From a virus, in IMG/VR virus record IMGVR_UViG_3300044960_000409, positions 1 through 43,497 of that record: a stretch of DNA of 43,497 nucleotides. One strand, given 5' to 3'. Below are positions 1 through 43,497 of the stretch, in pieces. A program made the translations under genes and the position numbers. Numbering within the stretch: the first letter of the stretch is position 1; the number at the start of each line of letters is the position of its first letter. The notes beneath the pieces were generated by a model. That model did no database searches and was not told the origin of the DNA. It saw only the letters and a list, made by a program, of their open reading frames with translations.

Positions 1-127
1 TCGTCTGACTCGTTCTTGTAGTCTTCGCTGTTGAATAGCTCCTCTAGTGCTTTGTATACCCGCGGACCGGCTTCCTTCTGATATTGCAGCCACTCCTCCC
101 AAGAAAGCCTGTACTGCTTCTTGTTGA
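1..127. repeat. 127-bp terminal direct repeat, left copy
   Basis: Bases 1-127 are identical to 43371-43497. The giant gene reads in frame through the join, which supports a circular (or circularly permuted) molecule. An exact 127-bp overlap is also the usual k-mer overlap of short-read assemblers, so it should not be read as a packaged terminal repeat. Confidence 0.98.
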
Positions 128-3100
128 TCGTCATAATAGACGAAACGTAGGCCGGGCCATAGCGAATCCTCAGCAGCTCGTCCACCACAGGGTCTTCCTT
201 GTAGCGCATCCCGGCGATGCGGAAGAAGGCGCGCAGTCCTGTCGGTTCCTGCGGGACCGGGCGGCCGAACGGGTCAATCTGCTGTGGCAGCATCCCGCGT
301 ATGACCGGGAATCTCGAAGCCAGCCGCCGCGCTATTGCATGAACCTCGCGCTCCTCGGGCCTGCGTTGCAGGAACGGGGCAACGGGATGGACCGCCGTCG
401 CTATGTTCCCAAGCAAGCCGCTGTAGGGAATCAGTTGATTCAGGATGTTGCTGCCTGTGCGCTCCACCCAGGTTCCGCCGTCGCTCAGCGCCTTCATGAA
501 GCTTGAGATGCCTTGCAGGAACGTGGTCTCAAGCAGGCCCTGATACATTGCCAGAAATCCGGACAGAAGCGGCGTGTTGCCCTCTTTCACGGCCTGTGTC
601 CAGCCTGCGGCGAAATACATCGCCATAGCCAGCGGACCGAACTCTTGCAGTGGGATATAGATGTTGCCTATCCTGATAGTCCAGGCGCGCTTCCCGAGGT
701 TGCGGCGCAGGCGCTCGGTGCTCAGCGCCGGGTCAGGGCCTTCGCCCACCAACTGGATCATCCCCGCGGACTGCATCGCAAGCACCCCCGTGATGAAGGC
801 GGTGCCGACAATGGCCCGCGACAGCAGCAGCGTCTTCTGGCGCCTGTTCAGGTGTTTGTGCCTGAGCAGGAACTCGATGAACCCCAGCGGTGTGTACTGG
901 CCGCTCACCCGCGCCATGTTCACCACCACGTTCTTGATGGGGACCACAAACTTGACCGGCTTGATACCCTCCCAGACGGACTCCTCCACCAGGTTGAAGA
1001 ACTGGCCCACGAATCCCGTCGGGTGTTGTTTCGTATACAGGATGTCGTCGGCGTATTCGTTGGCCTGTTCTGTGGTGTAGGGGTCCATCGCGAGCTTCGC
1101 GCGGGTCTCGGCTATGTATGCCGCGTACTCCTGAGGCGTCGGCTTGATGCCGCGCCGCCCGAAGTATGCCCGCGCCGAGGACATGGCCATCTCTTCGATG
1201 TAGAGGCGCGTGATGATCGCGCGCGCCATCGAGTCCGATGCGAGAAGCGCCCTTCCTGGCCAGTTGATCGGGTTGACGTACTCCTTGTCTCCGACCCTGA
1301 TGTTCGGGAGGTCCTTGATCCAGCGCAGCTCATATTTGTCCAGGGTTTGCTGGTCAGCCCCGAACCGGAATGCCGCACGCGCCGAATGCACTGCGCCGGT
1401 GAGCATCTTCACAAGCTCTACGCGCCCGGCCTTCGTGCTGGCCAGCTCGTATATCGCCGTCAGCTGGTTGACACCTGCGTACCGGGAGCGGTCGCCACCT
1501 GCCGCGGCATCAAGCACACCGGCCACAGGCTTGGTGACCGATTCCGTAAGGAACCAGTGGAACAGGTTGCCATACAGGTTGGCCGCATGAGCGCCTATGG
1601 ACGACAGCAGTGCGCAGTATTGAATGGCGTGGAGCTTGTCTCCGAAGCGCAGCTGCAGGTCCATGGCCCGGTCCAGCAGCTTCCGCAGCTCTACCGGGTC
1701 TCCGTTGGCCTGCTGTATGGCCATCATCTGCATATCTGTGATGTGGCCCTGTATCTCCATCAGGCGCTGTGCCACGATAGCCGCAGGCTCCTGCGAGTCG
1801 AACGCCCGCTTGATCATCTTGAGGGCGTTGAGCGCCTGTCCTGCACGCCGCGTCTGTGCGTCGGCCAGCATCCAGGCCAGCTCGTACTGACGCTGTGCCT
1901 CTGCCATTGCCCTTGCGTTCTCAAGCGTCGGCTCGTTGAAGTAGGTGACCGCTGCTGCGTGAGCCTCTTCTCTCAGGTTGAGCATCACTCCGTAGACGGC
2001 GATCAGCTCCTCCGGCGAGGCTGCCGTGACCGGGCGTCCAAGCAGGCGGCGCATCCTCTCGGGCGTCAGGTCTGCGGCGGCCGCCAGCGCAAGGATCCGG
2101 GTCTTGTTCCAACTCTGCGGAGCCCTGATGTCCTCGGCCTGCTTGCGGGCAAACGCGCGGAACTCGTCCAGCACCCTGTCCGGGTCAGACGCCATTGAGA
2201 GGTCAATCAGCTTCACATTGATGGAGCTGATGCGCTTGCCCATCCGCAGATCGTCTTCCATCTCCTTGCGCGAGCCGCGGTAGACAAACACGGTGCCATC
2301 GTCAGGCGGAGGGTCTCCGGCCGTCCAGAAGATCAAGTCGTGGCGCGCCGCAGCCTCTTCGACAGCCGTCTGCCTTGCCCTGTGCCCCTCCCGCTCCCTG
2401 TAAGGAATGAGCTCGATGCCAGCCCGGCGCAGCGCTGCCTTCAGGTCGGTGCGCGCTGTCTCTGTCCCGGCGATTGCCAGCTTGAAGACGTTGAGCGGCA
2501 TATGGCCCATGTACTTCGCCTCGAAGTAAGGGGCGGCGTACATCTGCTGTTGGTTCTCTATCTCCGCCAGGAGCGTCTGATACACAAGCGGGCCATACCT
2601 GTTGAGCACCGGTCTCGGGATCCTGTTGCTAATAACCTCTTCCGCAGTCCGGGCGGCGTCGAACTCCCTGTGCGGCAGCAGCAGCATCGCCTCATCCCAG
2701 ATGCGCGCTACATGGTCGGATACCCTCTCAGCGTCCTCTTCTGTTATCTCGCCCTGCCTTTGCAGGTTGCGCAGGAACTCCATCGCGCCGCGCATCTCGT
2801 AGTCAATCGGTATGGACGTAGCGCCGGGGACGTCCGAGGGCATCAGGTATGGCGCGCGCCCCTTGACGTCTTTCAGGCCTTTCAGTCGTTTGAGGGGTTT
2901 TATCCAGTGCTCCACCGTGACCAAAGATTCAACGTCCTGGTCTGGCCTGACACCCGCGGTGGCCGCGAGAACCCTTCCGGCCACCGTCTTGTAGCGCGCC
3001 GCATAGGCGTTCACGATCTCCGGCGTGACGCGGTACAGACCCTCGACGTTATCGGCTGTCACCAGTTCGGACGGCGTGTTATAGGTCACAAAGCGCATGA

Positions 3101-6100
3101 CAGACGCCAGGAAGTCGTCCAGGATGTCTTCGTGCTTCCTGGCCAGCTCGAAGCCGTCGCGTGCGATCCGCGTCAGTTCGGCCAGTGTCTTTCCTGCGTG
3201 CTCTGCCGCATCCTGCGGCATCTGCATATATGCGGTGCCAGCATTCCACTCAATCTGGAAGCGTCTGATGTCTTTTTTCAGGGCGGCTATGCGCTTCAGT
3301 ATCCCGCGGGCCTCTCTAACCCCCTCACCCTTCTTGAAGAACGGCGGAAAATCGGACAGCCTCAGTCCAGCCGCCAGGACGGCCGCGCGGCCTGCTGCAG
3401 CTTCGGCCGTCTCAAGCGCCAGCCCGGCCACCGCGCGTGATGCGTCGGTGCGCCACCTGAATGTCCTGGCGGGGTCCGCAACGTCGGCCAGCTTACCGGC
3501 AATTTCGGGGAAGTCGTGCGACAGCAGCAGGGACACCCACGAATACTCAGGCTGGCCAATGCGGCTCTCTCCGTCAGGCTTTGGAGTCAGGATGTCTATG
3601 CCGTAATCCCCGCGCAGGGCGTTGACCGCCGCCCTGTACTCTGGCTGCCCGGTCACTACGTCATACGCCGACTGTCCGGGAGTAAACGTCGCGGACGGCA
3701 TACGATAGTTGGTTCTGAACTGCCCGACGATCGCACTGCGCAGAGGTTCGCGCATTGAAGGGACCGGGGTGTAAGCGTCGCCTGAGTACACGTAGAGCCT
3801 GTCGTCGTCCCACGGGATGAGCTTCGGGTCCGCGATCAGGGTCACCGTCCCGATGTCGGGAGTCTTTCCGGGGCGATGTATCGCCAGCGAGGGCATCACA
3901 AGCCCTTTCCAGCCATACATATACGCCGGGGCCGACGGCATCACGTTGGACGTGCCGTGCGTGACGATCATCTTCGTGTCGGCGCTGAACAATCTTTCCG
4001 GCTGCGTGCCGGGTATGGCCCAGTCTCCGGGCGGCACCGCCAGTCTCACCTGAGATGCCCAGAACGGTATGGCCATCGGCTTGCCGCCAATCTGCAGGTA
4101 GAACCCGTCGCGGCCCATATCCTGCAGGGCCTCCACCATCCAGCCGGTTATACCCCCGGCGTCTCCGGCCGCAAGGCGGGCAAGGGCATCGGCCAGCCCC
4201 TTCTTGCGCGCCGGTGTCACTGCGGCGGCACTCAGCACACGCCTGACTTCGGAAGTCCCGGATTGCAGGTCTTCATTGGTGACCGGGGACTCTATCCTGA
4301 TCAGGGTTGGGACATAATCGCCGCGATACGCGTCCGGGTTGAAGGCCGTGGCCTCCAGGCCAAGCAGGCGAAGGGCATCAACGATCTTCCTTGGTTCAAA
4401 GTCTGGCACCTCGCGCTTGCCGAAGACCTCAGTCAGCGCGGCTATGATGGGGTCGCCGCCTGTGTGCTCAAGCGTGGCTTCGAACGTGGTCAGTTCCACG
4501 GCCTCAGGCGCAAGCGCTGCCTCGTTGTCGGGGCCTATCGCCAGTCTGCGGGCCAGCGCGGCCACGCGCTTCCTGGCCTCCGGGGTGAGACTGTTCCACA
4601 CCATTGACGCCGGGACGAACATCCTTGGCCCGACCTTCACGTCCACGGCGTTTGCAATAGACCTGATGTAATCCACCGGCGACGGGGTCGTGTACACCTT
4701 CAGGCCCTTGTGACCCCGCGCTAGCGCAGCTGCGCCCGCGGCAGCGCTCTGGAACAACACCTGAGGCCTACCCTGGCGGTCTCTGACTACCGACCCGGAG
4801 AACCACCTCTTGAAGGCGGTGCTTCCGGTTATCGCCGGGTCCGGGGTGGCAAATGCGTCCGGCGTCCGGTCGCGCACCGTGAACAGCCTCCCCTGCACCG
4901 ACTGGTACTGCAGTCTGGCCTGCGTAACGCGCGGCACCTTCGTGTTGCCGACGGCTTCAAGGACCTGGATGTTCTTGTCCGTATAGGGAATGAACCTGCG
5001 CACCTGGTCCGCCGGGAGAGATGTAGGGGCTGCCCACCTGCCACCTTCGAAGCGCTGCCACTTCCCGTCACCGGCATATCTCCAGACGGTTGACATACCG
5101 GCTGCCCCTTCGATCGCTCTCTGGCCTACCATTGCCTGACCCATAGGCCAGCCGAAGGGGCGCTCTATCAGCTTGTGGGCCTTCATCGCCTCCACGGTAA
5201 GCGGGGTCCCGGTGCGGATGGCTCCGTACGGGTATTCCTGAGGCTTGGTGCTGTAGCGCGTATATGGCGCGCCTATGTCCGTGTCGGCAGCCAGCGGGGC
5301 CAACGGGACATAGTCCTGTATGCTGCCGAACCCCACTAGGTCTTCCAGCTCGTCGTTGCCGAACAGGCTGCCCTGGCCTGCGGTGAACAACCTGCGGGCA
5401 ACCGATGGCGTCTTGACCGCGGGAACCTCCGACCACGGAATCCCCTGCAGCACCTTTGCCGCCATCACGAGCTGGCCGAGAATATCTGCCGCGCGCGCAG
5501 CCTCTTCGCGTCCGGGGCCAACACCCAGGTATACCGCAAGACCGCTCGGCTGCACGGCCTCTACACCACCAAGGCGCTTGTAGTGTATGCCGATGACGCC
5601 CGACGACGCTATGTCTGTGAGTATGCATACCGGGATGTTCCCCAGGTCTTCGCCGTACATCCACGACACTTCAGGCATGATCGCGCTGACACGGGTTTTG
5701 GTGTGATGCTGCTTTACAGCTGTAGCCCGAAGCTCCATCAGCCTGTTTTCTGCCTCAGGGTCGTGGGCGATCAGCGCCTCAAGCCACTGGAACCCGCGCG
5801 GACCGTACGGGTTTAGCGCCATCTCCTGTCCGGGGTACCCGGCAGCCGCCAGGACTTTCAACCCTACAGTGTCCGAGCCGATCACCTTCTTGAGAAGGGG
5901 CGGGCTCTCCGGCGACCAGGCCACATGCGCATAGCGCATAGGGGTGGTCATTCGCTCGTGCCTGGACGCGTACAGCATGTAGGCATCCCGTATGACGTCA
6001 GGATCGCCTATCATATGCCACTGCGGCGGTGGCACCCACCCCTCGTGGATGGAAATGAGCGACTGCAGGTGCGGCAGGATATGCTCTGGCTCGAAGTCGC

Positions 6101-9100
6101 CTTTTGTGATCATGGGCTCCGGCACGCGAATCTCGGTCCGTGCCCAGTCAACGTCGCCGAGCGGGTTCATTTCGACCTTTGTCACGACCCCGACGAGCTT
6201 TTGCGGGAACCCTGGAACAACAGTGACCTTGGTGGCCGCCACTCCTGGATACAGACGCTCGTACTCGTCTGTGAACAGCAACTCGCCAAGCCTCACACTG
6301 TCGCCGCTTCGCAGCTCCTTGACTGCGCTCGGCAGGTGCCATTCTTTCCTCTGCCCTAAGTACTCTGTCGCCCAGTGGCCGTTGTTCTGCCTTCGCCACC
6401 CTGTCTGTTTGTATATTTCAGATTGCGGAACGCCCTGCGCCTCGAGCTCTTTGGCTCGCACAAGCCCTCGCTCTAGAGAGTGTCCGAAGCGAGCAAGTAC
6501 GTCCTGGTTGAAGGAGCTGAACTCCGCATAGTCGTCGGTGTAGCCCCGAGTCGCCCTTTCCCCTGCAAGCGTAAACAGGTACTCCCGTGTGGCCAGCGGC
6601 GACTGGCGGCCGGTGATCATTTCGTATTCGGCCGGAGCACCCTTGGCCAACATCTTCAGGACATATTTGGCCGCAGTATGGTGCGGGCTTGTGTGGTCCA
6701 GCCAGTTGGCGCGAATCGCCCTGCGCTGCGCGTCGCTAAGCTCGGACACCGGGAACTTCTTACGCTTGTCGCGGGTCCACTCTGCGAGAGTTTCGCGCAC
6801 ACTCTCGACCGTGCGGCCGTCGGGGGCTCTCCCGATGACCTGCCTGCCCGGCTCCGACAGATAAGCCACCCCGAACCGGTTGCCGGAGGACGCCCGTTGC
6901 AGCCATGCGTCAGCGCCAAGCTCCCTCATGGCGGCGGCCTGCAGGGCGGTCCTGAGGGTTGCTCCCGGCAGCATTGAGCGCGCGTGGCGGGTGATGTACA
7001 CGTTCAACACATGGCCCCCGTCACGCGAGGCAGAACCCGGCGTCAGGGCCATCGTGGGAGTCAGGTCCCAACCGCCTCTGGCGGCAGACGTGTCAGACAG
7101 GACCGTGATGTTGACCGGTATATCGCCGATTCCCCTAGCCAGCCTGACCAGCCCGGAGGTGCCGGGGATATCTTTCAGCGTCAGGCGGCGTGTCCCGAGC
7201 GGGAGCGACTTCTCAAATGCGTCAATCTCAGGGTTCGGCCCGGCTAGGGCGTCAATGACAGACTGAGGCACGCGACGGGCCTTCAGCACTTCGCGCACGG
7301 ACGCGATGGAGGCCACAGCATCGGCAATACCTAGGCCGCCAGATGCCACCATCACCGGAGGAGCCGCGGGAAGCTCGTATGCTCCGTCGCGTGCGCCCAC
7401 ACGAGGCAAGTGCGCGTATGTCTGGACGGCGTTCCTGGCTTCAGGGGCGGCCTCGCGGACCGTGAACATGGACTGCTGACCGGCCTGATCCTGCTGTCTC
7501 TTTGCGGCTTCCGCCTCACGTTGCCGCTGTTGCTCCTGTAGCTGTGCGATGCTCAGGCGCAACTTGTCCAGGACTTCAGGGAAGAACTCTGCAGCCAACT
7601 CGGAGGGCGTGGGCACCCTGTCTATCTTGATGCCGTCGCGAATCTTCTGCCGGACGCGCTCGTCCAGGTCCCTGTCCAGGTTGAACAGCATCCTGACCTT
7701 GTCCAGGATGTGCCTGTTCGAGCTTGCCACGCTTTCGGCCTCTGCCTTGCGCTCCTCGGCCTTGATGGATTCTCCTTCGAGAAGTTCAACGTCGGTAGGG
7801 GCAAGGACTGCGGCCCTGTACTGGCGGGCCTTCTTGGCCAGCACCTCCTTGACCTGATACACCACGGCCTCGACGTCGGCCAGAGTCTGCGCCCAGGCCT
7901 CATCGAGCACCATCTGCCCTGTTCCGCCGGTGAACCCAGGCCCGGTCCTCTGGATCTCGTGCTGTTGCAAGATGTCCTGTGCGAACAGCGCTGCTTTCTG
8001 GTACGAGGTGATCTCGGTCTGCATGATGCCGCGCATCACCATCAGCTGCAGGTCATGGTCTGACACGTAGTCGCCGATGGCAGCGCCGACGTCTTCCGAG
8101 ACAGCGCCGTTCGCAACGTTTGCCAGCGCCTCGTCAGACAGCTTGGCAAGGCCACGGATATTGCGCGCGATGCCCATCCTCAGGCTGATGCCGTGCTCCT
8201 GCAGGCGCGACATATCCATGTTGAGGTCGCGCAAAGCTCTCAGGGCGTCCAGTGCCGTGCTGTGGCCCGCCCTGATATTCGACACGGCGGCCCAGCCACG
8301 CACTTTCTCCAGCGTCCAGCCGTCGGACTCCCTTAGAATGCGTATCGGGATCTTGCGGTCTTTCTGCTCGACCAGCTCTATTGGGTTGTCGGGGTCGCTG
8401 GTCGGGCGCTCTATGAGGAACCGCTTTGCGCGCTTGGCCAGGTCCAACCTGTGGTGCCCGTGAACCACGTAACGCGTTCCGTCTTCCCGCTCCCAGACGT
8501 CAAGCTGCCGGGCTTGATCAACGAAGAAGACGTCCGTGCCGCGCAGCGTATCCGTGACCCTGTTCTCAAGGTCCACAAGGCCCGTCTTGAACTGAATCTC
8601 GGGGTGCACCTTGATACTGCCTGGGTCTACCCACTCGTCAATCCGGACCTCCCTGTCCTCCATGCTGTCGGGGCTGGGTCTGGAGACCTTCTCCGCAGGC
8701 TTCTCCGCAGGCTTCTCTGCAGGCTTCTCTGCAGGCTTCTCTGCAGGCTTCTCTGCAGGCTTCTCTGCAGGCTTCTCTGCAGGCTTCTCTGCCTCAGTTC
8801 GCGGCGGTGCCTTTTCGGCCTCTTCGCCCGGAAGCCTGGACCACCAGCCTTCCGGATGCCTTGCGAAGTACCTGTCCAGATACGCCCTGACATTCGGGTG
8901 AAAGTCCCGGTTCTCTGCGACGACGCCCCTTCTCACAACCTCGGCGTTTGCTCGCGTCACAGGGACCAGCTCGCTTGCCCGGAAGTCGGTCGTTCCGCGC
9001 GGGTTGTCAGTCCAGCTTGCTGCGTTCAGCCTGAGCTGATACACACGTTCTCCGCGTTCGCGCACACCCGTATCGCGGACCAGGGTGTAGACGGCATTGT

Positions 9101-12100
9101 AATAAAAGCCATCCCGCGACCGGACGAAGAACTTCTGCCCCTTGCGGAATCTTCCGGCGTCAGGGTCTTCGTAGAGGCCTGCGGGGCCAAGCTCCTCAGG
9201 TGTCAGGCGTCTTGACAGTTTGAGATGATTGAAGTCGTTGTCTATGACAGCTTTGTAGGGGCCGCGCGCATAATGCTCAATCGAGTCCCTGATCGTCTTG
9301 ACGCCCTGCTCGAACTGCTCATCGTCGAACCACGTCGGCCTCAAGTACACACCCCTGTAGGTGTAAGGCACCTCCTCGTCCGGGAGGTCAAGATGGCCGA
9401 CCTCTGTCCGGTATTCGTTGACCTTGCGCACCTGCACTGGCGGGAGCTTTGCGGGCGTCTCCGGCGCTTTCTCCGGCTCTGCTGCGGGCTGCGCGGGCTG
9501 CTGCGGCTGCGTCTCCTTCTGTTCCGGCGGCACAGGCTCCATTGTGAAGCGCGACGGCTTATCCAGTTCTGACGGCGCTTGCTCCGCCGGGGCGGGTTTT
9601 TGCGGCTCGGGTTGTGTGGCCTCCTCGGCGTATCGGGGCTGCTGCGCCACACCTGCGTGCGCAAGCAGCGCCTGCGCCACGTAGTCCTGCGTGCCGCTTA
9701 CATCGCGCGAAGCCTGCTCCGCAAACCGCGTGGCCACCTCCGGCGTTATCGCGCCGTCAGGCGCAGCCTTCTTCAGGAACTCACCCAGAAGCCTGGCCTC
9801 GTCATAATACAGCTGCCGCGCAACAGGAGTCTGTGATTCTTTGAGCCTTACGCTGTACGCCGGACCGTTCGTCCTTTGTCCGCGGGGCGCCTCCGCCACA
9901 TACGGGCCGAGGTCCAGGGTTCGCGGAAAGGCGCGGCGCTGGATTATTGACCTCCGGGACGAGTCAGTGGCAGGGACGGCCAGCGTCCTCATCTCTTCAA
10001 GCCGTTCCCTGCGCCTGATCTCGTACGGGTCCGTCGTGGTGGCCCCTTCAGGCACCTGGCCGGGCTGCCAGCGCGGCACGTTGATCGGAGGGCCAACGTA
10101 CATCGGGGGCGGCGTTGGCATCCCGATATCACGCGGAGCAAGCGGCGAAGCGGGCCGACGCCACCCCTGGCCGGGCTGCGCTTGCCCGGAGGCAGCTGCC
10201 TCTGGACCGGTCTCTGCCTGTGCGGCCGCCTCCGGGCTCCATTCGCGCGCCTGCACGCCTCCGCTGGCCCACTGACTCCTGAACTGCCTGTAGGTGCGGA
10301 ACTCGGGCTTGTATAGCGCGCGGATGAAGTCCGCTACGCGCCTCACGACTACCGGCGCCGAGCCGCCACGCGCCATCTCGCGCGCAAGGTAGGTCATTGT
10401 GTAGGCCGCGGCCTCGTCCACGGACTGAGAGTTCGCCCAGTTGACTGACAGGCCGTATTTCTGCGCCCCGACCTTCGCAAGCGCCATGTGCTCGTCGTCC
10501 GTGACAAGCCCGCCATGGCGCATCACGTGGTAGATCTCATGCGCCACATCCCCGATATCCACGGTGTCAGGGTTCTCCATCCTGACGAACACGCGGGGAT
10601 TGTTCGGGTCTGTGATATCTGTGAACGCAGGTGGAAGATCTGCGGCGTTTTTGATGGTTTCGCGTGAACGCTCGTACGCCTCGCGGCTTTCTTCGACAGC
10701 CCTGCGAAAGAACTCGTCGTCTCGCGCCTCTATTGTGAACGTTCTGCCGCCTTCGGTCTTGACCCTGACACCGTTCGGGACGGTTTCGACGTCTACTTCG
10801 ACGTGCTGGCCGCCGGGCACAGAGCGCAGGATCTTGCGGAGATAGGCGCGTGTAAACGCCTCGCTTGACTCGCCCTGGGCCAGCGCCTCCTTGATGTCGG
10901 CCCAGCGCTCCGATGTTTGCACCCCCTCGAAGTTGACTCCGTAGCCGTCCTTGTCGCGGAATGCATGACCCTTCGGCGGCTTCACGAACTCCGGGGCTGG
11001 CCTGCGCTTCTCGCCGGTGACTTCCTCAAGCGCGGCCTCTGCGGCCTGCTGAGCATACTGGCCACCAAGCTTGCCGATGGCAGCGCCTGTAAGGGCAGTC
11101 ACTGCGGCTCCGCCGCTTGCCAGGAGTCCTTCAGACAGCACCTCTGCGGCCATCTTTCGAGATGCCAGCGGCGTGCCTACGGCCAGCTGCGCCCCCAGCT
11201 CCTGTCCGGACTCGGCAACCGCACCGGCCGTTGTGGCCAGCGCGCCGCGCCCGAGCCTCTGCAGCATCGAGATGCCGGGCGTTGCGGCCCAGGCCCCGAG
11301 ACCCATAGTGGCCAGGCTTCCGGGGACGCCGAGGGCAGCGGTTGTCTGACCGTGAATGTGCCCGTACTCCTCGGCCTTGCGCCTGAACGTCGGGTTTGCG
11401 GCTGCCCACCGCAACGCCCGCGCGTCCTTGACGTTCACCCCATGCTCGCGCAGGTAGTTGAACTCCTCAAGAGCGGAATCAATGGCGTATTCGGACCGTG
11501 CCTGTCCCAGTGCGCCTGCGGCAAGGCCTGTGGCGATGCCCCCGACACCGGTAGCTTTGCCAAGGACAGCGCCGACGATACCGGCGACAGGGGACCTTGC
11601 GATCTCAGGAACCTGCTGACCGAGCTGTTCCCACGTGAGGTCCCATATGCCCTGCCCCCAGTTCCCGAGGGCGTACTTCCACCAGTCCAGGTGTGTCGGG
11701 TCCAGGCCTTTCTTCTTTATCTCCTCGACGCCTTTGGCGCGCCCCATCCTGTCTGCCGTGGCGGCCAGGCGCGCGGCCTCCTCGTAGTCGCCGCGCTTGT
11801 ATGCCAGGGCCGCCTCGATGTTCAGGCCGCCTGCCAGGAACGCGTTCACCGCCGTGCCTACAGGTCCCTTAGGCGGCCGCTCGTCTTTCAGGCTTGCCGC
11901 GTCGCTTACGGCCGACCTGTAGACCTCCTGCACTTTGTTGGTGACGATGTCAGCCGCGGACTGCGCCGCCCTTCCGGCGATCATGTACTGCGCCGCCCGC
12001 TTCAGGACTTCCGGCGCCATCTCACGCGCAGCAAGCCTTGCCGTAAGCAGCGGGGCCTGCTCCGCCAGCATCGTTCCAGCCGGGCCTGCCACAAAGCGAG

Positions 12101-13367
12101 CCGCTCCGCCTGCCGTGCCAACGGCCGGTCCAACGCCGAGGCTGCCGATGGTGGCCGCCGTGATGGCGGCTGCCTGCATCCACGCCCGCTCCGGAGATTC
12201 GGCCTCCGCCTGCAGCTGCGCAGGCGTGGGGCTCGGCAGTTTGACGCCATGCCACAGACTTTCATCAGGCCGCGGCGGCAGCATCGCGCCTTCGGGCGGC
12301 GGGACCACAAATTGCCGCGGCCTTCCCGGCGGTGTCAGGCGTTCGTGGCCAAGGCGCATGCTATGCGCGTCCAGAAGTGGGCTCTTTACCTTGTCGGCGT
12401 TCTCTACGATGTCCCGGCTGATGCGCGCCGTCAGATATGCGTGCCTGACGGCCTCCGGGTTCCATTTGAAACCGGCGTATTTGACGTCGGCCATCAGCTC
12501 GTCCAGGCCCTCCCACGGCTCCGCTTTGACCCGCCACGTTGCGATCAACCGCTTGGCCTGCTCGCTTAGCTGAGGCCCTTTATACTCGCTGACCTTCTCG
12601 AACTTTGGCGGCTGCTTGAACTCGGGAAGCGGTTCCTTGAACTGCTCCAGCCTGTCTCTGACGGTGTAGAACCCGCCGAAGTGCTTCTTGTTATACGGGG
12701 CGTCGAGTGTGTCGTAGATTACTTTGCGGCGTCCGCCTGCTGCGGCATGGACGAACTTCTTGCCGCCAAGGTAGATCCCGGCATGGAACACCTCGCCCGT
12801 CTTAGGCCTGCGGAACAGGATCACGTCGCCCGGCTGAGCCTCGGCCTCGCCAACGCGTGTAAGGGTCTTCTCCATCTCCTTTGTCGTCCGCGGCAGCTTC
12901 AGGCCAAGGTCACCGAACACGCACTGAACAAAGCTGGAGCAGTCATAAGGGGTGTTCCTGTCAGCGCCGCCCGGTGCTCCGAACTTGTACGGAGCGCCGA
13001 GACGTTTCTCTATCGCCTCTGTCAGGCGCTGCTGCGTCTCGGGGGAGAAGCTGCCGTACCTCGGAGTCATGACCTTATTGCGTATGAGGACGTCCTCTAT
13101 GGTCTCTCCGGGGCGGCGCTTCAGATTCTTCATCTGAGCTTCCTGCTTGGCCGCTCCTTCCGGCGCAACCGTGCTCATAGCACCTACGCGCGTCAGGATG
13201 TCCTCTATGGTCTCTCCGGGGCGGCGCTTCAGCTCTTTGAGGGATTCGGGCAGCGGCTTTTCTACAGGCTCTTCCTGCCACACTTCGGGCACCCTGTATG
13301 GCCCGAAGCTCATATCCTTCAAGAACTGCTCAATGTCGTCGTAGTCGTAGTCGTTCTGCCGCCTCAT
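1..13367 (-). CDS. Giant 4507-aa polyvalent/ejection protein (N-terminal 99%)
   Basis: The frame is open from ATG 13367 to base 1 and continues across the circular junction to a TGA at 43214-43216, giving 4507 residues. The ATG overlaps the stop of the preceding gene (ATGA). Domains read by hand: a duplicated PGETIED motif (about residues 45-100); an NlpC/P60 cysteine peptidase (about 110-225; Cys143 in YDCSSF, His195 in FHAGIYLG); Ala/Gly-rich hydrophobic stretches (about 390-780); a zincin motif HEIYH at 943-947 with acidic residues downstream; eight EKPA repeats (about 1526-1560); a ParB/sulfiredoxin-type segment (GHH at 1637-1639); a degenerate ART-type entry motif near 2852-2875; a polyvalent-core-like segment with GLVMPSLAI (about 3130-3190); and hydrophobic segments near the C-terminus (about 4100-4330). 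Its place after two internal-virion-like genes and before lysis matches T7 gp16, so I infer a virion ejection protein with cell-wall hydrolase activity. The separate roles of the internal domains are unknown. Confidence 0.93.
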   Translation of the reverse strand, partial: MRRQNDYDYDDIEQFLKDMSFGPYRVPEVWQEEPVEKPLPESLKELKRRPGETIEDILTRVGAMSTVAPEGAAKQEAQMKNLKRRPGETIEDVLIRNKVMTPRYGSFSPETQQRLTEAIEKRLGAPYKFGAPGGADRNTPYDCSSFVQCVFGDLGLKLPRTTKEMEKTLTRVGEAEAQPGDVILFRRPKTGEVFHAGIYLGGKKFVHAAAGGRRKVIYDTLDAPYNKKHFGGFYTVRDRLEQFKEPLPEFKQPPKFEKVSEYKGPQLSEQAKRLIATWRVKAEPWEGLDELMADVKYAGFKWNPEAVRHAYLTARISRDIVENADKVKSPLLDAHSMRLGHERLTPPGRPRQFVVPPPEGAMLPPRPDESLWHGVKLPSPTPAQLQAEAESPERAWMQAAAITAATIGSLGVGPAVGTAGGAARFVAGPAGTMLAEQAPLLTARLAAREMAPEVLKRAAQYMIAGRAAQSAADIVTNKVQEVYRSAVSDAASLKDERPPKGPVGTAVNAFLAGGLNIEAALAYKRGDYEEAARLAATADRMGRAKGVEEIKKKGLDPTHLDWWKYALGNWGQGIWDLTWEQLGQQVPEIARSPVAGIVGAVLGKATGVGGIATGLAAGALGQARSEYAIDSALEEFNYLREHGVNVKDARALRWAAANPTFRRKAEEYGHIHGQTTAALGVPGSLATMGLGAWAATPGISMLQRLGRGALATTAGAVAESGQELGAQLAVGTPLASRKMAAEVLSEGLLASGGAAVTALTGAAIGKLGGQYAQQAAEAALEEVTGEKRRPAPEFVKPPKGHAFRDKDGYGVNFEGVQTSERWADIKEALAQGESSEAFTRAYLRKILRSVPGGQHVEVDVETVPNGVRVKTEGGRTFTIEARDDEFFRRAVEESREAYERSRETIKNAADLPPAFTDITDPNNPRVFVRMENPDTVDIGDVAHEIYHVMRHGGLVTDDEHMALAKVGAQKYGLSVNWANSQSVDEAAAYTMTYLAREMARGGSAPVVVRRVADFIRALYKPEFRTYRQFRSQWASGGVQAREWSPEAAAQAETGPEAAASGQAQPGQGWRRPASPLAPRDIGMPTPPPMYVGPPINVPRWQPGQVPEGATTTDPYEIRRRERLEEMRTLAVPATDSSRRSIIQRRAFPRTLDLGPYVAEAPRGQRTNGPAYSVRLKESQTPVARQLYYDEARLLGEFLKKAAPDGAITPEVATRFAEQASRDVSGTQDYVAQALLAHAGVAQQPRYAEEATQPEPQKPAPAEQAPSELDKPSRFTMEPVPPEQKETQPQQPAQPAAEPEKAPETPAKLPPVQVRKVNEYRTEVGHLDLPDEEVPYTYRGVYLRPTWFDDEQFEQGVKTIRDSIEHYARGPYKAVIDNDFNHLKLSRRLTPEELGPAGLYEDPDAGRFRKGQKFFVRSRDGFYYNAVYTLVRDTGVRERGERVYQLRLNAASWTDNPRGTTDFRASELVPVTRANAEVVRRGVVAENRDFHPNVRAYLDRYFARHPEGWWSRLPGEEAEKAPPRTEAEKPAEKPAEKPAEKPAEKPAEKPAEKPAEKPAEKVSRPSPDSMEDREVRIDEWVDPGSIKVHPEIQFKTGLVDLENRVTDTLRGTDVFFVDQARQLDVWEREDGTRYVVHGHHRLDLAKRAKRFLIERPTSDPDNPIELVEQKDRKIPIRILRESDGWTLEKVRGWAAVSNIRAGHSTALDALRALRDLNMDMSRLQEHGISLRMGIARNIRGLAKLSDEALANVANGAVSEDVGAAIGDYVSDHDLQLMVMRGIMQTEITSYQKAALFAQDILQQHEIQRTGPGFTGGTGQMVLDEAWAQTLADVEAVVYQVKEVLAKKARQYRAAVLAPTDVELLEGESIKAEERKAEAESVASSNRHILDKVRMLFNLDRDLDERVRQKIRDGIKIDRVPTPSELAAEFFPEVLDKLRLSIAQLQEQQRQREAEAAKRQQDQAGQQSMFTVREAAPEARNAVQTYAHLPRVGARDGAYELPAAPPVMVASGGLGIADAVASIASVREVLKARRVPQSVIDALAGPNPEIDAFEKSLPLGTRRLTLKDIPGTSGLVRLARGIGDIPVNITVLSDTSAARGGWDLTPTMALTPGSASRDGGHVLNVYITRHARSMLPGATLRTALQAAAMRELGADAWLQRASSGNRFGVAYLSEPGRQVIGRAPDGRTVESVRETLAEWTRDKRKKFPVSELSDAQRRAIRANWLDHTSPHHTAAKYVLKMLAKGAPAEYEMITGRQSPLATREYLFTLAGERATRGYTDDYAEFSSFNQDVLARFGHSLERGLVRAKELEAQGVPQSEIYKQTGWRRQNNGHWATEYLGQRKEWHLPSAVKELRSGDSVRLGELLFTDEYERLYPGVAATKVTVVPGFPQKLVGVVTKVEMNPLGDVDWARTEIRVPEPMITKGDFEPEHILPHLQSLISIHEGWVPPPQWHMIGDPDVIRDAYMLYASRHERMTTPMRYAHVAWSPESPPLLKKVIGSDTVGLKVLAAAGYPGQEMALNPYGPRGFQWLEALIAHDPEAENRLMELRATAVKQHHTKTRVSAIMPEVSWMYGEDLGNIPVCILTDIASSGVIGIHYKRLGGVEAVQPSGLAVYLGVGPGREEAARAADILGQLVMAAKVLQGIPWSEVPAVKTPSVARRLFTAGQGSLFGNDELEDLVGFGSIQDYVPLAPLAADTDIGAPYTRYSTKPQEYPYGAIRTGTPLTVEAMKAHKLIERPFGWPMGQAMVGQRAIEGAAGMSTVWRYAGDGKWQRFEGGRWAAPTSLPADQVRRFIPYTDKNIQVLEAVGNTKVPRVTQARLQYQSVQGRLFTVRDRTPDAFATPDPAITGSTAFKRWFSGSVVRDRQGRPQVLFQSAAAGAAALARGHKGLKVYTTPSPVDYIRSIANAVDVKVGPRMFVPASMVWNSLTPEARKRVAALARRLAIGPDNEAALAPEAVELTTFEATLEHTGGDPIIAALTEVFGKREVPDFEPRKIVDALRLLGLEATAFNPDAYRGDYVPTLIRIESPVTNEDLQSGTSEVRRVLSAAAVTPARKKGLADALARLAAGDAGGITGWMVEALQDMGRDGFYLQIGGKPMAIPFWASQVRLAVPPGDWAIPGTQPERLFSADTKMIVTHGTSNVMPSAPAYMYGWKGLVMPSLAIHRPGKTPDIGTVTLIADPKLIPWDDDRLYVYSGDAYTPVPSMREPLRSAIVGQFRTNYRMPSATFTPGQSAYDVVTGQPEYRAAVNALRGDYGIDILTPKPDGESRIGQPEYSWVSLLLSHDFPEIAGKLADVADPARTFRWRTDASRAVAGLALETAEAAAGRAAVLAAGLRLSDFPPFFKKGEGVREARGILKRIAALKKDIRRFQIEWNAGTAYMQMPQDAAEHAGKTLAELTRIARDGFELARKHEDILDDFLASVMRFVTYNTPSELVTADNVEGLYRVTPEIVNAYAARYKTVAGRVLAATAGVRPDQDVESLVTVEHWIKPLKRLKGLKDVKGRAPYLMPSDVPGATSIPIDYEMRGAMEFLRNLQRQGEITEEDAERVSDHVARIWDEAMLLLPHREFDAARTAEEVISNRIPRPVLNRYGPLVYQTLLAEIENQQQMYAAPYFEAKYMGHMPLNVFKLAIAGTETARTDLKAALRRAGIELIPYREREGHRARQTAVEEAAARHDLIFWTAGDPPPDDGTVFVYRGSRKEMEDDLRMGKRISSINVKLIDLSMASDPDRVLDEFRAFARKQAEDIRAPQSWNKTRILALAAAADLTPERMRRLLGRPVTAASPEELIAVYGVMLNLREEAHAAAVTYFNEPTLENARAMAEAQRQYELAWMLADAQTRRAGQALNALKMIKRAFDSQEPAAIVAQRLMEIQGHITDMQMMAIQQANGDPVELRKLLDRAMDLQLRFGDKLHAIQYCALLSSIGAHAANLYGNLFHWFLTESVTKPVAGVLDAAAGGDRSRYAGVNQLTAIYELASTKAGRVELVKMLTGAVHSARAAFRFGADQQTLDKYELRWIKDLPNIRVGDKEYVNPINWPGRALLASDSMARAIITRLYIEEMAMSSARAYFGRRGIKPTPQEYAAYIAETRAKLAMDPYTTEQANEYADDILYTKQHPTGFVGQFFNLVEESVWEGIKPVKFVVPIKNVVVNMARVSGQYTPLGFIEFLLRHKHLNRRQKTLLLSRAIVGTAFITGVLAMQSAGMIQLVGEGPDPALSTERLRRNLGKRAWTIRIGNIYIPLQEFGPLAMAMYFAAGWTQAVKEGNTPLLSGFLAMYQGLLETTFLQGISSFMKALSDGGTWVERTGSNILNQLIPYSGLLGNIATAVHPVAPFLQRRPEEREVHAIARRLASRFPVIRGMLPQQIDPFGRPVPQEPTGLRAFFRIAGMRYKEDPVVDELLRIRYGPAYVSSIMTINKKQYRLSWEEWLQYQKEAGPRVYKALEELFNSEDYKNESD
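8689..8792 (-). repeat. 12-bp tandem repeat encoding (EKPA)8 linker
   Basis: Eight full copies and a partial copy of a 12-bp unit (plus strand TTCTCTGCAGGC, the first two copies with TTCTCC). In the frame of the giant protein it encodes Glu-Lys-Pro-Ala repeats at about residues 1526-1560, between the zincin-containing region and the ParB-type segment. Such charged Pro/Ala repeats are typical stiff inter-domain linkers. The copy number is likely variable. Confidence 0.9.
13093..13232 (-). repeat. Duplicated PGETIED motif near the N-terminus of the giant protein
   Basis: Two exact 32-bp copies (13093-13124 and 13201-13232), 108 bp apart, each encoding a segment with LKRRPGETIED just before the NlpC/P60 domain. 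The exact nucleotide identity points to a recent in-frame duplication of a 36-codon unit. Confidence 0.85.
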
Positions 13368-15070
13368 CGCTCTTCAGGCCCCAGCATGAACTCCAGCGCG
13401 TTCGCTATCTGCTCGTCGGTCCAACCCTTCTTGCGCATACCGGCGACAGTCTCTGGCTTGACCAGGGGGCGCGGGTCGGTCTTGGACATGCGCGTTGACA
13501 TGACCCTCTGGATGTATTGCTTGGCCGTCTCTCCAGGCTTGCGCGCCCAGGCCGTGTTCTTGGCTGCAGCCTCTTCCGGCGCGCCCGGCAGCTTAGGCTG
13601 TGCTGTGGGGGCACCCGAAGGTGCCCCCTTCTGGCTCACCGGGGCACCAGGGGCGGAAGGGCCTCCGGATCTTTGCATCTCTTTTCGGGCCGCTATGGCC
13701 CTGAAGGCGTCGGACATTGACCGGTAGACCGGCCCCAGGTCCTTAGTGGACTCATACAATTCAGCCTCCATGCCAAGCTGAGCGTACCTGACAGCAAGGG
13801 CGTTGGTAGCCTGAACATCTAGCCGGTTCTCCCGGTCTATAGCCAGAGCCAGCATCGCGGCTGCGTTCCTGAAGTTGGCCCACCCGAGGTCGAGGCGGCC
13901 CTGAGCTATGTCGAGCATCGCATTGTCGAAAGCCTTCTTGTGGGCCTGCCAGTCAACCTTGAGCTTGTACTCCTTGGCGGTCATGTCTATGGCCTGAGCT
14001 ATGCGGTCAGTTACAACCCTGACCTTCTCCAGATTGGCCTTGTCCAGCGCGGCCAGCGTGTCGTTGTAGATCGTCTTGAACGTCTCGAAGTCGGTCTCCG
14101 TGTCCCACGGGACCATCACCTTGTACGCCTCGTAGGCTCCTTCAGGGCTCAGCCTACCCATAGACTGCTGGCTGACGATCGTCCTCATTGCCGCAAGCTG
14201 CACCTGCTGCCTCGTCCTGATATCGCGAGGGTCAGGCGCTGTCATGTATTTGACGAACGGCTCAGGCGGCGCCTGCGGCTCCAGCGGCGACTGCGGGGAC
14301 TGCAGTGGCGGCGCGGCTGGCTCGTAAGCCGGAGGCGTGACGCCGGGGGCTATCCTCTGCACCGGAGTCCACGCCCCCAATGGTGGCTGGCTCAATGGGG
14401 GCGTGGATCCGGTGCTCGGCAGGGATGGACTGGCTGCCAGCGGGCCTCTGGAGGGTGGCATCAGAAGACCGCGCTGGACAGCTGTCTGGTACAAGTCTGC
14501 TGGCGAGATGCTCAGTTGCAACGGCTGCCTAGGCTGCTCTGGCTGCTGCTGGCGCTGCTGCAACTGCCGCTCCGATTGCTGCACCAGGGACGCGAAATAG
14601 CTTCCAAGGTGCGGATACTCCTTCACGAAGGAGTCCCAGGTTGCCTTCATCAGGCTCTGGACGTCGGGGTCATTCGGCGAGCGCCCCTGAAGGCCCAGCT
14701 TGCCGCGCAGGGACGCTACAGCTTCCAGGCCTTCAATGCCGGACTTCACCGCGCCGTACGGCTTTACTGAGGGAAGCCCATATTCCCGCGAGAGTTCGTT
14801 TGCCGCATCGTAGTAAGGCTGTGCAGCCGCGACGCCTTCCGACTTCTCAAGCTCCCGCCCCTTCTGGACAAGCGACTCCCAGCGCTGCATTGCGGAGGAC
14901 TTGTCGCTGCGCGGCTTGGACTCTAGCTCCTGCTTGAGCGCCTCCAGCTTCAGCTGACTTTCCAGCATCTGCTGCCGGTGGCGCTCGTATTCCATCATGT
15001 TCTGGCGATAGCGGCCTGCGCCCGAACCAAGGACGACAAGCAGGCCAAGGAGTCCTTCTCCGAGATTCAT
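13364..15070 (-). CDS. Internal virion-like protein, 568 aa
   Basis: I recognise no enzymatic domain. The N-terminus (MNLGEGLLGLLVVLGSGAG) is a short hydrophobic, Gly-rich helix. It is followed by a long Gln/Glu/Lys-rich helical part (about residues 25-60), a Pro/Gln-rich middle (about 190-270) and a second helical region (about 280-470). A short Ala/Pro-rich linker and a helical C-terminus follow. The start lies 1 nt past the upstream stop, and its TGA overlaps the ATG of the giant gene. A hydrophobic N-terminus with long helices just upstream of the giant hydrolase protein suits a T7 gp14/gp15-type ejection protein, but that is inference from position and composition. Confidence 0.85.
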   Translation of the reverse strand: MNLGEGLLGLLVVLGSGAGRYRQNMMEYERHRQQMLESQLKLEALKQELESKPRSDKSSAMQRWESLVQKGRELEKSEGVAAAQPYYDAANELSREYGLPSVKPYGAVKSGIEGLEAVASLRGKLGLQGRSPNDPDVQSLMKATWDSFVKEYPHLGSYFASLVQQSERQLQQRQQQPEQPRQPLQLSISPADLYQTAVQRGLLMPPSRGPLAASPSLPSTGSTPPLSQPPLGAWTPVQRIAPGVTPPAYEPAAPPLQSPQSPLEPQAPPEPFVKYMTAPDPRDIRTRQQVQLAAMRTIVSQQSMGRLSPEGAYEAYKVMVPWDTETDFETFKTIYNDTLAALDKANLEKVRVVTDRIAQAIDMTAKEYKLKVDWQAHKKAFDNAMLDIAQGRLDLGWANFRNAAAMLALAIDRENRLDVQATNALAVRYAQLGMEAELYESTKDLGPVYRSMSDAFRAIAARKEMQRSGGPSAPGAPVSQKGAPSGAPTAQPKLPGAPEEAAAKNTAWARKPGETAKQYIQRVMSTRMSKTDPRPLVKPETVAGMRKKGWTDEQIANALEFMLGPEER

Positions 15071-15071
15071 C

Positions 15072-16712
15072 TTACTTCTTCTTCCATATAGACACTAGGT
15101 CGCCCAGTCCTGTCCCGAGCGCCCCTAGGCCCGTCAGCCATGAATAATCTGGCCGGGATGCCTTCCAGCGCTCGAACTCCAGGGCCGCCTGCTGGCCATA
15201 AAGCTGAGCGATGTCGGTCATTGCGGCTGCCGTCTGGACAGGTTGCACGGGGCTTCCGGAAAGACCCTGCAGCATGGCAAGCAGCTGTGCAAACTGGCCC
15301 TGCAGGTTCCCCCTTTCCTGTGCTGCCCACTGGGCGCGCAAGATCGCATCCTGGTTTCTCTGGATGTCCTCGGCGCGCTGCCACTCTGTCTTTCTCCACC
15401 AGTCCTGCGATGCGAGCTGGTCCCATGCCAGCCGGGCCGCGCGTTCGCGGGCCGCAAACTCACTGCCGTAGATCGCCTGCTGGTTAGCGGCGTCAACAAG
15501 CTCTTTCTGGAACTGCTGAGTCTTCCACCAGTCCTCAAGCTGCTGCTGAGCCAGCTGGTTTGCAAACTGACCCTCGCGCATCCTGCGCTCGTTCTCTGCG
15601 AGGCGCGCACCTAGGTCCATCTGGTATTTGAGCTGCGTGATGGCATTGCCTTCCTGCCGCAACCGCTGCTCTAGCTCGGACCTGATCCTTGCTACGTCCA
15701 GACCCATGCGCGCACCTTCGCGCCTCAGATAGTTGTCCAGTGCGGCCTGTGACGTCCCCGCGAAGGTCGAGCCGGTCAAACCGCGCCGGACGGCTTCGGC
15801 ATCAAGCATCGTGCCTTCGGCGCGGCCTATCTGCTCCAGATTCACGGCTTTGGCTAGATCGCCTGCCTCCTGTATTCTCTGACCGGCAGCCTGCCAGTCC
15901 GGCGCTGCGCTGAATTGCTCGATGTATTTGAGCGTGTCCAGCAGGTCCACGCCGGTATACTTCGATGCGTCCACCGTGTTGACAGGCCGCCCGGACGGGT
16001 CGAACTGCATCTGCTGGAACACGGGAGCCTGCAGCTCTTTGAACGGCGTGAGTTGGGGCATAGACGCCCAGTCAACGTCACGATAAGTGAACGTCGGGGC
16101 ATCTATCGTCTGACCGAACCCGAAGGCCCTAGGGTCAACAGCCGTCTTTTGCCCGAGGTCCGCCATGTTGACCTGCGGCCCCGAGCCCACAAGCTGATTG
16201 TAGTAATCCTGCAGGCCCAGCTTCTCGCGCAGCGGCGCCTGTGAGGCCGCGTATTTCTTCAGCGCCTCATCGGCCATGATGACCTTAGTGAAGTCGCTTC
16301 CGTATCGGCTCCACCACTCAGGGTTGTCCACATACTGCAGCAGCTGAGCTTCGCTGGTGAAGCGCATCGGGACTCCAGCGGCTTTGACGTCCCAGAGTTT
16401 GCTTCCCACGGTGCTCCACGTCGGCAGCTGCTGAGGGGTTCCTCCGGTCACCTGCGCCCCGCGCAGCTGTCCAAGGAGGTCTTGTGCGGTCACATTGGAG
16501 GTCGTGGCGGGGCCTTGCGGATTAGCAAGAAAGGCGGCAATGCCCGCCGCCGGGCCTGTAAGCAGTCCTAGGTTCCAGGCCTGACGCGCGGTCTCGGGGC
16601 GGCCAAGCACATTCCATTGCTCGGTCAGGATATCACGTGCTACTTGCAGATTCCGCGCCTGCTCGTATTCGGCCGGACTCGGTGGCGGTGGAGACGACTG
16701 CTTCTTTCCCAT
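15072..16712 (-). CDS. Internal virion-like protein, 546 aa, Gln-rich
   Basis: Unknown family. The protein starts MGKKQSSPPPP and has an Ala/Gly hydrophobic stretch near residues 45-65 (LLTGPAAGIAAFLA). From about residue 290 to 500 it is a long Gln/Glu/Arg-rich helical region with many Trp residues, and it ends in a basic WKKK. The start is ATG 16712, with GAGG 8-9 nt upstream; the 3' end of the GNAT gene overlaps the first 80 nt. Its position (tail genes, GNAT, this gene, 568-aa gene, giant gene) suggests a component of the ejected internal core. Nothing in the sequence shows an enzymatic role. Confidence 0.85.
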   Translation of the reverse strand: MGKKQSSPPPPSPAEYEQARNLQVARDILTEQWNVLGRPETARQAWNLGLLTGPAAGIAAFLANPQGPATTSNVTAQDLLGQLRGAQVTGGTPQQLPTWSTVGSKLWDVKAAGVPMRFTSEAQLLQYVDNPEWWSRYGSDFTKVIMADEALKKYAASQAPLREKLGLQDYYNQLVGSGPQVNMADLGQKTAVDPRAFGFGQTIDAPTFTYRDVDWASMPQLTPFKELQAPVFQQMQFDPSGRPVNTVDASKYTGVDLLDTLKYIEQFSAAPDWQAAGQRIQEAGDLAKAVNLEQIGRAEGTMLDAEAVRRGLTGSTFAGTSQAALDNYLRREGARMGLDVARIRSELEQRLRQEGNAITQLKYQMDLGARLAENERRMREGQFANQLAQQQLEDWWKTQQFQKELVDAANQQAIYGSEFAARERAARLAWDQLASQDWWRKTEWQRAEDIQRNQDAILRAQWAAQERGNLQGQFAQLLAMLQGLSGSPVQPVQTAAAMTDIAQLYGQQAALEFERWKASRPDYSWLTGLGALGTGLGDLVSIWKKK

Positions 16713-17205
16713 CGTCGTGCCTCAATATAAAGTATGATGCCTGCTCAAAGTATCGCGCGAAGAATGCGTGTTCTTTGATCTCCTCCCACACCACCGCGTC
16801 GGCCCCCATCTGCTTTGTTATGCCTATGAGGCCGTCTATGACACTGATGATCGTGCGAGGACTGCGATGCTCAGGCTCTATGTACAGGTCTTGCACGAAA
16901 GCCGCGGTCTGCGGCCACTTCTCACCATACCATTCTCCCCACGCATCGAGCGTGATGGCGACTGCGCCGATCGGCAGGACTTCCCCGCCCTGCTCGCGGC
17001 CTATCAGAAAGATAACACCACTGGCCATGACCCCCTCAAGGTGCTTCTCAAGCGCCTCGAAAGACGGCCTGTACCCCCTCTCTGCCACCTGCTGATACAG
17101 ATAGCGGAAAGCCTGGTCGTAGGCTTCGCCAGGCCCGGCCACTGGCTTGATAGCAAGAGGTTCGCCACCCCAGCGCGCTATCAGGTCTTTTATGGTGCTA
17201 GCCAT
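16633..17205 (-). CDS. GNAT-fold acetyltransferase-like protein, 190 aa
   Basis: The start is ATG 17205 (MASTIKDLIARWGG), overlapping the glycosidase stop by 16 nt; the open frame extends further upstream but that part reads as out-of-frame noise. The core FVQDLYIEPEHRSPRTI followed by a helix resembles GNAT motif A (beta4, pyrophosphate loop, alpha3), and later ADAVVWEEIKEHAFFARY fits the motif B end. The loop has HRSPRT where a typical GNAT has Q/RxxGxG/A, so acetyl-CoA binding is uncertain. GNAT-like folds are known in internal virion protein A of T7-like phages, and the position among virion genes fits that. The last 27 codons overlap the next gene and look like overprinted tail sequence. 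Confidence 0.75.
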   Translation of the reverse strand: MASTIKDLIARWGGEPLAIKPVAGPGEAYDQAFRYLYQQVAERGYRPSFEALEKHLEGVMASGVIFLIGREQGGEVLPIGAVAITLDAWGEWYGEKWPQTAAFVQDLYIEPEHRSPRTIISVIDGLIGITKQMGADAVVWEEIKEHAFFARYFEQASYFILRHDDGKEAVVSTATESGRIRAGAESASST

Positions 17206-20200
17206 CTTGCCCGGTATTTGCCTCTCCAACCATCGAAGTAGTACAGCTTGCCCGTGCTGATGATGCTCATAGCGCTGTCCCGGACTTGCACTTCTGCGAG
17301 TTCTATCGGCCCGGATAGTGTGTAGAGGACCCTCAGGTAGCGGGCCTCGCCATTTAGCGGGATTGTGATAACAGTCTCTCCGCTCTGGCCAGTGTTCGCC
17401 CACTGCCCGACGCCCGCCCAGCCATCGCCTTTGGGAATCTCCATGACCCACTGTACGGGCTCGACTGCTTCGTTCGGGTCGGGGGGCATCGTCATGCTCC
17501 ACGTGTTGCCGGGCGCAGTCCAAAACTCTTCAGGCTGGGCCACGCCCAGGCTCCCTCTCACATTGGATGTTATAAGCCATTCATAACGCTGCGGCTCCCA
17601 TGTCATAGTCACCTCTTCTGCCACAAGATTCGGTGACGAGGTGTTCACAGTCGCATAGGTCACCTGAGAGGTCTCTACCCGGCCTACACACACGCGGCTT
17701 ATGGTCGCGTCCTGCGGCCAGCCGGTCTTGCTGCCCTGCACGGTCACGGTCTGCAGATTCTCCGCGCGGCGCACAATCAGCGACAGACTGCCAAGTGTGT
17801 GCTTTCGCGACGACGGAACAGGAGTGTTGCCGCTGTACGTCACTAGGTCAATGATGATGCCGGGAGCCAGCGCCAGCTCCTTGATCATATGAAGGACTGG
17901 CTTCGCCATCAACGGCACGCCTGTCTGGCCCGGCGTGTTGTTGAACAGCCCGTCATGCGCGCCGTGCATCAGCCACTCATTGACAGGGTGTTCATGCCTG
18001 TCGGTGCCGGGCCACCACTGGACGGCCTCGTAACGCCCCGTCCTGAACATCTTGCACAGAGCCTGAAAGGCGTACTCGGCCTGCCTGCGCTCGTTCGGGC
18101 CATCGGTGGTGACCTGGTTTGTGGCGGCCAGCATGCCGCACTGGGTGGAGAACTCCCCGGCGAAAATGGGCTTGTCGTTGTCGTTGCCCTGCTGCAGCTC
18201 TGTGATCATTTGCTGCAGGTGGTTATCGAAGGACGTCCCCGGAGCGTTGCGGCTGAACCAGTACGGATGCCAGGCGGCTATGTCGAACACGCTCTTGCTG
18301 ATCCACTGGTAGAGGTTCGAATGCAGCGAAACGATTGAATGGTCGTCAGGCCACCCGGCGTTGAGGACCTTCGCCTGCGGCAGCACGCTCTTGACACCGG
18401 CAGAGAAGGCTTCTAGGCATTTGGCGTACAGGTCGAGTCCCCCGGTCCATGTCCACCACGGGGCGTTGTGCACCTCGTTGCCGTACTCAAAGTGCATTAC
18501 GCGGTCGCCAAACTGCTGTGCCAGCGCGGCCCCGAAGGCCTGAACGGCCGGAAGGTCCACGTAGTGGTACATCACCTTGCAGTTGTCGGGGATGCCAGCG
18601 CCTCCACCTGTCACGCTCCAGTCGTCCACTGTCACGGTCATGTGATTGCGCTGCGGCTGGTGCTCGAACGCGATCCCGGCATATACCGGCGCAAACCCCG
18701 GCATCGAGAACGTGCGGTCCGTTGCGTACGGCGTCTTAGGGCGCATTGTCACAGTGAAGGAGTCGCCGACACGCGTCACCGTCAACGTCACATCCTGGAC
18801 CTCGTTGAATCCGTCCATCAAGTTATGGACGTCGGAGCCGTTTTGCCGGGCGACTACGAGCAGCTTCCTGTTTGCCCCTCCATCGCTTATCTGCAGCGCC
18901 TTGACATAGTTGTCTGCGTTCTGCCACAGAACGATGCCAACTGCGGCCCTGTTCGCCCCCGTCGTGGCTGGCATCGAAGTCTTCAGTGAGATGGTGAAGT
19001 TTGCGGTCCCGTTTGTTACAGGCTGCAGGTACATGGCGCGCAGCCCGGACCATATCGCAGCCGTGACCGCGCCCCCGGACACAGACATGACCGGCAGCTC
19101 CCACGGACCCCTGAAGTAGAAATCGTCAAAGGAGACCAGCGTCGAGCCGCTTGCGCCCGACTTTATCCACATGCCCACCAGGTCTGTCAGAAACTGGTTG
19201 GCATATGAGGCTGTCAGGTAGCTCTGATTGTCCTCCAGTCCGCTAACCCAGGCCTGAAATGTGTTGCCGGTCTTTCTGAGGAAGATGCGCCTGTTCTTGG
19301 ACCATGTCCAGCCCAGCGTCTGTGATGTCGAGACGCCGCCCTCGACCTTCTGGAGGGTCAGTTGCCCGTTATGGTTCATGAACGCGCGGATATAGTTCGT
19401 CGCGTCCATGCGCACAACCAGACCAACCTCGGAGCCCGATACCGTCGTCACGTTGGACATATCCACAGTGACGAGCCAGTCGGAGTAGTAACTCGCAGAG
19501 GTGTGGAACTGGAGCTCCGAGGCCCCCGAGGCAGGCATGGTGATGTTCAGTTTGCCATCCACAGTGTAGGACGGCTGCGTCCCAGTAAAGCTCCAGATTT
19601 GCTCCAGGTCTGGCCCGGGGAATCCGTCGTAAACGCGCTCTCCGGGGACCGGGCCAAGGTCGTCCTGATACCACGTCCAGGACGGACCGAAGCCTGAGCT
19701 GAAGTCGTTGGCCATCTCGGGCACACTGAAGCCTGCCGCTCCCTTTGTGAGCACACCGGTCAGCTTTTCGACGGTGTACTCAACAGGCCTCTGGTAGACC
19801 ACAGTGTAATACTGGTACGATGCCCTTACACGCGCGCCCGGCTGCGGCGCTGTGGCATTGCACAGCATGCGGCTGTCTTTGAACGTTATCCGGCCGGTGT
19901 AGTCCGCGTAGTAGACCTTTCCCGTGCTGTTTGAGTCGAGCCTCTGAACCCTCGTCCAGGTCTCCCACACGTTGGTCCCGGCGCCGGTCTCGACCTCGAC
20001 AACAAGCGTGGACAGGTCAATCGGCCAGCTTCCTGTGTATGCGCAGTATCTATCCGCAAAGCCCTGCGAGGACGTCCGGGTTTGCCGGTTGTTGTTCTCG
20101 TCTACAAGCGCCCAGGAAAGCAGCTGCTGAGAGACGGACGACTTCGTCGCAGCACTGTCTATTAGGCACGGCCCCGGACGTTCTCCGTTGCGGTCCTCAA

Positions 20201-20648
20201 TGAATATTGGCGCGTTCGGCAGCGTTGCCTGTCCGTTGACGAACGTCACGTCTTGCGGCGTGTCCACACTGTTGATCGGTGGGTAGACCCTGTAGCGGTT
20301 CCCCGTTCTGTGCCCCGGTGTGTATCCAGCCTCTATTGCAATGGTGCATCCGTTATTTCTCAGATACGTAATGTCGCTATTTATGCTGTATGCATTCCAG
20401 CTGTATACGCCAGGGGCAGTCTCTACGATACCCCACTGGACCTCGTAGCGGATGCCCCGCACACCTTTCCCGATAAGCTCCGCTACTTTGTCCTGGTAGC
20501 TGTGCGGATTCGGGCCGTCGTTCGGCATGTTGACACCAAACGGGCAGAACTCCCCAAGGTCATACGTGCGATCCTGCAGGTCTGACGAATCAGCGAACAC
20601 GGGGACGTAAGTGTCTCCGCTTCCGTCTGTGAGCGCCGTGAGCGCCAC
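17190..20648 (-). CDS. Tail-associated glycoside hydrolase-like protein (clan GH-A type), at least 1152 aa
   Basis: A TIM-barrel glycosidase of clan GH-A type is suggested by FEYGNEVHN (acid/base candidate Glu725), IFAGEFST (nucleophile candidate Glu832) and WHPYW between them. An early barrel segment (FGVNMPNDGP, about residues 37-115) is separated from the catalytic half (about 690-900) by some 500 residues containing two beta-sandwich, LamG-like modules. The C-terminal 200 residues look like carbohydrate-binding beta domains. It probably cleaves or binds host surface polysaccharide. The only in-frame start is GTG 20648, which lacks a Shine-Dalgarno site. The frame stays open upstream through a Gly/Pro-rich linker as far as the end of the SGNH gene, where a slippery T-run lies, so it may be made as a -1 frameshift fusion. 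Confidence 0.82.
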   Translation of the reverse strand: MALTALTDGSGDTYVPVFADSSDLQDRTYDLGEFCPFGVNMPNDGPNPHSYQDKVAELIGKGVRGIRYEVQWGIVETAPGVYSWNAYSINSDITYLRNNGCTIAIEAGYTPGHRTGNRYRVYPPINSVDTPQDVTFVNGQATLPNAPIFIEDRNGERPGPCLIDSAATKSSVSQQLLSWALVDENNNRQTRTSSQGFADRYCAYTGSWPIDLSTLVVEVETGAGTNVWETWTRVQRLDSNSTGKVYYADYTGRITFKDSRMLCNATAPQPGARVRASYQYYTVVYQRPVEYTVEKLTGVLTKGAAGFSVPEMANDFSSGFGPSWTWYQDDLGPVPGERVYDGFPGPDLEQIWSFTGTQPSYTVDGKLNITMPASGASELQFHTSASYYSDWLVTVDMSNVTTVSGSEVGLVVRMDATNYIRAFMNHNGQLTLQKVEGGVSTSQTLGWTWSKNRRIFLRKTGNTFQAWVSGLEDNQSYLTASYANQFLTDLVGMWIKSGASGSTLVSFDDFYFRGPWELPVMSVSGGAVTAAIWSGLRAMYLQPVTNGTANFTISLKTSMPATTGANRAAVGIVLWQNADNYVKALQISDGGANRKLLVVARQNGSDVHNLMDGFNEVQDVTLTVTRVGDSFTVTMRPKTPYATDRTFSMPGFAPVYAGIAFEHQPQRNHMTVTVDDWSVTGGGAGIPDNCKVMYHYVDLPAVQAFGAALAQQFGDRVMHFEYGNEVHNAPWWTWTGGLDLYAKCLEAFSAGVKSVLPQAKVLNAGWPDDHSIVSLHSNLYQWISKSVFDIAAWHPYWFSRNAPGTSFDNHLQQMITELQQGNDNDKPIFAGEFSTQCGMLAATNQVTTDGPNERRQAEYAFQALCKMFRTGRYEAVQWWPGTDRHEHPVNEWLMHGAHDGLFNNTPGQTGVPLMAKPVLHMIKELALAPGIIIDLVTYSGNTPVPSSRKHTLGSLSLIVRRAENLQTVTVQGSKTGWPQDATISRVCVGRVETSQVTYATVNTSSPNLVAEEVTMTWEPQRYEWLITSNVRGSLGVAQPEEFWTAPGNTWSMTMPPDPNEAVEPVQWVMEIPKGDGWAGVGQWANTGQSGETVITIPLNGEARYLRVLYTLSGPIELAEVQVRDSAMSIISTGKLYYFDGWRGKYRARWLAP

Positions 20649-20725
20649 TGACTGGGGCGCAGCGTCAGGGATATTGGGCGGAGGGCCTGACCCCCCGTCT
20701 CCCTGAGACTCGTATTCAGTTGTTA

Positions 20726-21889
20726 TTACAAAAAAGGGACTTTGCGCCTCGTCCCGGCTTTGATGCCTTCGTAGAACCGCTTGGCTATGTTGACATAAGC
20801 GAGGTCGTTCGGGTGCTTGTCTGACTGAAGTCCGATGCTCCAGTAATGGCTTGTCTGGTAGCCCGTTGTGCCTATGATCGCAAAGTTGGCACGCATCGCG
20901 CTGTAGTGCGGGCAGATCTTGGCTACCTTTGCGTTGGCATTGTAAGACTTTGCGGTGCTCCCAAGCTGTGCGCGCTGCACAGTGATTGTCGAAGGCGCGG
21001 TCACGGCGGTGATCTTGACGTATTCGCTATTGGTGTCGCCTTGTAGCCCGTTTTCAGGAAGCAGCGCCACATACTCACCCGGAACAAACAGGCTGATGCG
21101 GTTTACCGACAGGTTTGTGTCCGTTGTGCCGATATTGGCAGTTAGGCGTGCCGACGGCCCCGTGTATGCATTCTCGTTCCCGTCGAACATCTCGGAACCA
21201 TCGTCTGTCTTGTAGTAGACAGGCACGATATTGGAGAGACCCTGGCTCACAAGGTCCCGGATGGCATCCTGCAACATAGGGCCGAACCCGCCCGTGGAAG
21301 GCGCCCATGCACTTTGCGCACCAACAACCACGATCCCGTCACATTCGGACGCGATTTGGCGCAACACGTAACGGTACGCCTTCGCTATTGCCGGGCGGTA
21401 TGTTCCGTCCAGGTTTCCCCAAGTCAGGACCTGGGTTCCAGCTGGCCAGCTGCGCTGCTGCGTGTATCCTGCGCCGCGCACGATATTCGTCAATGTGGTA
21501 CCGCTGACAACGCGTGCCATGATCATTTCTTCGTTTGTGCCGTCCGTCAGGATATAGGCGCGGCCGGGCACCGCGTTTGCGTTTGTTGTCACGCGGGTTG
21601 CACCCATTGGCAGAGGTGCTGTGATCGAGCTTACCGTGGTGCTCGAATAATCGTTCTCACCAAACCCGGCGATGCATACCACGTCCGGTTTGAGGTCCCT
21701 GACGGTCATCCACTGTAGCAGGACATGCCCTATGGTCGGACTTGAATCCTGATGCGGAGTCACAAGCACCCACGGCTCGCTGGTGCCTGCCCGCAAAAGG
21801 TTGAGCAACTGCGCCTGCAGGGTGTTTTTCGCTGTAGAAGCGAACGCGCCACTTGCAATGCTGTTTCCAAGAATCGCCAGGCGTTTCAT
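20726..21889 (-). CDS. SGNH/GDSL esterase-like tail protein, 387 aa
   Basis: SGNH-hydrolase blocks are visible: block I ILGNSIASG (Ser10), block III GFGEND (Asn79), and a block V-like DKHPND (Asp357, His359). The fold is interrupted by two similar beta-rich insertions, about residues 85-155 and 248-322. Both have a pattern of T-x-L...V-x-G-x-Y/A-x-x-L followed by a RG or Q-x-G-type end, like modules common in phage tail fibres. It probably deacetylates host surface polysaccharide, which would suit the glycosidase encoded next. The start is ATG 21889, 2 nt after the upstream stop. The natural stop is TAA 20726-20728, right after a T6 slippery run. Confidence 0.8.
   Translation of the reverse strand: MKRLAILGNSIASGAFASTAKNTLQAQLLNLLRAGTSEPWVLVTPHQDSSPTIGHVLLQWMTVRDLKPDVVCIAGFGENDYSSTTVSSITAPLPMGATRVTTNANAVPGRAYILTDGTNEEMIMARVVSGTTLTNIVRGAGYTQQRSWPAGTQVLTWGNLDGTYRPAIAKAYRYVLRQIASECDGIVVVGAQSAWAPSTGGFGPMLQDAIRDLVSQGLSNIVPVYYKTDDGSEMFDGNENAYTGPSARLTANIGTTDTNLSVNRISLFVPGEYVALLPENGLQGDTNSEYVKITAVTAPSTITVQRAQLGSTAKSYNANAKVAKICPHYSAMRANFAIIGTTGYQTSHYWSIGLQSDKHPNDLAYVNIAKRFYEGIKAGTRRKVPFL
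20729..20738 (-). other. Candidate -1 ribosomal frameshift site
   Basis: On the minus strand the SGNH gene ends C CCT TTT TTG TAA. It contains two overlapping X XXY YYZ heptamers (CCCTTTT and TTTTTTG) directly before the stop. A -1 shift enters the frame GTA ATA ACA ACT..., which is open for 27 codons (linker with GDGGSGPPP) into the glycosidase, giving about 1566 residues. A 7-bp GC hairpin (CGGGGGG/CCCTCCG) lies about 31 nt downstream, farther than usual stimulators. This is inference; a real indel or assembly error is possible. Confidence 0.5.
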
Positions 21890-21891
21890 TT

Positions 21892-22458
21892 TTATCTCCC
21901 ATACACAAACAGTGTCACAGGCACCAACGCTACACCGGTTTGAATGCCTATAATGATCGCTTGTGGCACGAACATGCGACGCTCAGCGTTTGACGCTGGC
22001 TGAGTATTGGCCGACGAGAATATCAGAAACGTGGGCGTCAGGGCTGTGTCAAGTGTGACAGAATCGTAGCCAGGCCCAGTCGCGTTCATCTGCTGGCGGT
22101 GGTCGTAGGCCGCGCTGTAATCTCCTGCGCCGACCGTGGCGTACACCCTCATGTTCGCCGTCGCTGCGCTGCTTGCTCCGCCGAAGATGCAGTGCACGCA
22201 GAACTCGCTCAGGTCTGCCGTCTTGATTGGGAATGTGTAGACCTCGCTGGTAGATGGCGTGACATAGCGATACGCCTCAGTCCTGGTGTCGCCTCCCTCT
22301 TGAACAAAATCAATCTCCCACGGGTAGATGATGCGTTTGTACGACCTGTCAAGCGGCGTTGCCGGGAGAATCTGTGGGGCGTGCGGCCCTGCTATCTCCT
22401 GGTCAAGCCAGGCATGAAGGGCTTCTCCAGCTGTCTTGATCATCACGTCTCTCCTCAT
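21892..22458 (-). CDS. Putative tail protein, 188 aa
   Basis: Unknown family. The ATG at 22458 overlaps the stop of the 882-aa tail protein (ATGA), so the two are translationally coupled; ATG 22443 (MIKTAGEALHAWLDQ) is an alternative. After an N-terminal helix the protein is mostly beta (PWEIDFVQEGG, TFPIKTADLSEF, VTLDTALTPTFLIFSS) and ends in a hydrophobic strand GVALVPVTLFVYG. The beta composition and its location between tail hub and tail hydrolase genes suggest an adaptor or fibre-anchor role; this is inference only. Confidence 0.75.
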   Translation of the reverse strand: MRRDVMIKTAGEALHAWLDQEIAGPHAPQILPATPLDRSYKRIIYPWEIDFVQEGGDTRTEAYRYVTPSTSEVYTFPIKTADLSEFCVHCIFGGASSAATANMRVYATVGAGDYSAAYDHRQQMNATGPGYDSVTLDTALTPTFLIFSSANTQPASNAERRMFVPQAIIIGIQTGVALVPVTLFVYGR

Positions 22459-25103
22459 ATAACCGGGGGTTGCACCGGTATCCGCGTATCTTCTGACAAT
22501 GGCGCGTAGTCCGCCATTGCGTAGATAACTCTGAAGGCCGCGTCTGGCGGCTCGGCTACCAATGGCGCAGGAGGCGGATTCATCCTGTCGGCTGGCAGAC
22601 TCATCAAACGCCCCCTGATCCTGAACTGCATCAACCAGCCGCGCGCCGGGCTCACCTCAACATTCGGGGAGCCGGGCCACACCTCCTGCGGTATGCTCAG
22701 CCTGACTACTGAATACCCTTTGAGTGGGTATACATCCTGCTCGTACCATTGCGGGCTTTCTCCCGCAAGTCCTCGCACCCCTATTTTGAACGACCCTGCC
22801 CACGGCCCACCGCTGACGTTGCCCTGAGGGTAGTTGAGGTTATTGTAGCACAGGATATACAGGTGTCTGAGCGACTTGTATCTAACGCCGTCAATGCGTT
22901 CCTGGATGAGCGGGATCGGGTTCGATACTAACTCGATGTCCGTGTTGAACGAGCCGCGGAACAGCCTGAACACACCCTTGCGGACCGGGAACTGGATATT
23001 GGCAGGGTATCCCTCAAGATCGTTGCGCATTTCACCGCCAGCGACCAGGTCGGTACTGTTCAGGTAGTCTATCCCGGTAGCCAACACCCGGACGTCTGTG
23101 TTGTCTGGCAGTGCCTGATAAGCTACCCCGGACGTCATGTCTAGAACGAAAGTCCTTGAGACTGTGTCCTGGCCCTGCTTGCCAACCTGGTGAACGACGT
23201 ACTTTCCGCGCCATCCTACGGCGTGCGTGCTCGCTCTCTCGGTAAGGCCCTGGTAGAACGGGAACCCGTCCGGCCACAGTTGCGTGAACGCCTCCTGCGG
23301 GATCGGCGCTCCAGACTGGCAGGCATAGATCTTTCCGGCCTTCATCCACAGTATCACGCCGTCCAGATTGACAAGTGTCCTCGGGCAGTCGCAGCCGGTG
23401 TCAAAGGCTTCTATCAACTGGAAGTCCCGCCAGTCCCATCCAACCCAGCGCCATGCTTTCGTGTGAGTGAAGAGGATGAGCGCGTCACCACGTACGCCGG
23501 TGGTCCGGAACGAGCCTCCTTCAGGGCAATAAGCCGTGATCGCCTCGGTGCTTGGGATGGCCACCCTGCCGCCCATCGTGAAGATGTACGGGTCGTCTGG
23601 CGACACATCAATGGCAGTGCCGGGCCAGTAGTCGAATTTGTTCAGATTTGAGAACGCCAACTGGTTGCCAGCTCCGCCGAGAATGCCGTACATACGGCTG
23701 TTGAATATCCTGATACTCTCAAGCGGCGGCGGCGGATCGTGATGGTAGACGTCCCCCGGCAGCAGGCGGCCGTTTGGCTTCCCGTCATCCACGAAGTCCT
23801 GCTGCATATTCCTGATATGAGCCTCTGTGACAGTCTGCTGCTGGCTGTACTTGTCCGTGTACTGTTGCGGCAGTCTTTTGTAAAGGCTGATAGAGCCTAT
23901 TTTCCAGAACGGCTCCCAGGAGCTTGTATTCGTGTTGTACCTTGAGCGCCAGACCTCGACCGTATCTACAAAGCGCGGCAGCTCCCAGTTGTACTCGGAC
24001 TGCCAGATTGGCGTGACCTTCAGGTGAGCCTTGGATTGCTGCTCCGTGACCTCGAACTCTATGTTCATCGGAGACGGCACAGAGCGCGTCTGCGTCTTTG
24101 GGGCCCACATCGTGAGCATGTACTGATACTTGCCCTCTACGAGGCCGGTCTGCTGTGCGCTTGCATGCAGGCTGATAGACGGGGCGTTCTCGGGCGGCGC
24201 TATACCTACGGGGTCCACTCGCGACACCACGTAGAGGAACTCCAGATATTCTTTTCCTGAGGTAAACGGGTCGAACGGCTCAATGGCGACCCTGATCTGC
24301 GTCGCGGTTGTGGTTTGAGGCTTTTCCACCCAGATAACCCTGACCGGATAATACCAGTCGAAGGCGTTCAACGCGGGACTGAAACTGTAGTTGAAGGCGA
24401 ATAACCAGTCCCCCGGCATGACTGGTGGCGGCTCAGTGGTCTGGAATTCCTGTGTATAGCATGTCATGACCCAGTAGCCTTCCTGGGTCTGGCCCTCGTA
24501 GAGCATCACCCGCGCCGTGTCCTGAGCCGGGTAGAACCATCTACACGGCCTTTTGCTTGCCCACAGCGCCGCTCGTGTGATCAGGTGCTTGTTGAACACC
24601 GTGTCCATGGACCCGGTGTTGTACTCTCCTTCGTGCGCCGGTGGTTGGGAGGGAGGAGGAGGGGCAGGCAGGTCCAGTATGCCGCTTCTTGCGTCGGGGG
24701 GCTGCACAACAGCTGTGCGCGCCCCGGAAAAATATACGGCATCCTGCTGCGCCACAGCGACCGGGCCGCGCGCTATCCAGACAGGCACCTGACACCAGAA
24801 AGTGCCCTGGCTTGTTTGTTTGCGGAAGCGCCAGAATATCAGGCGCTCGTCCGCGACGAGGAAACCCTCGCCGATTGACTGCAGGATTGGCCATATACCC
24901 TGAACGTGCTGGTCCTGCGGGTTGCCCTCTACCAGGTCGCCAGACGGTATGTAAACCGGTCCTTCAAACACATTGCAGCGCAGGGCCTCTGCGGTCGTGC
25001 CGGAGGGCTTGAACCCCACCATCTTCTCAAGGGTTCCGGGTGGAGCGCCCAGACCCATGTGGTGTATGCCTTTAGAGAAATCGGCGATGATCTCCTGAGG
25101 CAC
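22455..25103 (-). CDS. Tail hub/nozzle-like protein (T7 gp12-like position), 882 aa
   Basis: The protein starts at GTG 25103 with GGAGGT 6 nt upstream, immediately after the stop of the 209-aa gene. It is almost entirely beta with many Trp/Tyr/Pro residues. It opens EIIADFSKGIHHMGLG, resembling the 'F.gGi' opening of podoviral tail tubular protein B and P22-type stabilisation proteins, and contains repeated blade-like stretches such as FNSRMYGILGG and TGVRGDALILFTHTKAWRW, as in beta-propeller tail hubs. Gene order (capsid, small head-tail protein, this gene, fibres) also matches T7 gp11-gp12. I take it as the tail nozzle, with the family assignment inferred rather than proven. Confidence 0.75.
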   Translation of the reverse strand: MPQEIIADFSKGIHHMGLGAPPGTLEKMVGFKPSGTTAEALRCNVFEGPVYIPSGDLVEGNPQDQHVQGIWPILQSIGEGFLVADERLIFWRFRKQTSQGTFWCQVPVWIARGPVAVAQQDAVYFSGARTAVVQPPDARSGILDLPAPPPPSQPPAHEGEYNTGSMDTVFNKHLITRAALWASKRPCRWFYPAQDTARVMLYEGQTQEGYWVMTCYTQEFQTTEPPPVMPGDWLFAFNYSFSPALNAFDWYYPVRVIWVEKPQTTTATQIRVAIEPFDPFTSGKEYLEFLYVVSRVDPVGIAPPENAPSISLHASAQQTGLVEGKYQYMLTMWAPKTQTRSVPSPMNIEFEVTEQQSKAHLKVTPIWQSEYNWELPRFVDTVEVWRSRYNTNTSSWEPFWKIGSISLYKRLPQQYTDKYSQQQTVTEAHIRNMQQDFVDDGKPNGRLLPGDVYHHDPPPPLESIRIFNSRMYGILGGAGNQLAFSNLNKFDYWPGTAIDVSPDDPYIFTMGGRVAIPSTEAITAYCPEGGSFRTTGVRGDALILFTHTKAWRWVGWDWRDFQLIEAFDTGCDCPRTLVNLDGVILWMKAGKIYACQSGAPIPQEAFTQLWPDGFPFYQGLTERASTHAVGWRGKYVVHQVGKQGQDTVSRTFVLDMTSGVAYQALPDNTDVRVLATGIDYLNSTDLVAGGEMRNDLEGYPANIQFPVRKGVFRLFRGSFNTDIELVSNPIPLIQERIDGVRYKSLRHLYILCYNNLNYPQGNVSGGPWAGSFKIGVRGLAGESPQWYEQDVYPLKGYSVVRLSIPQEVWPGSPNVEVSPARGWLMQFRIRGRLMSLPADRMNPPPAPLVAEPPDAAFRVIYAMADYAPLSEDTRIPVQPPVI

Positions 25104-25733
25104 TTACAACCTCCAGCGGGACGTGCTCCTGTCAGCGGCTACCTGCGCAATATCCTGCAGCCCGGCCTCCCAGAGCGCTGTGTTGCGCTGAAGCCGGAGA
25201 GACTCCCTCGGCACGTCCGGGTTGGCCGGATACTGCAGCAGCACGTATGCCGCAGGAAGCAACCTGAACCTCGGCGGGAAATCGGCCAGCGGGTCAAACG
25301 TCGCGACTACGTCGTTGTACGGGTCTAGCTCGCGCCTGCAGTATAGCTTGACCTCCGACAGTGTCGTGTGGTTGACCCGCAGGCGGCGGTCGGCTATTGC
25401 GAACTGCTCCGCATCCCCTGTGTCCAGCTGTTCGAACTGGTCGAAAGCCGTGGCTTTCGCCGGAACTCCGTTCACCCACACAGTCTCGATGAGAAAATAC
25501 TCCGGCGGGAGAACAACCTCGACGTACTTCCCCGTGACTGTGTTGATCTGAGCGCCGTAGAAGGCCTGGTTCGACCCCGTCTCGGCCAGCGTTGCGACAA
25601 CAAGCTTTGGCGCGCGTGCCGATATGATGCTGATCGCGATGTTCGCCTGAACGAGCAGCTCCTGGTCGCTTATTGCGTGCCCCTCGAACCCGAGTTCAAG
25701 CGCCACGCGGTCTTTCAGGGCCTCCCAGCTCAT
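25104..25733 (-). CDS. Head-tail adaptor / tail tubular protein A-like, 209 aa
   Basis: Short helical N-terminus (ALKDRVALELGFEGHAISDQ, then LLVQANIAISIISARAP), a beta-rich middle (VEVVLPPEYFLIETVWVNG, LRVNHTTLSEVKLYC) and a helical C-terminus (FPPRFRLLPAAYVLLQYP onward). The helix-beta-helix plan, size and position between capsid and the large beta hub protein are those of podoviral adaptor proteins such as T7 gp11. The ATG lies 6 nt after the stop of the 142-aa gene, with only a weak purine-rich site. Confidence 0.68.
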   Translation of the reverse strand: MSWEALKDRVALELGFEGHAISDQELLVQANIAISIISARAPKLVVATLAETGSNQAFYGAQINTVTGKYVEVVLPPEYFLIETVWVNGVPAKATAFDQFEQLDTGDAEQFAIADRRLRVNHTTLSEVKLYCRRELDPYNDVVATFDPLADFPPRFRLLPAAYVLLQYPANPDVPRESLRLQRNTALWEAGLQDIAQVAADRSTSRWRL

Positions 25734-25739
25734 TTCTTC

Positions 25740-26168
25740 TTACGCTTTCTTGGTGCGCTTTCTGGAAGACGCCGCGCTCTGGGGGTCTTCTCCTCCCACT
25801 CCCGCGCCATCTCCGGCCTGTTCGCCCACATCCACCGCCTCTGTTTCTGGCTTTTGAACGGCATTTCTGTTCTCCACGGTGTTTGTAGAAGCAAGTGCTA
25901 GGAACTCGGCCTCAGGGACCTCCCTGAGGCTGCGCTGGTAGTAATAGCCGATCTCGTCGTTCCACCACTCGAACGGGATCTGCGCTACGGTTCCGGGGGG
26001 CAGCTCGAGCTGGCCCTCCCTTGCGTCCCGCATCCCGAGGGGTGCTACAGGTATCCAGCACCTGTGCCTGACAAAGAAATCGGACGATACTACCACCGGC
26101 TCGTCCCCGGCCGGGGTGACATAGACATACTCTGGCAGTCTCAGTGTCGTCAGCATCTCTGGCCTCAT
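25740..26168 (-). CDS. Hypothetical protein after the capsid gene, 142 aa
   Basis: Unknown. The N-terminal 100 residues are compact and beta-like with several aromatic residues (YVYVTPAGDEPVVVSSDFFV, then FEWWNDEIGYYY). The C-terminal 40 residues are Gly/Glu-rich and end in a basic KRTKKA. The start at 26168 has no clear Shine-Dalgarno site because a strong hairpin (26173-26198) abuts it; ATG 26156 is an alternative. Location between major capsid and adaptor suggests a head completion or decoration role, which is inference. Confidence 0.7.
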   Translation of the reverse strand: MRPEMLTTLRLPEYVYVTPAGDEPVVVSSDFFVRHRCWIPVAPLGMRDAREGQLELPPGTVAQIPFEWWNDEIGYYYQRSLREVPEAEFLALASTNTVENRNAVQKPETEAVDVGEQAGDGAGVGGEDPQSAASSRKRTKKA

Positions 26169-26172
26169 ACTG

Positions 26173-26198
26173 CAGGGGGCAGCTCGCGCTGCCCCCTG
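26173..26198 (-). terminator. Strong hairpin between capsid and downstream genes
   Basis: Perfect 11-bp stem (CAGGGGGCAGC / GCTGCCCCCTG) with a TCGC loop, 9 nt after the major capsid stop on the minus strand. There is no T-run, so a full intrinsic terminator is doubtful. It may attenuate transcription, protect the capsid mRNA 3' end or limit translation of the next gene. Confidence 0.6.
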
Positions 26199-26206
26199 CT
26201 ATCTGC

Positions 26207-27649
26207 TTACGGTACCTGCAGGCCCTCAATGACGAACCAGTTGTCGGTCCGGCGGGCTACCAGGTTTCCAACGAAACGCATCCACGCCTCGAACGTCAGG
26301 TCGCGCCTGCCGGGAGACGGGAAGAACGGCCCCTTACGGCCGTATGTCTCGAATCCGATCGGGACGGGCTGGAACAGGACGAGGTCCCCCTCGTCGCCGC
26401 CGAACACCGTTCCGTCGGGGATCTCCGTGCACGGGATGAGCGGCACGATGCGCCCGGTGCTGGTGCGGATGGCATCCGTATACCAGCCTCCAGTGATCTT
26501 GCCGTCCGTCACGGGGACGTAGGCATTCATCTCGGAGCTGCTCGCAGCCTTCCTCGCGATCGCCGCCACGGTGTTGGGCGAGGCGTATATGGCAGTCACC
26601 TGCCCGCCGCCTTTTCCGTAGTCAATCGCCCGGATCTCCTGCCTGATGGTCTCAAGGGTCCACGCGGCAGGGTTGCCGCTGCTGAAATTCGAGACCACAC
26701 GGCTCTTGAGCTGCGAATACAGGCCCCTGTTGGCCAGACCCTGGAAGCGCACGCCAGCGCCAGCGCCGCGCCTCGGGAACGAAGCGCTCCCCAGGCTTCC
26801 GCGCGCGCTGTCGTCGTTCTGGGAGTTCGTCGTGTCTACGATCCCCCAGATGCCCATCATCTCCTGGAAGCCAAGCAGATAGTTGTTGGCCTCGTTCAGG
26901 ATCACCGTGTTGGTCAGGAAGATTGTGTCGTTGTTGGCGATGGTTCCTGCCCCGCTGCTATTTGTGTCCGCATAGAGTCTGATCGTGGTGTCGCTAACGG
27001 CAGCCACTATCAGGTTCTTGCGTTTCAGCGTGCACGCGGTGTTGTACGGGTTGCTCGGGATGGTATAGACGTCAACGCGAAGACCGGGCTCGATCACGTC
27101 GGTCGCTGTCCATCCCCAGTTGAACCTGGTTGTGGCAACACCGATCGGCACAACCCAGGGTGACGCCTCCGTGCCGGACCCGGTGATGGACCCAGTTGCA
27201 TCAACACGGCACAACCTGCCTGTCCCGTCCCCGCGCATCGCCAGCGAAAGGCGAAGGCGGATGTCGGTCTTCAGGTCGTCCAGTTTTTCGTCCACGATGT
27301 CCGCTACGGCGGTAGGACGCCGCACGATCTCCTCAAGCTCGCGCTTGGTGACGCCGGTCGAGGCCATGAACTCCACGACCGGAACGGACATCTTCTCGTA
27401 GGCATGCTTGCCGGGCAGCGGCACATCGTCGTCCTCTGCGCGGACCTGAGCGTTCTTAGGCGCTCTGGTCTGGATGCGGGGCACGAAGCCAGCTCCGGGG
27501 AAAGCAGCCTCCTTGTCAACTACTTTCTCGATTCTTGCAAGAAGCGGATGCCGGTAAGTCGCGATATCCTCGATGCCCGCCATGTCGTACTCTTTGAGCA
27601 GGGCGTTGAGGTCACGGACTACATCCGCGAATGTACTCCACTTAGGCAT
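26207..27649 (-). CDS. Major capsid protein (HK97-fold type), 480 aa
   Basis: It directly follows the scaffold gene, and the length suits a capsid subunit. Features in order: a helical N-terminal arm (FADVVRDLNALLKEYDMAGI), an E-loop-like region (GFVPRIQTRAPKNAQVRAED), a spine-like helix (TGVTKRELEEIVRRP, ADIVDEKLDDLKTDIRLRL), and a long beta-rich middle that may be an inserted domain (about residues 150-230). P- and A-domain-like parts end with FETYGRKGPFF and FEAWMRFVGNLVARRTDNWF. It self-assembles into the shell. The ATG lies 1 nt past the scaffold stop, so the two are coupled. Identity rests on position and fold-like pattern, not on an alignment. Confidence 0.85.
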   Translation of the reverse strand: MPKWSTFADVVRDLNALLKEYDMAGIEDIATYRHPLLARIEKVVDKEAAFPGAGFVPRIQTRAPKNAQVRAEDDDVPLPGKHAYEKMSVPVVEFMASTGVTKRELEEIVRRPTAVADIVDEKLDDLKTDIRLRLSLAMRGDGTGRLCRVDATGSITGSGTEASPWVVPIGVATTRFNWGWTATDVIEPGLRVDVYTIPSNPYNTACTLKRKNLIVAAVSDTTIRLYADTNSSGAGTIANNDTIFLTNTVILNEANNYLLGFQEMMGIWGIVDTTNSQNDDSARGSLGSASFPRRGAGAGVRFQGLANRGLYSQLKSRVVSNFSSGNPAAWTLETIRQEIRAIDYGKGGGQVTAIYASPNTVAAIARKAASSSEMNAYVPVTDGKITGGWYTDAIRTSTGRIVPLIPCTEIPDGTVFGGDEGDLVLFQPVPIGFETYGRKGPFFPSPGRRDLTFEAWMRFVGNLVARRTDNWFVIEGLQVP

Positions 27650-27650
27650 T

Positions 27651-28682
27651 TCAACCCTCTCTAGGCATCAAACCAAGTTTCTTGAGCGCAAGGTCACGCA
27701 AGTAGCGCCTGTGCTCCGCGCGCGTCATCTCCGACGTGCGCTTCTCCACCGGGACGGTTGCCGTCCCGGTGGCCGGGATTGGCGCCTTGGAGCGCGCGTC
27801 CTCGCGCGCCGTCTCGTTCACGCGGCTTGAGACTGCAATGATCTTGCGGATATTGCGCACCACGTCCTTCATCGTGTCCAGCGCGATGTTCACGGCCTCC
27901 GGGTCGTCAGAGGCCAGACGCTGGACTGTTACTCCTCTGTTGAACATCTCGGTGGCCGCCATGCTGCGCAGCGCGTTCATCAGCTCGTCGGGGATCTCCC
28001 CGTCGGTGAACTGGCCCGGAAGGGCGTTTTTCAACATGTCCTTTCCGGCCTGCTCCAGCTGGCCGACCATCTTTTCCAGGCGGGCCTGCGCTTCGGCCTG
28101 CTCCTGCTCGCGCTTGATGGACTCCACCTTGCCGAGGATGGCCTCCGCTGCTGCCAGCTTGATGGCCTGCTCTCTCGGATACCAGTCCTTCGGGTTGGCG
28201 ACGTCCCCGAGGCACACCATCTCGGAGTTCTCGTCCCACGGCTTGCCCTTCAGGATGGGGTGGATGATGGCCCCGGCGTCCTTGTACCCTTCGACAGTCG
28301 GGATCTCAAGGCCGCTTGTGTCCGCAAGCAGTTGGGCCAGCGTCTCCAGCTCGCCCTCCGGGCCACGCTCGCCCTGAGATTGCGGCTGCTCCTGCCCGCC
28401 TTCCGCGGCGCGCAATCTGGCCTTGGCCTCGTTGCGCTCCCGCGTCACAGCCCTGAGACTTTCTTTGTACTTCTCGACAGTCTCTTCGAGCTGCTTTACA
28501 TACGGGTCCTCTTCCTCGACGCCCTGCTCGCTTTCGTCAGCAGACTCTTCCCCTGTATCGCCGGGAGGCGCGTCGTCTTCGGCGTCGTCGAGGTCCACTT
28601 CGTCTTCATAGTCGCGCTCCTGTGCGCCATTATCGGAGGCGTCCCCCGGTTGAGCGCTCATCTGTTCGATATCTTCAGGCAT
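27651..28682 (-). CDS. Capsid scaffolding protein, 343 aa
   Basis: Acidic, low-complexity N-terminus (DEVDLDDAEDDAPPG), then a coiled coil of about 50 residues (VKQLEETVEKYKESLRAV, then RNEAKARLRAAE), a central globular part, another coiled coil (residues about 180-220) and a basic C-terminus (EHRRYLRDLALKKLG) expected to touch the capsid protein. These are standard features of podoviral scaffolds placed between portal and capsid. I chose ATG 28682 because GGAGGAG lies 5 nt upstream; the frame is open slightly further upstream. Confidence 0.85.
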   Translation of the reverse strand: MPEDIEQMSAQPGDASDNGAQERDYEDEVDLDDAEDDAPPGDTGEESADESEQGVEEEDPYVKQLEETVEKYKESLRAVTRERNEAKARLRAAEGGQEQPQSQGERGPEGELETLAQLLADTSGLEIPTVEGYKDAGAIIHPILKGKPWDENSEMVCLGDVANPKDWYPREQAIKLAAAEAILGKVESIKREQEQAEAQARLEKMVGQLEQAGKDMLKNALPGQFTDGEIPDELMNALRSMAATEMFNRGVTVQRLASDDPEAVNIALDTMKDVVRNIRKIIAVSSRVNETAREDARSKAPIPATGTATVPVEKRTSEMTRAEHRRYLRDLALKKLGLMPREG

Positions 28683-28721
28683 ATTACTCCTCCGCCACAC
28701 TCTCGCAGTGGCCAGCGAAAC

Positions 28722-30641
28722 TTATGCAAGCACGTCGTCGGTCGGCGTTCTGTTCTCCTGCGCGGGCACCCACGGCATGCCGTTCGTGTGGCCCTGTATG
28801 GCCTCTCCGGCGTTTGTCTCGTATGTCTGCACCGGCAGGATGCCTTCGCCCAGGCCTCCAGCGGCCATACTCTGCGCTGCGGTCTGACCCTGTATTGCCT
28901 GCAGCATCAGCTGCTGTATAAGCGATGCCGCACGGATATTGTACGCCTCGTGACCGACCTGCGTCAGGTGTGCCACTCTTTCGCTCAGCTCGTCGTAGCT
29001 GCCGAATATCCGCTCCAGCTCTTCCTCTTCTATGTCCAGGCCGAGTGCTCTCAGGTTCGTCCGGGCGACCCATTGCAGGAACGGGTCCGGCATGCCGTCT
29101 TTGTCGAGCCACGGCCCGAGCAATCCTGAAGATATCGCGTCCACCAGCACTTTGCGCCTGAGCGCCGGTGTCAGGCGTGGGACATTGATTGGGACTACGT
29201 CTTTGGTGTTCCTCAGGTCCGAGCCGAAGAAGTACTTCAGCTCGTCCTCGCTTGCGCGCCCAGCGCCCGTTATGACGCGCGCCTGCGTGTAATACTTCTT
29301 TGCCAGGGCGATCTTCTGCATCTGCACTTCGCAGATATGGCGGTCCACGTTGCGCATGTGATACGCCATGGACCCGAACCCGGCCTCGCGCAGGAGCTGC
29401 AGCTCGGTCGCGGTGGTCTGGCGCGATGCAAGCTGTCCTGTTATCGGTTCCGCAAGCCCCGCTTTATCCCGCAGGCTTGTCATCAGGCGCGCATATTCTG
29501 ACTGTGCCAGCGCAAGGGGTGCTTCGTACTGCAGGAACTCGAATCGCGTGATTCCGGGGTCCAGTGCGATGCGCTTCTGTCCGTTCGTGCCCTCGACGAT
29601 CTCTTCGCGCACGGACCCGACGCCCTGTGTGATGATATCGTTCCTCAGGTTGCGCGCTTTGACCTCTTGCAGCTGCGAAAGCAGGATGTTGAGCTGCCGT
29701 TGATCGGAGAGCAGTGGCTCTAGGTAGCTCATCGCGTAAAGCCTGCCCGGTATATGGTACCAGCGTGCGCGGCTGAAGGGGTAGACATCGGCCTGGAACT
29801 CGTGTTCGTCCAGGATCTGGTCCTTGACCCAGACTATAACCCTGCCTTTGGGGTAGTTCTCGCAGGGGGCGATGTACATTCGCTTGAGGATCGTGCGTTC
29901 GTTGCGGCGGTCTGTTGGCAGGCTTCCGCCGCTCTGGACGTTCATGGCGAGGATCTCGACGTTGCGCATCACGTCCGCGACGTCCTCAGGCTCCACGGTC
30001 TTGCCGTAGCGGGCCTTCACCCAGTCCACGTGGCGTGCGTCCATCTCGATCAGCCAGCGTGGCGGCCACACGTCCGGGCTGAGCGGGTCTTTGGCATAGC
30101 GGAAGATATTCACCAGCTCGGTGTCAATGTCTCCCTTTATGCCGTCATAGCTCTCGCGGTCGGGGTTGTACCATGTCCGGCGCAGTATCTCACCACTTCC
30201 GATGAGCCACAGCAGCGTCTCTTCGCGCAGGACGTCCTCTTTGTCCTCGCGGTCGCGGATCCTGAGCAACCTTGTCGCGAGTTTGGCGGCCTCTTTGTCT
30301 TCAGGGTCGCTGGTCGCCGGGACGGCGTGGTAGTCGGACAGGGCGTCTGTGGCCATCGAGACGATGGAGCGGATGTATATGGGGAGCTGGTTATCAACGA
30401 TGCGCGCGACTTCGCAGTAAGGGGGGACCTCTATGCGGCGTCCGAGGCGGCGTGTCATGTCCTCGTAGACGCTGGACCACTGGTCGCCAGCCCAGAACAG
30501 CAGGCTTTGCAGGGTCTTTCGCTCGTAGGGCCACCTTGCCTGAAGCGCGTCGCGGTAACACTCCTCCAGCCAGACGAGAAGCTCGTTTTTCTTCTTCGGA
30601 GTGACTACAACGGTCTCTGTTCTTCCTGCGGGATCGCTCAT
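28722..30641 (-). CDS. Portal protein, 639 aa
   Basis: Forms the dodecameric DNA channel at the capsid vertex. Visible features: an N-terminal helical region with SLLFWAGDQW (the 'f..G.QW' motif common in podoviral portals), IVDNQLPIYIRSIVSMATDA, then a wing/stem region with WYHIPGRLYAMSYLEPL and QRQLNILLSQLQEVKARN, followed by a long helical C-terminus rich in Gln and Ala. The ATG overlaps the stop of the upstream membrane protein gene (ATGA). Position between terminase and scaffold and the length support the call. Confidence 0.88.
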   Translation of the reverse strand: MSDPAGRTETVVVTPKKKNELLVWLEECYRDALQARWPYERKTLQSLLFWAGDQWSSVYEDMTRRLGRRIEVPPYCEVARIVDNQLPIYIRSIVSMATDALSDYHAVPATSDPEDKEAAKLATRLLRIRDREDKEDVLREETLLWLIGSGEILRRTWYNPDRESYDGIKGDIDTELVNIFRYAKDPLSPDVWPPRWLIEMDARHVDWVKARYGKTVEPEDVADVMRNVEILAMNVQSGGSLPTDRRNERTILKRMYIAPCENYPKGRVIVWVKDQILDEHEFQADVYPFSRARWYHIPGRLYAMSYLEPLLSDQRQLNILLSQLQEVKARNLRNDIITQGVGSVREEIVEGTNGQKRIALDPGITRFEFLQYEAPLALAQSEYARLMTSLRDKAGLAEPITGQLASRQTTATELQLLREAGFGSMAYHMRNVDRHICEVQMQKIALAKKYYTQARVITGAGRASEDELKYFFGSDLRNTKDVVPINVPRLTPALRRKVLVDAISSGLLGPWLDKDGMPDPFLQWVARTNLRALGLDIEEEELERIFGSYDELSERVAHLTQVGHEAYNIRAASLIQQLMLQAIQGQTAAQSMAAGGLGEGILPVQTYETNAGEAIQGHTNGMPWVPAQENRTPTDDVLA

Positions 30642-30964
30642 AGTCTCAACCTTGGCCCGAGAAACCTGTCTGTCGCGTCCCCGCTTGGCGGCACTTCGTC
30701 ATCATCATCCTCCAGGAGAGGGTGTCTGTCAAGTGGGCGTGCGTCCTGGTAGTCCGTGCCCGGCGGTGTGTAGGCCGATTTTGCGCTCATCGTGAAGACC
30801 TCCGGGTGAAGGTCTCTGATGCATTGCTCCATACCTTCGAGTCTTGACTCCACTTTTGCAAGGGTGTTCGAGACTCTCTGTATGACGATGGTGGCGTACA
30901 GCAGCATCATCGCCACGAGAAGGGACTCAAAGGCCATAATCGTCGAGATAATGGTCTCCAGCAC
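30638..30964 (-). CDS. Small membrane protein between terminase and portal, 108 aa
   Basis: One N-terminal membrane helix (AFESLLVAMMLLYATIVI), a short amphipathic coil (RVSNTLAKVESRLEGMEQCI), and a charged Pro/Asp-rich tail. It starts at GTG 30964 with GGAG 8-10 nt upstream and overlaps the terminase end by 38 nt and the portal start by 4. I do not recognise a family. It could be a lysis-timing or membrane-anchoring protein; context alone does not decide. Confidence 0.72.
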   Translation of the reverse strand: MLETIISTIMAFESLLVAMMLLYATIVIQRVSNTLAKVESRLEGMEQCIRDLHPEVFTMSAKSAYTPPGTDYQDARPLDRHPLLEDDDDEVPPSGDATDRFLGPRLRL

Positions 30965-32291
30965 GGCTTGTCTCCATCATGATCCACTCCCCTCTGCTGA
31001 ATTGCATCCCCTTCTGCCTCATCTCCTTCAGGGCTTCGAGGCGGTCGCTCAATTTCTCGGGCTCCTCGCCCGCGCTGATCTCTTTTGGTTCCGGCATGCT
31101 GCAGGCTGCGTACCTGAGGGCGTCGAGCCGGTGGTATTTGTTCTTGTCCCTTATCTTCTCTGTTGGTTCTCCCGACTCATCCAGTTCCCTTTGATATGTC
31201 AGAAGCTCTCCGCGGAGGCCGTTCAGGCCTCTGAAGATGCGTATGCGGTTATGTTTTATGAGCGCATACACGCGGTCAATCTGTGATTCGGGGTCGTTGA
31301 CGGGCGGTTCTGCGACCGGGATACCGGCTATCTGGTAGTCTAGGCGCTGTGCCTGTTCGGTGTGAGCGCCTCCGAACCAGCATATGACCGGCTCATTGTA
31401 GTCCAGCATCATCCGTGCGTGTTCGTAGATACTGAGCCCGCCCATGAGCGTCTCGCGGTAGATGAAGATCATCTCGGATGCGGGGTCCACGGCGAGCCAG
31501 ACCGTTGCGGTGTTCTGTGCTCCGAAGTCAATACCGACGATGCGAGGCCACTGTTTCGGGATCGGGAAGGCGTCGCAGGTGTGCTCGACGTCGTCGTAGC
31601 AGTCGTAGACCAGGCCAGCGGGCCTGGTGAACTCTCCGCAGTAGAACATGCGGAACTTCCAGTCCGGGAGTGTGTTTCTGGCGCGTTCGAACTCCTCCGG
31701 CGGGAATGCGGGGTTGTCGCAGCTGCGGAAGTTGATCAGTCCGTAGTCGGGGTCGCCTCCGACGGCGCGGCGGTAGACCTCGTAAAGCCATCCGCCTATG
31801 GTGTAGGGTGTGGTGGTCAGGAGTGCTCTGCCCTGATGAATGCTCAAGCGCCGCTGCACGGCCTCCCAGGCCTGTTGAGAGAACTCCTCCTGCCCGCACT
31901 CATCAAGCCATGCAGCCTTCGCGGTCGCTGATTCTAGTCCTCCTTCGGACTGCGCCGAGCGCAGGATGATGCGCGTGTCGCCTTTCTTGAGGATGCGGTC
32001 GCTCTGCGAATACACCCAGCCAAGAGGCTTGAAGAAGCTGAGCACCTCCGGCAGGAGCTTCAGCTTGTACAGGTCATAGGTCGCGGTTGCGATCAGGTAG
32101 TCACCCGGCCCCCTCCTGCGCATCTCGCGCTCCATCCAGACCGGGCCGAAGCTCGTCTTGCCCCCCTGAGTCCCCGCCAGTACCAGGACGAACCTCGCCG
32201 GGCAATCCCAGGCCTGAGCCTGACCCGGATGCAGATTGTATTGCCTCTTGCGGACCTTCCCGTCCACCACCTCCGTCACCAGGGTGTTCAT
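30927..32291 (-). CDS. terL: Terminase large subunit, 454 aa
   Basis: DNA-packaging motor ATPase and nuclease. The N-terminal ATPase has Walker A GTQGGKT (40-46) and Walker B AAWLDE (Asp130-Glu131), followed by a coupling-type motif TTTPY. The C-terminal RNase H-fold nuclease has VGIDFGAQ (Asp255) and DALRYA near residue 383. The start (MNTLVTEVVDG) lies 190 nt inside the small-subunit frame. It acts with the small subunit and portal encoded on either side. Confidence 0.95.
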   Translation of the reverse strand: MNTLVTEVVDGKVRKRQYNLHPGQAQAWDCPARFVLVLAGTQGGKTSFGPVWMEREMRRRGPGDYLIATATYDLYKLKLLPEVLSFFKPLGWVYSQSDRILKKGDTRIILRSAQSEGGLESATAKAAWLDECGQEEFSQQAWEAVQRRLSIHQGRALLTTTPYTIGGWLYEVYRRAVGGDPDYGLINFRSCDNPAFPPEEFERARNTLPDWKFRMFYCGEFTRPAGLVYDCYDDVEHTCDAFPIPKQWPRIVGIDFGAQNTATVWLAVDPASEMIFIYRETLMGGLSIYEHARMMLDYNEPVICWFGGAHTEQAQRLDYQIAGIPVAEPPVNDPESQIDRVYALIKHNRIRIFRGLNGLRGELLTYQRELDESGEPTEKIRDKNKYHRLDALRYAACSMPEPKEISAGEEPEKLSDRLEALKEMRQKGMQFSRGEWIMMETSRAGDHYLDDYGL

Positions 32292-32661
32292 CGGCGCGTA
32301 TGACTACCTCCACGACATCAATCTTGCCGGTATCCCCGCGTTCGTCGAAGATCCCGACATGCTTGCCCAGCAACTCCAGAGCACGCACCCTCGCCGTTGA
32401 CAGGGTGTCCCCGGCCATCCCGCGCGCCTCAAGCCACAACCGCTCCAGAACCGCGTCAGCAGTGATCGAAGTGCGGTAAGAACGCTCCTCCATACGCGCC
32501 TCAATCATCTCGCGGACATCCGGGTCGGAAAGCATCCTGCGCACCATTTTACCAGACGGCGATTTGATACCACAACGCTCAAGTGCCGCGCGGCCGTTCA
32601 AATCTACCAGATACTCGTCGGCAAAACGCCTCGCCAGATCCAGAAACTCGACATCCTCCAT
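32101..32661 (-). CDS. terS: Terminase small subunit, 186 aa
   Basis: The N-terminal two-thirds has the helical DNA-binding plan of terminase small subunits: FADEYLVDLNGRAALERCGI, MLSDPDVREMIEARMEER, then SITADAVLERLWLEARG and ALELLGKHVGIF. The segment KIDVVEVVIRADE matches the usual C-terminal end of this family. After it, about 63 Gly/Pro/Gln-rich residues overlap the large-subunit gene and read like overprinted extension. The ATG at 32661 has GGAGTGAG upstream. It is the first gene of the late operon. Confidence 0.88.
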   Translation of the reverse strand: MEDVEFLDLARRFADEYLVDLNGRAALERCGIKSPSGKMVRRMLSDPDVREMIEARMEERSYRTSITADAVLERLWLEARGMAGDTLSTARVRALELLGKHVGIFDERGDTGKIDVVEVVIRADEHPGDGGGGREGPQEAIQSASGSGSGLGLPGEVRPGTGGDSGGQDELRPGLDGARDAQEGAG

Positions 32662-32909
32662 GACAGGCTCACTCCTTCACACAGGATGATACCACACCCG
32701 GACCACCAGTGCTCAGTTGCCCGCAAAGGCCACTGGATTGACCTGAGAGCGCGCCTGAAATCCAAGACGACCCGGAAGCCTTCCAAAGGGGGTAGATCGC
32801 GTGTACGGGCCGCACAGGGGCCAAATACGCGATTTCGCGCGCGAGACGCATCGCCACACTCATCTTCGAACCCTGCACTGAGCTGTGAAGTCCGGAGTTT
32901 TAGCGCACT

Positions 32910-32931
32910 CCCCCCCCTCATACTCCCCCCC
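32910..32931 (-). repeat. Paired G-runs on the minus strand (quadruplex-capable)
   Basis: The plus strand has runs of 8 C and 7 C separated by 7 nt, so the minus strand carries G7-N7-G8, upstream of the terminase genes. The runs are long enough to supply four G-tracts. Function unknown. Confidence 0.5.
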
Positions 32932-32960
32932 GTGTACGTACTATCCTACAGTACCTCGAC

Positions 32961-33006
32961 GGGCATAACGTTTGCTGCCCCCTAAAGGGGGCGCAACGTT
33001 ATGCCC
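32961..33006. repeat. 46-bp imperfect inverted repeat (candidate origin/terminator hairpin)
   Basis: The left arm begins GGGCATAACGTT and the right arm ends AACGTTATGCCC. The inner parts CCCCCT/AGGGGG also pair, with two mismatched positions and an AA centre. The arms contain the same CGTTATGC unit that is iterated just to the right. Confidence 0.8.
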
Positions 33007-33044
33007 TGATGGGACCGCTGGAGCAGAAGGATCAGAAAATGCGG

Positions 33045-33210
33045 GCGTTGCGCCCCGAACGTAACGTTGCGCCCCGTTGCACTAGACGTTGCACGTGAGC
33101 GTGGTAGACTAAAATAATGGGGGTGCAACACGCGTTGCAATGGGGTGTAACGTTATGCGTAATGGGGGGTGTAACGCTTATGCGGGCGTTATGCGTAGCG
33201 TTGCGCTTGA
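33045..33210. repeat. Iterated CGTTGC / CGTTATGC motifs (iteron-like)
   Basis: About nine copies of CGTT(AT)GC occur at irregular 10-25 bp spacing, near 33046, 33065, 33075, 33088, 33133, 33151, 33174 (variant), 33187 and 33199. Several share flanks such as GTAACGTT and GGGGTGTAACG. They resemble initiator or repressor binding-site arrays. Confidence 0.6.
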
Positions 33211-33377
33211 GTGTAGTGGACTCAAGTCTTTGGTAAAAAACGTTACCCCCTGTCGCAAGTGGAGTCGCAAGAAGAGGGGGATTTAGGCGAATGTGTGGAG
33301 GGGAAACCCTACGGGGGCGATAGCCCGCCCGGATACCCACCCCCGCCACCTCCTCCCAGCAGGGAGTGAGCTGGACC

Positions 33378-33481
33378 GCCACTTCGTGGCCTTTGATCTT
33401 TGCAAGAGAGAAAGAGCGGACGGGCACTTCGTGCCTTTCCATCTTTGCTTAGAAGATATGCGGACGGGTCACTTCGTGACC
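33378..33481. repeat. Three 45-bp repeats, each with a covarying mini-hairpin
   Basis: Hairpins GCCACTTCGTGGC (33378-33390), GGCACTTCGTGCC (33423-33435) and GTCACTTCGTGAC (33468-33480) start exactly 45 bp apart. The outer stem pairs differ between copies but always remain paired. Each is followed by an ATCTTTGC box; GCGGACGG precedes the second and third. On the minus strand the loop is C-GAA-G, known to form very stable DNA mini-hairpins. Confidence 0.85.
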
Positions 33482-33850
33482 TCTTGATCTTTGCCCCCCC
33501 GCGGCTCTGCGAAACCGTCGCAAAGGGGCGGTCCGGTCGGGGTCTGGAATAGCCGCGCCCGGTCTTTGTGTTTCCCTCCGTGGCCTGCTTCGCCGCATCC
33601 AAGGCCGTGGAGGCGCTGGCCGCCTGCCACGGCCGCGCTGGCCGCTCGTGTGGTTATCACATTCACTACGGCCGCTCTTTCTATTCCGGGGCCGTGGAGG
33701 ATATCCTGCCCGCATCAGCCGCGCCCGCCACCCATCCGCACGCATCATCTAAGGAACGAGCCGCCGCCACATCCCACCCGCACGCGCCGCCATCCGCCCG
33801 CGATCACCCGCCGCCCGCACGCAACGCATTGCGCGTGCATCCGAGCACGC

Positions 33851-33875
33851 GCCCGGCGCGCGAAGCGCGCCGGGC
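33851..33875. repeat. 11-bp GC hairpin with GAA loop
   Basis: Perfect stem GCCCGGCGCGC / GCGCGCCGGGC around GAA on the plus strand. It is not followed by a T-run, so it is not a classical terminator. It shares the C-GAA-G loop of the three-hairpin array, but on the other strand. Confidence 0.75.
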
Positions 33876-34014
33876 CGGGCGCCGCGAGCCGCCCGGAAAA
33901 CTGCCCCCCCGGCCGCCGCCGCAGGACCCCATCCGGACCCGATCCGGACCACCCGCAACCTCCCACATCCGGACCCCCCAAACCCAATAGACGCCGGCGC
34001 ACAGAGTAGACCTA

Positions 34015-34043
34015 TTGACACACCATAGATGCCATGGTATAAT
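34015..34043 (+). promoter_or_regulatory. Consensus sigma70 promoter P1 for the early operon
   Basis: TTGACA (34015-34020), 17-bp spacer, TATAAT (34038-34043): a perfect -35/-10 match, 50 nt before the first early start codon. Indicates transcription by host RNA polymerase. Confidence 0.92.
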
Positions 34044-34092
34044 CCAGGCAAGGATAGACGGCCGCCGCCAGCGGCCGGAAGGAGGAACACCA

Positions 34093-34539
34093 ATGTTGAG
34101 GAGATTCTGCTTCGCAACGTGGACACTGCACGGAGGAACGACGATGAACCGCTTTGAATGGAAGTCTCTGGACGCCGCAGGGCTTCGGCCCGGCGCCGTG
34201 GAATGCCAATGCACTAGCACGGAGCGCCTCTGCGGCCCGTGCACCATGGACCTGTTCCTGCGCTTCGGGCGGGTGAAACTGCCCGAAGCGCGCCCGATCG
34301 CCGCCATCGTCAGCCCGCACGCCTTCTGCTTCATCGAGGCGTACAGGAATGCCGAAGGCCGCAGGACGGTCCAGGTATCCTATGGGTGGAATGGATGGTA
34401 CCGCATGCAGGATATCTGCACCCTGCAGGGCTACAAAGCACTTCGCGATGCCGCGGAGTTTGTGTTCTACGCAGTCGAGGCACAGGCAGCCCGCGATATC
34501 CGCCGGGCGCTGGAGCTGGAAAAGAAGGAGGACAAATGA
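34093..34539 (+). CDS. First early protein, unknown, 148 aa (or 131 aa)
   Basis: Unknown family. Two in-frame starts both have good ribosome sites: ATG 34093 (GGAGGAACACCA upstream) and ATG 34144 (GGAGGAACGACG upstream). The mature part has two Cys pairs close together (CQC at about residues 38-40 and CGPC near 49-52 of the longer form) that could bind a metal. A beta-rich central part with FCFIEAYRN and YGWNGWYRMQD follows, then a C-terminal helix rich in Ala and Arg. It sits directly behind promoter P1, where phages often place host-takeover proteins; that role is only suggested by position. Confidence 0.75.
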   Translation: MLRRFCFATWTLHGGTTMNRFEWKSLDAAGLRPGAVECQCTSTERLCGPCTMDLFLRFGRVKLPEARPIAAIVSPHAFCFIEAYRNAEGRRTVQVSYGWNGWYRMQDICTLQGYKALRDAAEFVFYAVEAQAARDIRRALELEKKEDK

Positions 34540-34784
34540 GACCAGTCTACGAATGCCCTAGATGCCACTATCGCTGGATGCCGCGACGCAACCGCGCGAC
34601 AGGCAAATACAGCCTTCCAAAGTACTGCTCTGCCTGCCACAAGTCCATGCCGCTGGTGAACCAACGGGACTACCTGCGCCTAAAGGCCGTGCACAGGGAC
34701 AAACGCATCATAGACAGGCCGCAAAAGCCCCTGCACCCGGTCATCCGCGAGGCAATGAAGCGAATGTATCTGTCTACTGATTGA
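34536..34784 (+). CDS. Zinc-ribbon protein, 82 aa
   Basis: CPRC (residues 7-10) and CSAC (about 32-35) form a four-Cys zinc ribbon. A basic C-terminal helix region (YLRLKAVHRDKRIID) follows, suggesting nucleic-acid binding. The start ATG overlaps the previous stop (ATGA), with AAGGAGG-type sequence upstream. The stop codon overlaps the -35 box of promoter P2. Specific function unknown. Confidence 0.82.
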   Translation: MRPVYECPRCHYRWMPRRNRATGKYSLPKYCSACHKSMPLVNQRDYLRLKAVHRDKRIIDRPQKPLHPVIREAMKRMYLSTD

Positions 34785-34809
34785 CATATCGTCTATTGAG
34801 TGCTATACT
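34781..34809 (+). promoter_or_regulatory. Sigma70 promoter P2 upstream of the primase gene
   Basis: TTGACA (34781-34786), 17-bp spacer, TATACT (34804-34809). The -35 overlaps the end of the zinc-ribbon gene. A GGAGGAACACCG ribosome site and ATG 34830 follow. Confidence 0.88.
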
Positions 34810-34829
34810 GTTTTCGTGGAGGAACACCG

Positions 34830-35663
34830 ATGATCATTGCAGAGTTTTCGTCACTCACCGACAATCGCCCAACCCACACGTCCATTGACTGGGCAGCGCT
34901 GGTCGAGCGCCTCAGTGTCTTCCAGTCCGTTGCAGAGAAGGGCGGTCCTTTGTGGAGTCCTGTTATTTACAGGCGCGAACAGTCTCGGGCTGCCTCCAAC
35001 GTCATCGCTGTGACGGCGCTATGCTTCGACTTCGACCACGTGCAGGGCGATATGTCCAGGCTGGACGAGTTGCTTGCCCCGTTCGCGTACTGCGCCCACA
35101 CCACATTCAGCTGCAGTGCTGACAATCTCGCTTTCCGGCTGGTCATCCCCTTTGACAGCCCTATCCGCCGCGAGCGCTGGGAGGGGGTATGGGACCGCGC
35201 GTATTACTGGGTCTCAAGTTCAGGCCTGAAGCCCGACCGCGCGTGCCGTGACGCCAGCCGGATCTACTACTGGCCGCAACAGCGGTCCGAAGGGGCGGGT
35301 GTTGCGTGGTCGAACGACGGTGACTTCCTGAACCCGGAAGTCCTGCCCGAGCTGCCACCGCCGCCGCGCGCCCGCCCCGTCTACAACCCCTCCAGGACAG
35401 GACCGGCCGCAGACCCGATGAAGATAACCGAAGGGTGCATCAGGCGCGCCCGTCCGGGCAAGCGGGCGGTGCTGGGGTTCTGGCTTGCGCGCAAACTGCG
35501 CGACAAAGGTATATCCCAAGAGGCGGCCGAAGCCTGCCTGCTTTACTATCAAAGCGCCGTCGGAGACGAAGGATTCACACGCAGAGAGGCGCTGAACGCC
35601 GTCAAGCAAGCGTTCCGCCGCCCGCCACAGCTGGAGGCTACCAATGCAGGTTCATACAGGTAA
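34830..35663 (+). CDS. Archaeo-eukaryotic-type primase / prim-pol-like protein, 277 aa
   Basis: Probable replication primase. ALCFDFDHVQ (Asp67, Asp69) is the metal-binding DxD of the archaeo-eukaryotic primase fold. AHTTFSCS with AFRLVIPFD follows as in the catalytic His and basic strand regions, and RDASRIYYWPQ matches the last core motif. After a Pro/Arg-rich linker, residues about 205-275 are helical (RAVLGFWLARKLRDKG, then EAAEACLLYYQSAVG), like a PriCT-type module. The start is ATG 34830 behind GGAGGAACACCG. It is followed at once by the helicase gene (20-nt overlap), a pairing typical of compact phage and plasmid replication modules. Confidence 0.82.
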   Translation: MIIAEFSSLTDNRPTHTSIDWAALVERLSVFQSVAEKGGPLWSPVIYRREQSRAASNVIAVTALCFDFDHVQGDMSRLDELLAPFAYCAHTTFSCSADNLAFRLVIPFDSPIRRERWEGVWDRAYYWVSSSGLKPDRACRDASRIYYWPQQRSEGAGVAWSNDGDFLNPEVLPELPPPPRARPVYNPSRTGPAADPMKITEGCIRRARPGKRAVLGFWLARKLRDKGISQEAAEACLLYYQSAVGDEGFTRREALNAVKQAFRRPPQLEATNAGSYR

Positions 35664-36966
35664 GCGGTCCGTCACGGTCGTCCATCCGTGTGGCATCAGC
35701 ATCGAGTGCTCACGGATATGGGACGACCCGCGACAGGGGCTCAGCGCTGAAGTGGAGGTCTGTACGGTCCCACCGCTGGCCCACAGCAAACTATGGGGTC
35801 CGGTGCGGGCGGCGCTGACCAACCCGCGGGACATCAGAGAGCTCGTAGAGGACTGCAAGAGACTTACGCCCCACGGACAGGACATAGGCTGGGAAGATAT
35901 CGTGGTGCCAGCGCTTCAGATGATACTGGTCGCATGGCGGGCGGACCGTGAACCGCTGGACCTTTCCAAGGTAGCCCCAAAGCCGCCCTCGTGGGTCATT
36001 GACAAATTCTGCGCCGAGGGGGAGACGACATTGCTGGCAGCGGACGGGCAGAGCGGCAAAAGCCTTGTGGCGCTAGGCCTTGCAGTAAGCGTGTGCACGG
36101 GCCTGCCAATCGTATCGAAACGCCTTGAGCCCACATCGGCCGGGAAGGTCCTTTATGTTGACTGGGAGACGCATTCCAGTGTGCAGGCTGACAGGTTGCA
36201 CAGGATCTGCCGGGGAGCAGGGATATCCGTGGAGGAACTGAGCGGAGCGCTTTTCTACATGCAGGAGTTCAGGAGCGTCGCCGAGCGCGCAGAGGACATA
36301 GCTCGCTGGTGCGAGCGAGAGGACATAGCGCTTGTGATCGTGGACTCGGCGCTGTTCGCCGCTCACGGCGAGACTGAACGCAGTGAGGCGGCTATCAACT
36401 TCTGCAACGCCATGAACAGCATCGGACGCCCCGCGCGCCTTGCGCTGTCTCACATCTCAAAGGGCGAGCGGGCCAAGGCTTCCGGGCGTCAGGCTTACGG
36501 GTCCGTGATGTTCTTCAATGGCGTGCGCAATGAATGGCAGATGCGCTCGGCCATGGAGCCGGGGGCCAATGAGGTGCGAATGGCGTTCGAGCACACGAAG
36601 GCCAACAACACCGGCAGGCAGGAGCCCTTCGGGGTGTCCGTGGTCTTTTCTGACGGGGCCATCACGTTCGAGGCGATGGACCTTGCCACAGACCCGGAGC
36701 TTGGGCAGGTCGCGCCGTTGCCCGAGAGGATCATAGCCGTCATGACCACGTCGGTCGCACCAATGACGGCCAACGACATCGCCGAGACGCTCGACTGCCC
36801 GTCCAACACCGTCAGGGCCACCCTGCACAGGATGCAACGCTCAGGCCGAGTGGTGCGCCACACGGCCACATCAGGCGGCTCCTCCCTGTGGGGCCTTCCG
36901 GACAGGACTTACTCTTACGATATGGCCGGGAACCCCATCGGAACGGAGGCCGGAGAAAATGGGTGA
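35644..36966 (+). CDS. RecA-fold (RepA/AAA_25-type) helicase, 440 aa
   Basis: Replicative helicase candidate. The N-terminal domain (1-105) is beta-rich. The RecA-type core has Walker A ADGQSGKS (133-140), VLYVDWE (169-175), Walker B LVIVDS (230-235) and LALSHISKGE with an Arg/Gln-containing segment after it, as in RepA/DnaB-like hexameric helicases. Residues about 355-425 form a winged-helix-like domain (MTANDIAETLDCPSNTVRAT, SGRVVRH) suited to origin binding. It overlaps the primase gene and is probably co-translated with it. No other helicase or DNA polymerase is seen, so it likely loads host polymerase at the phage origin; that last part is inference. Confidence 0.85.
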   Translation: MQVHTGKRSVTVVHPCGISIECSRIWDDPRQGLSAEVEVCTVPPLAHSKLWGPVRAALTNPRDIRELVEDCKRLTPHGQDIGWEDIVVPALQMILVAWRADREPLDLSKVAPKPPSWVIDKFCAEGETTLLAADGQSGKSLVALGLAVSVCTGLPIVSKRLEPTSAGKVLYVDWETHSSVQADRLHRICRGAGISVEELSGALFYMQEFRSVAERAEDIARWCEREDIALVIVDSALFAAHGETERSEAAINFCNAMNSIGRPARLALSHISKGERAKASGRQAYGSVMFFNGVRNEWQMRSAMEPGANEVRMAFEHTKANNTGRQEPFGVSVVFSDGAITFEAMDLATDPELGQVAPLPERIIAVMTTSVAPMTANDIAETLDCPSNTVRATLHRMQRSGRVVRHTATSGGSSLWGLPDRTYSYDMAGNPIGTEAGENG

Positions 36967-37285
36967 CTTCGCGGTATACCTGTCGCCATCTGGCCGGTAT
37001 ATGGTGGTCGAACCATACCGCGGGCGTGGCCACAGGGTCGGGACATTACAGGAGGCGATGAGGATTGCAAAAGCGATGGCTATGTCCGAAATGCAATGTG
37101 ATGGAGGTCCGGCGGGAGGGCCTGATGTGCATGGCGTGCTACTCACGCTCGTGGACTCAGGAGCTGCCCCCGGAGAAAGCCCTGAGGTGGAAGCACCAGC
37201 TGAGGGCGGAAGAGTTGGACCGGAACCTGCGCAGGCAGGGGATGGACAGGCGCCAGCGCCAGAAGGCGCTGAGAATGATCACTAG
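36959..37285 (+). CDS. Small protein, 108 aa, partly overprinted
   Basis: The first 45 residues (GDFAVYLSPSGRYMVVEPYR, then helix TLQEAMRIAKAMAMSE) look like a compact beta-beta-beta-alpha unit. The remaining 60 are Gly/Ala/Pro/Glu-rich and lie in a different frame over the zinc-ribbon part of the next gene. The start ATG overlaps the helicase stop. The N-terminal part is convincing; the C-terminal tail may simply be read-on until the first stop. Function unknown. Confidence 0.6.
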   Translation: MGDFAVYLSPSGRYMVVEPYRGRGHRVGTLQEAMRIAKAMAMSEMQCDGGPAGGPDVHGVLLTLVDSGAAPGESPEVEAPAEGGRVGPEPAQAGDGQAPAPEGAENDH

Positions 37286-38201
37286 AGAGGTGAGACAAAT
37301 GGACACACTGCCAGTCAGGTCAGAACAGTCGGCTGCCCTTCAGCGCAAGGGATTCAGTCCCGACGAGATTGCAACCATCAAGAACAGCCTTATGCCGGGC
37401 TGTAGCGACGCGGAGCTGAAGCTGTTCCTGCTGCGCTGTCAGCAGAGCGGCCTGAACCCGCTGAAAAGCCCGCCCGAGATATGGGCCATCCCGTTCAAGA
37501 AGAACGTCGGCACACGCGACAACCCGCGATGGGCCACTGTCTATGTCACACACACGAGCATTGACGGACTGCGGGTGGCCGCATTCCGGAGCAGGCACAT
37601 CACAGGATTCCTTGGCACCACCTCGCCGCAGTGGTGCGGCGAAGACGGGCAGTGGAAGGACGTGTGGCTGTCCAAGCAGCCGCCAGCCGCCTGCCGCGTC
37701 GGGGTCTACATGAAAGGCGTCCCGGAGCCTGTCTACACGGTGGTCCTGTGGAGTGAGTTCGAAAGTGTGCGGAAAAGAGCCGGGGCTGACGGCGGCAGGT
37801 GGGCAGAGATGCCTTCCCACATGTTGGCCATAGCGGCGGAGAGACGGGCGCTCAGGAAGTGCTGCCCCAACCTCTCGGACCTGCTGGGCGACATAGAGGC
37901 TGTCGAGGCCGGAGAGGCCCCGCCATCGGTCCAGCAGCTGGAGGCAGAAGCACTGCCCGGCGAAGTGCCTGATGCCGCAACGGAGGAGGCGGAGGCCGTA
38001 GACACGGAGACGGGGGAAGCTAACTCGCCCGGCACGCACCTGGAGGCATTCTTCAGCGCGGCCAAGAACTCTGGAATCCCGTCACGCGGGGCAGCCCGCG
38101 CATGGATGAAGCGCGAGTTCGGAACCCTGCCAGAGGAGGCCGATGAAGAATCGCTTGAGGCTGCTATCGGGGTTCTGATGGAGGCCACAAATGGAACGTA
38201 A
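37065..38201 (+). CDS. bet: Zinc-ribbon fused to Bet/RecT-type recombinase, 378 aa
   Basis: Single-strand annealing recombinase. From Met79 (ATG 37299, with GAGAGGTGAG upstream) the sequence follows the Red-beta family: MPGCSDAELKLFLLRCQQSG, EIWAIPFKK, THTSIDGLRVAA, and later WAEMPSHMLAIAAERRALRK with CCPNLSDLLGD. The same frame extends upstream without a stop to TTG 37065, preceded by GGAGG, and encodes CPKC...CMAC, a zinc ribbon, plus a basic helical linker. The product may be a 378-residue fusion, a 300-residue Bet, or both. The C-terminal about 90 residues are an acidic linker plus a small helical domain. It acts with Gam encoded downstream; no partner exonuclease is recognised. Confidence 0.85.
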   Translation: MQKRWLCPKCNVMEVRREGLMCMACYSRSWTQELPPEKALRWKHQLRAEELDRNLRRQGMDRRQRQKALRMITREVRQMDTLPVRSEQSAALQRKGFSPDEIATIKNSLMPGCSDAELKLFLLRCQQSGLNPLKSPPEIWAIPFKKNVGTRDNPRWATVYVTHTSIDGLRVAAFRSRHITGFLGTTSPQWCGEDGQWKDVWLSKQPPAACRVGVYMKGVPEPVYTVVLWSEFESVRKRAGADGGRWAEMPSHMLAIAAERRALRKCCPNLSDLLGDIEAVEAGEAPPSVQQLEAEALPGEVPDAATEEAEAVDTETGEANSPGTHLEAFFSAAKNSGIPSRGAARAWMKREFGTLPEEADEESLEAAIGVLMEATNGT

Positions 38202-38385
38202 GGCATACAAAGTCGAGGAGGCTGCCCGGTTGCTTGGAATCAGCCGGGCGCAGGCCTATAAGCCGGGCGTCCTGCCCACCTTCAGGATCGGACGGAGGAT
38301 ACTGGTGGACGCCGAGGCGCTGGACGAGATGATACGCCGCCTGCGCGAGCAGGAGGAAGCTGCGAGAGGGCACGGATTTGGCTGA
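38191..38385 (+). CDS. Helix-turn-helix DNA-binding protein, 64 aa
   Basis: MerR/excisionase-type HTH: YKVEEAARLLGISRAQAYK, then LPTFRIGRRILVDAEALDEM. It is the standard HTH_17 pattern of small phage regulators and excisionases. GGAGG lies 6-7 nt before the ATG, and it overlaps the Bet end by 11 nt. With no integrase present, a role as transcription or replication regulator is more likely than excision. Confidence 0.85.
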   Translation: MERKAYKVEEAARLLGISRAQAYKPGVLPTFRIGRRILVDAEALDEMIRRLREQEEAARGHGFG

Positions 38386-38755
38386 GTGGGTCAACGTTGA
38401 CATGCTGCCCGACCGCACCAGAATGGCCCGTATGGCCAGCTGGCACCGGCAGGATAACAGCGTGTCGCTCAGACTCCACTACATTCTGATCCCTCAGTGG
38501 GCCGGAAGCGCAGACGTCTACTGGTCGGATGCCAGGCGGGCGTTCGCAATCGTGTTCCGCAGAGGGGCCTCAGGCGCTTTCAAACTGCGCCCGAACAGCC
38601 ATGACAGCCTGAGGCTGATCATGACCAGGGCGTTCAGGCGAGTGCCTGCCCCAATGCCGCCTGCTGGAACGTCAGATGCGGCCTTCTCACACACGGTCAT
38701 AGGGGACAACCGGGCGCTCATCGTCGAAGTCCCTAAGGAGGACACACATGCGTAG
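38378..38755 (+). CDS. Hypothetical protein, 125 aa
   Basis: Unknown family. Starts at TTG 38378 with AGAGGG 7 nt upstream, overlapping the HTH gene by 8 nt; ATG 38402 is an alternative. The middle is beta-rich and aromatic (LHYILIPQWAGSADVYWSDA, then FAIVFRRG), and the C-terminus has a helix followed by a strand. Overlaps on both sides suggest it belongs to the early transcription unit. Confidence 0.7.
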   Translation: MAEWVNVDMLPDRTRMARMASWHRQDNSVSLRLHYILIPQWAGSADVYWSDARRAFAIVFRRGASGAFKLRPNSHDSLRLIMTRAFRRVPAPMPPAGTSDAAFSHTVIGDNRALIVEVPKEDTHA

Positions 38756-39068
38756 CGTGTATCTGTGGATTGCAGTGATGCTTGTCGGCATCGGTTACAT
38801 CGGAGGTCTGGTCTCTGGCCACGCGCTCGGGTACCAGACAGGACGCGACCGCGTCCTGGCGCTGATGGAGGAACAGACGGCCATCAGCTACGAGGACGGG
38901 TACGCTGATGGATACGTCGCTGGCGCCAGCCAGAAAACAGACAGGGCATACAATGAAGGCCTCATCGAAGGAGCCGTCCAGATGCTTCGCATCTACAGCA
39001 CTGAGGGCGGCGAGGCGATGCGCCGACAGGTCCGTATCTTGCAGGGAAAGGAGCCGCAACCACGATGA
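38748..39068 (+). CDS. Membrane-anchored small protein, 106 aa
   Basis: One N-terminal transmembrane helix (VYLWIAVMLVGIGYIGGLVS) and a cytoplasmic or periplasmic helical tail with Gly-Tyr-Asp repeats (YEDGYADGYVAGA). It overlaps the methyltransferase start (ATGA). Function unknown; the spaced DGYxxGY pattern resembles glycine-zipper-like repeats seen in small phage membrane proteins. Confidence 0.75.
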   Translation: MRSVYLWIAVMLVGIGYIGGLVSGHALGYQTGRDRVLALMEEQTAISYEDGYADGYVAGASQKTDRAYNEGLIEGAVQMLRIYSTEGGEAMRRQVRILQGKEPQPR

Positions 39069-40024
39069 AAGTGGCGTCGCTGTTTGCAGGGATAGGCGGG
39101 TTCGACCTTGGCTTGCAGAGGGCTGGCATGTCTATCGAACTTGTGTGCGAGATTGACCCCGCCTGCCAGGATGTGCTGCGCCGCCACTTCCCGGAGGCGC
39201 GGCTTGTGGACGATGTAAGGGAGGTTCATATTGAACCCGGATCAGTTGACCTTATTTGCGGAGGATTCCCCTGTCAGGATGTGTCACGAGCAGGGGCTAG
39301 ACGAGGACTCGACGGAGAACGTTCGGGGCTATGGTTTGACTTCCTACGCGTTTGCGTGGATTCAAGGCCTCGATGGGTCGTGGTCGAGAACGTTCCGGGC
39401 CTTTTATCCTCCCATGGGGGCAGGGACTTTGCCCGAGTGCTTCAGGGGCTGGTCGAACTCGGGTATAGCGTATGCTGGAGGATTCTGGACTCTCAGTACT
39501 TCGGAGTCCCACAGCGGCGCAGACGTCTCTATCTTGTCGCACATCTTGGAGCAGGATGTGCCGAGCAGGTACTATTTGAGCCGCACGGTCTGCGCAGGAA
39601 TGCTGCGGCGGTCAGACCGGCTGGGCGTAGAACTGCCGTGTCATTTGCGACGGATTCTGGAGGACACTGCGCGGGACTGATGATGGCAGTCAGGCCGCCG
39701 TGCTACTGGGATGGAGGCCAGACTGCCGACACACTGGATGTCTCAGGGCTGGTCAAGCGCCAGACGATGCCTGAGCGGAGGCGCTTTCAGGCGGTTATCG
39801 TCCAGGACGCTGAGGGCAGGCAAAGGCTTCGCCGCCTCACGCCGCTGGAGTGTGAGCGGCTTCAGGGGTTCCCCGACGGCTGGACGGAGGGACACGCCGA
39901 TGCGACACGCTACCGGATGCTTGGAAATGCCGTGACGGTACCGGTAGCGGAATGGATCGGCCGCAGGATAATCGCGGCCCACGGTCACGGCAGGGAGGAC
40001 TGCAATGGTGAAAATCACATCTGA
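39065..40024 (+). CDS. C5 cytosine-specific DNA methyltransferase, 319 aa
   Basis: Methylates cytosine at C5, probably shielding phage DNA from restriction. All key motifs are present: motif I LFAGIGGFDLGL (6-17), motif IV GGFPCQDVS with catalytic Cys70, motif VI VVVENVPG (Glu108), motif VIII VPQRRRR (148-154), a variable target-recognition region (about 165-255), and motifs IX/X RLTPLECERLQGFPDGW and RMLGNAVTVPV. It starts at ATG 39065 overlapping the upstream gene. A second reading frame (39231-39680) with its own ribosome site is embedded in it, which may constrain both sequences. No cognate restriction enzyme is present. Confidence 0.95.
   Translation: MKVASLFAGIGGFDLGLQRAGMSIELVCEIDPACQDVLRRHFPEARLVDDVREVHIEPGSVDLICGGFPCQDVSRAGARRGLDGERSGLWFDFLRVCVDSRPRWVVVENVPGLLSSHGGRDFARVLQGLVELGYSVCWRILDSQYFGVPQRRRRLYLVAHLGAGCAEQVLFEPHGLRRNAAAVRPAGRRTAVSFATDSGGHCAGLMMAVRPPCYWDGGQTADTLDVSGLVKRQTMPERRRFQAVIVQDAEGRQRLRRLTPLECERLQGFPDGWTEGHADATRYRMLGNAVTVPVAEWIGRRIIAAHGHGREDCNGENHI
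39217..39225 (+). promoter_or_regulatory. Internal ribosome binding site for the overprinted gene
   Basis: AAGGGAGGT, five bases before TTG 39231, within the methyltransferase coding sequence. It is one of the best Shine-Dalgarno matches in the early operon, and the main argument that the embedded frame is translated. Confidence 0.7.
39231..39680 (+). CDS. Overprinted protein inside the methyltransferase gene, 149 aa
   Basis: A 149-codon frame, shifted one base from the methyltransferase, starts at TTG 39231 with a near-ideal AAGGGAGGT ribosome site (39217-39225). The same bases encode GGFPCQDVS in the methyltransferase and EDSPVRMC here. The product is not low-complexity: it has FAWIQGLDGSW, SGADVSILSHIL, SRYYLSRTVCAGMLRRSDRL and VELPCHLRRIL. 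From memory, phage proteins with an EDxPVR N-terminus and a YYLS...C.GILRR...LP C-terminus are common next to phage C5 methyltransferases, so this looks like a genuine, recurring overlapping gene. Function unknown. Confidence 0.75.
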   Translation: MNPDQLTLFAEDSPVRMCHEQGLDEDSTENVRGYGLTSYAFAWIQGLDGSWSRTFRAFYPPMGAGTLPECFRGWSNSGIAYAGGFWTLSTSESHSGADVSILSHILEQDVPSRYYLSRTVCAGMLRRSDRLGVELPCHLRRILEDTARD

Positions 40025-40478
40025 CCTGGAGGTTGACGAGATCCTGAAACGGCTCTCAGAGATTGACTCCACCATCATGCACTACCAGCACGCTATTGAT
40101 GCTCAGCGCAAGACGCGTGAGGAGATCCTGGCTGCCCATGCGCGCGCCCTGCACGATTATTGCTACCCTAAGCTTGCCACCAGCAAGACCAAGACGCTGA
40201 AGTTCCCTCACGGGACGGTGAGCTGGCGGGTCCAGAAGAGTGCTCTCAGGGTGACAGACACAGAGGCAGCCTTAGAGTATCTGCGCAATTCGCCAGCCCT
40301 GTGGGAGCGGTGCGTGGTGATGACGCCGCGCCTCAAATCCACGGAATACGTGGCGGTTGCCGAGGAGGCCGGGGAGCGCCTGCCGGGCATCGAGGAAGTC
40401 CCGGAACGTGAACTGTTCTATATCCTTGGCGAGAGGATTGACCTCCCGCCTGCTGACAAAACGGAGGACGCCAGATGA
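40005..40478 (+). CDS. gam: Mu Gam-like host-nuclease inhibitor, 157 aa
   Basis: Binds DNA ends and blocks host exonucleases such as RecBCD. The layout matches the Mu Gam family: an N-terminal coiled helix (EILKRLSEIDSTIMHYQHAI, then AQRKTREEILAAHARAL), the conserved TKTLKFPHGTVSWRVQ strand pair, then a helix DTEAALEYLR and a charged C-terminal helix. Length is close to Mu Gam. The start has GGGAGG upstream and lies within the methyltransferase 3' end (20-nt overlap). Together with Bet it forms a recombination/protection pair. Confidence 0.88.
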   Translation: MVKITSDLEVDEILKRLSEIDSTIMHYQHAIDAQRKTREEILAAHARALHDYCYPKLATSKTKTLKFPHGTVSWRVQKSALRVTDTEAALEYLRNSPALWERCVVMTPRLKSTEYVAVAEEAGERLPGIEEVPERELFYILGERIDLPPADKTEDAR

Positions 40479-41038
40479 AACAGCTCAGTACACCAGACCT
40501 CGCCGCGCCGGTCTTTGACGCGGCAGCAGTAGTCGAGCGCGAGATGCGCTCGCTAGTCGGGGACCCTGACTCGCCATTCCCTTACTCGACACCGGACAAC
40601 GTCACTGTCACGCTCACCAAACACGGACTGCACGTCTCCGCGGGCGGCCACCGGGTCATGACTATCGTGGGCGGAGGACTTACCGGCTACAATCCAGGCC
40701 CGTGGGAGCGCGTCGTCGAGAACCTTGCGAGCCGCCTTGTCGTGGCACGCGACGATTATGAAGGACTGCAAAGCGCGGTCAGGCGAATCAACAAGCTGGC
40801 AGGCGAACTGGATGTCGTCAGGCGGTGGTGCGATGCGTCCGACGTTCCTGCCATAGAGGATCTTTGCAGGCGCGCCGAGCGCTCTAACGCCACACTGGAG
40901 GACCGCGTCGGGTTCGAGCGCTTCTTGCTCGCTGTCAACGGGGGATTCCGCACCGCACGACTGGAAGCTGAGTCATGTCTGCACGATATCGAGCAGACAC
41001 TGAGACAATACGGGAGGAATGCCGATGCTGTATCTTGA
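40475..41038 (+). CDS. Hypothetical early protein, 187 aa
   Basis: Unknown family. ATGA overlap with Gam and a GGAGG site 7 nt upstream. Beta-rich first half (DNVTVTLTKHGLHVSAGG, HRVMTIVGGG), helical second half with long Arg/Glu-rich stretches (AVRRINKLAGELDVVRRW). No exonuclease motif is visible, although Gam/Bet neighbours make a recombination accessory role possible. Confidence 0.75.
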   Translation: MKQLSTPDLAAPVFDAAAVVEREMRSLVGDPDSPFPYSTPDNVTVTLTKHGLHVSAGGHRVMTIVGGGLTGYNPGPWERVVENLASRLVVARDDYEGLQSAVRRINKLAGELDVVRRWCDASDVPAIEDLCRRAERSNATLEDRVGFERFLLAVNGGFRTARLEAESCLHDIEQTLRQYGRNADAVS

Positions 41039-41702
41039 CTCCAACATGAGAATCAAACCAGAGTTTACCGACGCCACTGTATGGTCGGCCCTAGGGGTGC
41101 ATATGTCCGACGCTGTCGGCATGATGGCGCTTGTGTCCTGTGCCGAGGTGGCCTTGAAGACGCCCCGCGCGCTACGGCGGGCCGCCAAGTGCATGGAGCG
41201 GCTCGAAGGCGCTTCTGACGAATGGGATGGGATCAGGGATGCCGTCCGCGCAGTGATGGAGATCCTGCGCCTGCCGTCTCCGGTGGGCGCAGGCCGCATC
41301 CATGAGACCCTCAAGAAGCTGGTCACCGAGGGCGGCACACCCGAGGGTATAGCGGAGCTCATGAACCGGGACGCTTCGTATCTTGGAGCCCTGGCCGACG
41401 CCACGCTGGCATGCATAGCCACGATGTCACTGCGTGCTGTGCTGTTCGCTCAGGCAAGGCCGGACGAGGTCACTCTGCGGTTCACAGGGCAGGTGCGCGG
41501 ATGGCAGATGGTCGGCGAGATGTTCACACAGCTGACTTCCCTGCACCCGTCGGTCGCGCGCACGCTCGACACCTATGCACTCCTGCTTATCGAGCGCAGT
41601 GGCATAGAGGACCACATCCCACCGGCCCTGCTGGCGGACCTTCGCGCCGCATGCGCTGTGCGCCCGGAGGACGGGCTTACGGGGCCTGAGGTGCGGGCAT
41701 GA
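41025..41702 (+). CDS. Hypothetical early protein, 225 aa, all-helical
   Basis: Unknown family. ATG 41025 has GGGAGGA 6 nt upstream; ATG 41019 is too close to that site. Predicted mostly alpha-helical (VSCAEVALKTPRALRRAAKC, GIRDAVRAVMEILRL, LGALADATLACIATMSLRAV). Ends just before a strong hairpin. No catalytic motif seen. Confidence 0.75.
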   Translation: MLYLDSNMRIKPEFTDATVWSALGVHMSDAVGMMALVSCAEVALKTPRALRRAAKCMERLEGASDEWDGIRDAVRAVMEILRLPSPVGAGRIHETLKKLVTEGGTPEGIAELMNRDASYLGALADATLACIATMSLRAVLFAQARPDEVTLRFTGQVRGWQMVGEMFTQLTSLHPSVARTLDTYALLLIERSGIEDHIPPALLADLRAACAVRPEDGLTGPEVRA

Positions 41703-41709
41703 CAAAGCA

Positions 41710-41738
41710 AGCCCCCGGACATGATGTCCGGGGGCTTA
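41710..41738 (+). terminator. GC-rich hairpin after the 225-aa gene
   Basis: A 12-bp perfect stem (AAGCCCCCGGAC / GTCCGGGGGCTT) with an ATGAT loop begins 7 nt after the stop. The trailing bases are ATCCGT, not a T-run, so it may be a partial terminator or RNA-stability element reducing expression of the resolvase. Confidence 0.6.
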
Positions 41739-41764
41739 TCCGTCGGAGGAACACCAACGGAAAT

Positions 41765-41809
41765 ATGCTCAGAACTTCTTCAATGCTATTGTGCCAGGTG
41801 ATGCCATGA
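41765..41809 (+). other. Possible 14-codon leader ORF before the resolvase
   Basis: ATG 41765 opens a frame of 14 codons whose TGA overlaps the resolvase ATG (ATGA). A GGAGGAACACC-type site lies upstream, but its normally spaced position carries ACG instead of ATG. It could couple translation across the preceding hairpin; too short to support further. Confidence 0.35.
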
Positions 41810-42252
41810 ATGTCAAGCCCCTGAGTTTCAAAGTGGTGGGAATCCCTGTTCCACAGGGAAGTAAGACCGCATTTATGGTGAAAGGCAGGCCGGTCCTGGT
41901 CGAGGCGGCCAAAGGACACCGGCTGTGGCGGTCGGCGATCTCACACGAGGCGCTCCTGCACATGGAGGGCAGAGAGATGTTCGCAGGCCCTGTTCAGCTG
42001 GAGCTGACCTTTGAGATGCCGCGCCTCAAGCGCCACTTCCGCCCGGATGGGACCGTAAAGGCCAGCGCGCCGAAATACGTATCCACCAACCCCGACCTGA
42101 GCAAGCTCGTGCGAAATGTAGAGGACGGTCTTCAGGCCATCGTCTTCAGAAACGACAGCCAGGTGGCGAAGATCATATGCTCTAAGGTGTACGCCGACAG
42201 GGAGCCGGGTGTGACGATAGTGGTCAGGCCGCTTCCAGTGCGCCCAGAATAG
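41806..42252 (+). CDS. rusA: RusA-type Holliday junction resolvase, 148 aa
   Basis: Cleaves branched DNA before packaging. RusA features: IPVPQGSKTAF at the N-terminus, then NPDLSKLVRNVEDGL and FRNDSQV, containing the three conserved acidic positions (Asp97, Asp107, Asp117), and the closing strand GVTIVVRPL. I chose ATG 41806 (AGGTG 6 nt upstream). A 14-codon frame (41765-41809) ends in TGA overlapping this ATG and could be a leader peptide. The 3' end converges on and overlaps the amidase gene by 29 nt. Confidence 0.88.
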   Translation: MNVKPLSFKVVGIPVPQGSKTAFMVKGRPVLVEAAKGHRLWRSAISHEALLHMEGREMFAGPVQLELTFEMPRLKRHFRPDGTVKASAPKYVSTNPDLSKLVRNVEDGLQAIVFRNDSQVAKIICSKVYADREPGVTIVVRPLPVRPE

Positions 42253-42778
42253 CTTCCCCGAGCGCAAGCCCATACTGCGGGCCTAGCGCCATCTCCAGAT
42301 CTGCCTTGTTCGAGATGAACGCCGCCTCGATCAACACGGCCAGCCTGCGCCCCTTCTGCCTCTGAAGAACATACAGGCTCTTGTGCTGGCTCTTCCAGTC
42401 AGGCTTTGCCCCGCGGCTAACGAAGCCGGGATATATAGCTGCCACCCGCGTCAGTATGCGAGTGGCAAAGCGCATGGACTCGGCATCGCCTTCAGCGTAA
42501 TATATCTCGCATCCTCGGGCCTGCGCCGGGCCTGCATTCATGTGGACACTGATGAAGGCATCGGCATTGTTCGCCTCGGCTATCTCAACGCGGGCCTTCA
42601 GGGTGACGTTCTCATCCGAAGTCCTGGTCCACACGACCTTATGCCTGCGCGCCAGCGGCTCTTTGATGCGCCGGGCTATGAGCAGCGCAACATCGCTTTC
42701 TCTGTGCCGCGTCGAGCCCAGCACGCCGACGGCCCCCGGAGCCTTTCCGCCGTGGCCGGGGTCCAGTACTATCAGCAT
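42224..42778 (-). CDS. N-acetylmuramoyl-L-alanine amidase (Amidase_3), endolysin, 184 aa
   Basis: Cuts the amide bond between muramic acid and L-Ala in peptidoglycan. Zinc ligands fit LDPGHGG (His9), HRESDVA (Glu27) and FISVHMNAG (His79), with catalytic Glu151 in VLIEAAFISN; the protein is a bare catalytic domain. The ATG at 42778 overlaps the stop of the holin-like gene (TAATG). No signal peptide, so it needs the holin to cross the membrane. It is the last late gene. Confidence 0.93.
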   Translation of the reverse strand: MLIVLDPGHGGKAPGAVGVLGSTRHRESDVALLIARRIKEPLARRHKVVWTRTSDENVTLKARVEIAEANNADAFISVHMNAGPAQARGCEIYYAEGDAESMRFATRILTRVAAIYPGFVSRGAKPDWKSQHKSLYVLQRQKGRRLAVLIEAAFISNKADLEMALGPQYGLALGEAILGALEAA

Positions 42779-42975
42779 TAGATCTTGACCCCTACGGGCT
42801 TGTTGGTGATGAGTCTCATCACGATCGCGGCTACGCCTGTGAGAGGGACAGCGATGTCCTCGGGGACGAACTGTTTGAACCACGGCGTCTGCGAGGCGGC
42901 GATTATGGCGCCCATCGCCCACACGGTCCGGCTCTGCCACATGGGCTTCACATCCTGTGTCTTCTGCTTGGTCAT
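42778..42975 (-). CDS. Holin-like small membrane protein, 65 aa
   Basis: ATG 42975 has GAGGAG 6 nt upstream. After a charged N-terminus there are two hydrophobic stretches (RTVWAMGAIIAASQ and IAVPLTGVAAIVMRLI) separated by WFKQFVPED, then a short basic end. The size, the two membrane segments and the coupling to the amidase indicate a holin; the class is not determined. Confidence 0.75.
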   Translation of the reverse strand: MTKQKTQDVKPMWQSRTVWAMGAIIAASQTPWFKQFVPEDIAVPLTGVAAIVMRLITNKPVGVKI

Positions 42976-43214
42976 TGCTTGCTCCTCATAGGGCACTCAA
43001 TGCGGCCATACAGTTGGCCGCTGAACTCACGCACCGCGCCTGACAGCGAGTTCACTGCCTGCGCCAGCTCGTGATACTGCTCACGCTGCTCCTTCTGCTC
43101 CTGCCTGCGCATCTCTCGTTCTTCGCGCAGGAACCGCAGGAACAGGAACACGGTTATGATGACAGCGACGCTTTGCCCGCCCTGGCTGATGAGCTTGATC
43201 ACCTCGGCGTCCAT
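42972..43214 (-). CDS. Membrane-anchored coiled-coil lysis protein, 80 aa
   Basis: N-terminal membrane helix (SVAVIITVFLFLRFL), then a highly charged Arg/Glu/Gln coiled coil (REEREMRRQEQKEQREQYHE), and a small C-terminal amphipathic part. This is the layout of an inner-membrane spanin (Rz-like) or an antiholin. ATG 43214 overlaps the giant-gene stop (a GTG one codon earlier also fits); its TGA overlaps the holin-like ATG. No outer-membrane spanin partner was found. Confidence 0.75.
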   Translation of the reverse strand: MDAEVIKLISQGGQSVAVIITVFLFLRFLREEREMRRQEQKEQREQYHELAQAVNSLSGAVREFSGQLYGRIECPMRSKQ

Positions 43215-43497
43215 CACAATCTCCTCTCACGCCTGACAGCGGGCCGCTCCCTCCCTCTGCGCTCCGGCAAAGTGACTCCCACGCGTTTCGCAACGCGCTC
43301 TCTCACTTTCAAGTATACCGGCCTTCTGGCCTTCATGGCCGCGGTTATAGCCATTGCGCGCTTCAACTCCTCGTCTGACTCGTTCTTGTAGTCTTCGCTG
43401 TTGAATAGCTCCTCTAGTGCTTTGTATACCCGCGGACCGGCTTCCTTCTGATATTGCAGCCACTCCTCCCAAGAAAGCCTGTACTGCTTCTTGTTGA
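43214..43497 (-). CDS. C-terminal end of the giant protein (same gene as 1-13367)
   Basis: Across the circular junction the reading frame continues from base 1 into base 43370 (codon formed by 2, 1 and 43370) for 51 more sense codons and ends at TGA 43214-43216. The stretch 43371-43497 only repeats 1-127. The tail is strongly basic (many Arg and Lys, e.g. RERVAKRVGV) and ends in REERL. The stop overlaps the start region of the next gene (TGATG), as expected for translational coupling to the lysis cassette. Joining the two pieces removes any need to call either one truncated. Confidence 0.92.
   Translation of the reverse strand, partial: NKKQYRLSWEEWLQYQKEAGPRVYKALEELFNSEDYKNESDEELKRAMAITAAMKARRPVYLKVRERVAKRVGVTLPERRGRERPAVRRERRL
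43371..43497. repeat. 127-bp terminal direct repeat, right copy
   Basis: Exact copy of bases 1-127; it marks circular closure of a 43,370-bp unique sequence. It lies inside the giant minus-strand gene. Confidence 0.98.

Follow-up and report, generated by a model that had tools for sequence, protein, structure and literature searches.

Among the internal virion proteins of short-tailed phages, gp16 of T7 carries an N-terminal transglycosylase, passes through the tail and helps to line the channel across the periplasm; its C-terminal part, which has DNA-binding activity, ends up in the cytoplasm, as outlined in PMC8954989. The virion RNA polymerase (vRNAP) of N4, with about 3500 residues, is described in PMC12633501 as the counterpart of gp16. 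A second group of large phage products is formed by the polyvalent proteins, described by Iyer et al. 2017 (PMC5512222) as often longer than 2000 residues and composed of 2-15 domains; N4 vRNAP is included among them. Injected multidomain proteins of giant size are therefore already known, and the protein described below is no record in size.

The window analysed here (the whole stretch of viral DNA, 43,497 nucleotides) contains a continuous and real minus-strand gene of 4507 codons, whose product is called the giant in the following. The first-pass annotation had proposed that this frame crosses the contig junction from ATG 13367 to TGA 43214 and takes up about 31% of the genome, and this was reproduced on a collapsed circle of 43,370 bases. 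The gene belongs to a late structural operon, in which the terminase, portal, capsid, tail-type, 546-aa and 568-aa genes lie upstream on the same strand (Table 1). An amidase endolysin gene comes after the giant, and replication and recombination genes occupy the opposite strand. The 546- and 568-aa products showed no homology to gp14 or gp15 of T7, P-SSP7 or ProddE. Among annotated proteins, the portal is closest to those of Arthrobacter Jasminevirus phages. Many relatives of the terminase large subunit, 44-57% identical, occur in IMG/VR, nearly all in records (often fragments) without the portal or the giant of this phage; because these relatives mostly lack the portal, the packaging genes do not track the giant module and seem to move independently. 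Several other features of the genome are recorded here. The two neighbouring tail-type genes at 17190-21889 both give enzyme-like matches (DUF1349 and GDSL-lipase-like), and a frame at 16633-17523 overlaps its two neighbours and has no match in PHROGs; its C-terminal half, judged by eye, we take to resemble an acetyltransferase. The plus-strand genes at 34800-42252 include those for primase- and helicase-like proteins, a RecT-like annealing protein, a DNA methyltransferase, a Mu Gam-like protein and a RusA-like resolvase, and a 45-bp direct repeat in 2.8 copies (33368-33494) is located near the divergence point of the two transcription directions.

Table 1. Positions of the giant gene, its domains and neighbouring features in the window (aa, residues of the giant unless a gene product is named)
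Feature	Position	Strand	Evidence or remark
Giant ORF, codons 1-4455 of 4507, continuing over the junction	3..13367	-	ORF listing, collapsed circle, coding bias
Giant ORF end past the junction, about 52 codons (bases 2 and 1 included), then TGA 43214-43216	43214..43370	-	Collapsed circle, codon usage
NlpC/P60 peptidase domain, aa 124-231	12675..12998	-	Pfam PF00877 5.5e-20; Cys143, His195, His207
Zincin-like HExxH stretch, aa 941-970 (HExxH 943-947)	10458..10547	-	Weak profile match
(PAEK)n linker, aa 1529-1560	8688..8783	-	In-frame 12-bp tandem repeat
DdrB-like ParB domain, aa 1578-1784	8016..8636	-	blastp 2e-20 to Ruegeria phage 45A6; alignment; 20 viral loci
LPD23-like stretch, aa 2302-2332	6372..6464	-	PF18838 5.8e-5, whole protein
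Degenerate ART-like entry motif, aa 2849-2875	4743..4823	-	Weak
gp16-type internal virion (ejection) protein domain, aa 3913-4453	9..1631	-	PHROG, blastp, hhalign, profile searches
Strongest hydrophobic segment, aa 4180-4198, within the gp16-type domain	774..830	-	Mean hydropathy 1.85
568-aa gene adjoining the giant upstream, stop overlaps its ATG	13364..15070	-	Possible second ejection protein, position only
546-aa gene	15072..16712	-	Possible first ejection protein, position only
1152-aa gene, probable tail protein	17190..20648	-	DUF1349 match
Tail protein	20726..21889	-	GDSL-lipase-like match
Major capsid protein	26207..27649	-
Portal protein, P22/T7-like kind	28722..30641	-	Weak matches to P22 and T7-type portal families
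Terminase large subunit	30927..32291	-
End repeat, left copy	1..127	.	Identical to right copy 43371-43497

The best clue to the function of the giant is its gp16-type C-terminal domain, which the first-pass annotation had overlooked. PHROG 6651, annotated as internal virion protein, matched residues 4035-4451 at 7e-11. A phmmer search with the full-length giant gave nothing, and blastp and hhalign were used instead. In blastp against fetched proteins, the giant matched a protein of MW202733 (2e-13), internal virion protein D of Desulfovibrio phage ProddE (1e-9) and proteins of the cyanophages NATL1A-7 (1e-7) and S-SRP01 (4e-5). Comparison of the last 757 residues with a five-protein profile by hhalign gave a probability of 99.3 and E 5e-20 over 468 columns, while all three shuffled controls and all five other segments of the giant remained at E 0.2-0.7. 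A profile built without P-SSP7 recovered P-SSP7 gp16 at 4e-82, and among 13 records it matched only the four source phages and P-SSP7, with none in T7, phiKMV or SP6. Likewise, no similarity was detectable between the C terminus of the giant and a T7/phiKMV/SP6 profile (hhalign E 0.08). These comparisons establish homology of the C-terminal ~540 residues to the gp16-type internal virion proteins of the P-SSP7/ProddE lineage, including those of NATL1A-7 and S-SRP01. A putatively membrane-spanning hydrophobic segment is present in this part of the giant. As the name of P-SSP7 gp16 is itself based on synteny and size, the functional label of the domain rests on genome position in the P-SSP7 lineage and on analogy with T7, as far as the latter is outlined in PMC8954989. 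LPD38, the terminal domain of other polyvalent frames, was considered as a homolog of the gp16-type domain and rejected, with no Pfam match in the giant and an hhalign E of 0.6.

At the opposite end of the chain, the NlpC/P60 domain that had been noted at first sight is well supported by Pfam, with its cysteine and both histidines all in place, and solved NlpC/P60 structures exist among the relatives of this N-terminal domain. The ParB-type domain proved to be of the DdrB-like kind found in phage polyvalent proteins; when aligned with others in a set of seven proteins, it keeps all invariant columns, the G-H-x-R motif among them. The same kind of domain was found in 20 IMG/VR loci, where the frames measure 674-3621 aa and some are truncated at a contig end, and at 10 places in all nine genomes brought in by a scan. 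Two unrelated domains, NlpC/P60 and DdrB-like ParB, thus share one chain, as in polyvalent proteins. The remaining assignments are more tentative. A zincin profile, built from zincin-like regions of Ruegeria phage 45A6, the Halocynthiibacter genome G081 and related frames, scored 7.7 bits exactly at the HExxH of residue 943, while 200 shuffled versions of that region scored 1.9 at best; the motif claimed earlier is present, and a zincin at residues 941-970 is weakly supported though probable, since a single sequence among 185 shuffled relatives scored as high as 6.9 bits with the same model. The degenerate ART entry is also weakly supported; its 8.0 bits exceeded the best of 200 shuffles (-0.6), yet the match covers just 27 residues of a region picked after the motif had already been seen, and a Gln occupies the position of the catalytic His. 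This part, if real, is probably inactive. As a slice, the LPD23-like stretch matched PF18838 at 4.7e-6 and 26.7 bits, slightly below the cut-off of 27. Matches to DUF6699 (0.0015 as a slice), Peptidase_M78 (0.15) and PBECR5 (0.009) were under their cut-offs and set aside, and a weak resemblance of residues 886-1038 to Dokki_15/HC34, in which the aligned chains have no HExxH, was taken as chance. Single-sequence structure predictions for residues 800-1060 and 2835-3130 reached mean pLDDT values of only 36 and 42, PADLOC matched nothing, and about 3000 residues of the giant carry no label after all domain assignments.

A three-sequence alignment of the gp16-type domain found 37 metagenomic relatives in IMG/VR; 27 of them have complete open frames (889-2601 aa), all shorter than the giant. 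Pfam searches on 11 of the 37 placed an SLT domain together with NlpC/P60 ahead of the gp16-type domain in L135 (1705 aa) and an SLT domain alone in L138, whereas L141 gave weak ParB_N and HTH_ParB matches in the same place and L153 a MotA_ExbB match, all below cut-off; nothing was found in the other seven. The NlpC/P60 domains of L135 and L136 align with that of the giant at 2e-9, and the DdrB-like ParB profile scored 15.5 bits on L141, compared with 4.7 for the best of 185 shuffles. HExxH occurs in six of the 37 relatives (five when the like pair L160/L162 is counted once), every one longer than 1500 aa, whereas shuffling gives a mean expectation of 0.26 and none of 1000 shuffles reached five. 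The zincin profile had no match in these six, which may represent other zincin clades or may not be zincins. Three gp16-type relatives, L147, L168 and L140 (2601, 2540 and 2120 aa), contain HExxH and have no Pfam match. A P-SSP7-like cyanophage set was drawn from 80 IMG/VR loci, 61 of which had the frame-picking motif; the 49 complete frames among these span 1229-1414 aa, and the rest were left out. Judging from these domain predictions, what precedes the C-terminal domain varies in part of the lineage and includes recognisable enzymes, and the giant appears as the largest protein found in a modular set with a gp16-type chassis and changing N-terminal cargo. Close relatives of giant residues 3001-4455 were not found in IMG/VR by single-protein patterns. 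Residues 3990-4455 were absent from 80 records sharing the terminase or portal, and the C-terminal-domain profile matched none of 38 records, the records being often fragments in both cases. A portal like that of this phage occurred in none of 14 records of the 37 relatives.

Because of the C-terminal homology, the NlpC/P60 domain and the ParB-like domain, the product of the gene is quite probably a podovirus ejection protein of polyvalent type, and the earlier proposal of an ejected virion protein is likely to be right, since the C terminus is homologous to gp16-type internal virion proteins. The zincin and ART assignments could fall without altering the conclusion. For the virion location, the ejection, every activity and any self-cleavage of the giant, we infer the following course. 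The giant would reside inside the head, packaged alongside the proteins encoded by the two preceding genes, and would exit the virion before the DNA. Its NlpC/P60 domain would cut the peptide bridges of the cell wall, replacing the transglycosylase of T7 gp16, and the gp16-type domain, by analogy with T7, would seat at the inner membrane and help to draw the DNA in. The ~3700 intervening residues would enter the cytoplasm as cargo, and the ParB-like domain may act there on DNA or nucleotides; a zincin that is active may release modules by cleaving the chain.

A different role, in which the giant is not ejected and serves as a structural or tail-associated adsorption protein whose NlpC/P60 domain opens the wall and whose middle is a spacer with dead enzyme folds, draws on several tail proteins among the PHROG matches of the NlpC/P60 stretch, on the ART-like entry without its His and on the lack of phage matches for most of the middle. 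It is nevertheless unlikely, as it is internal virion proteins, not tail proteins, that the C terminus resembles, and varied enzyme-like domains and motifs are also found in the relatives of the giant.

The giant owes little of its length to the contig junction. Within the contig, the minus-strand frame listed at 3..13367 encodes 4455 aa and is open to the left edge, and the two contig ends share an exact repeat of 127 bases. Since 127 is a usual largest k-mer of SPAdes-type assemblers, the repeat is probably an assembly overlap rather than a biological terminal repeat. Removal of one copy gives the circle on which the frame has 4507 codons, while the uncollapsed reading has 4545 codons and a different end. 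At this base composition, 4507 random codons would contain about 135 stops by chance. The G+C content at codon position 3 is 0.71-0.86 across all 19 blocks of 250 codons (the last short), comparable to 0.76 in the structural genes, and the start codon overlaps the stop codon of the preceding gene. The 52 post-junction codons of the collapsed circle score +0.185 log2 odds per codon, among blocks of the giant that range from -0.015 to 0.72, whereas the uncollapsed continuation scores -0.204, outside that range. BLAST alignments with some relatives extend past the junction to residues 4501 and 4507; with 29 of the 37 relatives (shorter or right-cut frames left out), the summed score gain beyond the junction was 168 for the collapsed and 101 for the uncollapsed reading, against a mean of 117 and a maximum of 238 for 100 shuffled tails. 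This cross-junction homology is not significant. Its lack of significance, together with a repeat length equal to a common assembler k-mer, could suit a linear contig. The 127 bases would then be either truly repeated at the termini or misjoined by chance, and the gene would stop at another point, with fewer or more than 4507 codons. Such an arrangement is distinctly improbable, given that 4455 codons already lie within the contig without need of the junction, and that gene-like codon usage is found in the collapsed continuation and absent from the uncollapsed one. A short tail is moreover expected after the matched region, because the MW202733 and ProddE proteins run 83 and 77 residues beyond it.

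The giant joins two literatures, that on the DNA-channel ejection proteins of short-tailed phages and that on polyvalent proteins, whose presumed role is to be injected and to counter host defences. While giant multidomain injected proteins are familiar, a P-SSP7-type gp16 domain fused to polyvalent cargo appears to be new, and no description of it was found in the open-access literature. The evidence is evenly balanced on a broader proposal, that within one podovirus lineage the gp16-type domain serves generally as a chassis for delivery, on which cargo (cell-wall hydrolases, ParB-like domains, zincins) is swapped. Pushed here to 4507 residues, it would be a package of several enzymes that is injected, possibly processes itself and may disarm the host ahead of the first expression of phage genes. 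This idea of a chassis with exchangeable cargo is testable and would be the most interesting outcome; if the domain is a carrier, a C-terminal profile would find injected effectors through what phages place before it. The giant also provides an extreme case for the question of how a chain of about half a megadalton passes a phage tail.

Compared with its homologs in P-SSP7, NATL1A-7, S-SRP01 and ProddE, which are 1245-1525 aa long, the giant is extended by the NlpC/P60 and ParB-like cargo; a large late gene is common to them, which in ProddE and P-SSP7 comes last among the annotated internal virion proteins. With phage polyvalent proteins it shares several unrelated activities per chain, a DdrB-like ParB domain, the late-gene context and possibly a zincin, a module frequent in that class though not required. 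The first-pass annotation correctly ranked the giant above T7 gp16 (1318 aa) and N4 vRNAP in size but overstated the oddity, as frames of 5343 aa (polyvalent, of another subtype but the same broad class), 3912 and 3621 aa exist. The 3912-aa protein of Ruegeria phage 45A6 (ANH49087.1), encoded in a 53-kb genome, contains ParB, helicase, methylase, GNAT, zincin-like and LPD38 regions, and the 5343-aa open frame of G081 (Halocynthiibacter sp. SDUM655004; L114, L128-L129), longer than the giant, contains a DdrB-like ParB domain, HExxH and LPD38. Over 390 genomes of the order of G081 the ParB profile was found in G081 alone, and LPD38 in two of 292; such giants are therefore rare in that order. Both of these polyvalent frames end in LPD38, whereas the giant ends in a gp16-type domain, and it carries an NlpC/P60 domain, a term absent from the main text of the 2017 polyvalent paper (PMC5512222). 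N4 vRNAP of the Schitoviridae is likewise a giant podovirus ejection protein, comparable in size and the largest of its set as presented in PMC12633501, but it has a polymerase module, and the notion that the giant is an N4-like or other virion polymerase in disguise is scarcely credible, as no RNA polymerase family matched it in Pfam, PHROGs or NCBIfam. With T7 gp16, the giant shares a plan of an N-terminal peptidoglycan hydrolase, a C-terminal hydrophobic segment and a basic end, although NlpC/P60 stands in place of the transglycosylase, the chain is 3.4 times longer and no sequence similarity is detectable between the two.

Follow-up and report, generated by a model that had tools for sequence, protein, structure and literature searches.

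The DNA analysed here (referred to below as the window) is a 43,497-base stretch, IMG/VR virus record IMGVR_UViG_3300044960_000409, from an uncultured phage. Its late module lies on the minus strand and encodes, in order, the small and large terminase subunits, the portal, a 344-aa ORF and the major head protein, followed by ORFs of 142, 209, 882 and 184 aa and an SGNH ORF. A glycosidase-like ORF comes next, then a small ORF of ~190 aa, two ORFs of 546 and 568 aa and finally an ORF of at least 4,455 aa that reaches the contig end. This gene order suggests a short-tailed phage. The last ORF (3–13367, minus strand), which is open at the contig end, carries an NlpC/P60 domain at aa 124–231 and shows weak matches to large-polyvalent-protein (LPD23) and PBECR5 nuclease-like domains; a 12-nt tandem repeat (8.8 copies) lies inside it at 8688–8792. 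Between the stop of the major head protein gene and the next start sits a perfect 12-bp G/C hairpin with a 4-nt loop and no T-run (26172–26199, minus strand; z −4.15), with a possible role in limiting transcription or protecting the end of the mRNA. A C-run-rich stretch at 33368–33494, with a 45-nt repeat in ~2.8 copies, separates the minus-strand late genes from plus-strand genes. The window also contains a gene for a C-5 cytosine DNA methylase (39065–40024, plus strand; Pfam E 2.6e-66) and a RecT-family gene (37065–38201).

The present analysis concerns the junction between the SGNH ORF and the glycosidase-like ORF, where the following features were found.

20726–21889, minus strand: SGNH/GDSL-like hydrolase ORF; 0-frame product of 387 aa from an ATG start
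20747–20750, minus strand: Shine–Dalgarno (SD)-like GAGG upstream of both heptamers, 8 nt from CCCTTTT and 11 nt from TTTTTTG
20732–20738, minus strand: slippery heptamer 1, C CCT TTT, by direct reading in the SGNH frame
20729–20735, minus strand: slippery heptamer 2, T TTT TTG, in the SGNH frame, with the tandem stop TAA TAA directly after it
20649–20725, minus strand: 77-nt stretch from the SGNH stop to GTG 20648, reading ITTEYESQGDGGSGPPPNIPDAAPQS in the glycosidase frame; probable linker in that frame
20658–20712, minus strand: predicted downstream RNA hairpin, starting 16 nt after the heptamer
20598–20600, minus strand: alternative in-frame GTG ahead of the barrel, with GGAG 14 nt upstream (anti-SD duplex −6.4 kcal/mol)
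17190–20648, minus strand: TIM-barrel glycosidase-like ORF with a DUF1349 (concanavalin-like) insertion; 1152 aa from GTG 20648

The ATG of the SGNH ORF is preceded by a good SD sequence (−7.3). The translated protein matched Pfam Lipase_GDSL_2 with an E-value of 1.2e-4 (23.1 bits, under the cut-off of 32.9), and residues 227–322 matched the tail protein family phrog_1101 (E 2.5e-10). GNS, GEND and HPND blocks are present in the translation, the expected set being Ser (GxS), Asn (GxND) and DxxH. The Asp is found at −2 from the catalytic His instead of the usual −3 (SDKHPND), a displacement of one residue. The SGNH assignment is weak but sensible, and the product is probably a hydrolase or esterase. 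The SGNH domain is seemingly split by two tail-fibre-type beta insertions, one at about aa 86–155 (by eye) and the other at aa 227–322 (the PHROG match). In a low-confidence prediction of secondary structure the SGNH fold closes with a helix at residues 363–377, ten residues ahead of the stop, which would place the slip site between domains. AlphaFold models made without an alignment, among them one of the downstream protein, had pLDDT values of 37.5 and 34.2, too low for a fold search.

The downstream ORF was called a glycosidase in the initial annotation. It contains a DUF1349 domain (E 4.5e-9) inserted in an apparent TIM barrel, which has weak similarity to the beta-amylase N-terminal barrel (E 0.002), and YGNE and AGEF motifs are visible in its translation; the GH-A pattern is NE at strand 4 and E at strand 7. 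None of the Pfam glycosidase families matched this ORF. The barrel similarity and the NE/GEF motifs speak for the label, while the Pfam result does not, and we regard the product as a candidate and probable sugar-cutting enzyme. A possible second frame break at 17.2 kb was dismissed, because the gene that follows starts from an ATG of its own (17205) and overlaps the end of the glycosidase-like ORF.

On the minus strand the 3′ end of the SGNH ORF reads GTC CCT TTT TTG TAA TAA, so that two heptamers overlap at its last codons. The −1 frame reads PFFVITTEYESQGDGGSGPPPNIPDAAPQS-VALT... into ORF 17190–20648 and is open for ~1,179 codons. The initial description of this junction, a double slippery heptamer at the gene end with the −1 frame open into the glycosidase, was borne out: both heptamers are in frame, and the length of the fusion, put earlier at about 1566 residues, was recomputed as 1566 aa. 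Such sites are rare in this DNA. The late genes (10,831 codons) hold 15 in-frame XXXYYYZ heptamers, two of which are the ones at the junction, and the T-run there is the only T6 in these genes and their longest A/T homopolymer. When the window and all fetched viral loci were surveyed together (425 kb; 612 distinct stop-to-stop ORFs of at least 150 codons), the SGNH ORF was the only one of the 612 with an A/T heptamer within its last five codons. In E. coli, C_CC.U_UU.U is frameshift-prone, at >0.1% without stimulators, and H_HH.U_UU.Y motifs, C_CCU_UUU included, are among the efficient ones; UUG as the second codon is poor in bacteria, and U_UUU_UUG is absent from the efficient motifs (PMC4066793). 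In a slip on CCCTTTT, tRNA-Phe re-pairs perfectly, and a tRNA-Pro with anticodon GGG would do so too.

The coding character of the junction was analyzed with a 3-periodic model, whose training set comprised the remaining late genes and those parts of the SGNH and glycosidase-like ORFs that lie well away from the junction. The model preferred the SGNH frame to ~20741 and the glycosidase frame from 20740, a switch that maps to the T-run; upstream of it the glycosidase frame is clearly non-coding. The gap between the ORFs (20725–20649) scored 0.56 in the glycosidase frame. In the simulated null for the gap (mean −7.6, sd 4.9), 3.6% of sequences reached this score (P 0.036) and 3.3% were also open (0.033), while 5% of true coding sequence (mean 4.9, sd 2.9) scored as low, placing the gap at the 5th percentile. 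Since its score beats most null sequences, the gap is probably coding. At 77 nt it is also the longest in the late module, where all others are at most 39 nt, and that much untranslated DNA would be exceptional there. Chance placement of the heptamers at the junction is therefore unlikely, because the T6 and the ORF-end A/T heptamer are both unique and the gap is unusually long and coding-like.

We also looked for elements that could stimulate frameshifting. The GAGG at 20747–20750 forms an anti-SD duplex of −8.1 kcal/mol, which ranks within the top 7% of positions in the late region. SD-like sequences ahead of a slip site are known to stimulate frameshifting (PMC4066793), and this one may do so. 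Downstream, a GC hairpin had been reported earlier at about 31 nt. This spacing holds for the inner G-run stem, but the structure begins closer to the heptamer, its first pair lying 16 nt and the main stem 22 nt away. The 109-nt downstream stretch has a minimum free energy of −44.2 (z −3.46); 13% of late-region windows fold as well, or 7% after GC correction. Stimulator structures are usually spaced 5–9 nt from the slip site, with a minority at 12–15 nt (PMC5009743), and the hairpin, at 16–22 nt, was rejected as a classical stimulator on spacing. A downstream structure is not obligatory for bacterial frameshifting (PMC4066793). A search of Rfam gave no match.

Searches of viral contigs, plasmids, 50,697 phage records and a set with one genome per species yielded no relative of the SGNH or the glycosidase protein; the genome-scale scans used exact peptide patterns, which are sensitive to close relatives only. 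A search with the junction pattern, allowing variable run length, returned no second copy. Terminase relatives exist at 41–55% identity. Those designated L002–L016 share only TerL with the window, and neither the SGNH nor the glycosidase protein turned up when the larger ones were searched over their whole records; the nearest relatives by TerL and portal (L017 and L018) are fragments that end ahead of the tail genes. Conservation of a site among relatives is what tells programmed frameshifts apart from accidents, and these collections gave no homologue of either protein to compare. In a large survey, gene overlaps were expected to account for about one-third of orphan frame breaks of this type, and errors or indels for the remainder (PMC3711429); these proportions cap our confidence in a programmed frameshift.

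The junction could instead separate two genes. In that case the T-run is a coincidence, and translation of the glycosidase would begin by coupled re-initiation or without the help of an SD, at GTG 20648, at GTG 20600 or at a rare codon such as ATA 20726. GTG 20648 is the first canonical start in the glycosidase frame, and there is no ATG, GTG or TTG upstream of it in the −1 frame. The initial annotation considered it the only start and lacking an SD site. The second point is correct, as anti-SD pairing there is −0.1 kcal/mol, compared with −6.7 on average for late genes; the first overlooked GTG 20600, which also precedes the barrel and would keep it whole. The SD of this second GTG is poor and distant, and ATA 20726 has no anti-SD pairing (−0.9). 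As stated previously, no alternative ATG lies ahead of the barrel, ATG 20528 being already within its first strand. Other late starts, such as those of g142 and TerL, also have weak SDs, and since some late genes lack a strong SD, the lack of an SD at GTG 20648 is supportive of translation across the junction but not decisive. The RNA around GTG 20648 shows no more structure than the regional average, and the tandem TAA TAA resembles a genuine gene end; both are compatible with two genes. Against these points, separate genes would lie 77 or 125 nt apart in a module whose other gaps do not exceed 39 nt, the gap is coding-like in the glycosidase frame, re-initiation would find no start codon close to the stop, and a slippery site exactly at the junction would be a rare coincidence. 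We consider two separate genes unlikely, although by no means negligible.

It is slightly less probable still that the ORFs form one fused gene whose T-run in the contig is one base off, through an assembly error or a natural strain indel at the domain linker. As the longest A/T homopolymer in the late genes, the T-run is where an indel would most readily arise, the reading continues through the linker, and orphan frame breaks often turn out to be errors or indels (PMC3711429). The initial annotation took a run of either T5 or T7 as evidence of a simple fusion; a longer run would indeed give one, but a shorter run leads into the third frame, which stops at once. The other late genes, including the 13.4-kb ORF, are all intact despite many homopolymers of five or more, which points to a low error rate, and an accidental shift would have to hit a short inter-domain linker, after a complete SGNH domain, and meet a tandem stop. 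These three considerations (the tandem stop after the run, its location in a linker after a complete domain and the intact late genes) favor recoding over an indel, while the long homopolymer and the base rates favor an indel over recoding. Slippage of RNA polymerase on the T-run would yield mixed transcripts, some of them encoding the fusion. T7-type polymerases slip on as few as four T, but bacterial RNA polymerase requires at least seven (PMC6260861), and no phage RNA polymerase was recognised among the scanned proteins; this route is very improbable.

Taken together, we believe that ribosomes produce the glycosidase as an extension of the SGNH protein, with a probability of about 0.65–0.7. 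The case for reading across the junction is stronger than originally presented because of the rarity of the site, the coding-like gap, the packed module, the sharp frame switch and the poor starts. Programmed −1 frameshifting is the leading mechanism for it, held at somewhat less than even odds. The arrangement of the sequence, the scarcity of such sites and the coding-like character of the gap are directly observed; slippage, its rate and a use of the product on the virion are inferred. Thus, of the frameshift fusion proposed in the initial annotation, reading of the glycosidase from the SGNH frame is supported and programmed slippage is unproven. A T-run differing by one base, or weak initiation of the glycosidase on its own, fits almost as well as a programmed frameshift.

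Under programmed frameshifting, translation of the SGNH enzyme would normally stop at TAA TAA, while a fraction of ribosomes would slip back one base on CCCTTTTTTG. The slip could occur with tRNA-Pro moving from CCU to CCC and tRNA-Phe staying on UUU, or with tRNA-Phe and tRNA-Leu slipping on UUUUUUG, and the GAGG just upstream may help. Shifted ribosomes would read the Gly/Pro linker and then the glycosidase, giving a protein with both enzymes that would be used on the virion. A little more tentatively, the frameshift may add a polysaccharide-cutting enzyme to part of the esterase copies, with one site setting the ratio of one- to two-enzyme tail protein. If so, a single short site would determine the mix of one- and two-enzyme fibres, and gene callers could miss or mis-start catalytic parts of tail proteins.

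The arrangement can be compared with several known frameshift systems. Like the tail assembly chaperone genes gpG/gpGT of lambda, HK97 and many actinophages, it has a −1 XXXYYYZ slip between adjacent late ORFs. Unlike them, the SGNH/glycosidase pair is not beside the tape-measure gene, the proteins are unrelated and the ORFs overlap only at the slip site; a chaperone frameshift was ruled out, as these are large enzyme-like ORFs with no match to a chaperone PHROG. The heptamer with an SD-like sequence upstream resembles the −1 cassettes of the IS3 family and dnaX, but no stem-loop or pseudoknot lies at a working distance here. The known cassettes carry AGGGAG or GGAG, and the GAGG found here is weaker. 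Phage structural proteins with frameshifted extensions include those of T3/T7 gene 10, Lactobacillus phage A2 and Listeria phages A118/A500 (PMC5009743). As in those phages, a gene of the structural module has a slip site at its 3′ end, and reading in the −1 frame would give some copies of the product an extra C-terminal domain. Their extensions are Ig-like or short and are attached to a coat or tail-tube protein, whereas the one predicted here would be a large enzyme (~1,180 aa) on a probable enzyme. If this reading is correct, recoding in phages is not limited to assembly chaperones and to extensions of coat or tail-tube proteins but also reaches enzymes that open the surface sugars of the host.

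Follow-up and report, generated by a model that had tools for sequence, protein, structure and literature searches.

The sequence analysed here (the window), a viral contig of 43.5 kb, contains a 1.35-kb non-coding gap between the minus-strand gene for the terminase small subunit (start at 32661) and an early operon read from the plus strand. An array of three short hairpins lies within this gap. The features of the gap and its flanks, with positions in the window, are:

32101..32661, minus strand: terminase small subunit gene (terS), the other flank of the intergenic region
32963..33206, both strands: iteron-like array, 12 x GYRYAACG, comprising 12 of the 21 copies in the window
33373..33403, plus strand: unit 1, with GGAC, hairpin GCCAC-TTC-GTGGC (33378-33390), and box ATCTTTGC (33396-33403)
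33418..33448, plus strand: unit 2, with GGAC, hairpin GGCAC-TTC-GTGCC (33423-33435), and box ATCTTTGC (33441-33448)
33463..33494 (start approximate within 1 base), plus strand: unit 3, with GGAC, hairpin GGTCAC-TTC-GTGACC (33467-33481), which is one pair longer, and box ATCTTTGC (33487-33494)
33851..33875, plus strand: 11-bp perfect stem with loop C-GAA-G, containing GCGAAGC; here the plus strand carries the GAA, whereas in the mini-hairpins the minus strand does
34015..34043, plus strand: consensus sigma-70 promoter TTGACA-17-TATAAT serving the early operon; the array lies about 520 bp upstream of it
34093..34539, plus strand: first early gene, with ATG at 34093 after AGGAGG at 34080, called from its ORF and coding score
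34800..35663, plus strand: probable AEP-type primase (phrog_9765 'DNA primase', 7e-17; acidic motifs)
35644..36966, plus strand: RepA-like hexameric helicase (AAA_25, 9e-24) with a C-terminal winged-helix-like (HTH-like) region
38191-38385: HTH_17 protein of the early operon

The whole window contains three copies, and no more, of the hairpin core CACTTCGTG, at 33380, 33425, and 33470, and thus with the 45-bp period that had originally been claimed for a triple repeat. Watson-Crick stems comprise 5, 5, and 6 pairs in units 1, 2, and 3, respectively; on the plus strand, but not on the minus strand, a G-T pair further extends the unit 2 stem. The loop is TTC on the plus strand and C-GAA-G on the minus strand (CAC-GAA-GTG), as the original prediction had it. 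The units also share a conserved box, as predicted; this 8-letter box, ATCTTTGC, follows each of the three hairpins on the 3' side (starts at 33396, 33441, and 33487), 7 to 8 nt past CACTTCGTG. The hairpins do fall within 33378-33481, the extent first proposed, but the units are longer: GC[T]GGAC is conserved 5' of each hairpin and the box 3' of it, so the units reach outside that interval. Three triloop hairpins with a common 9-nt core appeared in none of 2000 shuffles of the gap, and two such hairpins in 2 of 2000. The three-unit array is a real, ordered, non-coding DNA element.

Coding capacity, which had been named at the outset as evidence that would count against a structural role, is excluded by ORF scores, GC content by codon position, and an in-frame stop. 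Open reading frames across the array have coding scores at or near background (the best is +3.5, versus 15-210 for accepted genes), and no codon-position GC signal was detected across it. A coding repeat was considered, given that 45 = 3 x 15 and that the ORF at 33293-33487 reads HFVxFxLC; it was rejected for its lack of a coding score and the position of the unit 3 box past an in-frame stop.

Covariation of the array stems is suggestive rather than established. Among the aligned units a single pair position varies, as C-G, G-C, and T-A; its neighbor is G-C in every unit, and the three inner pairs are invariant. Unit 3 resembles unit 2 plus one T-A pair, the T and the A being inserted symmetrically. 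The probability that the variable pair would be complementary by chance in every one of the three units is approximately 0.019. The covariation count finds one pair changed on both sides, and its score was reached or exceeded in 89 of 500 shuffles. Covariation can be no more than suggestive here because three sequences cannot reach significance. The description of the stems as covarying was thus overstated, although one pair does occur in three complementary forms and one extra pair is present. The same variable and inserted pairs had been read as compensatory change indicating selection on structure; with only three copies, that reading competes with template switching. Template switching at quasi-palindromes, or between hairpin arms, can make paired changes without selection.

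Other features of the gap point to replication. The GYRYAACG copies lie 170-420 bp from the hairpin array, and such crowding of short repeats close to genes for replication is expected of an iteron origin. There are 12 copies in 245 bp, versus three or fewer in any 250 bp of 100 shuffles, a comparison that is descriptive because the motif was picked after inspecting the region. The cumulative GC skew minimum, at 35416, is about 2 kb from the array and is confounded by the switch in gene direction. We consider the intergenic region a probable replication origin.

The loop sequence places the hairpins in a physical class with well-described behavior. C-GAA-G belongs to the GNA loop family, which is reported to be extraordinarily stable when G-C pairs close the loop (PMC4686876), in agreement with the extreme stability first attributed to it. 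The DNA mini-hairpin GCGAAGC is likewise reported to be extraordinarily stable, melting at 78 C (PMC4686876). The array hairpins share the C-GAA-G loop of d(GCGAAGC)-type mini-hairpins, and the fourth hairpin of the gap, at 33851-33875, shares the loop and contains GCGAAGC exactly; this hairpin has no ATCTTTGC box. These mini-hairpins constitute a physical class, not a biological system.

The early operon encodes a candidate replication module. The product of 34800-35663 is probably an archaeo-eukaryotic (AEP-type) primase. Its candidate residues are a DxD at D77/D79, R113 in the motif II region, and D151-x-S153-R154, following the AEP motif definitions, and the arginine in the motif II region, of the DR0530-like family (PMC5862659). 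The protein had no Pfam or PDB match, and its single-sequence structural model is poor (pLDDT 49.7). For the helicase encoded at 35644-36966, the best match among solved structures is RSF1010 RepA (1g8y, E 0.0024). RecT, RusA, a Gam-like protein, and a DNA methyltransferase are encoded further downstream. A 13-bp perfect hairpin, AAGCCCCCGGACA-TGA-TGTCCGGGGGCTT (41709-41737), occurs between early genes and is possibly a terminator. At the other end of the contig, a minus-strand ORF (3-13367) of at least 4455 aa runs past the contig end. It encodes a giant polyvalent virion protein with matches to NlpC/P60, HEXXH-like, ParB-like, and LPD23 domains, and a weak match to PBECR5.

The sole good promoter found in the region, at 34015-34043, is downstream of the array. 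It matches the sigma-70 consensus at 12 of 12 positions and has an extended -10, and its spacer contains CCAT...ATGG. The first early gene likely starts at its ATG at 34093 after AGGAGG, which places the array outside that transcript.

In plasmid RSF1010, RepC binds iterons and RepA exposes the stem-loops of ssiA and ssiB; priming by RepB' then takes place on the 3' side of the stem-loop (PMC4234260). Our tentative reading, to which we give somewhat less than an even chance, is that the intergenic region is an iteron replication origin in which the three mini-hairpins act as ssi-like sites for the phage's own AEP-type primase. An initiator, perhaps the winged helix of the helicase, would bind the GYRYAACG iterons, and the RepA-like helicase, judging from homology, would enter and unwind toward the array. 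Every exposed unit could then fold as a short hairpin, as its predicted pairing and C-GAA-G loop class suggest. By analogy with RepB' at ssiA, the primase might read the hairpin together with the flanking GGAC and ATCTTTGC and begin its primer at the box on the 3' side of the stem. The three copies of the unit may provide redundancy, and, more speculatively, the other strand may have its start at the 11-bp C-GAA-G hairpin (33851-33875). The repeats, their non-random nature, the iteron-like cluster, and the homology of the helicase are observed directly, whereas the identity of the primase, the function of the region as an origin, recognition of the hairpins, and initiation of primers at the box are inferred from homology and analogy. 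The original prediction had envisaged an exposed single strand used for replication, priming, or protein recognition; such a target fits the likely iteron origin and the genes for a probable AEP primase and a RepA-like helicase.

Bacterial DNA often contains CACTTCGTG mini-hairpins in tandem, so the array need not be a primase site. We found such mini-hairpins 41-49 bp apart in bacterial genomes of many phyla (at least 131 loci, L057-L187), which cautions against calling the motif alone phage-specific. An inert or mobile-like palindromic repeat captured from a host, with its pair changes made by template switching, would fit this frequency; among the matches listed, both stems extend by at least two pairs in 42 of the 131 bacterial loci. 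We nevertheless regard a captured repeat as improbable. Among the matches listed, just 2 of the 42 extended bacterial arrays have flanks that differ yet pair, and none of the bacterial arrays has the ATCTTTGC box; moreover, a one-sided box kept in diverged copies points to selection. Somewhat better placed, though still unlikely, are double-stranded operators, in which the palindromes (GGTCACTTCGTGACC and relatives) would bind a regulator or initiator of the phage, with the HTH_17 protein (38191-38385) as one candidate, and pairing would simply reflect two-fold symmetry. Palindromes of 13-15 bp at 45-bp spacing, and an early operon that encodes an HTH_17 protein, fit this explanation. However, the sole promoter found is about 520 bp from the array, symmetry does not explain a conserved box on one side, and the outer half-sites of unit 3 are one base farther from the center. 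At the RNA level, transcribed hairpins could serve as weak terminators, antitermination sites, or processing sites. On the plus strand, two of the hairpins resemble terminators, and ATCTTTGC bears a remote likeness to a boxA. Those two hairpins are weak terminator matches with a broken T run, and folding of the array region is ordinary (z -1.3 and -1.6). No Rfam family matched the array above the gathering threshold, and no promoter able to transcribe the array was found, while the early transcript should begin downstream. RNA-level function is therefore also improbable, to about the same degree as a captured repeat.

Two further explanations seem to us very unlikely. In one, the region would be a packaging site, with the units as binding sites for the terminase small subunit near pac or cos; the array is upstream of terS, and lambda cosB also has three repeated sites. 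However, about 700 bp separate the array from terS, no genome end was seen here, and hairpins with GNA loops are, to our knowledge, atypical of packaging sites. The other explanation is that the minus-strand hairpins are promoter elements of the N4 type, read in the template by a virion RNA polymerase that would initiate rightward early transcription from near ATCTTTGC. In N4, conservation of the three early promoters spans -17 to +1; their hairpin is centered at -11 and has a 3-nt loop closed by a sheared G-A pair (PMC4496689). The array matches this shape in having a short stem and a 3-nt GNA loop closed by C-G on the minus strand. There are three hairpins, with 5-6 bp stems and GAA loops, which face the early operon, and the box would start at about +2/+3 by the N4 ruler. 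Against such promoters, the -8G of N4 is A here, and +1 would be G, C, and T across the units. No RNA polymerase was found in the contig, which ends inside the giant gene, and the giant ORF (3-13367) lacks ordered polymerase motifs, its matches being to NlpC/P60 and polyvalent-protein domains.

In viral contigs, the hairpin-plus-box pattern had 38 matches, none with a stem extended by two pairs, and two hairpins at the array spacing had 16 matches. At least 121 matches to paired boxes were examined, and none among those listed had hairpins at both boxes. A complete unit was not found in any other virus scanned. The viral contigs yielded no relatives by helicase, primase, or terS; by TerL there are 15 relatives, at 41-55% identity. 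The helicase and primase of this phage were not found in these 15, many of whose records are fragments. In the Vibrio phages with the closest primase, the partner helicase is of the SF1 type, not RepA. In one distant terminase relative (L055, 4783-5104), a primase/helicase gene is separated from the terminase genes by a cluster of GTTGTCA iterons plus two palindromic mini-hairpins, GGCTTCGTGAAGCC. Its layout parallels that of the phage studied here, but the mini-hairpin sequence and loop differ.

Among known systems, the early promoters of coliphage N4 that are read by its virion RNA polymerase (vRNAP) likewise comprise three DNA hairpins with a short stem and a GNA triloop closed by C-G, but the -8G that N4 reads is changed here, the +1 base is not conserved, and no RNA polymerase was seen in the incomplete contig. 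Plasmid pRN1, which likewise combines AEP, helicase, and winged helix, requires an intact stem-loop. The pRN1 family and those phage replicons that encode the AEP-helicase-winged helix combination (for which a stem-loop origin has been proposed, as in BIP-1) share with this phage the gene set and a structured origin element, putative in this phage. The pRN1 origin, however, is one stem-loop of about 100 nt located 3' of the replication gene, whereas the phage has tandem mini-hairpins upstream; pRN1 has an SF3 helicase and no iterons, whereas the phage has a helicase of the RepA type and an iteron-like array.

The ssi sites of RSF1010 offer the likeness on which we draw for the primase-site reading. 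Like them, each unit combines a short hairpin with conserved sequence on its 5' and 3' sides and lies close to iterons (iteron-like repeats here), in a genome that encodes an AEP-type primase (probable here) and a RepA-type helicase. The ssiA site has a 6-nt 5' tail, a hairpin at nt 7-27, and a 13-nt 3' tail (PMC4434180), and the phage units are similarly laid out, with GC[T]GGAC, the hairpin, and about 13 nt ending in ATCTTTGC. The GTG start motif of ssi is absent from the 3' tails of all units. RSF1010 is a plasmid rather than a phage, its primase and helicase are far diverged in sequence from those encoded here, and no homologue of its RepC was found in the phage. RSF1010 has one ssi site per strand, whereas the phage array has three units on one strand. 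It is conceivable, though we think it doubtful, that very stable C-GAA-G mini-hairpins arrayed in tandem on one strand, each with a start box, provide repeated start sites for an AEP primase and RepA-like helicase beside iterons; a multi-copy ssi system of that kind is without description in the literature surveyed. If the units are primase start sites, AEP-RepA modules beyond plasmids would carry their own repeated hairpin start signals, and small defined oligonucleotides could be used to probe what phage AEP primases recognize. The array would then join the few systems in which recognition sites in folded single-stranded DNA are known: RSF1010 ssi, N4 promoters, and pRN1-type origins.

Follow-up and report, generated by a model that had tools for sequence, protein, structure and literature searches.

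The window analysed here, which is the whole stretch of DNA, is a virus record of 43,497 bases. It contains a complete gene for a C5-cytosine DNA methyltransferase, called alpha below. The identity of alpha is clear: it matches PF00145 with 224.7 bits (E=2.6e-66, the gathering cut-off being 22) and also the dcm family TIGR00675, and its alignment with M.HhaI covers the N-terminal half together with motifs IX and X. Upstream of the gene is one for a RecT-like annealing protein and downstream of it one for a Mu Gam-like protein, and these neighbours place the methyltransferase in a replication or recombination module. On the minus strand, a 239-residue open frame (37320-38039) lies antisense to the RecT-like gene.

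Entirely within alpha there is a second open frame of 149 codons, called beta below, which has a ribosome binding site of its own. This arrangement had been pointed out in an earlier reading of the DNA made without database searches (the sequence-only reading), and its coordinates, its frame and the ribosome site all proved to be correct. The same reading observed that the codons of the catalytic GGFPCQD motif double as EDSPVRM in beta, which the sequence confirms. It further characterised a family of such proteins by an EDxPVR start and a YYLS...GILRR end. The latter belongs to a conserved C-terminal domain and is a real signal, but the EDSPVR start is weak evidence and was discounted, because it is largely forced by GGFPCQD. 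The real family signal is the combination of the N-terminal QLTLF with a C-terminal domain of the form LSxxLE..YYLS...GxLRR..RG..LP. The features are collected in Table 1.

Table 1. Coordinates of the methyltransferase gene, the embedded gene and their sequence features in the window
Feature	Positions	Strand	Basis or remark
alpha, C5-cytosine DNA methyltransferase, 319 aa	39065..40024	+	motifs I-VIII, IX and X; PF00145, TIGR00675, M.HhaI alignment
Shine-Dalgarno site AAGGGAGGT of beta	39217..39225	+	5 bases ahead of the TTG
beta, embedded gene, 149 aa, TTG start	39231..39680 (stop ends at 39680)	+	+1 frame relative to alpha; inside 39065-40024
QLTLF codons, beta residues 5-9, sliding-clamp-type motif	39243..39257	+	matches QLxLF
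GGFPCQD, catalytic motif IV of alpha	39260..39280	+	sequence
EDSPVRM, beta frame	39261..39281	+	
conserved C-terminal domain, beta residues 96-149	39516..39677	+	AlphaFold2; strongest synonymous constraint
motif IX of alpha, RRLTPLECERLQGFPDGW	39830..39883	+	alpha frame, 3' of the overlap; aligned to M.HhaI
motif X of alpha, LGNAVTVPVAEWIGR / LGNAVTVPVAEWIG	39920..39964	+	aligned to M.HhaI

A single genome says little about whether such a frame is coding: when the synonymous codons of the window gene are shuffled, an equally long +1 run is obtained with p=0.027. Relatives were therefore gathered by way of the methyltransferase protein, avoiding bias. For all of the coding tests they were picked through the methyltransferase frame, and so there was no selection for similarity in the +1 frame; this gave 51 diverged viral genes (55 for the counts of starts and motifs). 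The chance expectations came from synonymous shuffling or resampling in which the methyltransferase protein and its codon usage were kept. Methyltransferases lacking the +1 ORF were sought as a control set (query L129), which yielded only six loci and was too small; its place was taken by frame +2 and by the codons on either side of the overlap in the same genes.

The results demonstrate that beta is a real, conserved, overprinted gene, far beyond chance. Over the 51 relatives, the length of the +1 ORF gives a combined Fisher p of 5e-43. Between window codons 75 and 196 there is not one +1 stop in the 51 genes, where about 138 are expected, while +1 stops outside the overlap are at roughly the expected level or above it, and stops in frame +2 are kept at roughly the expected level. 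Amino-acid identity in the +1 frame reaches 0.605 at codons 165-180, against 0.196 expected from resampling, and over codons 165-195 it exceeds that of alpha itself (0.605 and 0.574, compared with 0.331 and 0.231). Four-fold synonymous differences are 0.70-0.75 outside the overlap, which is near saturation. Inside it the values drop, to 0.40-0.46 over window codons 120-165, to 0.244 at codons 165-180 and to 0.117 at codons 180-195, and then go back to 0.72. Across codons 165-195 the first position of alpha is the most variable and the third is the least, as is characteristic of a +1-frame gene. A similar synonymous drop is found in a set gathered via the +1 protein, which is biased and is not relied on here. 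The relatives share ancestry, and z-scores calculated from them overstate their independence and should be read as upper limits; the saturation of the flanking sites means that the sample is deep despite this.

One could still argue that conservation of the methyltransferase, or GC-rich codon usage, produces the +1 ORF incidentally, given the unimpressive length test in the window alone, and given that the likeness between this family and another embedded family (described below) is fully explained as a shadow of alpha. The argument is refuted by the resampling, on the counts of stops, on +1 identity and on synonymous differences alike, and its probability is negligible. A test of synonymous constraint in the overlap had been suggested by the sequence-only reading, which held that the proposal would fall if synonymous variation showed no reduction and if no homologues occurred outside the shadow of methyltransferases. 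Homologues outside that shadow were indeed not found, but the reduction is strong, from 0.70 to 0.12.

The signals at the 5' end of beta point to a start of its own. An ATG with a Shine-Dalgarno sequence is present in the start region of 26 of the 55 relatives (5.0 expected), and any start codon with a Shine-Dalgarno sequence in 41 of the 55 (11.1 expected); the starts are concentrated at window codons 47-58. The same TTG is present in relative L090, with the Shine-Dalgarno sequence TAAGGAG at the equivalent position in the alignment. The enrichment suggests that translation of beta begins at its own start, within the methyltransferase mRNA. Alternatively, ribosomes might shift from alpha into the +1 frame, to give alpha a different C-terminus and no separate protein. 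In keeping with this, the +1 frame of the relatives is often open 5' of the proposed start, and in three loci (L089, L150 and L218) downstream motifs are in the beta frame. Such a shift is nevertheless highly improbable, because the start and Shine-Dalgarno sequence are enriched at the 5' end (the 26 of 55 just given), because the N-terminal motif is selected, and because the constraint spans the overlap and does not begin at one shift site.

The family is widespread. Using tblastn with beta, homologues were identified in 131 phage and 520 plasmid records, the plasmid matches being mostly P1-like dmt genes on E. coli plasmids, and a search of IMG/VR with another family member found 433 relatives (viral contigs). 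Bacterial genomes of many phyla also carry homologues, including in prophages. The sequence-only reading placed the homologues beside methyltransferases, and here it has to be corrected: essentially every relative is inside one, in the +1 frame. This is the case for all eight of the first annotated matches inspected, and for 60 of 64 distinct MM1-type loci in an automatic test, the four exceptions being methyltransferase loci with displaced or broken frames. Candidates for free-standing copies, in Bifidobacterium (L187 and L190) and on Lactobacillus johnsonii plasmids, were rejected as frameshifted or split methyltransferases. Two different L. johnsonii plasmids of one strain (L250 and L251) each have a frameshift, at nearly the same point, that splits the methyltransferase and leaves the +1 domain intact, representing either a split enzyme or decay.

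Beta is nearly always left unannotated. The exception seen is Streptococcus phage MM1 (DQ113772), in which orf14 lies entirely within orf13 (the alpha subunit) and is annotated as 'C5 methyltransferase beta subunit'. The window family aligns to MM1 beta with an hhalign score of 144 (E=2e-24), against 63-84 for synonymous-shuffled controls, and judged by this comparison the window beta and MM1 orf14 are true homologues, beyond the shadow of alpha. The two loci have the same organisation, with beta in the +1 frame inside alpha, an alpha that keeps motif IX, a homologous C-terminal domain, and a clamp-type motif near the N-terminus of beta (QMTLF in MM1). MM1 beta differs in having a shorter C-terminus, without the GILRRAEKRGK-type helices, and its status as a subunit is taken here from its annotation. 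The PHROG family phrog_16143 ('DNA methyltransferase', 139 aa) matches 40 of 42 members of the window family. It is apparently the same protein as beta, called as a gene in some phages, under a label that is silent on the overlap and on the function. On these profile matches the window beta belongs to the MM1-type embedded beta family (phrog_16143). The suggestion of a conserved, poorly described overlapping family is thus well supported, with the reservation that the family is not wholly undescribed, since MM1 orf14 is annotated; in a literature search, no description was found of the breadth, the selection signature or the clamp-type N-terminus of the MM1-type betas.

A structure for beta was predicted with AlphaFold2 using 55 homologues. 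Residues 111-149 have block means of pLDDT between 93 and 98, with helices at residues 118-131 and 137-148. Residues 1-100 average below 50, and the N-terminal half to two thirds of the protein is predicted to be disordered. A model from the single sequence was poor. When the single-chain model was searched against the PDB for similar folds, the best match had E=4, to sigma-factor helices at noise level, and a Pfam search with beta matched no family. We also looked for the YYLS domain in the alpha frame of other methyltransferases; none was found, and the profile does not match alpha. Going by its position, the helical C-terminal domain is likely to contact alpha where the DNA-recognition domain begins.

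The location of motif IX provides a clue as to the function of beta. Three layouts were found. In layout A (the window, MM1 and 153 census loci), motifs I-X are in alpha, and the clamp-type motif and the C-terminal domain in beta. In layout B (L127, L139, L146 and L167), motif IX is in beta and absent from alpha, which keeps motif X, and beta ends 21-64 residues past the beginning of motif IX; for sequencing error to explain this, each of the four unrelated contigs would need a pair of shifts that compensate each other. Layout C was sampled by the alpha frame (query: the alpha frame of L168) and comprises 73 non-redundant phage loci in which alpha has no motif IX. In at least 58 of the 73 the +1 ORF ends in NPxWVEWLMGFPxGW, a sequence that can be aligned with motif IX (hhalign P=1.4e-4, probability 52%). 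In phage Lily the annotation gives this ORF as a gene internal to the methyltransferase. Separately from these, loci L089, L150 and L218 have motif IX in the beta frame and an alpha that ends without motif X, which may be a split like that of M.AquI or a frameshift.

Two-polypeptide methyltransferases are known. The beta polypeptide of EcoHK31I is reportedly encoded in another frame within the alpha gene, in work by Lee, Kam and Shaw from 1995. In M.EcoHK31I, alpha carries motifs I-VIII and X, and the small beta polypeptide carries only motif IX (PMC3404938). Set against the published description of this enzyme, the window is similar to M.EcoHK31I (and M.EaeI) in having a large alpha with motifs I-VIII and X and a small beta, and to M.EcoHK31I in that a different frame of the large polypeptide's gene encodes the small one. 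However, motif IX is found only in beta in M.EcoHK31I, whereas in the window it is in alpha and beta has none. The window is therefore a variant and not a strict member of the EcoHK31I type, because its alpha keeps its own motif IX; layouts B and C do correspond to M.EcoHK31I.

The homology with MM1 and the presence of motif IX in related betas suggest that beta is the small subunit of a two-polypeptide C5 methyltransferase, and give substance to the earlier suggestion that the family perhaps partners the enzyme. Since beta is integral to the enzyme where it holds motif IX, it is most simply read as a subunit in layout A as well. It counts against this that the window alpha has every catalytic motif and could act alone. 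The contribution of beta in layout A is less certain: it might help structurally where the recognition domain begins, act as a clamp tether, or do both. With motifs I-X in alpha, in the window and the 153 census loci, there is no missing motif for beta to supply, and beta could instead regulate or inhibit the methyltransferase or have some other role apart from catalysis, for example limiting activity or adjusting its timing; a disordered N-terminus with a short motif would fit such a role. We consider this rather unlikely, given that beta is found only within methyltransferase genes and that in four relatives it holds the motif IX absent from alpha, so that there it must be part of the enzyme. 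A further suggestion is that beta is an unrelated functional protein, such as an anti-defence protein or a clamp poison, which merely uses this genomic slot. It has no Pfam family, and it might use a clamp-type motif to seize the clamp, not to assist methylation. The presence of motif IX within beta at some loci makes this improbable, as does the observation that no free-standing copies are seen and that the gene, in phages and bacterial genomes of very different kinds, always resides in a methyltransferase. The reading that we prefer is that beta is probably the translated small polypeptide of a two-polypeptide C5 methyltransferase, with an N-terminus that would dock on the sliding clamp.

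A second +1 family is found in C5 methyltransferases without motif IX (L255-L334, L165, L168 and L254), ending in LNPTWVEWLMGFPLGW. One of its members has tblastn matches in 1,521 phage records, and the family shows strong synonymous constraint. The profile of the window family resembles that of the NPxWVEWLMGFP family with E=5e-17. Homology of the two was rejected, as the similarity is fully reproduced by shuffling synonymous codons and is a shadow of alpha; because the common alpha explains it, shared descent of the window and layout-C betas is not claimed. The same control left the match to MM1 standing.

Some loci have additional insertions. The dmt gene of phage P1 (L007, 877-3915) has an intein-like insert of about 340 residues, with Hint and LAGLIDADG domains, exactly between the P-C and the Q of the catalytic GGTPCQ motif. 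The +1 beta frame of P1 opens only 3' of the insert, and P1 beta therefore seems to be without the usual N-terminus. In L131 and L134, methyltransferase codons 141-368 contain a second extra ORF in frame +2, HNH-endonuclease-like by eye; the alpha frame is open through the insert, and the +1 beta ORF is split around the frame +2 ORF.

The N-terminus of beta reads MNPDQLTLFAED, and QLxLF is the consensus for binding to the bacterial beta sliding clamp (PMC4549789). Ahead of the catalytic shadow, 26 of 55 relatives have the motif Q..[LM]F, where alpha and codon usage predict 1.05, and about half of the GGFPCQ relatives have no recognisable form of it; neither the motif in reverse nor other positions gave any such signal. 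At the equivalent place in GGTPCQ-type enzymes, Q is present in 71 of 113 (14.3 expected) and F three residues after it in 89 of 113 (28.5 expected). The match in this set is looser, the fourth residue being usually F and the fifth varying (W, S, L). Streptococcal phages have QMSLF or QMTLF further upstream, above other residues of alpha, which implies that the motif is not tied to one alpha motif. In the AlphaFold2 model the QLTLF segment has a pLDDT below 50 and is predicted to be disordered.

From the match to the consensus and the enrichment of the motif, QLTLF of beta may tether the methyltransferase to the clamp. The disordered N-terminal part, with its QLxLF-type peptide, would dock the complex on the host sliding clamp, and newly replicated phage DNA would then be methylated at the fork. 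We propose tentatively, as a real possibility, that the family as a whole is a clamp-binding small subunit which links methylation of phage DNA to the replication fork of the host, by means of a tether overprinted on the catalytic domain. A short peptide, the PIP box, tethers the C5 methyltransferase DNMT1 to the sliding clamp PCNA and thereby couples C5 methylation to replication. If our reading of beta is true, the logic is alike, in that a C5 methyltransferase is tethered to a clamp by a short peptide. The likeness is a functional analogy only: in our case a separate, overprinted subunit carries the peptide, and the partner would be the bacterial DnaN.

It is rare for DNA phages and bacteria to have long overlapping genes on the same strand that are backed by firm evolutionary evidence. 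Beta is found again in hundreds of records from phages, prophages and plasmids, P1-like plasmids included, and gene callers almost always skip it, so that anyone who clones, recodes or mutates such a methyltransferase alters two proteins unknowingly. The annotation of the MM1 beta subunit was already known; what is new here is the QLTLF at the N-terminus of beta that matches the sliding-clamp consensus. If our reading of beta is true, many 'solitary' C5 methyltransferases of phages are two-subunit enzymes. If QLxLF works as predicted, it would explain how phage DNA is methylated in step with replication, and the complex would be a bacterial counterpart of the tethering of DNMT1 to PCNA.
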